From positions 62,001 to 126,000 of the forward strand of contig JBBHKE010001618.1 in the NCBI GenBank assembly GCA_037447655.1: DNA of 64,000 nt, read 5' to 3'. Shown one piece after another: positions 1 through 64,000 of the stretch (position 1 is its first letter; each line of letters begins with the position of its first letter). The DNA comes from Zygnema cylindricum (Eukaryota > Streptophyta > Zygnematophyceae > Zygnematales > Zygnemataceae). The translations under genes were made by a program, and so were the position numbers. Below the pieces are notes generated by a model. The model searched no databases and had not been told where the DNA came from. It saw nothing but the letters and a program-made list of their open reading frames with translations.

Positions 1-440
1 GAAAATGATTTGTATATCTAAAACAGAGTAGTTTGTAGAGTAGCGTATTATAATTTAGTGTTCCACTAAGTATATTTTTGTCTGGTAGTCAAATAAGGTT
101 TAGATATACTCACAAGGTTTGGACGTACTCAGTACTGATTCAGTACCTTATCGTCTTGTAGTACAATGCTGTTGTTCCAGGTGTAGACATCAGATTAGTT
201 AGTTCTTAGTAGATACTCCTTGTGAGTATAAATTTTAGGACTTAGTCAATTTTGTATCATCCAGTATTGAGATCTAACTCTCTAAGGGATTGTTTTTGGG
301 AAACTTCTAAGTGTTGTATCTTTTGGTATACACTTTCTATTGTGCTGCAATTTTGGGAATTGTCAAAATACATGTGATACTCTATTATTGTGGATTTTGG
401 TGTTATTTGGACGTTGTGAGTGCTTTTTGTGTTATATCAA
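1..440 (+). repeat. LTR-like repeat, third family, partial copy
   Basis: No convincing gene. Part of this stretch (about 190-420) resembles 34440-34860 and, more weakly, 21700-22000: the phrase TGTGAGTATAAATT, then a TTAGGACTTAG block, then GGGAAAC followed by TATCTTTTGG. I read the three copies as LTRs of one unclassified family. The start is cut by the window edge. Just downstream (from 485) a short Pro/Thr-rich frame beginning MSTSTTPTGPPP could be a gag start, but it stops after 27 residues, so I do not call it a gene. Confidence 0.35.
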
Positions 441-639
441 AGTTGGTTATTTGATAAGATTTGTGGAAGCTATTGCTGAAGTCTATGTCGACATCTACTA
501 CTCCTACTGGACCTCCACCTGCAACTGTGGTTGTAGAACAACAACATAGGCCGGCTTTGAGAAGTTAACCTCGTTTTCCGACCACCTTTTCATTCTATTC
601 AGGATGCACTTCTTCCATTTCATTAGGTCCAGACATGTA

Positions 640-970
640 CCCAGACAAATTATCCCGTTATTTGTCTTAACATACCAGGCTTGCCATCGTTTGCACAGCC
701 TACACTAGTCTCATACCCACACTCTCATGCGTATCCACATAACGGACCGGGCACGGTTCAGAATACTCATACGGGCAGCTTAGAAGAACCTTTTGTTGGA
801 AAACAAGAATACCTTTTACACTTCATTCCGGGCACCACCGCCGCTTTGGGACTCATCGGGTGGCAGCGGTGCACCTTATTGGGTCGTGTCATGGTCCCCC
901 AATCATTGTTATTTGTCTTGGGCATGGGGTTTGTAGCTGATCGATGCACACAGTTCCATCCATCTTAATC
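640..970 (+). pseudogene. C5-DNA methyltransferase C-terminal remnant
   Basis: The frame from about 663 to 968 aligns residue by residue with the C-terminal third of the DNMT at 12368-13834. Shared words are PTLVSYPHSHAY (copy 2: PTLVSFPHSHAY), a GTTAA block (copy 2: ETTAAPG) and LQRCSLIGQ-like WQRCTLLG. These correspond to the target-recognition region and motifs IX-X. The catalytic PCQ region is absent. The fragment lies upstream of RT, as in copy 2, so the DNMT was already part of pol when the two copies diverged. Confidence 0.75.
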
Positions 971-1479
971 TACTAGGGGTGGGCATTCACCATTTAAACA
1001 TACAGCATCTAAGTCCTCACCTTCTCATCGGGGTACAACTTTTCAGCCCTCACTTTTTCCTTCCTCTGCGAAGTGTGACAATGATCACACTATTTATGAT
1101 TTTTTGGAACCTAGTCACATGAGTTGGTCACTCGTAGCATACACCGCTGCTAGATCCCATGTACCGTTACAGGCATCCCCACAGTAGACAGCTGCATTTC
1201 CATCTAGAAGTTGGCATCTATCAGTAAATTGTTTACATCAACTTCCAGTCGAGTATGAGTTGGGATACTCCTTGATAGCTGATCAACAGCTGACATTGGC
1301 ATAGGCCATGGAAGCCATGACCATTAACACGCCTGAAAAACTAACATAGAAATACGAACAGGACTAACAAAAACTGAACACGAAATTTAAGATGGAGTCA
1401 TAAACTGACATATAGATGTGTTTGCTTTCTCCATGAAAGACTTAGGTTGACACACTAATTACAAAATGTGTATTGAGTT

Positions 1480-2330
1480 AGAAGATGACAGACCGAAATT
1501 CAAGGTAAAGCATCGTCTATCATAAACTGAATGGGAATCCGTAGACAAAAGATGCGCAAAAATAAAAGAGGCAGGTCTGCTTTATAGGTCCGATTCCACT
1601 TTTGCGGCGCCCACCGTCATGCCTCGTAAAAAAGATGCAGAGGGGAATTTTACAAATTGTCGCATGTGTGGGGACTATCGAGAACTAAATTCACGTATAA
1701 TCTAGGACCGACATCTAATGCCGTTGGCAAAGGACATTTTTAATCATGTAGGAGGAGCTTAATATTTTAGCATCCTAGATTTGCAACAAGGGTTCAATCA
1801 AATCGAAATAGAAGGAAAAGATCAACACAAAACTGCATTTTGGGGTTGTGATAGATGTTGGGAACGGGCAATTATGCCTTTTGGAATGAATAATGCACTT
1901 GCAGTGTTCCAGCAGGTCATAGACTCAGTCTTGAGGGGATGTAAGTTTGCCCGTTGCTATATCAATGATTTAAACATCGCCTCCTCCACTATTGAGGAAC
2001 ATGCAAAGCATATAAAGTGGGTGTTGAAGGAATAAAAAAATGTAGGACTGAAATGTCACTTTGCCAAATGCACCTTCGAGGCCGAAGGAGTGCCATATCT
2101 TGGGCATTTTATCTCATCTGAGGGAATTACCTCGCTATAAGTCAAACTCGAAGCTATTAGTAAACTATCGGCTCCAATTGATTGACTAGCTTCGTGCATT
2201 CTTAGGATTAGCTAATTATTAGCGGCGGTTTGTTCCTAGTTTCAGTACACTTGCATCTTCATTGAACAAACTCTTCAAGAAATCAATCTTTTTTCGCGTG
2301 GGGACCCGCTCAGATCAAAGCTTTTCAAGG
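1480..2330 (+). pseudogene. Gypsy reverse transcriptase, degraded
   Basis: Translations show the RT landmarks RMCGDYRELN, LDLQQGFNQI, the MPFGMNNA block and a catalytic-box remnant CYINDLN. The expected Y-x-D-D reads YIND, so the second aspartate has been lost or shifted. Several stops interrupt the frame, for example one in the segment after ELNSRII and one in the GGA..YF segment. The longest uninterrupted piece is 1781-2035. It cannot make an active RT. Confidence 0.85.
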
Positions 2331-3515
2331 ATTAAAGAATGCGCTGTCCACGGCCCCCATTCTCCGACTTCAAAATAATAAATTACCATTTTGCCTACAG
2401 ACTGACTTCGGTAAGCCCGACACTGCGGCCATCCTATCTCAACCCAAACTCACAGGTGAGGAATATGTGGTGGCTTATGCGAGTCGAAGCAATAATCAAG
2501 CGCAATCAAATTACAGTAGTTACAAGGGAGAACACCTTGCCGCAGTTTGGGGTATCGTGCATTTCCGACATTATCTCTATGGCAAGCCTTTCACCTTTCT
2601 TACTAACCATCAACCATTGCATTGGCTTATGACCAATGACAAGGTGTCTGGCAAATTAGCCTGTTGGGCTCTTATTTTACAAGAATATGATATAGAAATA
2701 ATCCATCGACCCGGGCTCCTCTGTTTGAATGTTGACGGGCTCTCCATGAACCCTTTGCCCCACTCGGTTGATAACGCTGTACGAGAGGATTTTGATGGCA
2801 AAAGAGTGGTCGCCTTATCGGCTAGAGCGCATCTGATTTACAGTTTTGTAGCTCCCTCAACTCACAAGATCGACCACGGTTCATGGCGGGACAACACTTT
2901 GATTCGCTTTCTATCTACTCAGTCTTTTCTAGTGGGCACCCTACCAACAGAAGAGGGGTTTGTTCGTAAGAGATCTCAAAGCTATTTGCGGATGGGTGGC
3001 TCATCCATTTGTCTTCTAGCAGACGGGAGTGATCAGCATGTTCCCCGGCCGACAAAACGATTATCACTCATTAACTAGATCCATACTGATCTTGGACATT
3101 ACGGCATAAAACGGACTCTGAATTTGGTACAGGCGCGTTATTGGTGGTCGGGCAAGCAAAGCCGACATGGCGTCAGTATCGCAAGAATGCAGTACATGCG
3201 ACCGGTTACGAATCTTGTATTCTAACCAGTAAACTACACTTCAACACTTGCCTATTCAGGGTCTCTTTTAGAGGTGGTCATGCGACTTGGCCGGACCCTA
3301 CTTAATCTCTCAAAGGGGCAAGCAATACATAATGATTATGATCGAGAATTTGAGCAAATAGGTGGAAGTTGTCACCCTTTCGCATAAAACAACCAAACTT
3401 ACTACTGCAGTTTTTAAGGAACACGTGCTCCTCCGATATGGAGACCCCGCGGAAGTTCTTACCAAACAAGGAATCGAGTTTTGGGGCGACTTCTAGGAGA
3501 TGTTGGACGAGGCAC
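2331..3515 (+). pseudogene. Gypsy RNase H and integrase N-part, degraded
   Basis: 2467-3078 is open and encodes the gypsy RNase H region (VVAYASRS, GEHLAAVWGI, FLTNHQPLHWL, HRPG..LNVDGLS). A decayed zinc-binding segment and an integrase core follow (MIMIENLSK, EVLTKQGIEFWGDF). The second catalytic aspartate of the usual TDQGSEF box reads TKQGIEF, so the active site is broken. The coding sequence halts at AGGCACT (3510-3516), where the solo LTR begins, and resumes at 4608. Confidence 0.8.
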
Positions 3516-4607
3516 TGAAATTCTATGGGCTTCATTGCCCACAGAATTCGCAGATCCAAAAAAAGCTAATCTAGATAGTGCCGACTCCAAGTTGATATAA
3601 ACCCAAATGAATGATCCCTTTAAAATCAAAACCCCAATACAACTTCACCCTTGTGAAGATAAGACCCTGTGTGTGCTCAGTTCCAACACAAAATGCAAAG
3701 CTTGAATATGTGTTTTGGACAGTATTCCCCACATTGACTTTCCCACTGAATAAGTGCCACCCTGACACGCAAAAACCTCTGACCGACTAAAACCTTGTGT
3801 AGCGTAGACTCCCTTGAGTCCATAGCAAAAAGAGTCACGGAATTTGCTCACCCGAGCATTAAGTTATGGCCGGTTAAAGATGACCTTTATAGTTACAAGC
3901 TCTCTTATAGAGAGGTACCTAAATATTACTAAGTCTTGGTCTGCCTACTCACGACTACCTACTACTTAACCCTAGTCCAATAAGAACACTATATAGTACA
4001 AGAAGGTACGATGGGCGATGTACTTATTGTACCTCCATTGTACTACATGGTCTACAAGGTGACATGTGCCAAATCGGGAGCCATGGTTCCTCTTCCTATC
4101 TTCTCTGGTGTCAAATAATGTGGCTCCACGTGGCACCGCGTGACGCTTTCCCCAAAGGTCGCCGAAAGGTTATTGCGGGTGGCGGCTGTAATGGTGGCCG
4201 CCCGATCTATTGTATTTACACGGCTTCGATTCACTTCCATGCATCAATTGATTAATGCGCGTTTTCGTTAGTCTGCTGCGAATTAGTCCTTTGAATCAAT
4301 AGCTAAATATGCGTGAAACGTCTCACGTGTATCGTTTCGATAGTAACTAAATGGATAAGGCGTTGGTGTATTTAGTAGCCTATAGACCGGCTCAAATCCG
4401 TCAGCAGCAGATTTTGCTAAAACTAGTAAAATACTTTCTAATTCATTCCTCATTCTTCTAAATGATGCGCAAACATAGCGTAGCCTTTGGTCATCTCTTT
4501 ATCTCTCTTACATTCTAACTAAAATATAGAAGTGAACTATTAGTCACCTTTTCAAAGATTCTATTTATTTTCCAATACAGCACCTAGAAAATACATAAAT
4601 TTCAATA
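3516..4607 (-). mobile_element. Copia solo LTR in integrase, 5-bp target duplication
   Basis: About 1,092 bp beginning TGAAATTC and ending TTTCAATA. It resembles the copia LTRs at 24059-25115, 29472-30523 and 31350-32230 in the same orientation, sharing the GACTCCCTTGAGTC block, CCCACTGAATAA and the terminal CCTAGAAAATAC. GGCAC occurs directly on both sides (3511-3515 and 4608-4612), the 5-bp duplication expected for an LTR element. Removing it rejoins the gypsy integrase. It holds no gene; the small frames inside are chance. Confidence 0.75.
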
Positions 4608-4810
4608 GGCACTAATCAATCATCGAGGAATGAGCCGTGATCATCCTCAAGTAGACGGTTTGGCAGAAAGGGTTGTTCAAACATTCAAGCGGGCTTTGCA
4701 TAAACACTGCTTGGAAAAACAAATTTCGGTTTGGGATGAGTCTTTGGGATACATTGTTATGGGGTATTGCATTTGTGTTCAAGCCAGTTTGGCAGATATT
4801 AGTCCCTAAA
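4608..4810 (+). pseudogene. Gypsy integrase, continuation after solo LTR
   Basis: Encodes SRDHPQVDGLAERVVQTFKR and the following block, the third catalytic region (glutamate of the DDE triad) of a gypsy integrase. The equivalent in copy 2 is HPQAEGLAERCVQTVKR at about 10110-10150. Homology fades at about 4800 (LADIS), where the DNA becomes A-rich and then joins a copia fragment. Confidence 0.75.
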
Positions 4811-5028
4811 AAACCCAAAAAAACCCTAAAAACCGAAATTTCATCCTTACTTACCTGACTTGGATTTTCCTTTACTTTTTGCTTAGTCTATCTGTTTGGG
4901 ATGATTTGCTTTTTTGGGCAGATTCATTTATTATTTCTTGCTTTAATATGTTTTACTCTCTGGTGTGGTCACGTCAACTATACATATGTAATGGTCATCC
5001 ATTTTCTTGAGTTTATCGGCAACATAAG

Positions 5029-5433
5029 TTGGATTTGATGCATGCCATTTACGGTTATATCGTCATGCACGACAATCTTGATAATACCATTGAGAAGTAC
5101 AAAGCTAGACTAGTAGCAAAGGGTTTTACTCAAAAGGAGGGGATTGACTATGAAAAGACATTTGCACCAGTGGTACGCTTTCCCTTTATAAGGATTCTAC
5201 TAGAGCGCAAGACATGGAAATTTATCATATGGATATCAAAACTGCCTTCCTCAATGGTGAGTTAGAGAAAGATATTTTTATGAGGCACTTAGAAGGATTT
5301 GTGGAGAAGTTGAGGAGAGTAAAGTTTGCAGACTTGTTAAGTCTCTATATGGGCTGAAACAGACGCCTTAACAATGGAACAAGAAACAGGACGAATTCCT
5401 AACCAATCTGGGATATGTAAGAATCAGTTTTGA

Positions 5434-5467
<34 letters not shown>

Positions 5468-6480
5468 TGAAGTGAAAAGAGGATCATTTTTATTCCTGTC
5501 TACGTGGATGATTTGCTGGTATTGAGTGAGTCTATATAAAATATCAATATGCTCAAGAAAGATTTAAGAAGCAGGTTTGATATGAAAGACTTAGGAGAGG
5601 CAAGATATATAATAGGAATTTAAATAGAAAGAGATGGGGAGAAATGAATAATCATATTAACTCAGAAAGACGCAATCGTAAATATGTTAGAAAAAATTTA
5701 GATGGATAAACGAAACTGTTGTACCACTCCCATGGACTTTAAAAATATAAGTGATGGGAGTGTAGAAAGAGGTGTGATCATTCTTGATAAAAAAATAAGC
5801 TCAAGAGAGAGAGAGTTTATGAAATCAATTCTTATAGACAGGTCATTGGGCTTCGATTTTTATGAATTGTAGCAAAACAGACATAGTTACATCAGTAGGA
5901 ATGCTCATTAAGATTCTTAATGATCCTCGGAAGAAAGATGAGGAGGCAACCAAAAGGGTCATGAGATATGTGATATGAACTAAGGACCTTAGGTTATATG
6001 TGGGAGGGAAAAATAATGAAATCACCACTTGGAATGATGCCAGCTATGGGGATGCTCCTATGAGAAGATGTACATCTGGATATGTTTTGTATGTTGGAAA
6101 TGGGGCTTGTTATAGGCGCAGTAAGCAACAAAAGGTGGTTTCTCAGTCCACTAGGGAGGCTTATTACATGGCCTCTTGTTCTGCAGTCAAGAACTGATGT
6201 GGGTGAAGTCTCTTTTGCAAAAACTTGAGTTCATGAAAGTTGGAATTCATAAAGTGTTTTGTGATAACCAGGCTACCTTTGCAAGTGCAACCGATCTAAA
6301 CACAATTTCAAAGCTAAGCATATGGATATAAGGCTAAGATTTGTAAGAGAGAAAGTTGAAAACAAAATTTTTATATTGGAGTATAAACCAGATGGGGAAA
6401 TGGTAGCACATATCATGACAAAAACAGTCCCATCTCCTAAACTAAAATTTTGTAGAGAAATGTGTTGACTTAAAAAAAAT
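5029..6480 (+). pseudogene. Copia RT and RNase H, plus-strand element, degraded
   Basis: Starts with the copia RT block ([28 protein letters not shown]), continues through YVDDLLVLS at about 5500-5530 and reaches the RNase H domain (TTWNDASYGDAPMRRC, SGYVLYVG, SKQQKVVSQS) before a polypurine tract. There are many frameshifts and stops. It is close to copia J at 25129-26612 (for example SGYVLYVG, SKQQKV, KHMDIRL). Nothing upstream of RT is recognisable, so the 5' half is missing. Confidence 0.85.
5437..5464. repeat. (AT)n microsatellite
   Basis: A pure AT dinucleotide run of about 28 bases inside the degraded copia RT. It expands what should be a short stretch before the YVDD box. Confidence 0.95.
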
Positions 6481-6482
6481 GA

Positions 6483-7480
6483 CTAGAAAATAAAGGGAGT
6501 GCTAAAATGAGAGGTGTTTATTGTATTTCTAAGGTCAAAATAGGTTAGAATGTAGCAAAATAAAAAGGGTCATATTTTTGCGGTTAGGTTCTATCTTTCC
6601 CTCTCCAGTCTTCACACTTGTTTTAGTCACTGAATACTGATGAGAGAGAGAGCTAGAGCCATGACTGACTAAGCAACCAGATGAGAGAATAAGAATTAGC
6701 TCTTAGCAAAAAGATGACAGACCAAGGATTTGATCATGGTCCCTACAGTTCACCGAAATAGCCGGCAGTCTTTTCATATAGTCTATGACCATTGCCATGG
6801 TATTTAGGGTTTGATAACTACTTAAACATGAACTAATGGAGTAAGACGATTTATGGAATTGTGAGACCTGTAACATAAAATCACTTAAATATTTGTTAGG
6901 CGTACGGATTACACAAAATTCAATAGTACAGATATTTAATTTCAACAGCGCACATTAAAAGCTAGTTAACATCGAATGGCCCACATCCAAGTCGCCATTG
7001 CGGAATGGCCGTCTTTGTTGTTTTTTTTCATTACGTCATCAAACGACACATGGCGACCTTCTAGTGGACCGTAGAATTCACGAGAAGAACGGAGAGAAGT
7101 CTAGAGGTGATTAACGTCCCCTCTATGGCTATTGTACAGTGGTTGTATAAGAAGTACATCGGCTATTTTACCTTCTTGTATCGTATAGCCATTCGATTGG
7201 CCGCGTATCCAGAACTATGAGGTTTAGATAGGGGTTTAGGAATCCAAATATTTTTGTAGATAGCCGCCTCTCTCTCTCAGAGTTTGTAAAAAACCTGACA
7301 TCTTTGCCACTTGATAATTAATCGTCGGGTTGGGCGTTTTGAGCAATTCTTTTTGCCCCAGACTCAAGGGAGTTCAAGCTACACAGGGGTGTAGTATGTA
7401 AGAGTCTTGCATGCCAGGGTGAGAGTTTTTCAGAGTGAAAGAGAGGCACAAAGAATTATCATATAGGCTTCAAGTAAGTT
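6483..7480 (+). repeat. Copia polypurine tract and 3' LTR
   Basis: AGAAAATAAAGGGAG directly precedes TGCTAAAATG (about 6500), just as AGAAAATAAGAGGAG precedes TGTAGAAATT in copia J read on its own strand. The following kilobase shares several blocks with the reverse complement of the copia J LTR, including GAGCTAGAGCCATG and the CTCAAGGGAGT segment. The far end is uncertain: it fades at about 7440-7480, where copia I coding sequence on the other strand begins. Confidence 0.6.
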
Positions 7481-7481
7481 G

Positions 7482-7583
7482 TCAATTGCGTGCACTAAGA
7501 TCCTGTTTTAGTTTGAAAATTTTCTTTAAGGACTTGCTTAATACTAACAAATCATCTACATAAATACCAATGAAGATCACTCC
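7482..7583 (-). pseudogene. Copia I reverse transcriptase fragment (YVDD box)
   Basis: Minus-strand translation reads GVIFIGIYVDDLLVLSKSLK and then FKLKQDL. This matches the copia J RT block IFIAICVDDLLVLSKSMEK. The upstream half of the same RT continues at 20329 on the other side of the gypsy element, so this is copia I interrupted by that insertion. The catalytic YVDD is intact here. The rest of copia I (RNase H and 3' LTR) is missing to the left. Confidence 0.85.
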
Positions 7584-7587
7584 ATTC

Positions 7588-9035
7588 TGTCGAGCGTGCC
7601 CGAGAAACACAAGGGAAAGGCCCGCTGCCCGGAATGGCCGGTCTCGGCGTCCTGCAAAGAACCCACCAATGCTAATGCTTCCTATAGTAATGATTATGCC
7701 CACTGATGTCCCCATCCCTCCAAATAGGCATGCATGCACGGGTAGGGAATAGGGATGAGTGCATGGGAAGGCGAAAAGATATCCCCTCCCCCCTTACCTT
7801 CCCCATTAAGCCGGGGAAAGGGGTTGGGTTCGCGGTAATCGGGTCGGTGCTCCAATTTCGTGCTTCATCCACAGGAAGTCTATAGCATTCGTTCCCTCAA
7901 AACCCACTGTTTTGATGCCAAGAAATTGCAGTTTTACTCCGGGAAGTCCCCGCCAAAGCAAAAGAGACTACAAGTGAAGACACAAACGCACTACCACGTG
8001 GACATAGAAAAATAAATAGGAATGGCTGTTTCAGATTTAACAATATCACCTTGACCACAGAAATAAAATATAAGATGGAAGATTTCAAAGATGGCGAAGC
8101 AAGCTTAACCTACCCCGGTAATTTACGATGACAATGGGAGAAAGGCGAAATCTCTCCTGATGGCAGTGTAAATAGGTATGGTACTCCTTCAACCCTCGGT
8201 GTCCGCAGCTCAGAACCAACAGTACTCTTCTCAGTTTCAAGCAGCGAAAAATCCAAAAATCACCCAAAGTGGTGGTAGTGCCAACCACCAGCGCGAACTA
8301 TGATTCCCAAAATGGACAAATCCAAAACAGAGATGGCAATAGAGTCAAACAACACAAAGATTCTCCAAAAGAAGGTTTGTTGGAATTTATGAGGGTTTTC
8401 ACAGGAGACAGTACTGAAAAGAAACCTGTCTCCTTCGGCCCCAAGCGCCTTATACATCAAAGTTTGTCCAAAATCAGGTCCAAAAGTCAAACCTACGCTA
8501 TCAGCCAATGAGGGACCAGCAACGGCAATCAAACTGACATAAGACAAAATAATGTGTACTACTCTTGGGGCAAAAAGTTGGACCTCTGACCACGGCTAGA
8601 TTCGCGGCCGGAAGTTATTATTTCTTCCACAGTTTTTAAGACAAAGTACTAAAAAGACACGTAAGTGCCAAGCTTTGACTTAATGTAATTAATTAACCAC
8701 TGGTCAACTGAATCTGAACTGAATTGCTACAGACAGCTAACAGCAAAATCTAGATTACAGTCCGGAAGTCTACGTGGCAATCCACAATGTACCCTCCACT
8801 AGGGCTGGTGGAAGCTAGTACTATGTGACGGAACTGCGATCTTTTAGACGGTAGAACTTTGTCGTCCAGCCTCCGTTAGGCACGAAACAAAGTGCGTCTT
8901 GTTCAGTAGAGGAAATCTTCAATCCTTCCACCAGATTGCGCTGGCTTCTCCGTAATTTGAGAATAGTACGGGTCGGAAGGGTACGGAAATCCTCGGTAAT
9001 ATAGAAGTGTGCCTAAAAAGCACTTGAGCTTGACA
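7588..9035 (-). repeat. Gypsy terminal repeat, parts A and B (element 3' end)
   Basis: On the element strand this begins TGTCAAGC (9035) and ends GCTCGACA (7588): TG...CA with imperfect short inverted ends, as in an LTR. Part B (7860-9035) is a close direct copy of 19174-20324, which lacks about 30 bases found here near 8115-8145. Part A (7588-7859) is a close copy of 9038-9307. No gene; small frames inside are incidental. Confidence 0.7.
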
Positions 9036-9037
9036 GC

Positions 9038-9307
9038 TGTCGAGCTTGCCCGAGAAACACAAGGGAAGGGCCCGCTGCCCGGAATGGCCGGTCTCGGCGT
9101 CCTGCAAAGAACCCACCAATGCTAATGCTTCCCATAGTAATGATTATGCCCACTGCTGACCCCATCCCTCCAAATAGGCATGCATGCACAGGTAGGGAAT
9201 AGGGATGAGTGCATGGGGAAGCGAAAAGATCTCCCCTCCCCTTTATTTTCCCTATGAAGCCGGGGAAAGGGGTTGGGTTCTTAGTAATCAGGTCGGTGCT
9301 CCAATTT
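9038..9307 (-). repeat. Extra copy (A') of terminal repeat part A
   Basis: A 270-bp direct copy of 7588-7859, starting TGTCGAGC and ending CCAATTT, two bases (GC) from the end of part B. Just beyond it lies C7 (9308-9314), which on the element strand makes a polypurine tract (AAGAG followed by G7), a plausible plus-strand primer. The resulting order, internal region then A', B, A, is not that of a normal two-LTR element. Confidence 0.75.
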
Positions 9308-9347
9308 CCCCCCCTCTTAGTCAATCGTGACTAAGAAAAAGAAACAG

Positions 9348-10178
9348 TTACCCGCCCAATTCACAGTTCCCGCAGAACCATGGACTGGGGGATGGAGGGT
9401 GTGGTTCCCATGAGGAGGGTAGACAAGCTGGATGCCAGTACTGCCCGCACTGATGGCAGACTAAGATTTCGTGCTGCTGGGAGGACAAGTTGCAGGATGA
9501 TGAACAGGAAGGAGGATCTGCAAAGTAAGTCAAATGGAAAGTGGGGTCGTCTTCTAATCCTCGGAGGTGACAAGGGGCCACATTGATTTGATTCTCTTTA
9601 ATTCTTCGCCCATCTTTCCCCTCCAAAGTCAGAACTCCCTTATTTGAAACTTCCACCACTTTTAAGATTACCCGCCCGGCAGAAATGTCAAGCGTGTCCT
9701 TTTTCTGTTGCATGCGATACACAAAGTCTCCCGGCATAAATCGTCGCTGTCGGGGCACATAATCTCCGCTCCGGCGATGGGAATACCACAATTGATCCCG
9801 GTGTTGTGCCGCCTGTAAATTCCCCATGGCGAGAGGCATCTCCCGGTGGAAAATTTTGGCACGGTCGGCGATCAGTTTTTCGACAGTTCCCTTGTCATCC
9901 ATTGCCGGGAGGACCACAGCTTGGGCAGAGGCAGCCCCAGGCAGAATGGGATGTCGTCCGAATAAAATGAAGTAAGGGCTGTAGGAGTGAAGAGAAGCCT
10001 GTCTGCTGAATCGGTATCCCATGGCAATCCAAGGCACCCTTCGGTCCCACTCTCCCAAGTCCTCTTCAACTGCATATTTCCGTAGTGACCGCTTCACTGT
10101 CTGTACGCACCTTTCGGCCAAACCTTCGGCTTGGGGGTGGTCGCGGCTGGTAAGTTAATGGTCGATGAGGCATTTCTC
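9348..10178 (-). pseudogene. Gypsy integrase C-terminal half with terminal PHD finger
   Basis: Open from 10121 to a TAA at 9348 (257 aa). It starts at the catalytic-glutamate region (HPQAEGLAER just upstream, then CVQTVKRSLRKY), runs through a long C-terminal domain with GDFVYRMQQ and VLTLEGKDGRR, and ends in a cysteine-rich module at about residues 206-253. The spacing there is C-x3-C-x11-C-x2-C-x4-H-x2-C-x16-C-x2-C, with a WFCGNC ending: a PHD finger (C4HC3 class, two zinc ions). PHD fingers usually read histone H3 tails; a role in integration targeting is inference. Upstream in the same frame a TAG and a TAA (about 10160-10178) separate this from the integrase core, so the enzyme is interrupted. 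Confidence 0.85.
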
Positions 10179-11441
10179 CTAAAGATTGGTAAATTCTACG
10201 GCGAATTCCGATCCCTGGTCGGTCAGAACCTCTGCGGGCGCCGCAAACTGTGACAGGACTCTCAGCAGAAAGGCGTCGGAAATGAACTTGGACTCCTTTC
10301 GGGGCAGGACCACAAGCTCTATCCATTTTGAGAAATGTTCAATCATGACCAGAACGAAACGATTCCCACGTCTGCTGGTCAAAAGAGCTCCCAAAAGATC
10401 CAAAGACCACTTATAAAACATTCCCCTGATGGGAAGAGAATGGAGCTCAGTCCCGCCATTTTTGTCAAAAGATGCCTTAACTCGATCGCAGGAAGAGCAA
10501 GTCTGTACAATTCGCTTGACTTGGTCCCGCAACGCGTGCCACCAGTAAGAGCCTGTAACCAAGGAAGTGGTTCGCTTCTTTTCGAAGTGTCCACATTGTT
10601 TATGGAGATTGGTAATCAAAGTTTCTCGATCTGAGGGAGGGGGAACCACTTTCCTAGTACTGTCTGTCCATTTCCGGAGGAGCACTCCTCGGTCCCACTC
10701 ATACGCCGCCATCCGGGTCTGAACTCGGGATAATGGAATTCCAGCCAAGTGGGGAAGAGGGGATCCCTGCTGAATAGATTGGAGAGCTTCGGAGTCATTC
10801 CAAATGTCTTTCCGTCCGGCTCCCATGGGGGCCTGCCCCTTTACATCTGCTGCAAAAGTTGACAATTCCCCCCCAGATGGAAGAAGCCAAATGAAGGCGG
10901 AGGATGCTCGAATGAGTCCCAAACTGATTTCCGGATCCTCGTCGTGCCGAGCCCCGGTGGAATCCAGGGTCGAAGGATCGGGGTTTCGGCTTAGTCCGTC
11001 GGCATTCCCATGAATTTCCCCTGCCCGGTGGACAATGCTGAAATCATATTCCTGCATGATAAGAACCCATCTGGCGAGTTTGCTGGTCAACTTACTATTT
11101 TCCATGATCCACTTCAAGGGTTGGTGATCGGTGATTAGTGTGAAATGGACCCCGTACAAATAAAGCCTGAAATGCTGGATGGCCCAAACCGCGGCAAGAA
11201 GCTCCCCATGATAATTGCTATAATTTCCCTCAGCTCGGTTATTGCTCCAGCTGGCGTAAGCCACCACATACTCGGCACGTGCGTCGTCAACTTGAGCCAA
11301 AACAGCTCCCAATCCAAACCTGCTCCAATCAGTGTAAAGGAGGAAAGGCCTCTGGTGATCAGGCATCCGGAGCACTAGGTGCTGCTTCAGGGCATCCTTC
11401 AAGAATTGGAAAGCGATCTGCTGTTCCTCGGCCACTGCCAT
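10179..11441 (-). pseudogene. Gypsy RNase H, zinc-binding domain and integrase core
   Basis: 420 residues. RNase H comes first (LLYTDWSRFGLGAVLAQ, YVVAYASWSNN, GELLAAVWAI, LITDHQPLKW, HGNADGLSRNP). An H-x3..H..C-x2-C integrase zinc domain follows (HKQCGHF..., CSSCDRVKA), then the integrase core with DLLG and VLTDQGSEF, giving two of the three catalytic acids. The frame runs into TAG after FTNL, and the third catalytic residue lies just beyond in the same frame. It overlaps the RT frame by about 40 bases in a different frame; a one-base indel near the WQW segment explains that. Apart from these defects the domains look complete. Confidence 0.9.
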
Positions 11442-12265
11442 TCTTGATCTTTCCGTAATAGCTTATTGAGGGGCTGGGCGTGACTACTGAACTCGGGAAT
11501 AAACCTGCGATAGTAGTTAGCCAGGCCGAGAAAGGTGCGCAAGGCAGAAATGTCCTGCGGGGGAGGAAGAGCGTCGAGGGCTGCAACCTTCACCATATGG
11601 GGACCCAATGTCCCAGGAGTTACCTCATGTCCGAGGTAAATGATTTTCTGCACCCCAAAAATACCCTTGCCCGGGTGACATTTCAAGCCCGCTGCTTGAA
11701 GAGCCCGGAGAACGATCTGGATATGCTCCAGGTGTTCTTCAAAGGTCTTGGAAAATATTATCACATCGTCGATGTAGCATTTGGCACAATCGATTCCTCG
11801 GAGCGCTTCGTCCATGGCCCGTTGGAACTTTGCTGGTGCATTCTTCAGTCCGAAAGGCATGTAAATCCACTCATAAAGTCTGGATCCGGCCCAGAATGCC
11901 GTTCTCTCCCGGTGTTTTGGTTCCATGGCAATCTGGTGGAAACCATTCTTCATGTCCAGTGTGGAGAAAATAGTGGCCCCAGCGAGAGAGTCGAATATCT
12001 CTTCCGGAGTTGGCATTGGGTACCGGTCAGGAATGGTGGCCGTGTTCAACATGCGGTAGTCCCCACACATTCGGAAGTCCACAGTTTTCCCGGATGAATC
12101 CTTCTTAGGAGGGAGAACTGTGGGGGAAGCAAACCCATGGAGTCCGGTACTTTCCTGAACCAACCCTGCGTCCACCAAAGTTTGAACCTTTTCAGTAATA
12201 AACTCTTTCTCCTTGAAGCTGAGAGGATATTGTTTCTGCCAAACCGTTGCGGTTTCGTCGATCAA
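11399..12265 (-). pseudogene. Gypsy reverse transcriptase
   Basis: 288 residues with all main RT blocks: FRMCGDYRMLNTATIPDRYP, FSTLDMKNGFHQIAM, YMPFGLKNAPAKFQRAMD, the catalytic YIDDVIIFS, and the thumb with ALRTFLGLANYYRRFIPEF. The catalytic aspartates are intact. Upstream it is in the same frame as the DNMT, separated by TAG (12368) and a TGA at about 12282 within the DNMT-RT linker. At the 3' end a frameshift displaces RNase H. Only the flanking lesions argue against function. Confidence 0.9.
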
Positions 12266-12367
12266 ATCTATCCGAAAGGGGGTTCATTTGTAGATTCCGA
12301 CGTCTGTTTCGGACCATGAGAAAACCTGAGTGTTTCTAGCCAAGAGTTCTGTTAGCTGTTCTTTCTG

Positions 12368-13834
12368 CTACGGGTCCAGCTGCTCCCTCAGAGTCCAGTC
12401 CATTTTTCCCGGCTCAACCGCAACCCAAGCTTTCGGTGGTCTTCCCCAGAGGTTGATGTCGAATTCTAGCCCAACCTGTGGATCTGCCTCTATTCCTCCG
12501 GATAATACTTTACTGCCGACAACTTTTGCTATGCTGTCTCCTTCTAAGCTCCCCCCCGCTGAAGGAACTCTCGGGTGTAGATTTTTTCTCTTTTCTCTCC
12601 CCCCCTCAAGCTGCAAAGTTGCTTGCATGGACAGTAACTGTGGAGCTTGAAGGTAATTTCTGCGTGAATCTGGAGCGTGGAGATTGGAATAGGCAAGAGC
12701 ATTCTTTACAACCCATGTAATGGAATTTAAATCCATGCTTTGACCTATGAGGCTGCACCGCTGTAGGTCTAAAATACCTGGTGCTGCCGTGGTTTCCGGA
12801 TGAAACCCCATTGCCTGTTCTCGTTCCGATATGGTTGGTGCTGTCCATAGTCTTTCCTTGCTGTCAAAAATCATTCCAGCTGCTCCTTTCCGGTAGGCGT
12901 GACTGTGAGGAAAAGATACCAACGTGGGTAGTGCTCGACGTGGGAATCCGGGGGTATTGCATTGGAAAAATGGAGTACGATCAGGTTTGGTTACAGGTGT
13001 CGACATTCTTCCTTTCCCAAGTATCTGCTGTACTGAAATCTGGGGGTCGGGGGTTTGTTTCTGCAACAGTTGATGGAGGACTGGAAGAGGGATCATATTG
13101 GTCCAATATGCCCGCAGCCTGTGCGCTCGAGATCCCATTTGAGCAGCGTCAAAAACCAAGGGAGCTTCCAGAATACGAGTTACCTGATTCCAACTTTCTG
13201 CAACCTGCTTTCGTTTATCATCCCCCGGGTGGACATTCTCCAGAATATACCCCACTGGTGTGTCCTGGAGCTGCTGAATCCACGATATCAATGTAATCAT
13301 CCGATAGAAGGTTCCACTGCGGCGATCCTGATGTCCTCTTCCTTGTCCAGCTAGGGAGTATCCCTGACAAGGCCATCCCGCCACAACCAGATCTACTCTT
13401 CCCAGACTAGCTAAATGCGGTGCCATTATATTATCCACATTCTGGGGAAGACTTCGGTGAGCTGTGGAAATGGAAGACACTGGAAGCTGTTGAGGGTATA
13501 GGCGGTGGAGTTGATGTAGGCGGTGTTCGCTGACAGCTCGAGCTTCTGGTGAAATTTCCACTGCTGTGTATGACTCCACCCGATACCCTGCCTTTAGAAC
13601 TGCTTCCAAATCAGAACTGATTCCCGAAAATAAAGATAGAATCCGAAGTCCGGAGTCTGGGACTGTCAATGACACCACTTGTCGATTAAAGTCCCCTCTT
13701 CCAGTCTTGGTTTGTAAAACATCTGACTGGATCGTCGAATCTGTTTCGGTAATTGTAAGGCCGAGAAGGTTTGATCCACTCCCCGCCGAAGTTTCCCCCC
13801 CTTCAATAATCTGTCTGTGTATTCCCTTTCCCAC
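12368..13834 (-). CDS. C5-cytosine DNA methyltransferase within retrotransposon pol
   Basis: 488 residues with no internal stop. S-adenosylmethionine-dependent transfer of a methyl group to cytosine C5 in DNA is expected. Motif I is LSLFSGISSDLEAVLKAG (about 66-83), motif II has an acidic residue in AVEIS (91-95), motif IV is AGWPCQGYS with the catalytic Cys at 156, motif VI is LENV (198-201), and motif VIII is GSRAHRLRAYW (234-244). A recognition region with PTLVSFPHSHAY follows, then SEREQAMGF and LIGQSMDLN as motifs IX-X. The order is canonical, not permuted as in plant DRM; the GSRAHR block recalls the DNMT3/DRM clade, but that placement needs a tree. The last 100 residues are a linker into RT in the same frame. 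No UBA, BAH, chromo or PWWP domain is visible. The start codon is a guess, as a frameshift from the protease frame is also possible. Confidence 0.92.
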   Translation of the reverse strand: MGKGIHRQIIEGGETSAGSGSNLLGLTITETDSTIQSDVLQTKTGRGDFNRQVVSLTVPDSGLRILSLFSGISSDLEAVLKAGYRVESYTAVEISPEARAVSEHRLHQLHRLYPQQLPVSSISTAHRSLPQNVDNIMAPHLASLGRVDLVVAGWPCQGYSLAGQGRGHQDRRSGTFYRMITLISWIQQLQDTPVGYILENVHPGDDKRKQVAESWNQVTRILEAPLVFDAAQMGSRAHRLRAYWTNMIPLPVLHQLLQKQTPDPQISVQQILGKGRMSTPVTKPDRTPFFQCNTPGFPRRALPTLVSFPHSHAYRKGAAGMIFDSKERLWTAPTISEREQAMGFHPETTAAPGILDLQRCSLIGQSMDLNSITWVVKNALAYSNLHAPDSRRNYLQAPQLLSMQATLQLEGGREKRKNLHPRVPSAGGSLEGDSIAKVVGSKVLSGGIEADPQVGLEFDINLWGRPPKAWVAVEPGKMDWTLREQLDP

Positions 13835-13854
13835 CGCTTGGAAATCGGGAATTG

Positions 13855-15729
13855 CTAGATGTCTTCGGCAATATCTGTGGAACTGTCAAACAACTCCGCC
13901 GGAGAGGTGGTAGAATACACGGGGTAACAGCCAGACACCGGAACATTTGTCTTTCCCCGGTTCCATAAATCCAAAGGAACCACAACTTTGGTTCCTTCGG
14001 GATTTCCTGGGTCCTGAACTGTACATTGCTCCTTCCAAACACTCAAACTCATATTCATGCGGGTCCAAGTTGCCATTCCCAACAGAATTTCAAACTGATT
14101 CCCTTCTACCACTAAGAAAGGAAGTCTAATTTTCACCTTCTGTCCCGCATCATCTGAGAACTCAATGTCCATGGCTTTGATGATTCCATGGACTGGCTGA
14201 TTGCTGGTGCTAACTATGCTCAAGCAGATGTTACTCGGGCAGATCTGGGGTCTGAGTTCTTCCGGCATTTTCTGCAATGCAGAAGTAGTAATGAGGTTGG
14301 GAAGTGCTCCGGTATCAACCACAGCGTCTTGATACCCGCCGTACCCGTTCAGTTTGAAATTCCCTGTCCGGTTCAGAATGAGTGCTACGGACAAAGTTAT
14401 GTAGTCCCTATCCGCCATAGGGGTCTTAGGATCTGAAGACAAGTATACCGCCGTGGGTGGTGTCACCCTGTCGACTTTGTCTTTTCCAGAATGGATCTCT
14501 TCTCCCAGGGCCTGAATGAGGATCTCTTTTGGCAGATTATGGGAGGAAGCAAGGGTCTTGACATGGGTCAAGGCATAAGGCATCAAATGCCGGACCAGCA
14601 TAACAGCAAGCTTGGAGGAATGGAGCGGAGCTTTTGAGGAGGATGTAGGCGAAATTTGTTCCTGATCCGGTTCTATCTCTTCGTTGCCATCAGTTTCAGA
14701 ACCGGAATCGGGTACGGGTGGAGTTTTTGGTGCATCCTCGTCCGGGCGTTCGGCCATAAACCGCTCAAACCAATCCTGAGTGCTCTGTTTGTCCTCTTCC
14801 TGTGATTTTGTCTCCGGCTGCAGTTTCTCTTTCCTGTAATTTTCGAAACCGGTAGGCAATTTAGGTTGAGTAGGAAGAGGAGGGGGTTGAGTGGGCTTGA
14901 TCCCAAGGCCTATGTCATTGTTCAGAATGACTGCCCTGGGCGTGAAGGACAAAGGCCTGGTGGCCTTCCGGTTGTGGTCCTTTGGAACCATTTTCCGCTC
15001 GTCTCTCCTTTGATCCGAGGTTGAGGAGCGGAGTTGTCTTCGACCATCACCCACTCCAACATTCCAGGCTCCGTGCAGGAAATTGCTGGCATGGTGGGCA
15101 TTTGGGGGTTCCAAATCCCAGCCCATCATATCGTCTTCGTTAGCCCCCGATGTACTTTGAAGCTCAAGCTCCGCTAGCTTTTGTAGTAACTCTTGCTTCT
15201 GTCTTTGGAGTCGTTGCGCTGCCGTAAGTGGAGCAGGCCGGTAAGTCGACCCCAATCGAAGTGCAGCCAATTCTGCCGCCATGGCAGCCATCTGCTGACT
15301 TTGTTGTTGGATTATTATCTCCAATGTAAGTCTGACTGGAGCAGTCGTTAATTGTTCCGGTGTCACTGGTGTAAGCAGCACTGGGCGCTCCCAAGGGTAA
15401 AGGAGTTGTAGGGGAAGAGGGTTAACGGCAGTCTCTCCTCCTCCCGTGAACAGAGCAAATTGCATCATTTCCTTCGGGATCCCGTTCTTCCGGAAACATT
15501 GCCCCTCCTTGTGCCCCATAAAACCACACGCCTCGCATTTGTGACCCTCGGTGGTATACTTGCTCCGAATCTCGTTGGAGATCTGAGCATCGTCGAACTT
15601 GGGCAGTTTGATTTGCCGCAGTTGGGACTGGGACATTTTCGAAGTTTCGCTCCGTGGAGTGGGTCGGTAATTGTTCTTAGTGACCGGTGTTCTCTCCCCC
15701 CCCCCCAGCTCCTTTGAGTCGTTCTTCAT
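13855..15729 (-). CDS. Gypsy Gag C-terminal zinc knuckle and aspartic protease
   Basis: 624 residues. Near residue 65 is a canonical CCHC knuckle, CEACGFMGHKEGQC (nucleic-acid binding in nucleocapsid). A long Gln/Pro-rich stretch follows, with LAALRL coiled-coil-like sequence. Around residues 475-575 is a retroviral-type aspartic protease with the catalytic VDTGALPN and the later LPFLVVEGNQFEILLGM box. It overlaps the end of the Gag frame at a run of eleven Gs (15696-15706) in a different frame. It ends at TAG (13855), about 20 bases before the first Met of the DNMT frame. It would release Gag, DNMT, RT and integrase from the polyprotein. Confidence 0.85.
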   Translation of the reverse strand: MKNDSKELGGGERTPVTKNNYRPTPRSETSKMSQSQLRQIKLPKFDDAQISNEIRSKYTTEGHKCEACGFMGHKEGQCFRKNGIPKEMMQFALFTGGGETAVNPLPLQLLYPWERPVLLTPVTPEQLTTAPVRLTLEIIIQQQSQQMAAMAAELAALRLGSTYRPAPLTAAQRLQRQKQELLQKLAELELQSTSGANEDDMMGWDLEPPNAHHASNFLHGAWNVGVGDGRRQLRSSTSDQRRDERKMVPKDHNRKATRPLSFTPRAVILNNDIGLGIKPTQPPPLPTQPKLPTGFENYRKEKLQPETKSQEEDKQSTQDWFERFMAERPDEDAPKTPPVPDSGSETDGNEEIEPDQEQISPTSSSKAPLHSSKLAVMLVRHLMPYALTHVKTLASSHNLPKEILIQALGEEIHSGKDKVDRVTPPTAVYLSSDPKTPMADRDYITLSVALILNRTGNFKLNGYGGYQDAVVDTGALPNLITTSALQKMPEELRPQICPSNICLSIVSTSNQPVHGIIKAMDIEFSDDAGQKVKIRLPFLVVEGNQFEILLGMATWTRMNMSLSVWKEQCTVQDPGNPEGTKVVVPLDLWNRGKTNVPVSGCYPVYSTTSPAELFDSSTDIAEDI

Positions 15730-16402
15730 GTTGCTTCTGGTTCCTCTCCGAACGTTCTATCTCCCATTCTTTCAACTTGAGGGCTAGCTCCGGTTTGAGT
15801 GTCCTGCTGCAGCGTTTCCATCCATGTCCAGGTTGTTGCCAATTTAGGCAATTGTACAGAATCACCCGATCGTCGGCCCCCATTGCAGGTTCTGGCCCGC
15901 TGTCCACAACTTGCTTCCCTTTAAGCTTCCGCAAAGCTTGGAGTTCCGCTTGTTCTTCCCCACTTAAGGAAGTTTCCCCGGCGAATCCTGAAAAATTCGC
16001 TCTTGCCTTGCCGGTCACGGCAATTTCTCTCGCCTCACTGTGAACAAAGTGGTCGTATAACTTCATGGCCACCAGGGATATGTCCTTGGCCGAGGGATTT
16101 ATGTCCTGGATGGCCTGTCCTGCGATCCAGTTATCCAGGGCAGTCTGCCCTGTCGGTCCGAAGGAATTACGGACAGCAATGAAATACTTTGTCGCCATTG
16201 CGGGAAGGTCAATGGTAGACAGCTTAGTCTTCTGACAAAGACTAGAGAGGCGGTTAAAAAGTGTCTGAGGCGTCTCATTCTTGAAACACCGGAATTTCGT
16301 GAATTCCTTGATAGCTGACTCATTCCTCTCGGTGTAGAGGAGTCTCCAGATGTTTAGAAGAGTGGTGCAAGGGGTGGGATTTGCCACCATACGAGTCGCA
16401 GC
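15677..16402 (-). pseudogene. Gypsy Gag capsid-like region with damaged zinc knuckle
   Basis: 237 residues from Met at 16390, continuing the upstream Gag frame after TAG at 16403. The segment LNIWRLLYTERNESAIKEF, then LFNRLSSLCQKTK, resembles a retrotransposon capsid (UBN2/Retrotrans_gag type). A zinc-knuckle-like motif C-LNWQQPGH-GWKRC lacks the second cysteine, which reads Trp. The frame ends at TAA (15677) after running into the G11 tract, where the protease frame takes over. Confidence 0.75.
15696..15706 (-). promoter_or_regulatory. G11 homopolymer at the Gag-protease frame junction
   Basis: Eleven Cs on the plus strand, so eleven Gs in the sense strand, lie exactly where the Gag frame (ends 15677) and the protease frame (opens 15729) overlap. 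Many LTR elements express Pol by ribosomal frameshifting in such an overlap. A mutational or assembly slip in the homopolymer would look the same. Confidence 0.35.
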
Positions 16403-19089
16403 CTAGGCTGACTGAATTGCTTGCAGCTGGTTAACATAGGCCCTCCCTTGGGCCTGCAACTTCATATCATTGGTGAAGGTAGCTGTTACAGGGGTCGCCG
16501 CTGCGGCAGCCAAATCTGCCTCCGCTCGTAAAACTTCAGCATCCAGGGCCGGATCTGAGATTTTGATGCTTGGAGCCATCAAGAGAGGTTGACGCTCCTT
16601 ATAATCTGCCAACGCCCCTCCAGAGAGGTAGTTGACCATCATGGGAAAGAGAGTTGTTTCGAAGTTGTCTGGAATAGCTCCTCCCCTGTAATTATTGATT
16701 TCCGATTGAGTGAAAGATTTCCACAACAACTCTAAATCTGAGAAAGCGATCCCTGAGCTGTCCCCTGTAAATATTTGAATATCCCCCATTTCTTTCTCTT
16801 CTTCCGCTGGTTGGGTGAACTGGGAAAAGGAAAGGCCGATGGGACTAACGAACTGTGCCGGCGAAGTAACCCCTTTGTCCTCCTCTTCGGGACCGGAACC
16901 GCCTTCTCCTCCGGTAGGAGATGCTGTTCTGCTAGGCGCGGATACTCCTCCCGCAGAGGAAGTACCAACCCCTGAAAGGATGGTTGGAGGAAGGGTATTC
17001 CTCACGGGAAGAATTCCTGGCCCTTGGGGAGCAGAGGGTATTTGCGTCTGAAGACTTGACTAGCCTGGGGTCGCAAAAGGAAGGGCCCACTCCCCTGCGT
17101 CCACTCCTCGATATCCACGGGAATACCTTTCGTCTTGACGAACTGTCTCCTCTGAAGGGATGTGGATCCGAGGTCTGTTCAAAGGTTGATCTCCGGGCAG
17201 AGATGGAGAAGAAGACGACGAAGGTCCGTTCTGAGGAGAAGGAGTTTGTCTTCGAAAAGGAGTCTGTTTCCGGGGCTGTCTTCGAGAGGTTTCAGGAGGT
17301 GGAGTTCCGGAACTAGAGGAGGGGAAACGCCTGTGAGGAGGGGAGTATACGTCGTACTTATAGGGTAAATTCAGCGGACCTGGGGACCCACGGTCGGCTT
17401 CAGTAAGAGAAACAAAAAGAGATGGAGAGGAGATGGGATTGTCCCGAGGTTTTGCTGCCGGAGCCTCGGAGTGGGAAGTAGGAGGAGGAGGAGGGAAAGG
17501 AGGAGGATCACGGGACAGTCTGGGTGGAGGAGAAGGAGGTGTAGACGGTCTCAAGGGGATGTGAATTCTTTCGTCCGGTCGTAACTCCACTAAGGCCTCA
17601 ACAGCTTCAAAAACCTCCACCGAAACAAAAGAAGGCTCTTCCCGCGGAGCCGCTTCGAGTTCAGACGGTAAATCTGCACCCAAACCCCCAATATTAGGTC
17701 TTGTGTCTACCCCCTCTTCTCGCTGAAGAGGAGGTTCCTGACCAATCTCCGAAGGAGGAGCCTGGGGTGGAGCTTCGGGCGGGGTTTCCGCTACTGGTGT
17801 TGGAGGGATCCGCCCACTGAGGATCCCACTGGACCTCCGCCTAGCTTCCCGGATGAGATTCTATTCCTGCTCCCACAACTTCCTCCGTTCTTCCTCCAAC
17901 GCTTCCCAATCTACTGTAACGGGTCCAGTCCCCGCCGTAGCCGAGCCCTGAGATTTTAAAATTTCCACTAGTTCCTTAGCCCTTTCCACTACTCCGGTCA
18001 GATCAGCTATCCCTGCTCCTAAAATTTTTGGATCTGTAGGCCTGGCTCGAAACAATCCCTCGGACAACTCTTCTGGTTCGGTTTCCGGAACCTCTGGGTC
18101 AGTGGGTTTGGGTCGCCAGAACCCTCCATCAGGGCGGACCCGGGGTGCCGGAGGGGTAGATCTCTCGGTGGAGACTGGCACTGGCGTTGGGGAAGGTTCT
18201 TCCTTGGGAATAGGTGCAAATCTACCCTTGCTATCCCTGTGGTCAAACTTCTTCCCCCTCCCCGGCTCTGGAACCCCGCTATCGCTGCCACCTGCTCTCC
18301 TACGAGACCTCGAAGCTGGGCGCCCCCGGGACGGTCGGCTTGCTGCAGTGTCTTGGGAAGAAGATGGAGGAGGGCGAGAAGGAGGAGCCCTCCTGGGCCG
18401 TTCCCGCAAGGACTGGGAGGAACCACTCTCTGAAGAGCTACTTAGAATCTCCACTACCCCTCCCACTGGTTTAACCACCCGAGGTCGATCCGACCGAGAC
18501 ACTCTTTGCACCAACTCCTGCTTAACCTTCAGTTCATGAAGATCATGAAGAGCAAGGAGTTCCTTTCGACCAGGGCGGCTGGGATCCGTCAAAACCGCAG
18601 GGTCAATCTGAATTTCGGCCCTGGGAATCTTTGATCTGGTGTGAAGCCCGACCTCCGGAAGGGGACCCAAAAGGGGCTCCCGCTGAGCTTGCCTCTTTGG
18701 CCTGGCCCGGGGTAACACTCGGTTTCTTTCTTGAGCCTGTGCTCTGGACTCCTTTCTTTCCTCGGCAAAGGTTCTGGAGGCCTCCGCCAAGGAGGGAAAA
18801 TGTTCAGAGTGAGGCTAGGAGGAGATGGGGGCGAAGTTTGTGGTTCGGGTGGTTTTGGAGGAGTTTCAACCCTAACAGGTTCAGGCATCATCCCCTGGAG
18901 AAACCGCTCTATGTTGGCAGGCGAGGTAAAGGGGATGGATTCTTCGGGAACCTGTGACTCTTCTTCTGATACCAAAGCTTCTTGATTCGCCTGTTCTTCC
19001 GGCCTAGCACCGGAGAGATTCTTATCTGGAGCTTCACCTCCCCCCATGATGACGAAAGTCTCGAAAGAAAAATTAACGACAGGGCACAA
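16403..19089 (-). pseudogene. Gypsy Gag N-terminal, Pro/Ser/Glu-rich region
   Basis: One long frame (18790 down to 16403) broken by TAG codons at 17861 and 17060 and ended by a third at 16403. A different frame (19089-18589) supplies the likely start, MGGGEAPDKN at 19047 or an upstream Met. The protein is low-complexity: PPRLSRDPPPFPPPPPTS, SRSRRRAGGS and charged stretches, consistent with a disordered Gag N-terminus. The last 150 residues (LLWKSFTQSEINNYRGG onward) look folded. I cannot assign any other function. Opposite-strand frames here follow from its Pro/Ser codons and are not genes. Confidence 0.65.
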
Positions 19090-19173
19090 TACTCGCTTCC
19101 GCCAAGAGAGCTTCTAAAGTCAAAAAGCTACTATCCCCTCTAATCCGAAGGAGACAGGTCGCTTTTCAGTACT

Positions 19174-20324
19174 GTGCTTAATCCACAGGAAGTCTATAGC
19201 ATTCGTTCCCTCAAAACCCACTGTTTTGATGCCAGGAAATTGCAGTTTTACTCCGGGAAGTCCCCGCCAAAGCAAAAGAGACTACAAGTGAAGACACAAA
19301 CGCACTACCACGTGGACATATAAAAATAAATAGGAATGGCTGTTTCAGATTTAACAATATCACCTTGACCGCAGAAATTAAAATATAAGATGGAAGATAT
19401 AAAAGATGGCGAAGCAAGCTTAACATACCCTGGCAAATCTCTCCTGATGGCAGCGTAAATAGGTATGATACTCCTTCAACCCTCGGTGTCCGCAGCTCAG
19501 AACCGACTAGACTCTTCTCAATTTCAAGCAGCGAAAAATCCAAAAATCACCCAAAGGGAAGGCAGTGCCAACCGCCAACCCGAACTATGATTCCCAAAAT
19601 GGACAAATCCAAAACAGAGATGGCAATAGAGTCAAACAACACAAAGATTCTCTAAAAGAAGGTTTGTTGGAATTTTTGAGGGTTTTCACAGGAGGCAGTA
19701 CTGAAAAGCAACCTGTCTCCTTCGGCCCCAAGTGCCTTATACAGCAAAAGCTTGTCCAGTTCAGGTCCCAAAAGTCAAACCTACGCTATTAGCCAATGAG
19801 CGGCCAGCAACGGCAATCAAACTGACATAAGACAAAATAATGTGTACTACGCTTGGGGCAAAAAGTTGGACCTCTGACTACGGCTAGATCCGCGGCCGGA
19901 AGTTATTATTTGTTCCATAGTTTTTAAGACAAAATACTAAAAGGACACGGAAGTGCCAAACTTTGACTTAATGTAATAAATTAACCACTGGTCAGTTGAA
20001 TCTGAACTAAATTGCTACAGACAGCTGACAGCGAAATCTAGATTACAGTCCGGAAGTCTACGTGGCAATCCACAATGTACCCTCCACTAGGGCTGGTGGA
20101 AGCTAGTACTAGGTGACAGAACTGCGATCTTTCAGACGGTAGAACTTTGTCGTCTAGCCTCCGTTAGGCACGAAACAAAGTGCGTCTTGTTCAGTAGAGG
20201 AAATACTTCAATCCTTTCGGCGGGTTGCGCTGGCTTCTCCGTAATCTGAGAATAGTACGGGTCGGAAGGGTACGGAAATCCTTGGTAAGATAGAAGTGTG
20301 CCTGAAAAGCACTCGAGCTTGACA
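19174..20324 (-). repeat. Gypsy terminal repeat, part B' only (element 5' end)
   Basis: Close direct copy of 7860-9035, ending TTGACA next to ATTC. Part A, expected between here and gag if the LTR is B plus A, is absent. Instead TGGATTAAGCAC (element strand) leads towards gag; it begins TGG as primer-binding sites do, but I could not match it to a known tRNA 3' end. Confidence 0.75.
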
Positions 20325-20328
20325 ATTC

Positions 20329-20990
20329 TCATCCTCAAATAAATATATGGAGTGATTAGAACTAATTCGGATATACCCAAAACCCGTCAAAAAATTGTCC
20401 AGCTTTATATTCGATTGTGGTGGGGCTTACTTAAGCCCATAAAGTGAATTTGTCAGTTTGCATACCTTGCTTTCTTCCCCACTTTCCACGAATCCTTCCA
20501 GTTGTCTCATTTTAATTTTTTCTTCCAACTCTTCTTGTAAGAAGGTCATTTTAATATCTATCTGGTGTATTTCCATATCTTCTAATGCAGTTAAACATAA
20601 GAGGGAAATCTGACTACAGGTGCGAAGGTTTCTACATAGTCTATTCCTTCTTTCTCAGTATAACTTTCAGCAACCAACCTAGCTTTATATCTTTCAATGG
20701 TTTTATTTGGGTTTAGTTTAAGCTTAAAAACCCACTTACATACAATCCCATTTTGATCCGATGGACAATCTACCAACTCCTATACATTGGCTTCTATGAT
20801 GGAGGCCATTTTTTCATTAATAGAAGTGATTCACCAACTACTTTCAAGGTATTTATGGCCACTACTTTTTGAGGTATTTGTGGCCTCTAAGTATGTGGTT
20901 CATATGGGTGAGACATCTTTGTGAATAGGTTATTTACTTGTTTTTCTTGAAGACATTTACTACTTTTTCTTTCCTATTCAAAATCTGACG
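20329..20990 (-). pseudogene. Copia I reverse transcriptase, upstream half
   Basis: Minus-strand translations contain [36 protein letters not shown] and, nearest the gypsy element, GFGYIRISSNHSIYLFEDE. The last joins the GVIFIGIYVDD fragment at 7482-7583 after removal of the gypsy insertion. Several stops are present. To the right the linker region (CLQEKQVNNLFTKM) resembles copia J and is cut by the LTR-like insertion at about 20991. Confidence 0.85.
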
Positions 20991-22200
20991 CCGTTATCGA
21001 ACGCTGTTGGTTTTTGAAAAGTTAGTTTTCTAGGTACGCAACGTTTTGTGCGTACACAATATTTTGTGAGTACTTTACGCGATTTTTAATGCGTATGCTA
21101 TCTTGATTTACAATGGGGGTTCAAATGGATTTTTGAATTGGGGGAGTAATGGTTTTAATTCTGTCGAGATGTATGGAACTATCTCAGTGGCGAAAACAAA
21201 CGTAAAGAAAGATAAGTCACATGGAAGTCAAATGTACGGTGGATCGCGAAGCGATCCAATTTGGAATGTTTTGAAAAGGTACGTCGCAGGTACGAATCAT
21301 AATGATGACGAATGGAATTCGAGCTAAATGTGGCGTGAGCATCATTGAGTGAAAAGGACGTCGCCAAGACAGACTAATTTAGATGAGGTGACGTTAGATC
21401 GTCAAGTGGATTGTGTGACCATGTGACACGACTTCAATTATGCCGAATAAGAGCTACGGACGGCGGCGCCGTCATTTTGGTGAGAGATCCGTAATTGCGT
21501 CTATCACACGGTATTTATTTTGGACGGTCTAGATTCTTTTGACGAAATTCGTGAGGTTTGTAAATATTTGCAACAGTGTTTTGTCCTATGTTTATTTGTT
21601 TTTAGTGTAGATCTATTTATTCTGACATATCTAAAGTATTCGGGTATACTGACATTAATAGAGGTAGTTGATAGATTTCGTACGGCTGGTATGTCTTCGT
21701 ACAGTCAGAAGTAAGCTGTAGTGTATATTTGTTGGACATCGTCATTTTTGGACTTAGGAACTTTTTGTACCAAATCTGTTTTTAGTCAATTTTGGGAATT
21801 TCATTTGAGAATTGCTTTCAGATCTATTGGCAGAATTATCTGAAATTTTGCATGTGTGTTCCTCCTTGTAATGGCGATATTGTGATAACTTTTTAGACCT
21901 AGTGTGTGTCTTTTTGCTTGGAGTTTCATTGTGAAGTCGATCAGATTTATCAAAGTTTTGGCAGGCTGTTTTTCTGCAACTTAGACTGGGTGATGTGATA
22001 ATTCTGTTTGGTATATTTATATGAAAATTTGTGGGAATAATTATTGGTGTAAAAAAATCTGTTCATGTAGTTTCAGCTTGTTTTTTTTATTCTGTAGAAT
22101 TCTGAGAGGATTCAAAGTAGGCTGCTTTTGGGGTAGTCTGTGATGGTTCCGAGGGTAAATCCATGGCTGAAAATGGCTATGGACAACAAAGGCATCTTTG
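20991..22200 (+). repeat. LTR-like insertion, third family, solo copy in copia I
   Basis: Copia I coding sequence stops at about 20990 and resumes by 22263. The intervening 1.2 kb has no copia homology. Its last 300 bp match 34540-34965, with shared GATCAGAT/CTGAGTTTATCAAAG, a CTGTTTTTCTGCAACTT block and the terminal CATGGCTGAAAATGGCTATGGACAAC. No gene is supported. I read it as a solo LTR of an unclassified family; the exact ends and target duplication are not clear. Confidence 0.55.
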
Positions 22201-22262
22201 GGTTTCATTTAGGAGGATTTAAAGATCCTCTATCTTTCAATTTTGGTGTCTCATTAAGTTGC

Positions 22263-24058
22263 TCATCGGTTTCCACTTTGTATTGTGTCGTTACCTAGGG
22301 TTGTTGTCCTATCTTCCTTCTTCTTTGGTAGATCTTCAGATTTTTCCTTTCCTTCATCTTCCTTCTGTTTATTTTTAAAGTCAAATTCATAAAACTGATC
22401 TGGTTCAAATCTGATTTTGACTTCCTTATTATATTTGAATGGATAAATGGACTTTACTTCATTCATCACCACTACGTGTTTAACCAAAATGATATCTCTC
22501 TTTTTCAAATCATACACTCGGTATCATTTTTTGCTCTCATCATATCCTACTAGATATCTTGGTTTCCTTCTTCCCTCTAGCTTCCATTTAGTTTTATCGG
22601 AATCCAAAATGTAGACTGGGCTTCTGAACACTCTTAGACTAGACAAATCTAGCTCTTTTTGTGTCCACCTCTCATACCGAGTTTACTCCTTATTTGATGA
22701 AGTTAGAACTCAATTTTTGATGAAATTAGCATAGTTCATAAAATCGGCTCAAAAATTGCAACTTTATTCTCTTATCAGTTAGCATACTTTTGGATATATC
22801 CTCTAAAATTCTATTCACTCTTTTTGCTACTCCATTTTGTTCCGGATTATAAGGAAGAGTTTTCTCATGATGGGTTGATTCTTCTTTAAGAAATTCTTCA
22901 AATTCCCTTGAGGTGTATTCTTTCCCACTATCACTTTTTATCTCTTTTATAGAGGTTTCATGTAGTTTTTCACTCTATACTTTATACTCTTTGAAAACAT
23001 CTCAATACCTCTAACTTATGTTAGAGAAAGTATAACTTAGTGTATCTTGACCAATCATTTGTGATGGTTAACATCCATCTCTTCCCCCCATGTGAAGCAT
23101 ACCTAATATGTCCCTAAACATCAATGTGAATTAGATCCAATACCTTCTCTCTTCTAAATGTGGTTGCCTTTGGAAATGGAAGCACATCTAGTGTAATCTT
23201 CTAAGGTCTCATCATCCTCAAAAGAAATAACATCCACTTTTCCATTTTTTTTTTTTTTTTATTCTATCTAGATGCACATCCCCTAACCTTTTTTGCTAAA
23301 GCATCATAACACTTGCACATGAACAGATAACACTATTTTATTGCAGAGTACAATTACAAACATTCCTTGACTGCCCTTCTCAGCTATGAGATAGACCTCA
23401 TTATTCGAGCTTGTTGTGAAGATTTCTCTCCTAGCTCCTGTTTCAAACTCCTTTTCATCTATGACAGTTGTAGAGACGAGGTTCTTGCTAAGTTGTGGGA
23501 TGTAAAGAACAGCTGAGAGTGTTACAATTGAGGTTTTTCCATCAACAAGAACTTTTAAGTTAACAGTTTCAACAAGACTTGTGGATTCTACTCTACCATC
23601 TCCTTACTCTATCTCCTATGTTGGGATCTTTCTTAGTTTAGTGAAATACCTCTTATCTTTGCACATGTGTATTGAGGCCCTTGAGAGTATTATCCACCCA
23701 TACTCAGGTGGGTCCCTATTACCTCCAAAAGCACACTTTTATCTCCGTGGTATGTTGACATGCATGTCAGTAGTTTTTGGGTTAAGAAAAAGCTTCTCAA
23801 GCTCTTCTTCCAATCCAGTTGCTTTGCCTCTTCCTCATCGTGAACTTAAGTCAAGAAAGTTTTTTTCTTTCCTCCATCCCTTAAGGTTTCTTGTCCATCT
23901 TTGAATTGGAGATCTGCAAGTTTAACAAAGTCTGCTATATAGTGTTCCGGTTTCTTCCAGAAGTGGCATAATGTTCCTCGAGGATTTCATCTCCCTTGTC
24001 GATCAAACTTGACCCCTCCTTATTCTCTTCCTCCAAAGTTTCGATAGGGATCTTTCCT
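22263..24058 (-). pseudogene. Copia I integrase, protease and Gag 3' part, degraded
   Basis: From left to right this runs backward through the element. First is the post-integrase region (22263-22517: YDLKKRDIILVKHVVVMNE, matching copia J YDLKREDIILVKHLVVMDE). Then come integrase remnants, the GAG-pre-integrase region and a Gag zinc-knuckle remnant (HYIADFVKLADL) near 23900. Stops and frameshifts are frequent. The fragment ends at 24058, where copia J starts; Gag continues at 30524 beyond it. Confidence 0.8.
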
Positions 24059-25115
24059 TGAAACTGTGAGACCTCCATAAGTCCTCAGAGTGGACAGCTT
24101 CGAAGAGCCTCTAGGATAACTTTGACCCCTTTGTGTTTCAGCGAAAACAACTGCCTCCCTGGCAGACAAAAACTATGACCACCTGAACTCTTGTGAAGGC
24201 AAGACTCCCCTGAGTCTATAGCATAATGAATCTCTGAATTTGCTTCCTTGAGCAGTAAGTTATGGAGGGTCAAAGTTGACCTTTTGTACAAAAGCTCTCT
24301 GGGAGAGAGGGTCCTATCTCCTAATTTTTCTAAGTCCTATCTCTCTCACAGACTCTATCAACTGATGTACGGAACTAATCAGGTTATAGTTCCGTACGCA
24401 AAAGTACAGCTGCCGTTGTACTTTATGTACAGACATTGTACGACATGGCCTAAATGTCAACACATGTCATATCCGGATTCGGTGCCATAATCTCCGGAGA
24501 TTCCACGATCCAATGTAATTTTGCCACTTGTCATTTGATGTGGCGATGGCCACAAACCGCCAAAATCTTCTTCCGCGATCTCGGCGCTAATTTCGGCAGT
24601 CCGATTAAATTCGGATTTAATCGTAGCCGTAATAAATACATGCGCGATATTCGTTTCACTTAAGAAATTAATGCGCGGTATTGATTTCTTGTCCGTACCG
24701 TAATCCGTACTTTATACATTACCGGATCTATGTATCCCGTAATCAATTACTGTTAAATGATTTATCCTACGTATACATATTAAAATAAATATCAAACTAT
24801 ATAGTACGTAACACTAGTTCTAGAGTTAACGGCTAAGGCTGTTGGCTATTTACTATCTACCGGCCGGTAGGTACAGGGATCAAATCTTGTGGCCGGCACA
24901 TATCTTTAATATAAAATAAACCCCTAACTAATATAAATTTCACGTAAACCTCTGGATAGCCTAGGTAGCCATGGCTCTAGCTCCCTCTCCAATTTCTCAG
25001 TGACTGCGACAATTTTGAGAGTTGGAGAAAGACGTTAGAGGTAGACTGCCTCAACTTCTTTCTATATTTCTATTTAGACCTAGAAAATACTAAAAATGGA
25101 CCATTAATTTCTACA
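24059..25115 (-). repeat. Copia J 3' LTR
   Basis: 1,057 bp, TGAAACTG...TTTCTACA on the plus strand, so TGTAGAAA...CAGTTTCA on the element strand. Nearly identical to 29472-30523. Confidence 0.9.
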
Positions 25116-25128
25116 CTCCTCTTATTTT

Positions 25129-26612
25129 CTAGTCAATCTTTAATTTCAGACCGCACTTCTCCCTGCAGAAAATTAGCTTAAGGGAAGGAACAGGTTTGGT
25201 CATCATATCTGCTACCATCTCACTATCTGGTCTGTACTCTAAACTGATTATTTTTTTTTCTACTTTCTCTCTAACAAAGCTGAGTCTGATGTCCATGTGT
25301 TTGGCTTTAAAATGATGTTTAGGATTGGCAGAAATAGCGATTGCTGCCTGATTTTCACAAAACATTTTCTGCACACCACTCTTAAGGTGACCAAGCTCAC
25401 TAAGCAAAGACTTGACCCACATCAATTCTTTTACAACAGAGCAAGAGGCCATATACTCAGCCTCCATTATGGACTGAGCAATAACCTTTTGTTGTTTGCT
25501 ACTCCAACAGCAAGCCCCATCACCCACATATAATACATATCCAGAAGTGCATCTCCTCATCGGAGCATCACTATAGATGGCATCACTCCAAGTAGTGATG
25601 TCGGTATTCTCCCCACCCAAATACAACCATAGATCCCTAGTTCCTATCAAATATCTAAGGACACTCTTAGCTGCCTCCCAATCCTTCTTAGTGGGAGCAT
25701 TTAGACTTCTACTCAGCACTCCTACAGCTGCAGCTAAATCCGGCCGGGTACAATTCATAAAATAGATTAGACTTCCCACTACTTGCATGTAAGGAATAGT
25801 CTACATGAACTTCTGTTCTTCAAGAGATAATTCCTCGTCTAAGACTATGACTCCTTCTTCCATACTCCCCTCACTTCCCCTCTTCAACTCCATTGGAGTT
25901 GTACAACTATTAGCTTTATCCATTTGAAATTTTTCAAGCATGTTCCCTATTTGCTTTGCTTCTTTTGAGTCAGTCTTATAATTTTTCTTTTTCGGTCTCT
26001 CTCTACTTGAATTCCCAAAATATATCTTGCTTCCCCCATATTCTTCATTTCAAATCTCCCCTTAAGATCGGTTTTCAGTTTATTAATTTTTTCCATTGAT
26101 TTACTTAAAACAAGCAAATCATCAACACAAATTGCAATAAATATAAAACCTTCCTCATCTTCGAAAACATAGATTGAGTGATCTGAGCTGATCCAAATAT
26201 ATCCCAGACCGGTAAGAAACTCATCAAGCTTCTTATTCCATTGTCGAAGCGCCTGTTTCAAACCATAAAGAGATCTAATCAGCCGGCATACCTTACTCTC
26301 CTCTCCTTCCTCCACAAAACCTTCGCGTTGTCGCATGAAAATCTCCTCTTCCAATTCTCCATGCAAAAAGGTTGTCTTGATGTCCATCTGGTGCACTTCC
26401 ATGTCTTCCGCTGCTGCTAAACTGAGAAGTATGCCGACGGAGGGAAATCTGACCACCGGGGCAAAGGTTTCCTCGTAGTCAATTCCCTCCTTTTGTGTAA
26501 ATCCCTTTGCCACTAATCTGGCCTTGTAACGCTCGATTGTGTTATCTGGGTTCAGTTTTAATTTGAAAACCCACTTACAACCGATTGGTTTCCGGTTAGG
26601 TGGACAATCCAC
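25129..26612 (-). pseudogene. Copia J reverse transcriptase and RNase H
   Basis: Two open blocks. 25947-26612 is RT ([51 protein letters not shown], catalytic box ICVDDLLVLSKS). The usual YVDD reads CVDD: both aspartates remain but the tyrosine is replaced. 25129-25788 is RNase H (LIYFMNCTRPDLAAAVG, DITTWSDAIYSDAP, SGYVLYVG, QSIMEAEYMA, KHMDIRL), ending just before the polypurine tract. A short damaged stretch with stops (25789-25946) separates them. Confidence 0.9.
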
Positions 26613-26618
26613 CAGCTC

Positions 26619-28327
26619 TCAAGTATCAGCTGCCCTGATTGAGGCCATCTCCTCATTGATGGTTGTCTTCCACAGGTTTCTTTTTGGACAAGTCATAGCC
26701 TCACCATAAGTTTGAGGTTCATCTTGATGAGATAGTTTTGTTACCTTGTTATTAACCTGTTTTTCTTGCAATCTTTTGCTACTTCTCCTCCCCCCCTCAA
26801 AATCTGAGGCCGGAATAGATGGTTCTCGTGGATTCTTTCGAACAAACTCAACTTCTCCCCTATCCTTTGATTTCGAATCAATTCCCACCATGTCTTCCGC
26901 TTTGGGTAGAGTTGTCACTGGAGTTTCCACAGCCGAGTCCTTTTCGGTCTGATTTGTACCTGCAAGAATGTCATCATCTCTAAAACATGGATAGTTTGAA
27001 AGCTCAAAGTCATCGGAATTTTTTGACTCAAATCTGATTTTTACTGACTTCGTATATTTGAAGGGATCCACAGACTTTCCTTCATCCATAACTACTAGAT
27101 GCTTTACTAAGATTATATCTTCCCTTTTTAGATCATAAACTCTATATCCTTTAAAATCCTCATGATATCCTAATAAGTATCCCGGTTTTCCTTTAGGATC
27201 TAGCTTCCAATTGGACCGATCAGTATCTACACTGAATACTTGACTGCCGAAAACCTTTAAGTGAGATATGTCTGGTTTCCGGCCTGTCCATCTCTCATAA
27301 GGTGTTTGGTCTTTTATAGCTGAAGTAAGAACTCTATTTTTGAGGTAATTAGCACAGTTCATTGCTTCTGCTCAAAACCTTTTTCCTATCTACTTATCTG
27401 ACAACATACTTCTAGCACTATCACTTAGTGTTCTATTTAACCTTTCACCTACCCCATTCTGTTTCGGGTTTTCTGGGACTGTCTTTTGGTGATGGACCCC
27501 ATCTTCCCTCAAAAAATCCTCAAACTGGTTAGAAGTATACTCTCCACCATTGTCACTCCATATTCTCTTAATTGGAGTTTCATGGAGTTTTTCGCTCCAT
27601 GCTTTATATCGTCTAAAACAATCCTGAGCTTCTGACTTGTTTTTCAAAAAATACACCTGGGAATACCGAGACCAATCATCAGTGATAGTCATCATAAATC
27701 TCTTCCCCCCTGGTTAGGGCACTTAAGCCAGTCCCCAAATATCTGTGGGTACTAGATCTAGAATTTTTTCTCCCTTATAAGTGGTTGTTTTAGAAAAAGG
27801 TAATCTGTGTGTTTTACCTTGAGCACATCCACTACAATCACTTATATTATCATTCTCACTGAACTAAATCCCTTCCACCACTCCCATTTTTTTCATTTCT
27901 CTTAACTTATCTAGATTCACATGCCCAAGCCTGTTATGCCACATCATAATATCATGAACACCAGCATAATAAAGTTTCTTCTTTTCATTACTTAAAACCA
28001 GCCTAAACATCCCATGGCTACCTTTCTCAGCAATGAAATAGACATCCTCCTCAAAACTAGCAGTAAATTCTCCTTCCCTAGTGCTAGTAAAAAAACCCTT
28101 ATAATTTAATACAGATGTAGAGATGAGGTTTTTGTTCAGCTCCGGAATAAACAATACATCGGAGAATGTTAATATGGATGCCTTTCCTTCTACTAACACT
28201 TTCAGATCTACCGATCCTACAAGAGTAGTGGTGACTATCCTCCCATCCCCGTACTCTATCTCTACGGTGGGAATATTTCTTATCTTAGTGAACAGGTCCC
28301 TATCCTTACACATGTGCATGGAGGCAC
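26619..28327 (-). pseudogene. Copia J protease and integrase, with lesions
   Basis: 27864-28319 holds the protease remainder and the GAG-pre-integrase block (MWHNRLGHVNLDKLREM). 27390-27695 is the integrase core with all three acids in context (TITDDWSRY, WSDNGGEYTS, NGVGERLNRTL). 26619-27362 is the integrase C-region. At 28319-28332 the protease catalytic triplet is split: WIVD is in one frame and GASMHM in the next, so an indel breaks the D-S-G motif. Further stops lie at about 27720 and 27365-27390. Confidence 0.85.
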
Positions 28328-29407
28328 CTAATCTACAATCCAGCCTGCTTCACCTTTCAATCCACCGTAAGCACATTTCTGCCTTCGTGGAATTTCGACC
28401 TCGTTTTTTGCCTCCAACTCATCATCCAAAAGGAGTTTATCGTCCTCGTCCTCGGATTCCGCCTCATGTACCTGTGTCACAAGGGCCTTTTTCTTTCCTC
28501 TCGGGGTACCACCTTTCTGCCCCTCTTTTAACCGAAACTCGGTTATCTTAGTGCACTCTGCCATATAGTGCCCTGGTTTCTTACAAAAATGACATAAACC
28601 TTTGGGAGCCCTTGGTCCAGACTCGTCGGTCTGATTTTTCTGCTCCCTCCCCCCATAGTTTCCGACCGGTTTCCGGGAATCCTTGTACCTCCAATCGGTC
28701 GCAGTTGCCAAGGCTTGACCACTCTTTCCTCCCTTTCGGATCTCAATCGTATTCTCCCGAACGAGAATCATCCCTACCACTGAGTTCCATATCCACCTTG
28801 AGTCCGGCAAGTCCTGCACACGGTTGACTATGTTTTCGAACTCATCGGGTAACTTCATTAGTAAATAGTTAGCCTTTTCCTTTTCACTAAAATCTTTTCC
28901 CACACTCTCTAGCTCCATAAAGAATATAGCAAGCTCATTGCAAAAATCCAACATCTTCCCAATTTTTTATACATACTCCTTAACTTTTTGATCAGCTAAC
29001 TGTTGTTGCTAAATCGTACCACTTCGGTACATCTCTATGAGAGCCATCCAAAAATCGGATGCCCTTTCTACCTGTAAATGGGGACATGCAAGTCCTTGAG
29101 TGAGATGGCGTAGGATGAAGTGTTTTGCCGCCATATTGTTGAAGTCCCAGGTTTCAGTATCATTCTCCTCGTTCCTCGGAATAGGTAACATGAATGCCGA
29201 ACCAATTGCTATTGGTGTGGTCGCCTCCTTCTCCTTTCCTTTGTCCACCACCTCTCGTTCTTTTGTTTCCTCCGTTGAAGGTGGATCCTCTTTTCTAGTG
29301 AATCTGCTTCCTCCAAACCCTGGAGGAATTCCAAGACTTGATGGACGCCCCAACCGTCCACTCACTATCCCCCAAAACCTTTTTTCGTATAGAGCTCCTA
29401 TCATCAT
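28328..29407 (-). pseudogene. Copia J Gag
   Basis: 29009-29407 is the N-part (GFGGSRFTRKEDPPSTEETK, NNMAAKHFILRHL). 28328-28954 is the C-part, with a CCHC zinc knuckle CHFCKKPGHYMAEC and an acidic tail before the protease. Between them are TAG and TAA in frame. In copia I the aligned positions are Glu (SLEQQQ) and Tyr, which shows the stops are mutations rather than a recoded glutamine codon. Confidence 0.85.
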
Positions 29408-29456
29408 GCTTTCCCACTATATGAAGCATGTTCCATTAAAGATTTATACTCTTGAG

Positions 29457-29471
29457 GGTGGGCCCATAACC
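29457..29471 (-). promoter_or_regulatory. Copia J primer-binding site, half-tRNA iMet type
   Basis: The plus strand reads GGTGGGCCCATAACC, directly abutting the 5' LTR. This is the anticodon stem-loop sequence of plant initiator tRNA-Met (CAT anticodon inside), not its 3' acceptor end. So minus-strand synthesis would be primed by an internally cleaved tRNA, as known for Drosophila copia, yeast Ty5 and Volvox Osser. Confidence 0.8.
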
Positions 29472-30523
29472 TGAAACTTTGAGACCTCCATAAGTCCTCA
29501 GAGTGGACAGCTTCGAAGAAGCCTCTAGGATAACTTTGACCCTTTTGTGTTTCAGCGAAAACAACTGCCTCCCTGGCAGACAAAAACTATGACCACCTGA
29601 ACTCTTGTGAAGGCAAGACTCCCCTGAGTCTATAGCATAATGAATCTCTGAATTTGCTTCCCTGAGCAGTAAGTTATGGAGGGTCAAAGTTGACCTTTTG
29701 TACAAAAGCTCTCTGGGAGAGAGGGTCCTATCTCCTAATTTTTCTAAGTCCTATCTCTCTCACAGACTCTATCAACTGATGTATGGAACTAATCAGGTTA
29801 CAGTTCCGTACGCAAAAGTACAGCTGCCGTTGTACTTTATGTACAGACATTGTACGACATGGCCTAAATGTCAACACATGTCATATCCGGATTCGTTGCC
29901 ATAATCTCCGGAAATTCCACGATCCAATGTAATTTCGCCATGTGTCATCCGATGTGGCGATGGCCACAAACCGCCAAAATCTTCTTCCGCGATCTCGGCG
30001 CTAATTCCGGTTGTCTGATTAAATTCGGATTTAATCGTAGTTGTAATAAATACATGCGCGGTAATCGTTTCACTTAAGAAAAAATGCGCGGTATTGATAT
30101 CTTGTCCGTACCGTAATCTGGACTTTATACATTACCGGATCTATGTATCCTGTAATCAATTACAGTTAAATGATTTATCCTACGTATACATATTTAAATA
30201 AATATCAAACTATATAGTACGTAACACTAGTTCTAGAGTTAACGGCTAAGGCTGACGGCTATTTACTGTCTGCTGGCCGGTAGGTACAGGGATCAAATCT
30301 TGTGGCCGGCACATATCTTTAATATAAAATAAACCCCTAACTAATATAAATTTCACGTAAACCTCTGGAGAGCCATGGTAGCCATGGCTCTAGCTCCCTC
30401 TCCAATTTCTCAGTGACTGCGACAATTTTGAGAGTTGGAGAAAGAAGTTAGAGGTAGACTGCCTCGGCTTCTTTCTATATTTCTATTTAGACCTAGAAAA
30501 TACTAAAAATGGACCATTAATTT
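29472..30523 (-). repeat. Copia J 5' LTR
   Basis: Matches 24059-25115 almost base for base, with scattered differences such as CTTTG/CTGTG near its start. Homology ends at CCATTAATTT (30523); the last five bases of the other LTR are missing. Confidence 0.9.
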
Positions 30524-31349
30524 ATTTTTCCGTTTCTCCTCATCACGCTTCTGCTAATCAGATCTTGCATACAATGCGTGTTAACTTGGACTCCCACTCT
30601 TAAACTTTATGGTGCTCTCTTTCACTAAAGGCATTCCAACTATATCATCCCAATTCCAATTGCTATCTCCTATATCGTGCAAATCGGATAATGATATTCT
30701 CATACTTTTCAGGTAGTTTCATCATCAATGTATTTATTACTTGTCTCTCAGACCATGAGTTAAAGTTTTCTTGATAATGCTCCTAAATCATGGCAATAAT
30801 CATTCATACTTCCTCCATTATAAGTATAGGTTGCTATCTTCTTTTCTGCCATTTGTTGCTGCTCCAATGATCCACTCTTATAATTTATAACAAGTGATAC
30901 CAAAATTTGAGTGGAAGATCTGATAAACATAAGGGGAATCGCATTTCCCAACACTACATATTTGATAATTAATAGCTTAGCAACCTTATCTTTTTATCTC
31001 CACTTTTTATACTCTAACCGTTCGGTCTGATTTTTTGTCGCCATTGGTGCCATTATCGTCCTTGAAAATGGAGTCTCTCGAGCTGCAACTCGTCCCTTTT
31101 CTCCTTCTATGACAATTTTCTCCCCTTCCTCGCCATCATCAGTTATGGTGGTAGATGTTTTGGTGGCTATAGTGCTGGAGGTGCCAAAAAAATATGTTCC
31201 TCCAAACCCAGGTGGAGGTGGGCATCGAATTTGTCTGGACAATATGCCCGATTAGTACTTCTCAAAGAGTTCTCCCTCCGACATCATTTCCTAAATAAAG
31301 AAAGTTTGATCAATCAAATATGGGCACCTTAGAGGGTGTTCCCATAACC
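30524..31349 (-). pseudogene. Copia I Gag N-part and primer site
   Basis: 30994-31242 encodes CPPPPGFGGTYFFG and KNQTERLEYKKWR; 30760-30954 encodes YKSGSLEQQQMAEKKIATYT. Both align with copia J Gag. Downstream Gag is displaced to 24058 by copia J. At 31335-31349 GGTGTTCCCATAACC abuts the LTR: the same half-tRNA iMet primer site as copia J with two mismatches. Confidence 0.75.
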
Positions 31350-32230
31350 TGCAATTAAGTGGTCTCCATTGGCACATAAAATGAGCAGCATACTTAAAAC
31401 CTATAGGATAATATATTCCCCTTCAACTTTCCCACTGAATAAATGTCTTCCAAGAAAAAAACATTATGACCACCATCACTTCTGTGAGGAAAAGACTCCT
31501 TTGAGTCCAATGCAAGAAGAATATGTGAATTTGCTCGCCTGAGTAGTAAGTTAATGGCAGGTTAAAGATGACTTTATAGTTACAAGCTCTGTTATAGAGA
31601 GGTATCCAAACTTCACTAAGTCTTGGTACGCCTACTCACCACTACCTACTAATTAACCCTAATCGAATAGGAACATTGTACAATAGAAGAAAGTACAGTG
31701 GGTGATGTATTTATTGTATGGCCATTGTACGACATGGCCTTCAAGGTGACGCCTGCCAAATTGGGAGCCATGGTTCCTCCTCCCATCTTCTCCCGTATCC
31801 AATAATGTGACGCCAGGTGGCATCGCGTGACGCTTTCTCTAAAGGCCGCCAAAAGCTTTTTCCGGGTGGCGGCTACAATGATGGGCGTCTGATCAATGTA
31901 TTTACACGGCTCGGATTCCCGTCCGTTCATGAATTGTCTCATATACACGTCGTCGTCATTTCGGTGCAAATTTGTCGTTGCGTCAATGTTTAAGTATTCG
32001 TGAAACCTTTCAAGTGTATCGTTTTGAGAATGCCTTATTCGATATGGCGTACGTCTACAAAGTAGTCGGCAGACTCAAGTTAAAATCCGGGCGTAGACAA
32101 CATTTAGGTAAAATTGCCCTCTACTTGAGTCTGCCACCTTCTAAATGAAACAACAGCCATGGCGTACCTTTGATCCTCTATTTCTCTTTCTAGAGTCTAA
32201 CTAAAATAGGAAAGTGAAGTATTAATTACA
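31350..32230 (-). repeat. Copia I 5' LTR
   Basis: 881 bp on the plus strand from TGCAATTAAG to ATTAATTACA. Shares CCCACTGAATAA, the GACTCCTTTGAGTC block and AGTAAGTTA with the other copia LTRs here. It abuts an oppositely oriented LTR at 32231. Confidence 0.75.
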
Positions 32231-32970
32231 TGTTAATTACCTCTTTTAAACAGATATAAAGTGCAATATGTATTTGAACAGTTATAAGCGTCGTCGTTTG
32301 ACGTGAACGCAAATTGTACGGCCAACGCAATGAAAATTTTGCGAGCCATTTGAATCGCACACACGAATATTGAAGCAACATGTGATCGAACGATCGCCGT
32401 GTGAGCCGGCCGCTCGGAATGGTCTTTTTAGGTGGCATGCGTAAAAACTCCCTTAAAATGACACGTGGCGGTTCCTCAAAGGTATGTGGAAAAAGACGCG
32501 ACAAGTCCATGGCGACAGACATACAAGGTACAACAACCTTAGTGGTGGCGTACAACAACCTTAGTGGTGACGTACAGTAGTCGTACGGTTTTAGTGGCGG
32601 TTTATACATCTTTGTATAATAGTGTCGATATAATTTGTACTCCTTCTATAGTTGAGGATTTAGTAGATAGGTTTTGTGAGTAGGTAGTCTAGGACTTAAA
32701 ATATTTTGAGGCCCTCTCTCCTATAGTGTATTTTTACCAATAGGCCAACTTTGGCCATCAATAAATTATTGCTCACGCAAAAAAATTGAATGATTCTTTT
32801 TCCATCAGACTCAGAGAAGTCTTTTCTTTTCAAGATTGAAGTTGGTCAGAATCTGTGCGTACCACGGTGGCAAGGGATCCTTGGGAATACAGAAGTAGGT
32901 CAAGGCTATCCTAGAGGCTTCTGGTGAGCTGCCTATACTGTGGGCCTATGGAGGTCCTATAATTTTAGAG
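32231..32970 (+). repeat. Copia LTR in opposite orientation, head-to-head
   Basis: Begins TGTTAATTACC directly after the copia I LTR ends ...TTAATTACA, giving a small palindrome. Later sequence (CCATCAATAAATTATTGCTCACG, then AGACTCAGAGAAGTC, CTAGAGGCTTC and TATGGAGGTC) is the plus-orientation equivalent of the copia J LTR 3' half. The end is decayed. No internal region follows, so it is a solo or truncated LTR. Confidence 0.6.
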
Positions 32971-33740
32971 GGCGAAGGGGGGGAGTATAAAGTGAGGGAG
33001 GGGGAATAGGAGAAAGAGGAAAAGGTTGGAAAGATGTGGGAATGTATTAGGAAGTGGAAAAGAGAGGGAGAGATAATGAGAGGTGTGGATGACAACGACA
33101 CACACACACGAGGTAAGACAATGACATGTTGATTATGAGAGAGACGAGGGAGGTGAGGCAAACATAATGAAAGAATTAAAGAGACATCCACGGTTAGTGA
33201 AGAGAGTGGGTCAACAACTTGGGGAGGGAAGGTGGGTGAGAGGGGAAATTTAATACTAAGCAAGATATGGTGTGGGTTAGGGAGGTTAAAGGAGAGAGGG
33301 ACTTAGCCAGTTAGGGAAAAAACAGTGGCGGTAAGTGGCAGAGTATGTAGAAAGTCCCAACTAGTGAGATAAAAGCGAAGAGGAATGGTAAAAACACATA
33401 TTTGTTGAGTATTACCCCGTTTACAAACTTCTCCATTGTCCTTGGAATGGGGTTCTTGTTTCGATGAGCTTGGCAATCGGCGATCATCCAATTGATAACT
33501 TGTATGCGAGCAATCTATTTGGAGACATGTTTTGTTTTTCGGGCTATCGTTGGGATGTTCGTGTGTTATCTACGGTGCATGTCCACATCTCGGATTCTAG
33601 CCTCTTCCACGAGAGGGTCCTCGTTTGATAATTCCCTCTCATCATTTCGTATTTGGGATTTGTTGTGATTTGAAAACTTTAGTACTCAGTAAATGGGTCG
33701 GTGAGAGAGGGATTAGTACTTAGAATATTTTTGGTATACA
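32971..33740. other. Unassigned, purine-rich DNA without a supported gene
   Basis: 32980-33300 is G/A-rich on the plus strand with a short CA run near 33100; it produces a 105-codon Ser/Pro/Leu frame on the minus strand that has no domain and looks compositional. 33300-33740 shows nothing I can identify. Confidence 0.5.
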
Positions 33741-34965
33741 CACTTTAGTACTGACCCCTAATTGTGTTACGGTAGTATAAGGACAAAAGAGTGTATTGTA
33801 CTTCTACAAGGACACGCGTCGACATATGAGGTCTTTGGAGGTATTTTGGAATGGCGCCGACGCTCACATACACGTGTCGTATATCAAACGAGTGGATTCG
33901 CAAAATCGGACGGAAAAAGTTTGGACTGGACATCCGATAAATCTTTTGTACGGATTCAATATGGAACATTGATTCTAATCGTGTTGATGGACGCGATTCA
34001 CGCGGGACCACAACTGCTGAAGCACGCCATACGCACTCAGGTGCTTTGTACCGCACAACAACAATCGGCTGGACTTATGTGAACCATGCTGACTAAGCAT
34101 CGATTGTAAATGGGACCACAAATAATGATTTGGACGCGTGTCGTCCACCGCGAAGATCTACTTTACATCTTACAACGATCTGTGAATTCGGAATTTACTT
34201 GTACGGACGCTTACAGTCGTTTGGACGGATTCGTCAATTGTTGACTAAGGAAGTGGCACAATTTATGTACGGCCCCTGCTTGTAAATATATAAAACATCT
34301 TTAATTTGTATATAGTGAATTAATTTTAGTATTACAAGATTAAATCACGATAAAAGCTACAAAGAGGGTTTTGGGCGTACTTCCGATACAGTAGACGTAC
34401 CGTTGGCGTACAGTGTCTTTATTAGTGTATAGTACTTAGTTACACGTGTAGTTCCTTGATTAGTGTAGGAATCAGTAGATGACTCTGTGAGTATAAATTG
34501 TAGGACTTAGTTTATTTCTAATGATCAGCTGAGTTTATCAAAGTAATGGCACACTGTTTTTCTGCAACTTTGACCTGTCAGAGTGATCACTCTGATTGAT
34601 ATATTGATATGAAACTTTGTGTGGATGTTCTAAGACATAAAAACTATATGTCTCTGTAGTTTCAGTGTGTTCTGATATTTCTTTAGATTTCTATGATAAG
34701 TTTACTTGGTTAGTGTGATAAGTTGTCAACTGTTTTCGGGAAACTCTGCAGCTCATATCTTTTGGATTCCTTTGTGGATCAGGTTGTAACTTATGTATTT
34801 TATAGTGTTGAGTATATACTGCATATTGGTGCAGTTTGAGGTGATTCTGTAAATTGTGGAGCAATCTGTGTTGTCTGAAACAAAGTTGTTTTGGGGTAGT
34901 CTGTTGGTGTCTTCCGTAAGTAATCCATGGTTGAAATAGGCTATGGACAACAGGATTTGGGGATG
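33741..34965 (+). repeat. LTR-like repeat, third family
   Basis: The last 450 bp match the end of 20991-22200 and part of 1-440, ending CATGGTTGAAATAGGCTATGGACAAC. The upstream part (TACGGACG-rich) is less clearly shared. No gene. Family and exact start are unknown. Confidence 0.45.
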
Positions 34966-35849
34966 TCGCTCCTCACGATCTCCTTTTTAACCAGGTATGG
35001 AGGGATATTGGCCTTACCGCTATTTTTCGCAACATAATTAGGAAACATGGTATTTACCCTATGAATCATTTTTTTTTAAAAGAAGCAACCGTTGAATTTT
35101 AGAGCAAAGGTGAAGCAAAGAAAACCAAATATAGCAACCAAAGCAAGTGCAAAAGGTGGGTTGATAGTGATTTCGTTGGATTCGACGTGATATATATATA
35201 CCAAGAAAAGAAGAGGTGAGGGGAAAAAAGGTGGGAAACCCTTTTCAAAGCTTTCGCTGTTCAAAAATAAATAAATCATGTTTTATTCCAAATTTCATAT
35301 TTTAATATTAAAAAAAACGTCTCTGTGAAAGAGGGAACATGCAAAAATTTGCGTGAATTTGGTACGCACGTGGTAGGCGACAAAGAGTTTTGTGAGAGAA
35401 CCATAGAAAGCGCCGCAGGTTTATTGAATGTATGGATCGTTTTTGGATGGGCGTTGTTAGGGACAAACGGTTTCTATTATGTTATCCCCGTTGTTTACAA
35501 CCATACTGTTTATGTGGATGATAAATATGCCATGTGTATGTTTAAGCGACCAATCACATGACGCATTACATAAGTTCGGTGATAATATTTTGCATTCACG
35601 ACCTATTTAGTGTTGACATTAACTCCAATATCTGTTAAATTTTCAAACTTTGTCATCGAGGATCATTCTTTTTGGAGTTAAGTCACATATCATTGTCAAT
35701 TAACTCTTATATAACCATTATTCCGCGATGTTATTAAAGTTAAATGACGTTTTAGTTTGAATTTCCTGTAATGCAAAAGACAAGCGACGACCTTTTTGTG
35801 TTGACAACGTAAATCTTTCTGTAAAACTCCACCCTTTGCAAATATTGTC
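34966..35849. other. Intergenic DNA, nothing identified
   Basis: A/T-rich sequence with a short (TA)n near 35190. A 78-codon frame at 35325-35561 has no recognisable motif and no neighbouring exon signals, so it is not called. Confidence 0.5.
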
Positions 35850-37352
35850 GGGAATTGCTAATCGCAGAGACGATATTTGCTGCGCGCAGATAGTTGTCAG
35901 AAATTGTTTATTTGAAGTACAATTTCCTACAAGCTACGTACCTTTAATTTCAGATCTGACGGTCAATCCGTCGAACAACTTTGACTGGCGGAGTATTGTA
36001 CCGGTGGTTATTAAAGTGTCGCGCTTGCAAACGTCGACCGTCATAAAAAAAAATAAAAATTCACACGGCCGGCGCAGGTTTACTGGAACCAAACTGCGGC
36101 AGCCACATATAAATAAAATGGTTGCGCGCAGGTAGTTTATCACTTCACGTTAGCCGCAAAATTGAAATCAACTCGTTGTCACGTCCACCGTGGACGTGAC
36201 GACGTGTCATTTTAGTTTCATCGATATTTATACGCGGGTAGTCGGGTACACATTTTTATTTTGTACGAAGTTTATTTGGTTTCGTGCGAGTTTACACATG
36301 TTGTACGTCGTCCTTTAATATGTGTCCAAGTTCAATGCATAGTTCAAAAGAAGGTGTTTTTAAAGTAGGCCTTTGGTAGGCGCACAAAACTTGGCACTAA
36401 ACTTGCGTAGAGTAGGCATATTGTATGGGTGTGCGTTGCGGACACTCTTGTACGATCGTACGAATATGACGTATGATCATAGTATAGCACACGCCACCTG
36501 ACGAAATTTTTTAGCGAAATTGACGCTGCGTAGGATGACATTCCGCTGGAAAGAAAACCCGAAAGAAAACCCCGGAAAAAAAAAAAACTCGGGCAGGCAA
36601 CCTGGTTGGTCAATTTGAGGCTTTATTTAGTGTGGCCATCAAAATTGCAGACGCTAATATGACAAATTGTCCTATTGTAATCTGTGTTATGGGCTTTTCA
36701 TGTGATCTTCTTAAGATCAATACTTTGATCAGCGACCGTCCGATCGTCCGAATCAGACGATTGAAATAAAAAACACCTCAAAATTCACAGAAAAATATTT
36801 TTTGTCCGAACATTTTTCAAAATTTAGACATACCGTTTAATTCTCTTCAATCGATGTGCAACTCAACCCTCTTAACCTTTTTTTTTCATTTTTCGACCAA
36901 TACAATACGGGTCTTAAGGGCATATTGTATGTTTTGAATACAATAGGCATACTGTATGGGCCTACTTTCACCTAATTTTAAACTATGGTTCAATGTAACG
37001 GTTCACGAGTTGATTTCATTTTTGCAGTAAACTAGAATACCTGCGCGGAACCATTTTACTTATATGTGGCTGCCGCTGCGTGCATTTTGTTTATATGTGG
37101 TTGCTACAGTTTGGTTACAGTAAGCCTGCGCGGCCGTGTGAATTTTTATTTTTTTTATGACGGATCGACGTTTGCAAGCGCAACACTTTTTTAACCGCCG
37201 GTACAATATTTTGCCAGTCAAAGTTGTTCGACGGATTGACCGTCAGATATGAATTTAAAGGTACGTAGCTTGCATAAAATTGTACTTCAAATGTACAATT
37301 TCTGACAACTATCTGCGCGCAGCAAAAATCGTCTCTGCGATTAGCAATTCCC
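35850..37352. mobile_element. Foldback-type element with long terminal inverted repeats
   Basis: Ends GGGAATTGCTAATCGCAGAG and its complement at 37352; flanks are ATATTGTC and ATATTGTA, an 8-bp duplication with one difference. About 300-bp arms (35850-36140 against 37050-37352) are inverted copies, sharing GACGGTCAATCCGTCGAAC. The centre is occupied by a younger element (36338-36987). No transposase frame. A diverged, incomplete relative lies at 38330-39588. Confidence 0.75.
36338..36987. mobile_element. hAT-like non-autonomous element, 8-bp target duplication
   Basis: 650 bp with ends CATAGTTCAAAAG and (C)TAATTTTAAACTATG, flanked by perfect GTTCAATG at 36330-36337 and 36988-36995. Eight-base duplications with C-A...T-G ends fit the hAT superfamily. 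No transposase is encoded. It sits inside the foldback element. Confidence 0.8.
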
Positions 37353-37599
37353 ATATTGTAATGACAAAAGTTACACGATTCACGGTGTCACGCTAGCAGT
37401 TAACAGCATAACGTTAACACGTAATTGCGCCACAGTACAACGCCACGTGCGAACATCATCATCATGGACGACGTACGAGTTCAGAATTCTATACGTCTAC
37501 CAATTTTATTGTAGAAATTTTTGTCACGTACATGTATTACAGGAATAAACCCAAATAACAGTTATGATTTAATTAGAGTTATATTTCTTTTTGAAAAAA

Positions 37600-38100
37600 T
37601 GAAAATCCCAAATTAGAGTTAATGACACTAATTTTTTTTTACGGTAATAATTTCTCATCGCTAATAGCGATTCACGGTGTAAAATACATTGTGAATCACT
37701 TATAGCGTTAATAATACTATATTCGCGCCCCCAAATTTTGACCCTTGAACCTTAAATAGAATTAGTAACGCTATTTGTAGACGTGGACCATAATCTGCCA
37801 CGTCTCTTGACACTAAATTAAATTAATAAAAATTAATGTTTCTTAACATTAATAATTTCTTTACACTATAAGCTATTCACGGTGAAATATACACAGCGAA
37901 TCGTTATTAGCGTTATGCACTCTATATCGGCGCCCCAAAATTTTGACATTAATACCTTAAATAGATTAAACTACACTATTTAAGGACGTGGACCATAATC
38001 TGCCACGTCTCCGGGACTAAATTAGAATAAATGACGCTAATTTTTTCTTTACATTAATAATCTCTCAACGCTAATAACGATTCGCAGTGTACTGTACCCC
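37600..38100. repeat. Tandem repeat, period about 205 bp
   Basis: Phrases such as TTCACGGTG (37671, 37876) and its variant TTCGCAGTG (38082), and GACGTGGACCATAATCTGCCACGTC (twice), recur at about 205-base spacing: a little over two units. Related wording (CGCTAATAACGATT..GGTGTA) also occurs near 58200 and 62470, so the unit may derive from a dispersed element end. Confidence 0.7.
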
Positions 38101-38329
38101 ACTTTTCGACTGATGAAACTCCACACGCAAATTAAAGGACGACGTGATATTGATAAATTTACTCGCACGAAACGAAATCAACTTCGTACACGATAAAAAA
38201 ACGATCCCCCTTAAAAATATCGATGTAAGTAAGCAAAAAAATGCGCGTCGTCACGCGCGACCAAATCAAACCACACTATTTACGGTCGGGATTCAAATTT
38301 GCGGGTAATTCAAATGCACACATGTGCTC

Positions 38330-39588
38330 TCATATTGGAGCGCCCGTAAAGTGAGAAAGTGTCTGCGCGCAACACTTTTAATTCCATGTGGTTGCTGCAG
38401 TTTTGTTACCCGTAAACCTTGGCCGGCCGTGTGAATCATAGTTCAAAAGTAGGTGACCGTACGCCCATACAATATGCCTATTGTACGCAAAACATACAAT
38501 ATGCCCTTAAGACCCATATTGTATTGGCCGCAAAATGAAATAAAATAGGGACAGAGTTGAGTTGCACATCGATCGATAGAGAATTAAACGACATGTCTAA
38601 ATTTTGAAAAAAAAACTGGACAAAAACAAATATTTCTGTGAGTTTTGAGGGACTTTTTATTTAAACCGTCAGATTTGGACGATCGGACGGTCTCTGATCA
38701 AAGTAGGCGATTTTAAAAAGATCACATGAAAATCCCATAACACAACTTACGAAAGGACAATCTGTCATATTAGCGTCTTCAATTTTGAGGGCCACAATAA
38801 ATAGAGCCTCAAATTGACCAACCAGGCAGTATGGGACGGTAAAAAATAAAAATACCACACTGCCAAAAAAATTACCAAAACCTACGGACTAACCCCGTTG
38901 GCGTTCACACGGTCGAAACGCGGCTGTTAGACGAATGTGTGTGAACGGGATTTTTTACGACATGGTTTTTTTCCCTTTTTAGAACGCACATTCTCATGCG
39001 TCCGCGGTTACTAAAACTAATTTATTGTACTTTTTAACTTAAAAAATGTACATTTATGTACGGTCTGATACTGACCGTACACCACTCTATTTAAAAGACA
39101 CCGTACTTTCATTTTTTACGGTACTTGGAAAGTAGCCCTAATTAGAGTAATAAAAAAAATAGAGCAAACTACGCTATTTGAGAATTTTCCCGGTTTTTTT
39201 TTTCCCGTTTTTTTTTCCCACGGAATGTCATCCTACGCCGTGTCAGTTCGCTAAAAAATTCCGTCCGGCGGCGTGCGCTGTACTTTGATCTTACGTCAAA
39301 TTCGGACGTTCGTACTGGAGTGTGCACGACGCACACACATACAGTATGCCTACTTTGCGAGAATTTTGTGCAAAGTTTTGTGCGCCTACCAAAGGCCTAC
39401 CATAAAAAAGCCTACTTTTGAACTATGGTGTGAATTGCTGTTTTTTTATGACGGTCGACGTTCGCAAACGCGGTACTTTCTAACCGGTTGTTACAATATT
39501 TCGGAAAGTCAAAGTTGTTCGACGGATTGACCGTCAAATCTAAACTCAATTGTACGTACGTTTAAAAATGTACAATTTTTGACAAACT
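38330..39588. mobile_element. Diverged, truncated relative of the foldback element
   Basis: Interrupted by the hAT-like element at 38437-39427. Flanking parts (GGCCGGCCGTGTGAAT before; GACGGTCGACGTTCGCAAACG, then GTTGTTCGACGGATTGACCGTC after) match the right arm of 35850-37352. Its outer tip is missing where the CATAG-ended element at 39597 begins. Confidence 0.6.
38437..39427. mobile_element. hAT-like non-autonomous element, second copy, inverted
   Basis: 991 bp, CATAGTTCAAAAGTAGG to CCTACTTTTGAACTATG, with perfect GTGTGAAT on both sides (38429-38436, 39428-39435). Its content is the 36338-36987 element in inverse orientation plus about 310 extra bases (38860-39170) that recur in the same orientation at 62690-62940. 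Confidence 0.85.
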
Positions 39589-39596
39589 TATGCAAG

Positions 39597-40370
39597 CATA
39601 GAAGTCCCATGCGCATAACACGCACGGATTAAACTAACGATTACTTGCGTAAAGTGCGCATCAAACGATTTAGGAATTTTTAAAATTCGTACCTTATTTT
39701 GACTTTCAGATTTCAAAAAATTAAACTATTCAATACCCTAAAAAACTGAAAAGTTCATCGAACTAACGGCGAGCGGTGGAGTTTACGGCCCCTTTAAAAA
39801 TTTCATCGACCTAGCGGCGAGCAGCGGAATTTACGGCGCGTCAAAAATGTTCATCGAACTAACGGCGAGCGGCGGAATTTACGGCCCCTTTAAAAATTTC
39901 ATCGACCTAGCGGCGAGCGGCGGAATTTACGGCGCGTCAAAAATGTTCATCGAACTAACGGCGAGCGGCGGAATTTACGGCCCCTTTAAAAATTTCATCG
40001 ACCTAGCGGCGAGTGGCGGAATTTACGGCGCGTCAAAAATATTCATCGAACTAACGGCGAGCGGCGGAATTTACGGCCCCTTTAAAAATTTCATCGACCT
40101 AGCGGCGAGCGGCGGAATCTACGGCGCGTCAAAAAAAATCAGCGAACTTCTGTAGCGTCTAGCGGCGAAATTTATGGTTTCCTTTTGAAGACAGAGTGGA
40201 GTACAGAAAAAAATACGCGCGCGCAAATGAAGCAACGTCTCTTTTTTACTTAATGTCCGTACAATTGTCCGTACAATTTGAGACGTACGAATTTTACGAA
40301 ATTTACGAAACTAGCGATGCTACGTAGTTTTCGAAAAAAAGTCCAAATCCGTACGAATTGGACTTCTAGG
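39597..40370. mobile_element. CATAG-ended element F with internal 48-bp tandem repeats
   Basis: Left end CATAGAAGTCCCATGCGCAT, right end ATTGGACTTCTAGG, with perfect 8-bp direct repeats TATGCAAG (39589-39596, 40371-40378). The interior (39750-40135) is a tandem array of alternating 48-bp subunits (96-bp dimers). It happens to be open as a 102-codon repeat peptide (alternating FIELTASGGIYGPFK and FIDLAASGGIYGASK); I doubt it is expressed. Much of F is an inverted relative of 62104-63372. Confidence 0.75.
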
Positions 40371-40378
40371 TATGCAAG

Positions 40379-41880
40379 CATAGTTGTCTTATTCGTACGG
40401 ATTTCGACTTTTTTCCGAAAACTACGTAGTATTCGTTACTTTCATACCGTTCGTTAGATTTCGCTGTACGATGTACGAAAACGTACGGAAACCGTCCCCT
40501 TAACCCTAAAAAATCCTTAAAAAATCCTAAAAACGTACGAAGAACATACGGAATTGTATGTCATTGTACGATATGTGTACCCTAAAAAACCTAGGATTAC
40601 GGATAATGTAAGGCAGTTGTACTGTATTTTACAGGAATGTACGAAATGCACGGGAAGTACCCTAAACACCCTAAAATCCCCCCATCACTAGCCCTAAAAG
40701 TACTGTAATATACGGACGCCGTACGTATGTGTACCAAAAATGTAAGTCCGTATAACTGAAATATACGTAAAAGTACAAAATGTACCCTAAAAGTCTCAAA
40801 ATAATAACCGTCAAAAGTACGAAAACATACGGACACTGTACGTAAATGTACGAATAATAGTTGGCTGTTTAACATAAAAAAAAAGGGGGCTGACTTTATT
40901 AAAAAGCGCGATGGTAAACCATCTAAGTTCATGGGGAACAAAAGAGAAGTAGCACGACAAAAATTGAAAAACTATATGTTGGGGGAAAAAACAAAAACGA
41001 TAAGCAAGGCAAAAGCAACGAAACCACAAAATGACAACTAGTAGACGGAAAACACCCAAAAAAGCAAAAAACAACAAACGAAACACCAAAAGAAAAAGCT
41101 AACACCTAACAACAAAACCCTAACATAACTAAAAATCTATGCAAAGCAACCACGTAAGTCCCCGAACCCCGGAGGAGCACGAGGCGGAAGTTCCGGGACA
41201 CGTCGACGATCCATAGCCGCAATAGACGATCCAAGGAGGATAGAAGCCTGCACTCGCTGAAGGGCCACTGATAAACGTTGACGGTAAAACGAAGTAAGTA
41301 CTGAAACTGAAGGGCTCCCAGGTCCCCGCCGCTCAAACGAACGCCGACCACAAGCACGGAGAAACTCGTCCAAAGCCACACCCAAACAACCAAATATCTC
41401 CACCGCCATCGGAATGAAACCATCCATAGCATCGCGATGGGCATAATCACGCTCCTTCCTCCTAGCCGCGTCGCGTGCGGCCACGCCCACATGTCGAGCT
41501 GCCCGACTAACAACAGTATCAGAAGTAGGGTTTGCCAAAACAACGTCACCGAATGTACGACGCGCACCATCAAGTAATACAATGTCAATCCGACGGGAAG
41601 GAATAATGTGGGAAACTTCCCGACGGACATAATATCCTCCCTCGGAAGCGATATGTGTTTAACATAAATATTTGAGAAAGCACGAGAATGTACCCTACAA
41701 ATCCTCAAACCCCCCTAAAAGTACCGAAATGTACGAAAACAGTACGCAAATGTACTAAAATGTACGGGTACATTGTCAGGTACGCATTTTATAACATTTT
41801 TTTCATCGTTAAATGCGTATCGTGCGTAGTATTCGCTCCTTCGTTTCGTGCGTATTATGCGCACGGGACAACTATATGCT
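40379..41880. mobile_element. CATAG-ended element E1, interrupted by a LINE fragment
   Basis: Starts CATAGTTGTCTTATTCGTACG right after TATGCAAG and ends GCGCACGGGACAACTATA. It is rich in GTAC-containing short palindromes and lacks coding capacity of its own. A 5'-truncated minus-strand LINE occupies 40876-41655. E1 is the inverted counterpart of E2 (41889-45180); the two meet at a long palindrome. Confidence 0.65.
40876..41655 (-). mobile_element. 5'-truncated R2-like LINE copy
   Basis: Nearly identical to 43950-44717 in inverse orientation, covering the last 130-odd codons (PTSDTVVSRAARHVGVAA onward) and the 3' UTR. The 10-bp TGTTTAACAT occurs on both sides (40866-40875, 41656-41665), the target duplication of target-primed reverse transcription. 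On its own strand it ends GTCAGCCCCC followed by nine Ts. Confidence 0.9.
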
Positions 41881-41988
41881 TGCAAGCATAGTTGTCCCGT
41901 GCGCATAATACGCACGAAACGAAGGAGCGAATACTACGCACGATAAGCATTTAACGATGAAAAAAATGTTATAAAATGCGTACCTGAC
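41775..41988. repeat. Near-perfect 214-bp palindrome
   Basis: Arms of about 106 bases read GTCAGGTACGCATTTTATAA... inward and their complement outward, with one mismatch and a 2-base indel. The centre is GCTTGCAAGC. It arises because like ends of E1 and E2 (GTTGTCCCGTGCGCATAAT) face each other. Confidence 0.95.
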
Positions 41989-42179
41989 TATTTACCAGTA
42001 CATATTCGTACATTTACGTACTGTCTTCGTACATTTCAGAACTTTTAGGATTATTAAGGGGGTTTGTGGAATTTTAGGGTGCATTCTCGTGCGTTCTCAT
42101 ATGTTTCTATTAAACAGCTAACTTTTATTCGTACAATTGCGTACAGTGTCCGTATATTTCCATACACTTCTCCACACCT

Positions 42180-44739
42180 TTCAGCAGGGGGTCCATCGGG
42201 CACAGTTTATGAGTTATTTCGCGACGTTTTGCCTCCGGAATCAGGTGCATGAGGTTTTGATGTGTTTTTTCGAGTTTGTTCTCTTATCGCCGGTGGTACT
42301 GTTCCCTCTCGTATATGTGATCTCCTCACGGCCTCCCGCCTTGTAGCTGTAACCAAACCCAATGGGGGAATCCGTCCTATTGCCGTGGGCGAGGTGTTGT
42401 ACCGCTTGGTGGCCCGTGCCATTTGCATCCAACTCCAGCCCGCTTTCCATGATTATTTCTCTCCTCATCAGTTTGGAGTGGCAACCCGGGGAGGTTGTGA
42501 AGCTGTGATCCACGGGATTCGAGCGTTGTTAGATGCCCATCCGGATTATTTAGTACTTCAAGTTGATGTTTCTAATGCTTTCAATACAGTGGATCGTAAC
42601 GCCATTTTTTCCGAGCTTATGGCTGCACCTTCTCCAATTGTCCAGATATTTCCTTTTGTGAGGGCCTTTTATTCTTTGAGCATCAGCCTCTCCTTTTCCA
42701 TTGATGGTGATTTGGTCCCACTTTCTTCCACGACCGGCACTCGTCAGGGCGATCCTCTTGGAGGCCCTTTGTTTGCCCTTGCTCATTACCGGGCCCTTCG
42801 AGCTTCCGCGGCTGCTTTTCCATCTTGCCTCTTCCCTTCAGTTGTGGACGACACACACATTATCGGTCCTTGGGACCAAGTTATACCGGCCTATACCTTT
42901 TTCAAGAATCGTTTGGCCGAACTCAATCTTTCTGTCCAACCCACTAAGTGTGTTGTGTGGTCCCCCAGTGCTTTTCCTCCCTCTTTCATTCCACCTCCTG
43001 GTTTTCAGACTCCTCCTCCATCCGAAGGCATTCGGGTGCTAGGTTGCCCTCTCGGTTCTGATCTATACATCAAGCAATTTCTTGATTCTGCTCTTCAGAC
43101 AGATTTGTCCCATGTGGATGACCTTCCTAACCTTTCCGATCCCCAAGTGGCTTTTGCACTTTTAACCAGGTGTTTCCCCCATCGCCCCTCCTACCTTACT
43201 CGTACTTCCCCTCCCACTCCTACTTTTGTGTCGTCCCTTTCTGCATTTGACGATCGGCTCATGGACGTGCTTCATTCTTTGTTAGGTCGTGGGGCTTTTG
43301 ATCGTGAGTCTGGGCCTGCAGCCCGTATCCAGGCCAGTCTTCCAGTCTCTGCATGTGGTTTGGGTTTACTGTCGACGGCCCGTGTTGCCCCCGCTGCCTA
43401 TTTGGGAAGTTGGTGCCTTGTTGCCTCCACTATTGTCTCTCGTTTTTTGGCTGGGGACACTCCTATTCTTGCTACTGTGGTACCCCGAGTTTCGGACGGT
43501 GTGCTCGCCTTCCAGCGGTCCCTTCTCGATGCATCTCGTTCTCTTCCTCCTGCTGCTATCGCGGATATGCCAGTTCTCTCCACTCTTGTTTCAACATCAG
43601 TTGCACGTGTTCAGGAATCCATTTCTGATAAGGTTGTCGCCACTATTAAGTCTGAGTTTATCGAGGCGCTTCCTTCTGATACTTCGCGTGCACGCTTTCT
43701 TTTCTGTGGCGGACCGGGTTCCGAAACTTGGCTATTGGCTATCCCTATCTTATCTACTCTCCGATTCACCCCGGCTCAATTCACCACGGCCCTTAGGTTT
43801 CGGCTTGGCCTCCCTCACCCACCTTTGCTTGGCTCGCTTGTTTGCTCTTGTGACCACGTTATTGATCCCGACGGCATTCATTTGCTTCGTTGCTCCCACG
43901 GAGGCGAGTTGATTCAGGCGCACGACACGATTCGAGACACCATTGCTACTATCGCTTCCGAGGGAGGATATTCTGTCCGTCGGGAAGTTTCCCACATTAT
44001 TCCTTCCCGTCGGATTGACATTGTATTACTTGATGGTGCGCGTCGTACATTCGGTGACGTTGTTTTGGCAAACCCTACTTCTGATACTGTTGTTAGTCGG
44101 GCAGCTCGACATGTGGGCGTGGCCGCACGCGACGCGGCTAGGAGGAAGGAGCGTGATTATGCCCATCGCGATGCTATGGATGGTTTCATTCCGATGGCGG
44201 TGGAGATATTTGGTTGTTTGGGTGTGGCTTTGGACGAGTTTCTCCGTGCTTGTGGTCGGCGTTCGTTTGAGCGGCGGGGACCTGGGAGCCCTTCAGTTTC
44301 AGTACTTACTTCTTTTTACCGTCAACGTTTATCAGTGGCCCTTCAGCGAGTGCAGGCTTCTATCCTCCTTGGATCGTCTATTGCGGCTATGGATCGTCGA
44401 CGTGTCCCGGAACTCCCGCCTCGTGCTCCTCCGGGGTTCGGGGACTTACGTGGTTGCTTTGCATAGATTTTTAGTTATGTTAGGGTTTTGTTGTTAGGTG
44501 TTAGCTTTTTCTTTTGGTGTTTTGTTTGTTGTTTTTTGCTTTTTTGGGTGTTTTCCGTCTACTAGTTGTCATTTTGTGGTTTCGTTGCTTTTGCCTTGCT
44601 TATCGTTTTTGTTTTTTCCCCCAACATATAGTTTTTCAATTTTTGCCGTGCTACTTCTCTTTTGTTCCCCATGAACTTAGATGGTTTACCATCGCGCTTT
44701 TTAATAAAGTCAGCCCATTTTTTTTTTTTTTTTTTTTTT
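42180..44739 (+). mobile_element. R2-like LINE (restriction-like endonuclease type), near full ORF
   Basis: One ORF plus a 3' UTR that ends AATAAAGTCAGCCCA and a run of more than 20 Ts. The 5' end appears truncated: coding similarity begins at about 42190, inside the protein. It is inserted in the arm of E2. The minus-strand fragment at 40876-41655 is a nearly identical sibling, so the family moved recently. Confidence 0.8.
42190..44466 (+). pseudogene. LINE reverse transcriptase with C-terminal nuclease domain
   Basis: Open for 734 codons from about 42262. The same frame continues upstream (GGPSGTVYELFRDVLPPESG) across one TGA (42250-42252). RT blocks: NGGIRPIAVGEVLYRLVAR, motif A LQVDVSNAFN, motif B TRQGDPLGGPLFALAH, motif C SVVDDTHI with both aspartates. 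Near residue 540 a zinc-type cluster C-S-C-x9-H-x3-C precedes RRIDIVLLDG...FGDVV, the pattern of the CCHC plus restriction-like endonuclease of R2-type LINEs. Product: nicks target DNA and primes reverse transcription there. The final tract PELPPRAPPGFG is short and basic-proline rich. Only the TGA and the missing N-terminus argue against activity. Confidence 0.85.
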
Positions 44740-45180
44740 TTACTTTAGACGGTTATTATTTTGAGATTTTCAGGGTACATTTTCGTATGTTTCCGTATAT
44801 TTCATCTGTACGAAATTACATCCTTTGTACATATGTGTACGTTATCCGTATATTATGGTACTTTTAGGGTTATTGAATGGGGGATTTTAGGGTGTTTAGG
44901 GTACTTCCCGTGCATTTCGTATATTCCGGTAAACTACAGTACAACCTCCTTAGTTATCCGTACTCTTAGGTTTTTTAGGGTGCACCTTTCGTACAGTGCC
45001 GTACATTTCCGTATATTTCTCATACGTTCTAGGATTTTTTTTAGGATTTATTAGGGTTAACGGGACGATTTCCGTACGTTTTAGTACATCGTACAGCGAA
45101 AATAACGAATGGTATGAAAGTAACGAATACTACGTAGTTTTCGGAAAAAAGTCAAAATTCGTACGAATGGGACAACTATG

Positions 45181-45663
45181 TTCTATACACACATATCTAT
45201 TCGGTAAATCAATGCCCGTTACACGAGCATGGACCGTGTACTGTTTATCGCGCCCGTCCGTCACAAGAGCATGAACTTTGCCGTGTTTGTCATGCCCGTT
45301 ACGTATCTTGTCATACAGACTTTTTCGTACAGTTTTGTACAGTTTTGTACAGACGTGCAGACAGACAAACTCTGACCACAAACAGCAGACTTTTCCGTAC
45401 AGACGTGCAAACAGACAAACTTTGTCCACAAACAGCGCAACAGAGCAGACAACCGAAGGTTCTTAACTTTTTTTAGGGATGACAAGATCTGGAATATATC
45501 TTCCCGCCCCACAAAATGTCAATTCGTAAGATACTTATGACGGTTATCAACTCGGTTTCTGCGCTTCGCAACCATTCTCTTCTTTGAAAACTATCTCTCT
45601 CTCTCTCTCCCTGCCGAGACGAAATCTTTCTTTCGTTTGACTTTCCAACCAGCCTAGCACTGA
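45181..45663 (+). promoter_or_regulatory. Probable upstream region of the lectin kinase gene
   Basis: Contains a 45-bp imperfect tandem duplication (45350-45436, GACGTGCA(G/A)ACAGACAAACT) and a CT microsatellite (45592-45617) before the ATG at 45664. CT tracts are common in plant 5' leaders. No TATA box or start site can be fixed by eye. Confidence 0.35.
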
Positions 45664-45772
45664 ATGGAGTCCTACCGGCCGTCCCTGCAACTTTATCGCG
45701 TAAAGGATGGCGCCTCCCTCCCTCTCTCTCTCTCTCTCCTCTTTCTGTTCCTTCCAGTCATCGCAGGATCAG
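45664..45772 (+). CDS. Lectin receptor kinase exon 1 (signal peptide)
   Basis: 37 residues with a strongly hydrophobic core. The only donor that gives the right phase for exon 2 is CAG|GCGAGT, a GC donor with otherwise consensus sequence. That makes intron 1 (45773-48503) a GC-AG intron of 2.7 kb. Confidence 0.65.
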
Positions 45773-46245
45773 GCGAGTTTTATACCAGTGGAAATCTTGG
45801 ATCCCACAAACCCTTCAAAATGTATTTTTTACCTCATAATTGTATTGAAATTGTCATCAAATGTGGGCGAAACACCTCCATAGAAACTATAATTTTAACC
45901 GAGTGACCTCAACGCCGATTAACTCGAAACCGTGTTAATGGCACTACTTCTAGTCCAACTTTTGTTTTCTTTCGTCTGCTGTGTGTTTATTTTTTGGCGA
46001 AATTAGATTAGATTAGATGAAATTATTTAGGGAAAGAGAGTAATATTTTCCTTTTCTTTATTTTTTGAAGTCCCACATTCAAAAAACATTTTCGCAAATC
46101 GTGCAACCACATTTTTGTTGAAGTACAATTTCAGTTTTGTAATTAGAAAAGCGTACTTTTTTAACCTATACTTTAATGTGCATGCTTATTTCCATGTGGT
46201 ACTGTTGTTTTCCATTTGTTTTACGTCGGTTCGTGTAAATCTATT

Positions 46246-47375
46246 GTTATTGTACGGATACCTTTATAAGTAGACACTTAGGAGTCGCGCTTGTAGTTTA
46301 CCGAACAATTATTTTGTTGCTCTTATCCGTAGGATATTTTCAAGGACTAAAGATTATTTGTACGGTGAAATGTACATTCAAATTCATTATTGTCTATTGG
46401 TCGGTTCTTTCGTTATAGATTCCATTTATTTTTTCCTTTCTACCTTTCTGGATTCTTTCCTAATTCCATCATTTTCGGTATTGGAGGATTCCTCGGTTTG
46501 TTGGAGCACCCGAAGTTGGTCCTCCGAAAATCCCTTCACATCCCATTTTTGACCTCCAACCGCCATTCCTAATTAATCTTTCACTATTTTGGAGGTCTCC
46601 TCAGATTGTTATTGTACTTGCATTTTGGTCTTTGAAGATCACTCGACAATCTATTTTGACATTCATCCGTCATCCTACCCTTGTGGAGACATTTTTTATT
46701 CATCGGAGCATTAGATTCGTTAGTTTCTTTCCAAATTTCTTCGATCTTCCATTTTTTTTCACTCCACCAATGACTGTACCTTAGTCCTTCCTGTGACCCT
46801 TACATTTCCCTTCTCTTCTTTTTCTTTTTCTTTTTCTCTTTTTTTTCCATTTTTATTTTTTGCATTTGTTCCTAATTATACTTTTGATTATTTTCCTTTT
46901 TTTATCTGACCTTTATTGTCAATTATTTCCTCTCACTGTTTTTCTCTCTTGTCAATATTCCTCTAAGACCATTCGTAATGGAAGAGCTCTATCTTTTTTA
47001 CTCTCACACATTTACAAAGATTAAGAGATTACTTTTTTCCATTCTTTCTTGCTTGTTTCTTTTCCTCTTTCATTATTCATTTCCACTACTAGAAATGCGA
47101 GCAAGGGAGTATTGGCATACATTTCAAGTTGTGAAACTACGTATTTGCCATCCCTATTTTACATCCACCTTTCTATTTTGTATATTTATTGTTTGTGTAC
47201 GGATACCCATACTCTGTCAAGGCACATTTTGCAATCATTGTATTACCAAGTAATGATTCTGTCGCTCTCATCTGTCCCACTATTTCACGGACTATAGATT
47301 ATTTCTACGGTGAAATGTATATTTACATTAATTATTGTCAATTGTTTGATTCTTTCGTTATAGATTCCATAAATA
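46246..47375 (+). repeat. Direct duplication inside intron 1
   Basis: 46246-46430 and 47195-47375 are imperfect direct copies: GTACGGATACC, then GACTA..GATTATTT.TACGGTGAAATGTA, then TTCTTTCGTTATAGATTCCAT. The rest of intron 1 is T-rich and holds nothing I recognise. Confidence 0.65.
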
Positions 47376-48503
47376 GAACATTCATTTATACCTTTTTGTC
47401 TCTTGCGGCTTCAATTTTCTTGTATATACAGTGGAATTGGTCCACTCTAAATCTAAAGCGAGATTTAGTACTTAATTTGTTCATTCTGTGCATCCAATTT
47501 ACCAATTATAATGAGAAGACATTTTCTCTCTTTAGCTCCTCTTTCATGTTTTTAGTTTTGACTTGTCTCCTATTTATTTGCTTCCAATTCGTCCTTTACC
47601 ATGATTCTTCTTTCTTTTGTCTTTGAAAATTCCTTTGATGTCTATCTCCTTTGCCCACCAGCCTTTGCCTTCAAGACTTTTGACCTTTTGCTGATTTGTT
47701 CTTAGTAATGTAACGAGTCGCAGGCCTAATGGTAATTCGATCAGACTAAAGGTTTTAAACGTCTTTTTCTTTTCGAAGCAGGCACATACCGTAAATAAGG
47801 TTTTTGACATGCATAACGATTACGTGAACACATTAACGTACAACGTTGAAACTATGATAGTATCGCAACCACTACACTAAACATGTCATAACGCCTTCCG
47901 CCAATCTAATCAACTTCAACATCGACCTATTCTCAATTCACATCAACCTCAACTTGTAGTTCAAAGATGCAGTTTCCTATACGCTAAATTACTTAATTTT
48001 AATGTGGTGCAACTCGCACTACAAAGTTGTAGTACCGTATGCTTTACACTAAATTTTAAGCCTGAAAGTTATAGGACAAAGACATACATTCCTACATTTG
48101 TAAATATAGTATAGTTTATTTCTGAACCCCTCCAAAGATTAAAGTGCGTCGTTTCATCATTTTAGAAGCAAACTCAATTTATTCAAGATATTGATATTGT
48201 CTTACCTTTCAATGTTACGAATTTCACATGGGCAAATAAATTTGTAAGACCTTTATCCAATTCAGGTGACTTTTAGTCAAAAAAACTTGAGTTCACCAAC
48301 TTCAACTAATAACTTTACGGAGATCTACCTGGTGTTGTATGGATTAGGGCACTCATGGTAGTAGTCTCATCGATAGTTGAACCTCTGATAGACTATGTAC
48401 TTGATAATATGGGTGTACAACACCATGTATGTTTGTATCTACCTTGCACTTATCCATTTCCCTTGCTTTTGGTGTTGTACGTTCAACAATTTACATCCAT
48501 CAG

Positions 48504-49244
48504 GTTCCGCAGTCAACACAGCATTCAATTTTTCGGATTTTGATGATCCTTCAAATCTTACCTTAAGGGGATCTTCTCAAATTTATTCCTCCCGGATACA
48601 AATTACAAATGGAAGCAATGATGCTTGGCAAACCGGAAATACATTCTACAAAAATCTGGTTCCCCTTCTTCAAGACAGTGCCACTGATGGTTGTCAAGCA
48701 GCTTCACTTAATGTGCAATTCTCTTTCAGTATCTACAACGAGAGCCTTAAATGCCATGGCGATGGCCTGTCCTTCAACTTTTTTGGTTCGAACATAGACT
48801 TCTCTCAATTGGAAGGGTATGGTGAAACATTAGGACTGAATTATAGCGGTCCTACTGCTGGTAGTCTTACCATTGTTTTTGATACCTATGCGAACTTAAA
48901 CGAGCCTTTAAATAGGTTTGTAGGCATACGTGAAAATTTTACACAAGCACCTGTGTTAAAGAGTCCGACACCTATTTTGGATGATTTTAGTGGGTCCCTC
49001 AAGTAAGCCTGGGTGGAATATAATGGTACAAGTCACATCTTAAAAGTTTACCTAAACACTGAGGATTCAAAGCAAGAACCGCCTTTGCTAACCTACGAAA
49101 AATCTCTTTGCGATTTTTTGAGGCCAACTTCCTGTGCCGCTTGCCAATTGCTTACTGAGGCATATATTGGATTCACAGCCTCAACTGCGGTTTGTGGCGA
49201 CACTCATGAGATTCGCACTTGGAACTTTGAAAGCGGTTTCCAAG
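48504..49244 (+). pseudogene. Lectin receptor kinase exon 2 (legume-lectin domain)
   Basis: Encodes AFNFSDFDDPSNLTLRGSSQ, HGDGLSFNFFGSN, SLTIVFDTYANLN and, after TAA at 49004, AWVEYNGTSHILKVYLN and TWNFESGFQ. The frame is otherwise open across the stop. Several N-glycosylation sequons (NLT, NYS, NGT, NFT) fit an extracellular domain. Confidence 0.85.
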
Positions 49245-50198
49245 GTATTTTATGAAAGCTCCTTTTCCTCTTAAACTATTAGAAGTCATTCCTAGGTGAA
49301 CTTAATCGCATAGGTAGTTGGCCACCCAAACTATTTTTTTTGTCGGAATTTCCTAACGCTTTTCCTAACGCAGCACAGATGGCAGATTATTCTTGTGAAT
49401 TTCCCTATGTTTCATAAATTATTTAGCAAAGAATTATGTCAGTTTTTTTGCAACGAAATCAACCAGACTTCTGTGATTTAAGATTCATAAGACCATGGAT
49501 GTGAAGTTACTAACCATTTGAAATTATCACCTTTGATAAGTTTTTTATGTAGACCACTGGAAAATTTTCAAACTTGTGTATCTCAGCCCCTCTGTTGAGT
49601 AGAGATCCTATTTGAATTAAATAATCAAACTTGTGGCAGTCAGAATAAATGACAGTGGTATGAAGCCAACGCCGGCTTATTATATAACGTATGTTTGGGG
49701 GAAATGTCACATAGTGTCTAAGAGATCAAAAAGTGAAAACATAAGAAAGCTTTACCGTTCACGGTTATTAAAGTAAGTGGATTACTAGCGTTTTTCGAAA
49801 TCGCTACACTAAATTATGCTTTACAACGTGGCTCATTATGGGCAGCTTGACTACTTAGTGCTCTTATCACTATTTTATGATTTCGGGTCAAACAAGCATT
49901 GTCAAGAACTAGAGTGATTAACTCCAAGAACGGCGAGTGGAGTAGCTTTTGGGCGTTGGTATTGAAAAAAATGTTGGAACAAAGTATGACTACCATAATT
50001 TTGAGTTTTGGTTCCGAACTTAATATGTTCCTTGTCCAATTGGCAGTTTATATTCTACAATATATTTTGTTTTCAAGGAGAGTGAGGCTGAAGAGAGCAA
50101 CTTGTGTTATATTAGTTGAAGAACTTTATAATCTAAATAGGTTTAGAAGCAAATGACGAATCTATTTTCAGTAACTTTTTGTTTTTTGAATCTTTCAG

Positions 50199-50291
50199 AG
50201 ATTTTGCCACCACCTCCACCGCCACCTCCACCTCCACCTCCACCTCCACCTCCACCTCCACCTCCACCTCCACCTCCACCTCCTTCTAAAG
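50199..50291 (+). CDS. Lectin receptor kinase exon 3 (poly-proline hinge)
   Basis: Almost entirely a (CCACCT)n microsatellite coding 26 consecutive prolines between E-I-L and S-K. Flanked by TTTCAG| and |GTAAAT, with matching phases. Confidence 0.8.
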
Positions 50292-53200
50292 GTAAATCCT
50301 AAAGTGGAAATCAGTATAGGTAAATCCTAAAGGTAAATCAGCTTTTGTTCAGTGCTCACACTTTACTTTTAATTTAACTAAAAAATTGGTGAGCAGCATA
50401 ACCACAGCAATAACCTAGAAATTGTTGAATTATGTCGTTTTGTTTTGCTTTATAATCCAACGGAATACACACTCTCTATAGTGAGCATTATTACCACAGA
50501 GTCACAGAGCCTGCAAGTTTTTGGATTATGGATTATCTCATCGGAAGTGCGAGCTTTTGTATTGGTCTGTGGTATGAATCGTCAGATTTTGATTCGAGTT
50601 GTAACCGTACAGTAAAAATGTCAAAAATCATCACGAGGGTTAAGGCTTGGTAAATCATTAGCTTTTGCAATTTCATTTTTTCTCAAAAGCGTGTTTAAGC
50701 CGCTTTTGATATCGGGGTTGGTGCTTGAGAGCCGCTTTTGATATCAGGGTTGGTGCTTGAGGCAATGACACTGATGAGGGTTGGGCTCCATTAGGACCTT
50801 TCCGGTTCATAAAACGCTCTTTTTAAAAAATGCGATACAATGGACTTGCAAAAGCTCAATGACTGGGTTAGCCACGGGAATGGGGTGGAACTGCTAATTT
50901 GTTAACTGCGTCATCTACAAAAAGGGAGAAATTCGGGAACACCTAAACTGCCCTGAATTTATTGAGAAAGTTTATGGGCTGGCGGAAAAAGAAGTTTGCT
51001 TCGCCCAACGTTTAGAGTTAATCCCAAAATAACATTGAGCACCGCAGAAAATCACAACAGGAAAACAATATTTTTACATGTTTTTGCCCTTCCCTTACTT
51101 TTTTTTTCGTTTCCTTTTGTTAGCAACTGCCACGCGAGGAATAATGCATGGCCAAAACTGATGATATGGTTCAGACAATAGAACTATACATCGTTTCATT
51201 TAGCAGAAAGACCATTTTAAAAGATAGAGAAGATTCCTATGGAGCCTATCTCTACTGGCAAGTGTTCATTGAAACGGGGAGCCTTTCGTTAAATTAAAAT
51301 TGTAATGGACCGTATGAGGGGAACGGGCTACAAAAGATAATGCAATGATTATTGTTAAGTATTTTATTGTTGTTGTTAATAGGCTTTGTTTTTTCTTTTT
51401 TACTGATTAAGCAGTTGGCAAATTTTCAGTGTGACAACAATGTTGTGGGATTGCAGCCAAAACAATGGAGTTGCTGGTAATCTTTGTAGCTGATTATCGG
51501 TTAGTAATTTGAGGCACTTAATTTTACTAACCGATCTTAAACAACATACTTAACATTGGCCGACATGTTTGTGCAACATGTGGCAGGCAAAAACATATCC
51601 CTCTTGATTGGATTCATCGCCGGGGCCATTGCGATCGTCATTTCTCTATTAGCCTTCTTAGGCTGTTGCTATTTTCAGCGTTATCGAAGTGAGGATAAAA
51701 ACTTAACATGTGTGTTTTTGTTGAATCATGATGGATTCTGTGAATATAATTTGTATCCATGTCGCTGTTTACTTTAATGTGATTTAAACCCGTGATCATG
51801 GCAGCACATGGAAGACCCATTGACCCTTCAATTCGAATATGCAAAGAAACATATATAAAGCAAAGTTATTTCATTATCTGTGCTGTTTTAAAAGTAAATA
51901 TTTTTCTTTGGTGATTGAGCACAAAGCAAAGAACCAAAAGTGAAACTTCACAATCCCTGAAGATGCCACAAGGCGGTAGCGTAATTGCTTCCTACATTTT
52001 TTTTCTTATTTTTTGTAATGTTTAGATGCATAAAACATATGAGTGGCCTTGAAAAAGCATGAACTAGAGTGGGCTCAATTTTATATCTTTTTCGCTGACA
52101 TCGTTCAACTCCATGAAGTAGCTTCTTAAATTTTTTGAGAGTATCTATGTATATATTATTTTTGACCATACTAGAATGTAAAATAGTATCGTTATTTAAC
52201 TTAACACTGCCTCACATTGCAGTCATTGTCCACATCTGAATGACAGTGGCACAGTGGATGTTGCAAGTGTTCGACCTAAATTTGCGAATTTCCAGAAACT
52301 TCAATACGGAGAATAATGTACACTACCATATTTTATTATTTCAAGATCTATTCTTTGACCGGTTATTGTTTTGTTGTCAGTATGGTGTGTTTCTTGTTTA
52401 TCGTAAATGAATGACAAGTTACAATTTTATACCATATCAGGATTAATTTTTCTACGAATATATTATTTTTTTTGAAAATATTACCAGGTTCTTTTACCAA
52501 AAATATGTAAAAAGGACTGAAGAATAGTTGGTTATTTGTAATTAATATGGTTGAATTCAGAAAAAGGAGTACGTCTTGAAGGACAGCGCGTGCAACGAAT
52601 TTCCCTTTCAGATATCATGGCAGCCACAAAAAACTTTAGTGAAGATAATGTACTTGGAGAAGGAGGCTATGGTACTGTATATGAAGGACTGAGTGAGGAT
52701 GGAGAAAAGTGGGCGGTGAAGAGAGCAATTAATGCCTCCATAGTGAGCTTACAAGCTTTTAAGCAGGAGGTACGAAGATCCAGAAAGAGTGCATGCAAGA
52801 AAGTCAATTTGGATTGTTAAGCGTTCTAGTTTTACACAGAGGAGAATTTGTGAAGTTCAAAAACGCATTTAGTGTCCACAAAATTAGGCCAGAATTTGAA
52901 TGAACCATTTTCCGGTAGCATTCACAGTTTAAGGTCTCCTCAAAAATGTTGATCTTGTTAACACCACTAGTGGTATGGCTGGATGTTCAGGATGGCCTTG
53001 AAACAATTTTTTGACTTAAAGGCGATCATTTCTTTTACTCTATCTGCCGCTTGCACTTTGGGTTGAAGTCACCATCCACTCTTATTGGAAATTTTAGGTT
53101 ATCATGCTTAAGGTTATTGTCGCTGCTGAAGATGAAACAAGTGTCATTGATACATAGTATAAGTGAAATTAACTCTGAACTGAAGATGAGCATTTTGACC

Positions 53201-56200
53201 TGAATTCATCTTTTCACCTGTCTGTCTATGACATATTTTACAGGTGTACATTATCTCTCAAATGAGCCACACCAATATTGTTCAACTCCTGGGATATTGC
53301 GACGAGGGCACCGAGCAGATTCTTGTGTACGAGCTCATGGAAAAGGGCAGTTTGAGAAAACTCCTGCATGATGAAAAAGGTTGCTAGGCACATGATAACC
53401 CTAGTTTCCCTTGACAAACTAAGCACCATTTCCCCAACTTGTTTCAACTTCTTCAATCTGCAATTTTCCAATCTAACTGAGTAATTCGTCTTTGTGTATT
53501 ATAAATATAGACCACCCAGCTTAGTATGTCTAAGGCAAAACCATCTGCCGAAATTTTGCTAATTGTCTTATGCAGTATAGTGGTGAAAGCCATTGTTAAT
53601 GCCACACAAAATGACGACATACAACTTTGCAATGTGCTAAATTGCTGAGATAATTTGCTCTGAATGTTAAAGGCTAAATATAGAAATCAAATTTATGCGG
53701 TTTTATTTTCAGACTTCATAGTCAATATCCAGACGTTATTTGACCAATTATAGCATTATTTTCAAATGATTAAGGTGGCGGTAGGGATTTTCCCACTTCC
53801 TCAATGCCGGGAATTTCTGTAAGGAATGTGTTTGGTTACAGGTAGAATCGGGTAAGAATTCTTCCCGATTTTTACCAAATATCGAGTAACATTCTATAAA
53901 CATTCCTTCAACATTTGAAAGCATCCAGGATTTTTTTTTTACTTTAAAATCAATACTTTTTCTTATCTATTCTTTACTCAAGTCTCATGTTTCGGTTTAC
54001 ACCCTCCAACCTCTATATGTGATTCTACTTCTTGTGCGTTCGGGTTTTATCATGCAAATCATACAGGCTCCTACGAGCTGACTTGGAAGACTCGTCAAGT
54101 AACTTTCCATAGCTCGATATCAAATGCAGCGAGTTTCCCTAACCTTCCAGTTGTTGTGCGGTTATTGGTGATGCTGTAGGGGAGAGTTTAACATTCCAGC
54201 AAAGGGTGGAGATAGCAATTGATGTAGCAGAAGGACTTCGTTATTTACACCACTATGCTGGAGCCACCGCCATTCACCGGGACATTAAGTCCGATAATAT
54301 TCTGGTCAACTCCAAATTCAAGGTGACTCTAGAACTGATCCACTAATGAGCCTTGTTGCCTAAAATCATAATCCCCGCTTTCATTTCATTTAATGGAAAG
54401 AAAACGAGGCAAATGAAATAGTTGTAGTGATGTCGGAAATAATTTGTTCCTTTTATTTGAGACTTATGATGAAAATGCCGTTCAATAATATCAAATGTGT
54501 ACATTCACATATTGGTGGTTACAATGAAAGCTTACATTTTGGGGTGTAGTAACACTTGGGAGCCCGGGTATTGCATCAATATGCTCTCAATATGGACCAT
54601 ATTTGAGCCTTTTTGAACAAACATTTACTTCATGAATGTATATCCGTTTAAATAAACATTTTTATTCCTGTAGATCTTCGATTCCTAATTACAGTCATGT
54701 GTTTTTTTTTTCCCAAAGTGTTCTACTATGCGCCTAAAGCAAAAATATACACCGGGTGTTGTGAAAAATAGGGAAACCTCTCTTTTCTCAAAATTTTGTG
54801 GCGAGGAACCAACCAGAATTTTGCACCCAAATTTTGTTGCATTTTGAGAATAGTTTAAAAATGTGAAATAGTAAACACAATCATTTGGTTTGGACATGTA
54901 TCCATCAATTCGCGGCCCTTAGAAAAGTATGATTTAGGAAATTATGATAGCTATGGGAGCACAAAAAAGATGTCACGTGAAATTGTAAAATTGATTCTCG
55001 CCAATTACTACACTGCCCATCGCTTATAGAGAGTGATTTTTTGACCCAAAAGCATAAATTAGTGTTAAAACTATTTAGTTAAGTAGCCCGTAATAAGCCA
55101 CGTTGCGATACGGGGTTCAATGCTAATAGTGTTTACACTAACGAATGTTGATGAAACGTAATATGTTACGAGAAAAAGGAAGTTTTCTGGTAGGATGGTA
55201 ACTTTTATAGGAAACGCACTTTTGTACCCGCGCCGATGGCAACCAGTGTAAAGAGATCAAGAAGATTATAGCGAAATTGGTATCAAGAAAATAAGTAGTA
55301 TTTTTAGCACTAAGTACTTCAACGTGTATCTTCTTGTGTTTCTTGTGTTTCTATCACCAAAGCTAATTTATCAAGAAGGCTTTGTGTGCTCCTATTTATT
55401 ATGTTTTTAAGTGAACAGAACTTAGTGTGGCTAGTCAATCTTTTATACATGCTTTTCTCCTCAAATGTTGCTTATTTTGTAACCTATGTGAGTGGTCTGA
55501 AGTTAATCATACCTCGATTGGAATATTTTATTGGTTTTACTTATGGGTTGTCCTGATAATGGCATCACTCAATGTTAAGCAGAACACTGGTTGTTTCTTG
55601 AGCTACTATTCACGTAAAATATTAGTACATTCTTATTTTGTGACTAAGTGGACGTAGTTCTGGGATGGGATCCCTTTTTGCAGGGAAAACTTGCAGACTT
55701 CGGTCTGCTTAAGGACAACCCAGGCGACTTGATTGCCGTTGCCAACGAAGCCGAAATTACGGGAGCTCAAGGCTACGTAAAGATAGAGTCGAACCAACAT
55801 AATGACTTTTCTGAAAAAACCAAAATTGCCGGAACTCCAGGATACATCGATCCTGCTTATTTAAAAACATCCCAAGTCACTACCAAAAGCGATGTGTACA
55901 GGTCAGCAAAACCCTGTCCTTGTCGTATGGTGATTTCAAAAGGCAACAACAGATATTTTGAAGCATGTGTGGCATATGCGACAAGTTTTTCCTCAATACT
56001 GGAGGGATGCTCACCAGGAAGTCCGAGTGATTCTTGGTAACTTTTGTTCGATGGATAGAGTTTTAAGGATTTTTTTCTAATTGTACTCTTTTTGGTGTAT
56101 GCATGAAATGAAGCTTTGGCGTGGTCCTCTTTGAGCTTATCACCGGAAGGAGAGCGCTTGTGAAGGACGACACGGCTCCAGACGACGATCCCACCTTGGA

Positions 56201-57064
56201 TACTTTGGTGCATTGGGTGAGTGGCAGGCAATTAAGTTGCTATGTTTATCCCAATATGTGATTGTTTCATTTCCTTTTTGCAACACAATTTTGGTTTTTG
56301 TTTGCTAGCTTCTGAAAGTCTGTTGACGGAATGAAATCTCTTCATTTCTTTCTATTCTCAAACAAAAATACCTTAAAAATAATGTCACACCAATCAGCTT
56401 CTTTTTAATCGTTTATTTAATCGTTTAAATTCTGTTTTTTGACTAAAACATACAGAAATACAAATCCAGATGCTTCTGTACAAATTCTTAGAAGAATGTT
56501 TATGAAACCACGATTTTTTAAATCTCCATCATGACTCAGCCGGAACAAATGAACGGATTCTAACTCTATGGTATGACTGCCAAATGTGAGAGCAAATAGA
56601 ATTCTGCATTCGCCAGATAATCTTACCCGAATAATTCCCAAATTGTGAATATTCTAAAAATATGCGATGACTATGCTATCATGCAATTGGATGCATTCAA
56701 ATATCAACTAACGGAATTAGGGAAACATGAATGATTTGTACAGATTCAACCTCACCTGAAAAACATCGATGCAATTGTCGATCCCAAAATGGGTGGAATG
56801 TACCATTCAGAGGCTCTAAGGAAACTCACACGATTGGGTGTTATTTGCACTGAGAAGGATCCAGAATCCCGGCCAACCATGGAGGAAGTTGCGCAACTTT
56901 TAGCACAAATAAAGAATACTTTGTTAGACAAACATGCCATAAATTTGAATGACAACGATGAACGGGAGACTGCTGATACTTCACCGAAACGGTTTCCCAT
57001 TACCGGAGGGACGTCTGATTCCAATTTCATTGTGCCCTTATCTCACACCGTTGGGCCCCGGTAG

Positions 57065-59466
57065 AATTTCTCCATTTTACTCCAATTTCTCGATTTTTAA
57101 CATTGTAAACATAATTTAACCCCATGAAAGGGTTGACAAGGTTCTCCAACATACCGATACCCCGTATTCCCTCACCTCTTCTCCCGCCCCCACAACTCCA
57201 ATTCGACCCTCTGCCACCACGATTCGGCCCACCCCGCTTCCTCTCCCTCCTTCCAATTCTTCACTAACCTATCATCTCTCCTTTGCCTTCCTCTTCCTTT
57301 TTCTCCTTTCCACTTAATATCTTTCAGCAGTTGTCTCTTTTTGTTGATAATGCCGTGAAATTCAACGTTTTAGATGGAAAAGGATCAACTTTTGGTTTGA
57401 AAAAACTTATTGCAGCTTTTTCACAGACAATTTAATTGATTAAGCTTGATGATGTGATGCAAAGGCATGGAATCTGTCATTAAAGAATATTGATGAACAT
57501 ATTCCTGATTAAACTTGAAAAACTAGTTAGCAAAATTTTGTTTTCAAGAGCTTGAAGATATTATAAAAAGATTTGCCTAATAACATTGTAAAAAAGCAAA
57601 GCTTCGAGGAAGGAGAAATTAAATAGCCTATGTAATTTACCCGTGTGGAGAATGTTTGAACCTGCTTCATACCCTTGTTTAGCCCATGTAGCGTCATCCA
57701 ATTTTGGTGAAATAATTTCTAAAATGAAATGTGAAGAAAGCTACACCGTGAATCGCTATTGCTGTAAAGAAATTATTAGAGTGAAGAAACAAGGTGTTTT
57801 AACTCTATTTTGGGTTCAAAAATAAAACAAAAGTTAACGCTAATTTACACATCCAACATTTATTTGGATACACATTCATCATATTGTATCCGATATAGAC
57901 TATGTTCACATGGTCGACGTTTGAACATGTGAGAGCATGTTTGCGAGATTTCCCCCGTCTTTTTTTCTAAGAATTAAATCCGAGTGGCCTTCCTGTGTAG
58001 ACGCACTTTCTTTCCCGTGTCAACGCCGTTATGTGTCACTTACACATATTGTACACTACACTATTTAGAAACTGTCCGAATTAGAGTAATTGACTTTCTT
58101 AAACAATACCTCTATTTGAGTAAAGGAAAATTAAAATTTCTAATTCTATTTTCGGCTCGAGCGATAAAATTTAACGGCGCCAAATTAGTGTTATTGACAT
58201 TAATAGCAATTCACGGTGTAGTTTCAAAGAAAAAGTTTACTAAAAAATCTCAGCTAAAAACACAAACGCCCAGAAACTCTAAGAACCGTATGTCATTAAA
58301 CTTGTAGTGATCAATGCTAACAATAGAACATGGACTACAAAGACCCAAATCAGGATATTTAACATTGTTTTGAGAGACCTAAAGTTAGTTATGCGCAAAT
58401 TATATGTGTTGTATAGCGCAGTTTTTTTTGCAATTATAATATTGTTTTTGTGCTGTTTTAGTGGGGTTGTTTTCAGAAACATGTAAAAGCCAGTTTTCAT
58501 GCCACTACATTATTATTTTTGTGCTATTTTAGTGGGGTATTTAGAAACATGTAAAAGCCAACCTGCACGACAGTGATGGGGAAATCATGGACTCTAAAGC
58601 CTAAACTGTGTATACAAGAACACAAACCACTAAAAAAAAAGGTCATATTTCGAGAGAAATGTTTAATTCTTTTTGGTTGGATGAGCTTGGAGCTTTTTTT
58701 CAAAAAAGCGGCGCAAATCGCGACGACTGCCGGTTTGGAAGAATTTCCAAAACAGAAAGCGAAAAAAAAATTACAGAAGAGAATTTGACCGAAGAGAATT
58801 TTCCCGAAGACCTCAATAGTAGAAATAGCAATTCTAGTAATAATAATACTAGCAATAACAATAATGATAATCAGTTTTTTTCCTTGGAGGAATGGAAAAC
58901 ATTTTAAAATCAATCTCCGATTCGTTCAAGAAAAACGTCTTCTCTTAATAATAGTACTCTCCACCAATCTCTCGAAGGTTCTTCTCTTTCTTTTAAATTT
59001 TCCGATATCGGATCGCTGCCCGGAAAAAAAGAAATGGTGGAGATGGCGAGAATAGCTGGAGTGGATTTGGAGGTTTTGGAAAAAAGTTTAAGGAAAGCGA
59101 GAGAGGCGGCTGAAAAAAAGTCAAAACGTCTCTACTATGGAGAATAGGGTGCATTAGGTGGCACATAGAAAATTGAAAAGGGGCACTTGTTATATTCTTG
59201 GACTATATTAAGTCTTACATGTAAACCCTTTCGTTATAAGAAAAACATTAAGCATTTCTTGCAATCAAATGCTTACAATTTCCAAAATTTTGGAAGATGC
59301 CACTTTGCCAAATACAAACCTCAAAATCTCATTATCAATGTTGAATGGTAAACGTCAATTTATAATTGAATGGAACCATTAGTGTTGTTGCTATCACGGG
59401 TTATTATTATGTATATTGTTCAAATAAAGTCCAAATGTAATCTCTTTTGTTTAGCCAAATAACGTT
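57065..59466. other. Intergenic DNA downstream of the kinase gene
   Basis: 57120-57320 is CT-rich. 58445-58492 and 58516-58560 are tandem copies (TTTTTGTGCT.TTTTAGTGGGG ... AGAAACATGTAAAAGCCA). Around 58608-59150 two short frames (one Asn/Ser-rich with NNNTSNNNN, the other ending VEMARIAGVDLEVLEKSLRK) could be remnants of some element protein. I do not recognise them and cannot call a gene. Confidence 0.45.
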
Positions 59467-60656
59467 TTGTCATTCAATAAAGTAAAATCGTTAATTTTAA
59501 AGTCTAGCAAAAAGATGAAATCTTTGTTGGAAAAGTTTTTTAAATCCCACGGATTGGCAAGTTTGGACAACTTCCCTTTTCCTACCTCTAAACACTTAGA
59601 ACGTCACCTCATCAAAACCATTTACGGTTTGAAACAACCCCTCCGCGTTTGGAACCATACTATCGATGCCGTTATGAAACGAGAAGGATTCACTCATATT
59701 GATACTAACTTCAACAACTATTCCTGTGGCTCTCTGGTGTTTCCTTAATCATCATTGCTATTTTTAATGATGACCCATCCTTGTTGGTCCCTCTCTCTCT
59801 CAAATTTCCACCGCCAAAGTTCTTCAACGCCATTTTGACATGAGGTACCTAGGTGAACTTACCTACTACCTTAGAATCTTGGTCATTTGAAATCGCTCCA
59901 CTAAGACTCTTTGCCTTTCTCAGGAAACTTTCATCTTTGATCTCCTCGAAGTTTTTGGCATGATTGATTGCTCCTCTATTTCCACCCATTTGGATGCCAA
60001 TTCTCCCCTTGTCTCCGCTATCGACACCCTCCTCCCTCCTCCCCTCCATGCTACTTACCGCTTTTTAGTAGGTGCTTTTATGTATGCCATGCAAGCAACT
60101 TGGCCAGATATTGCCACGGCCGTCACAAAGTTTAGTCAATTCCTTCAATGACCTTCTCAAGAGCATCTTTGAGCCGCTAAACGAGTCTTTCGCTATTTAA
60201 AATCCCTCCTCGATTCCTCTGGTTCCACTACCCTCCTCGGTTGTGTAGACTTCGATTGGGCCCAAGATGAGCTATCTCGCCGCTCCACTACTGGCTCATG
60301 TTTTTGTCTTGGACAATGGGCTTATTTCTTGGTCTTGCAGGAAACAACCTACAACAACTTGCTCCAGTAGTGTGGCCAAATACATGGTTGCTTGCCATGC
60401 CGCCAAAGTGGTTGTTTGGCTTGGTGGCCAATATGGGTTTTCCTTCTCTTAGACCCACTCTCATCTACTCCAAATCTTAAGGCGCCCTCGCCTTGATCAA
60501 GAATCTTGTTCACCATAAGCGCACCAAGCATATCGACATCCAATATCAGTATAACACCATCATTTCTCCTTGGCTTTCGTCCTCTTCTTTGTAAGTTCCT
60601 AGATTTCCCTTTATTTCCATCTTAACACGTCTTTGTAGTTTTAGCTTGAGAGGAGG
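59467..60656 (+). pseudogene. Copia RT and RNase H of a different lineage, degraded
   Basis: KTIYGLKQPLRVWNHTIDAV and GFTHIDTNFNNYS are RT 3' blocks. Then follow MRYLGELTYYL, YRFLVGAFMYAMQATWPDIA and RRSTTGSCF (RNase H region), with multiple stops. A polypurine tract (TTGAGAGGAGGTG) at about 60647-60659 ends the coding part. It is not closely similar to copia I or J. Confidence 0.8.
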
Positions 60657-61516
60657 TGCTAACGGTAATTTCATGTTATGTTTTTCTCTCTTGAATACGG
60701 ACTTCTACTTTAGCTTCTTTTGTCCTAAGTGAACTTGACCATATTCCACTTGTTAGTGCTATGTTTACTTAAGTCTTTTTTTGTCCCGAGTTAACTTGTC
60801 CGAACTCCACTTATTCAAGTACGGTCTCCACATTGTACGTTTGGTCTTTTTCTTTTTTTTCTTTCATCGGTCAACTTTGACTAAAAGATTTGGTCTTTAT
60901 GTAGCCGCCCAAATCCCGCTTTGTATAACGTCATGCACTACTATCCACAGTTATTAGGGTTGTGATACTTGTTAGGATTTGGTACTGAGAACTCTTTTAG
61001 CGACGAGTCATTCTCGTAGCTAAAGCAGCGACGACCAGCGACGAAACAGTTTCGTCGCTGGATGTTTGAAGTACCAACGACAAAGTAGTTTCGTCGCTGG
61101 ATATTTTGAAGTGACGTAGAGATTAAATGTTCGTTATGTTTCACGTATGTTTGAATAGAACTATAGAAGTGACGTGGAAATTGCTTGGTAGTTTCGGTTC
61201 ACGTAAGTTCAAGTCGTACCGTGTGATTCAAGTTGGTTCGCGGTTGACTTTTCTAGTCGTACCGTGTTGTTCAAGTCGGTTCAACTTGAACGACGTTGAC
61301 TCTTACGCGTTTCTAGTCGTGAACCTATATATATATTGGTTGAGACTTCGTGGTAGTATTATCTTTTGGAGGCGTAGCTTATTAAGGAGGTGTAGAAAGG
61401 TCAGAAGTAAAAGGAAGGAAGAAAAAGAGTTGTATTTGCATTGTGCTTAATATATTGAATGATTTTAAAGAACACCATTGTTGTGTGTATATTTTATTTG
61501 GTTTGTAGCTTTTCAA
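60657..61516 (+). repeat. LTR sequence(s) of the downstream copia element
   Basis: Lies between the polypurine tract of one copia remnant and the primer site (TTGATATCGGAGC, 61517-61529) of the next. That site resembles the standard plant copia primer site TGGTATCAGAGC, complementary to the 3' end of initiator tRNA-Met. I cannot separate a 3' LTR from a 5' LTR here; TGTGATACTTG at about 60960 may be the start of the latter. It includes a perfect 12-bp hairpin at 61035-61061. Confidence 0.45.
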
Positions 61517-61535
61517 TTGATATCGGAGCGGATTA

Positions 61536-62103
61536 ATGGCAACACTTGCCAGTATGGCGGAGAAAGGAAAATCCTCGGCGGAACCTAGTGGAGGAGCTAG
61601 TGGGGGAGTTAGTGAAGGAGTTACAAGGACACAATATGATGAGTATGACGAATGGGGGAAGAAAAATGTGAAAATGGACGAGGGAACGTTTGAACGCTTT
61701 CAAGAGTTTCTCAAAACACAAGAAGATGATGGAGATGGAAGAGTGAGTGGAGACTCAAACAACCCTAAGAAAATAAAAAAAAAGAAAGGGAAATCTAAAC
61801 TTTATGAGGAAGAGGAGGAGAGTGAAGATGATGATTTTAAAGTGTTTAATAAAACCATCGTCTTCACGGGTTCCAACTATGCAATTTGGAAGAGATACAC
61901 TCGAGACGCATTCACACCGAAAAAACTTTGGGACATCGTTATCGGGGAAGAAACACGACCGGATCCTTCCGTGGATCCAACCGGAGCACATAAGTGGGAC
62001 AAGAAAGATATGGCGGCCTCCACCGCACTTATACAAAGTTGTGCTAGTTCTATGCATGAACATCTTCTAACTCATGATAGGGTTTTTGATTGTTGGACCG
62101 CTT
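61536..62103 (+). pseudogene. Copia Gag, truncated by a CATAG-type element
   Basis: Starts MATLASMAEKGKSS, runs through an acidic/lysine-rich segment (KKIKKKKGKSKLYEEEEESE) to a copia Gag core (FVFTGSNYAIWKRYTRDAFT-like block, WDIVIGEETRPDPS, MHEHLLTHDRVFDCWTALQI). Homology to Gag ends at about 62103, where sequence of the 62104-63372 element starts, so the rest of Gag is missing. The frame runs on to 62261 by chance. Confidence 0.75.
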
Positions 62104-63372
62104 TGCAAATTTCGTACGTCTCAAATGTACGAAAAACTGTACGTAAAAGAGACGGTGGTTCATTTGCGCGCGCGTATTTTTTACATATCCTCCACTCCGT
62201 CTTCAGAAGCCGCCGTCGGAGACGCCGTAAATTCCGCCACTCGCCGTTACACCGCCAATAGTTATTACACCGCCAATCGTTATTATCGTTGTGTACGGTA
62301 ATTCCGTCCCGCTTTTTTTTTTTATATTCTCAAATAGAATTTTCCACTCTATCTAAAAAAACCCCTAATTCCTAATTAGAATAGACGATTTCTTCTAAAA
62401 TTTTCAAATTCCCAATTAGCGTAAACCACGCTAATTATTCGTATACGCTAAAAAAACTTACACGCTAATAACGATTGGCGGTGTAGCGTAGAAATTTCTT
62501 TAGCGTACATGAAAAATTACCGTGGTTTACGCTAATAAATAATTTGAAAATTTTGAAAAAAAACATACATTCTAATTGTTTAATAATTTTAATTTGGGTC
62601 TTTGAAAAAAATAAAAGTCTGTCGCAAACATGCTTACACTAATATAGGTATTCGTACAAAATCTGACAAATCGTACACAAATCGTACGTTCACACAGTCG
62701 AAACGTGGTTGCTGGACGAATATGTGCGAACGTGTTATTTGACAGCCCGATTAGACCCCCTCTTTAGAGCGCACATTCTCATGCGTCCGGGGCTACTAAA
62801 ACTCATTAGTTATGCTTTTTCACTTAAAAAGGTACAATTTTGTGTGTTCTGACACTGTCCGTACACCACACTAATTGATTGATGGCGTACTTCCATTTTG
62901 TACGGTACTAAAAAAATAACCCTAAATAGAGTAAAGAAAAAAATATGAGCCGCGGAATTTATGGCGCCTCCTACGCTATTTGTATATAAGCGGCGAGCCG
63001 CGAAATTTATGGCGTCTCGCACGCGTATTTTTACATGAGCGGCGAGCCGCGGAATTTATGGCGTCTTGCACGCGTATTTTTACATGAGCGGCGAGCCACG
63101 GATTTTACGGCGTCTCGCACGCATATTTTTATGTCCTACACACCGTCTTTAGGAGGACGCCGCCGTTGGAGACGTCGTAAATTTCGGCGCTCGCCGCTAG
63201 TTTGTTGCACGTTTCAGTTTTTAGGGTTTTCAATGTTTAAATATTTAAATTTAAAAAGTACAAAGAGGTACGAATTTAACCTACGAATTTTAAAAGCTTG
63301 ATATTGTTTTATGCGCACGGAACGTATTATTCGTTAGTTTACTCCGTGCGTTTTATGCGCATAGGACATCTA
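62104..63372. mobile_element. CATAG-type element G, one end missing
   Basis: Right end CGTGCGTTTTATGCGCATAG then GACATCTATGG, the counterpart of the left ends of E2 and F. The left part (TTCGTACGTCTCAAAT.. and CATTTGCGCGCGCGTATTTTT) is the inverse of 40210-40300 in F, but the last 75 bases with the CATAG tip are absent. 62945-63130 has three to four tandem units of about 53 bp (GAGCCGCGGAATTTATGGCG), related in wording to the F repeats. 62690-62940 matches 38890-39180. Confidence 0.65.
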
Positions 63373-64000
63373 TGGTGGACTTCCATTAGGCGTCTCAGTA
63401 ATTGTACTGAAAATTTTACTGAAGGGCGTGCCTTCCATTAGGCCGCGTCCTGTATCCACTTTTTTTTTGCGTAGCTCATTCTGGTTGGTAACACGAAAGT
63501 TAGTATTCGAAAGAATCTTCGAACGCAATGTCAAAACGCAATATTTGTACGAGCCGAGGTAATATCTGTACCCGCGGAGGAAAAATCTGTACCGTCGGAG
63601 GTAATTAATGACTCGTACAGAGGGCATTAAATGTACTACCAAAAATTTCAAAATGCAACGACAAAATGGCGACGACGAACGTTGATGGTGGAAGCGTGAC
63701 GGGATGATTTCGGCAGATTTTCAGCCTCCATGGCGGAAGGCACATGGCCCTTGCGACGTGTACGCACATACGCGCGCGCTCATCCTAGATTCATTTGAAC
63801 TTTTCCACTCGGCCTATTTTACACGTTATGTATTCGAGAACTCTCCTCAATGTGCACGGTCTTAACAAACTGAAGGGTTGGTAGAAAGTGAAATTGAATC
63901 CGACGGTCCTAATTTACGCCTACAAACTTGGACAATTTTTTGTAATGTTGTTTTCGTTGAAAAAAAAAAATCTGTAGGAACTTGTACGAAACAGTACGCC
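63373..64000. other. Unassigned DNA to the window end
   Basis: A short imperfect direct repeat (GACTTCCATTAGGCGTC at 63377 and GCCTTCCATTAGGCCGC at 63429) is visible; otherwise I see no gene, exon or element end. Confidence 0.5.

What the first reader, a model, noticed from the sequence alone, without database searches (positions are those of the whole stretch)
12368..13834. Full-length cytosine DNA methyltransferase inside gypsy pol, between protease and RT
Seen: an uninterrupted 488-codon frame with DNMT motifs I, IV (PCQ, Cys156), VI (ENV), VIII and IX-X, collinear with Gag-protease upstream and in the same frame as RT downstream. Known: retrotransposon capture of DNMTs has been described in dinoflagellates and charophytes. 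Inference: the element may methylate its own cDNA or the host genome de novo, either masking itself or turning silencing into a tolerated state. DNMT is free of stops while Gag and integrase carry several, hinting at later decay or selection on this part.
Basis: partly seen in the sequence, partly recalled or inferred. Interest (0 to 1): 0.92.

Follow-up and report, generated by a model that had tools for sequence, protein, structure and literature searches.

The report
Plant retrotransposon carrying a DNA methyltransferase
A worn copy of a jumping gene from a green plant carries its own DNMT3-type DNA-methylating enzyme inside its replication protein; this combination is known from one alga, but the copy and its relatives also suggest an unusual, circle-based way of inserting into the genome.

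Summary
On the minus strand, 12371-13885 is an open frame for a DNMT3-type cytosine methyltransferase between protease and RT of a 12.7-kb Ty3/gypsy-type element (20324-7588) with a 4-bp target duplication, inserted in a Copia RT gene. The DNMT is out of frame with protease and two stops part it from RT, so this copy is broken. Its lack of stops is not special: the protease frame is equally clean.

The kind is published (KnitGypsy-Dnmt3, Klebsormidium, 2018). Added here:
- A PHD finger ends the integrase, as in 103 of 120 listed relatives.
- Relatives hold the DNMT at two Pol positions (PR-DNMT-RT, RNaseH-DNMT-IN); some show none.
- The repeats are A-int-B-A-B. A self-complementary primer site abuts A and a purine tract abuts B, so the reverse-transcribed LTR should be B+A; yet insertion used the internal B|A junction, whose palindrome GACAGCTGTC recurs in the 3 relatives that could be checked.

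I infer a circular cDNA opened by a DDE integrase. The DNMT most likely methylates this cDNA; that is untested. No sister copy could be examined.

The parts
7588..20324 (-). whole element, 12,737 bp, TGTCAAGC...GCTCGACA
   Evidence: repeat map; ends; flanks join into an in-frame Copia RT
20325..20328 (.). target-site duplication GAAT, 5' side of the element
7584..7587 (.). target-site duplication GAAT, 3' side of the element
19174..20324 (-). repeat A1 (5')
   Evidence: 93-97% identical to A2
9037..9308 (-). repeat B1
   Evidence: 93% identical to B2
7860..9035 (-). repeat A2
7588..7859 (-). repeat B2 (3' end of element)
   Evidence: abuts A2 with no gap
9032..9041 (.). B|A junction palindrome GACAGCTGTC, proposed integrase site
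   Evidence: same 10-mer in L011, L012, L013
9309..9318 (-). polypurine tract AAGAGGGGGG abutting B1
19144..19173 (-). primer-binding arm abutting the A1 end, complementary to A1 sequence
   Evidence: 29 of 32 positions; folds as a long stem
19695..19726 (-). proposed self-primer arm near the RNA 5' end, 16 nt after a TATAAG
15680..18814 (-). Gag-like frame broken by three TAG stops
   Evidence: no Pfam match
13858..15756 (-). C-terminal Gag and aspartic protease, stop-free
   Evidence: Asp_protease_2 E 0.009, below the Pfam cut-off; PR-DNMT order supported by P0002
12371..13885 (-). DNMT frame (confidently modelled fold about 12686-13678)
11402..12283 (-). reverse transcriptase
   Evidence: RVT_1 3.9e-29
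10182..11462 (-). RNase H, integrase zinc domain, start of rve core
9351..10154 (-). rest of integrase and C-terminal PHD finger (about 9363-9506)
   Evidence: PHD 8.1e-5, just under the Pfam cut-off (23 vs 24 bits); its eight zinc ligands are invariant columns of the 17-sequence alignment A3

Best explanation
A decayed copy of a Ty3/gypsy-type retrotransposon of a green plant whose Pol carries a captured DNMT3-type cytosine methyltransferase between protease and RT and a PHD finger after the integrase. Proposed cycle: (1) RNA starts in A1 and its 5' end folds back to prime at the site abutting A1. (2) Reverse transcription gives B+A LTRs, because the purine tract abuts B and the primer site abuts A. 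(3) The ends join into a circle; the A2|B2 border is that joint. (4) The DDE integrase opens the circle at the internal B|A palindrome and inserts A-int-B-A-B with a 4-bp duplication. (5) The DNMT, made with the RT complex, methylates CG sites of this double-stranded cDNA before insertion. Shown: domains, repeat order, ends, duplication, conserved palindrome. Inferred: the circle, self-priming, and the enzyme's substrate and activity.
For: Domains. DNMT3-type fold. Kin with the same neighbours: P0001, P0002 and the Closterium protein P0005, and L011 with protease-DNMT in one frame and RT-RH-IN-PHD in the next. Repeats and ends. Primer arm and purine tract. Palindrome in the window and in 3 of 3 testable relatives, 0 in 152,344 control bases. 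L011 shows the same TATA, primer-arm and PBS order. The published K. nitens element has a DNMT in Pol and DIRS-type repeats, and some retrotransposon DNMTs methylate CG de novo in yeast.
Against: The K. nitens gypsy DNMT itself gave no methylation in yeast (inconclusive by its authors). Related PHD elements L012, L014 and L015 show no DNMT in the DNA held, so not all need it. L011-L013 are collapsed or partial contigs, so the full A-B-A-B order is seen only in the window. For L012 only a 12-nt arm that fits the self-primer layout poorly was found, and for L013 none. This copy is broken and was not compared with sister copies.
Confidence: 0.6

Rival explanations
1. The DNMT acts on host chromatin, not on the element's cDNA: the PHD finger guides the integrase complex to chosen nucleosomes and the DNMT silences the target region.
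For: PHD is annotated in 103 of the 120 listed integrase relatives (the query included the PHD). The PHD of one relative (P0033) is closest by sequence to a list that includes CHD4, DPF3, PHF12, KDM5 and BHC80 PHDs, several of them readers of unmodified H3K4 (recalled).
Against: The DNMT is fused upstream of RT, or between RNase H and IN, which favours cDNA; the window's own PHD is divergent; relatives without a DNMT keep the PHD.
Confidence: 0.2
2. The DNMT no longer works as an enzyme and is kept as a structural or nucleic-acid-binding domain, or is a passenger.
For: The K. nitens gypsy DNMT was inactive in yeast, though DNMT3B was too; some relatives show none.
Against: In 26 aligned sequences Glu216 of ENV and Ala254-His255 of motif VIII are invariant, and Cys173, Arg256 and Arg258 at least 90% conserved; the published K. 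nitens copies show Ka/Ks < 0.2.
Confidence: 0.2
3. The repeat order arises without a circle, by a DIRS-like templating of both ends or by a rearranged but conventional linear cDNA.
For: The same repeat order occurs in DIRS-group PAT elements; no circle was observed.
Against: The purine tract and primer site abut B and A exactly, and A2|B2 is an exact end-to-end joint; the nine minus-strand frames scanned hold an rve integrase and no tyrosine recombinase, and there is a 4-bp duplication, whereas DIRS1-like insertion leaves none.
Confidence: 0.25
4. Chimera or contamination.
For: GC differs from the flanks.
Against: Target duplication, in-frame empty site and independent kin with the same neighbours.
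Confidence: 0.02

Closest known systems
KnitGypsy-Dnmt3 of Klebsormidium nitens (de Mendoza et al. 2018, PMC5890265; abstract and sections 6, 7, 9, 10 and 11 read, plus word-search passages)
   Same: Dnmt3-related domain in gypsy Pol. Repeats said to be those of a DIRS element, which the paper's legend for SymbioDIRS gives as A-coding-B-A-B.
   Different: The main text has no mention of PHD. The sections read give no target duplication, primer site or junction for it. Its DNMT sequence was not obtained, so kinship is untested; a K. nitens IN-PHD protein (P0030) is 44% identical, and whether it belongs to that element is unknown.
SymbioDIRS-Dnmt3 and DIRS/PAT elements (PMC5890265 as above; PMC3266345 and PMC4157794, passages only)
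   Same: Direct repeats in the same A-int-B-A-B order (SymbioDIRS, PAT), methyltransferase in Pol.
   Different: They use a tyrosine recombinase; DIRS1-like insertion makes no target duplication. Here there is an rve integrase and a 4-bp duplication.
Chromoviruses (Ty3/gypsy with a chromodomain; search listing only)
   Same: Chromatin-reader-type domain at the IN C-terminus.
   Different: PHD finger instead of chromodomain in the window; one listed relative, P0140, is annotated with both.
Tf1/sushi self-primed elements (recalled)
   Same: RNA 5' end complementary to the primer site next to the 5' repeat.
   Different: Longer arms here; plant and algal hosts.

Membership tests
Ty3/gypsy (Metaviridae) | PR, RT, RNase H, then zinc-H2C2/rve integrase | tested here: met
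   (protease match weak)
Ty3/gypsy (Metaviridae) | short target duplication and TG...CA ends | tested here: met
   GAAT, TGTC...GACA:
Ty3/gypsy (Metaviridae) | element bounded by plain LTRs | tested here: not met
   A-int-B-A-B instead; gypsy-type by its domains, not a conventional LTR layout
DNMT3 | sequence and fold closest to DNMT3 | tested here: met
DNMT3 | motif IV PCN (recalled; DNMT3A letters) | tested here: not met
   PCQ
DNMT3 | ADD/PWWP domains in the same protein (recalled) | tested here: not met
   one search shows PF00145 only in this frame; PHD is at the other end of Pol
KnitGypsy-Dnmt3 | Dnmt3 domain inside gypsy Pol | tested here: met
KnitGypsy-Dnmt3 | repeats arranged as in a DIRS element (A-coding-B-A-B) | tested here: met
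KnitGypsy-Dnmt3 | sequence kinship of the DNMT | tested here: inconclusive
   no protein named as K. nitens among the hits; only an IN-PHD compared
DIRS | tyrosine recombinase | tested here: not met
   rve integrase and no recombinase in the nine frames scanned; 4-bp duplication
Chromovirus | chromodomain at IN C-terminus | tested here: not met
   PHD found, no chromodomain

The most novel reading that the evidence does not exclude
A whole green-lineage clade of PHD-bearing gypsy elements integrates from circular cDNA: the DDE integrase opens a circle at an internal palindrome (GACAGCTGTC) rather than joining LTR ends. DNA methyltransferases are acquired by such elements because the exposed circular DNA needs marking, the same reason DIRS elements carry methyltransferases.
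Probability: 0.35. Interest if true: 0.85.

Novelty: new variant of a known kind. Interest (0 to 1): 0.62.

Why it matters
The 2018 paper reports retrotransposons with their own DNMT, the enzyme used to silence them, from two lineages. This case extends the gypsy type to another host, probably a land plant, and ties the enzyme to a chromatin-reader domain and an odd repeat order. The conserved palindrome makes a concrete, testable prediction: a DDE integrase acting on a circle. If DNA methyltransferases go with circular cDNA in both tyrosine-recombinase and DDE elements, their unexplained presence gets a common cause; Ngaro elements, which have split repeats but no methyltransferase, and the relatives here without a DNMT are a warning against a strict rule.

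Tried and rejected
Phage or bacterial origin of the DNMT: 10 viral loci encode Dcm-like enzymes sharing the VAGWPCQ stretch (my reading). Motif VIII, the PDB profile ranking and the fold point to DNMT3, although HhaI is only 4.5 Z units behind. In the tree the 6 phage rows used (of 10) separate at 98; DNMT3A is a long branch there, so the tree does not settle the parent gene.

Selection on the DNMT: no sister copies, so no Ka/Ks. Simulation (mean 6.8-8.9 stops and indels expected at d 0.03-0.04) finds the clean DNMT frame unexpected, but protease is just as clean. I reject a DNMT-specific signal and doubt the clock: the A and B copies may have differed at insertion. Its indel rate (0.1 per substitution) is a guess; one search showed 6 gap runs and nine gap openings, against 88 substitutions.

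Stop-codon read-through between DNMT and RT: L011 has UAG CAA UCA between two long same-frame ORFs, like the tobamovirus leaky-stop context (recalled). The window's TAG CAG lies at a different place, and the in-frame stop seen in L012 lacks the context. Left as a lead.

Layout trees: labels were given by eye (10 rows I, 12 rows II, 13 unassigned). In one search a rule classed 34 of 98 rows beside the window (26 direct, 8 with DNMT between); 64 cut rows were not counted; one change of layout was needed. In the IN tree the 14 rows marked II lie inside one 44-row group, mixed with rows in which no DNMT was seen, many of them too short to tell.

A second viral scan, with the integrase, found none. 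Rfam: no match at the gathering score in window or L011. VIA-align lists only Foldseek's top chains. Pfam found nothing in 10 further window frames.

Full report
What is there. The element lies on the minus strand from 20324 to 7588. Its Pol order is protease, DNMT, RT, RNase H, integrase, PHD finger (the protease match is weak). The DNMT frame (13885-12371) shares its frame with RT but is cut from it by a TAG and a TGA, and from protease by a frame change. The frame's first Met is after motif I. Across 18814-9351 I count seven in-frame stops and three frame changes, so this copy is defective, although one frame change could be natural. Five of the seven stops are TAG.

Relatives. Three searches gave 6, 25 and 217 proteins; each scored only about 8,000 candidates, and of the last only the best 120 were listed, so these are partial lists. 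P0001 has DNMT and RT in one frame (43% identity over 87%), P0002 protease and DNMT, P0005 is from Closterium. A second layout puts the DNMT between RNase H and integrase (P0017, P0026; P0018 and P0022 show DNMT before IN-PHD). In the DNMT tree the 12 rows given that layout by eye plus one unassigned row form one group (SH-aLRT 100). Among the 34 rows beside the window whose layout a rule could read, one change of layout suffices on the IN tree; 64 cut rows were left out. Of the 120 listed integrase relatives 103 are annotated with PHD, but the query held the PHD. Organisms named in that list are Klebsormidium nitens, the liverwort Calypogeia fissa, Haematococcus lacustris and a Spirochaetia metagenome bin, the last presumably contamination. 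L012, L014 and L015 have PHD but no PF00145 match. L014 and L015, near-identical, cover the DNA well upstream of RT; L012 starts close to RT, so a DNMT upstream of it is not excluded. The DNMT is thus not universal in the clade.

Repeats and insertion. A1/A2 are 93-97% identical and B1/B2 93% (K2P 0.064 and 0.070). The ends TGTCAAGC and GCTCGACA sit between GAAT duplications, and the joined flanks read through as Copia RT...SNHSIYLFEDEN|GVIFIGIYVDDLLVL (identified as Copia RT by its YVDD motif, by eye). A segment of about 30 nt that abuts A1 is complementary to A1 sequence just after a TATAAG (29 of 32; none of about 200 shuffles reached it; long stem, fold z -3.0 with 20 shuffles). A purine run AAGAGGGGGG abuts B1, and A2 abuts B2 without a gap. 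By ordinary retroviral logic (established knowledge) primer site and purine tract mark the LTR borders, so the LTR would be B+A, and a circle of two such LTRs opened at one B|A site gives A-int-B-A-B. That reading is inference.

Conservation of the junction. The 10-mer GACAGCTGTC at B|A (9032) also occurs at 7051 in L011, 4611 in L012 and 2785 in L013, each downstream of pol and of a G-run. It is absent from L001-L010 (152,344 bases), from L014 and L015, which end within 160 nt of pol, and from L016, a distant element. About 0.0025 would be expected by chance in 2.6 kb of even composition. L011 has a DNMT and L012 shows none, so the junction need not depend on the enzyme. L011 also has a TATA, a 13-nt arm 29 nt later and its complement 364 nt after the palindrome (fold z -2.7). 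In L012 only a poorly placed 12-nt arm and in L013 no arm was found, so self-priming is supported in two elements only.

Host. Repeat copies differ by transitions at 16 of 108 CG, 20 of 136 CHG and 21 of 419 CHH sites (Fisher p 0.001 and 0.0005 against CHH); a Copia element in the window shows 9 of 79, 9 of 75 and 3 of 205. CpG ratio in the element is 0.67, against 1.05 in 30.5-64 kb. This is the mark expected of plant-type CG and CHG methylation; it does not show that the element's own enzyme did it. A legume-lectin-type ORF also points to a plant. The species is unknown, because the genome search did not complete.

What is known. De Mendoza et al. 2018 (PMC5890265; abstract, sections 6, 7, 9, 10 and 11, and word-search passages) reported Dnmt3 in a gypsy Pol with DIRS-like repeats in K. 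nitens, Ka/Ks < 0.2, and no activity of that domain in yeast (inconclusive, as human DNMT3B also failed) while SymbioDIRS DNMTs methylated CG. DIRS papers PMC3266345 and PMC4157794 (passages only) describe circular intermediates (the first), split repeats and methyltransferases. PMC12477816 (two passages) concerns another methyltransferase in a Sola element. My searches for gypsy DNMTs, PHD gypsy integrases, self-primed, circle-integrating or split-repeat elements and later work on KnitGypsy listed no other paper that I recognised as reporting these points. Apart from the four papers named here I saw listings only; PMC12344493 holds one of the names once and was not opened, and subscription papers are not held.

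Verdict. Real, DNMT3-type, and of a published kind. The PHD finger, the two layouts and above all the conserved internal junction are what is worth following.

Noticed in passing
window 40459-45101: Inverted arms of about 1.2 kb (783 nt of them 99% complementary) around and overlapping a 737-aa frame with an RVT_1 match.
   Followed up: no
window 24106-30382: Copia element with about 860-nt LTRs that shows the same CG and CHG decay.
   Followed up: partly
window 48392-49003: Legume-lectin domain frame, a likely host gene.
   Followed up: partly
window 39653-40228: Array of 48-bp tandem repeats.
   Followed up: no
L011 3489-3491: UAG CAA UCA between two long same-frame ORFs (gag-PR-DNMT and RT-IN-PHD): possible programmed read-through that would put the DNMT at Gag level.
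   Followed up: partly
L011-L015: GTDB genomes titled cyanobacterium, Mollicutes, Halorubrum and Halanaerobiaceae hold gypsy-type contigs, apparently eukaryotic contamination.
   Followed up: partly
window 17863, 17062, 16405, 12370, 10181: Five of seven in-frame stops are TAG, as CHG-methylation decay of CAG would favour.
   Followed up: no
window 2266-3075: RNase H of another gypsy-type element on the plus strand.
   Followed up: no
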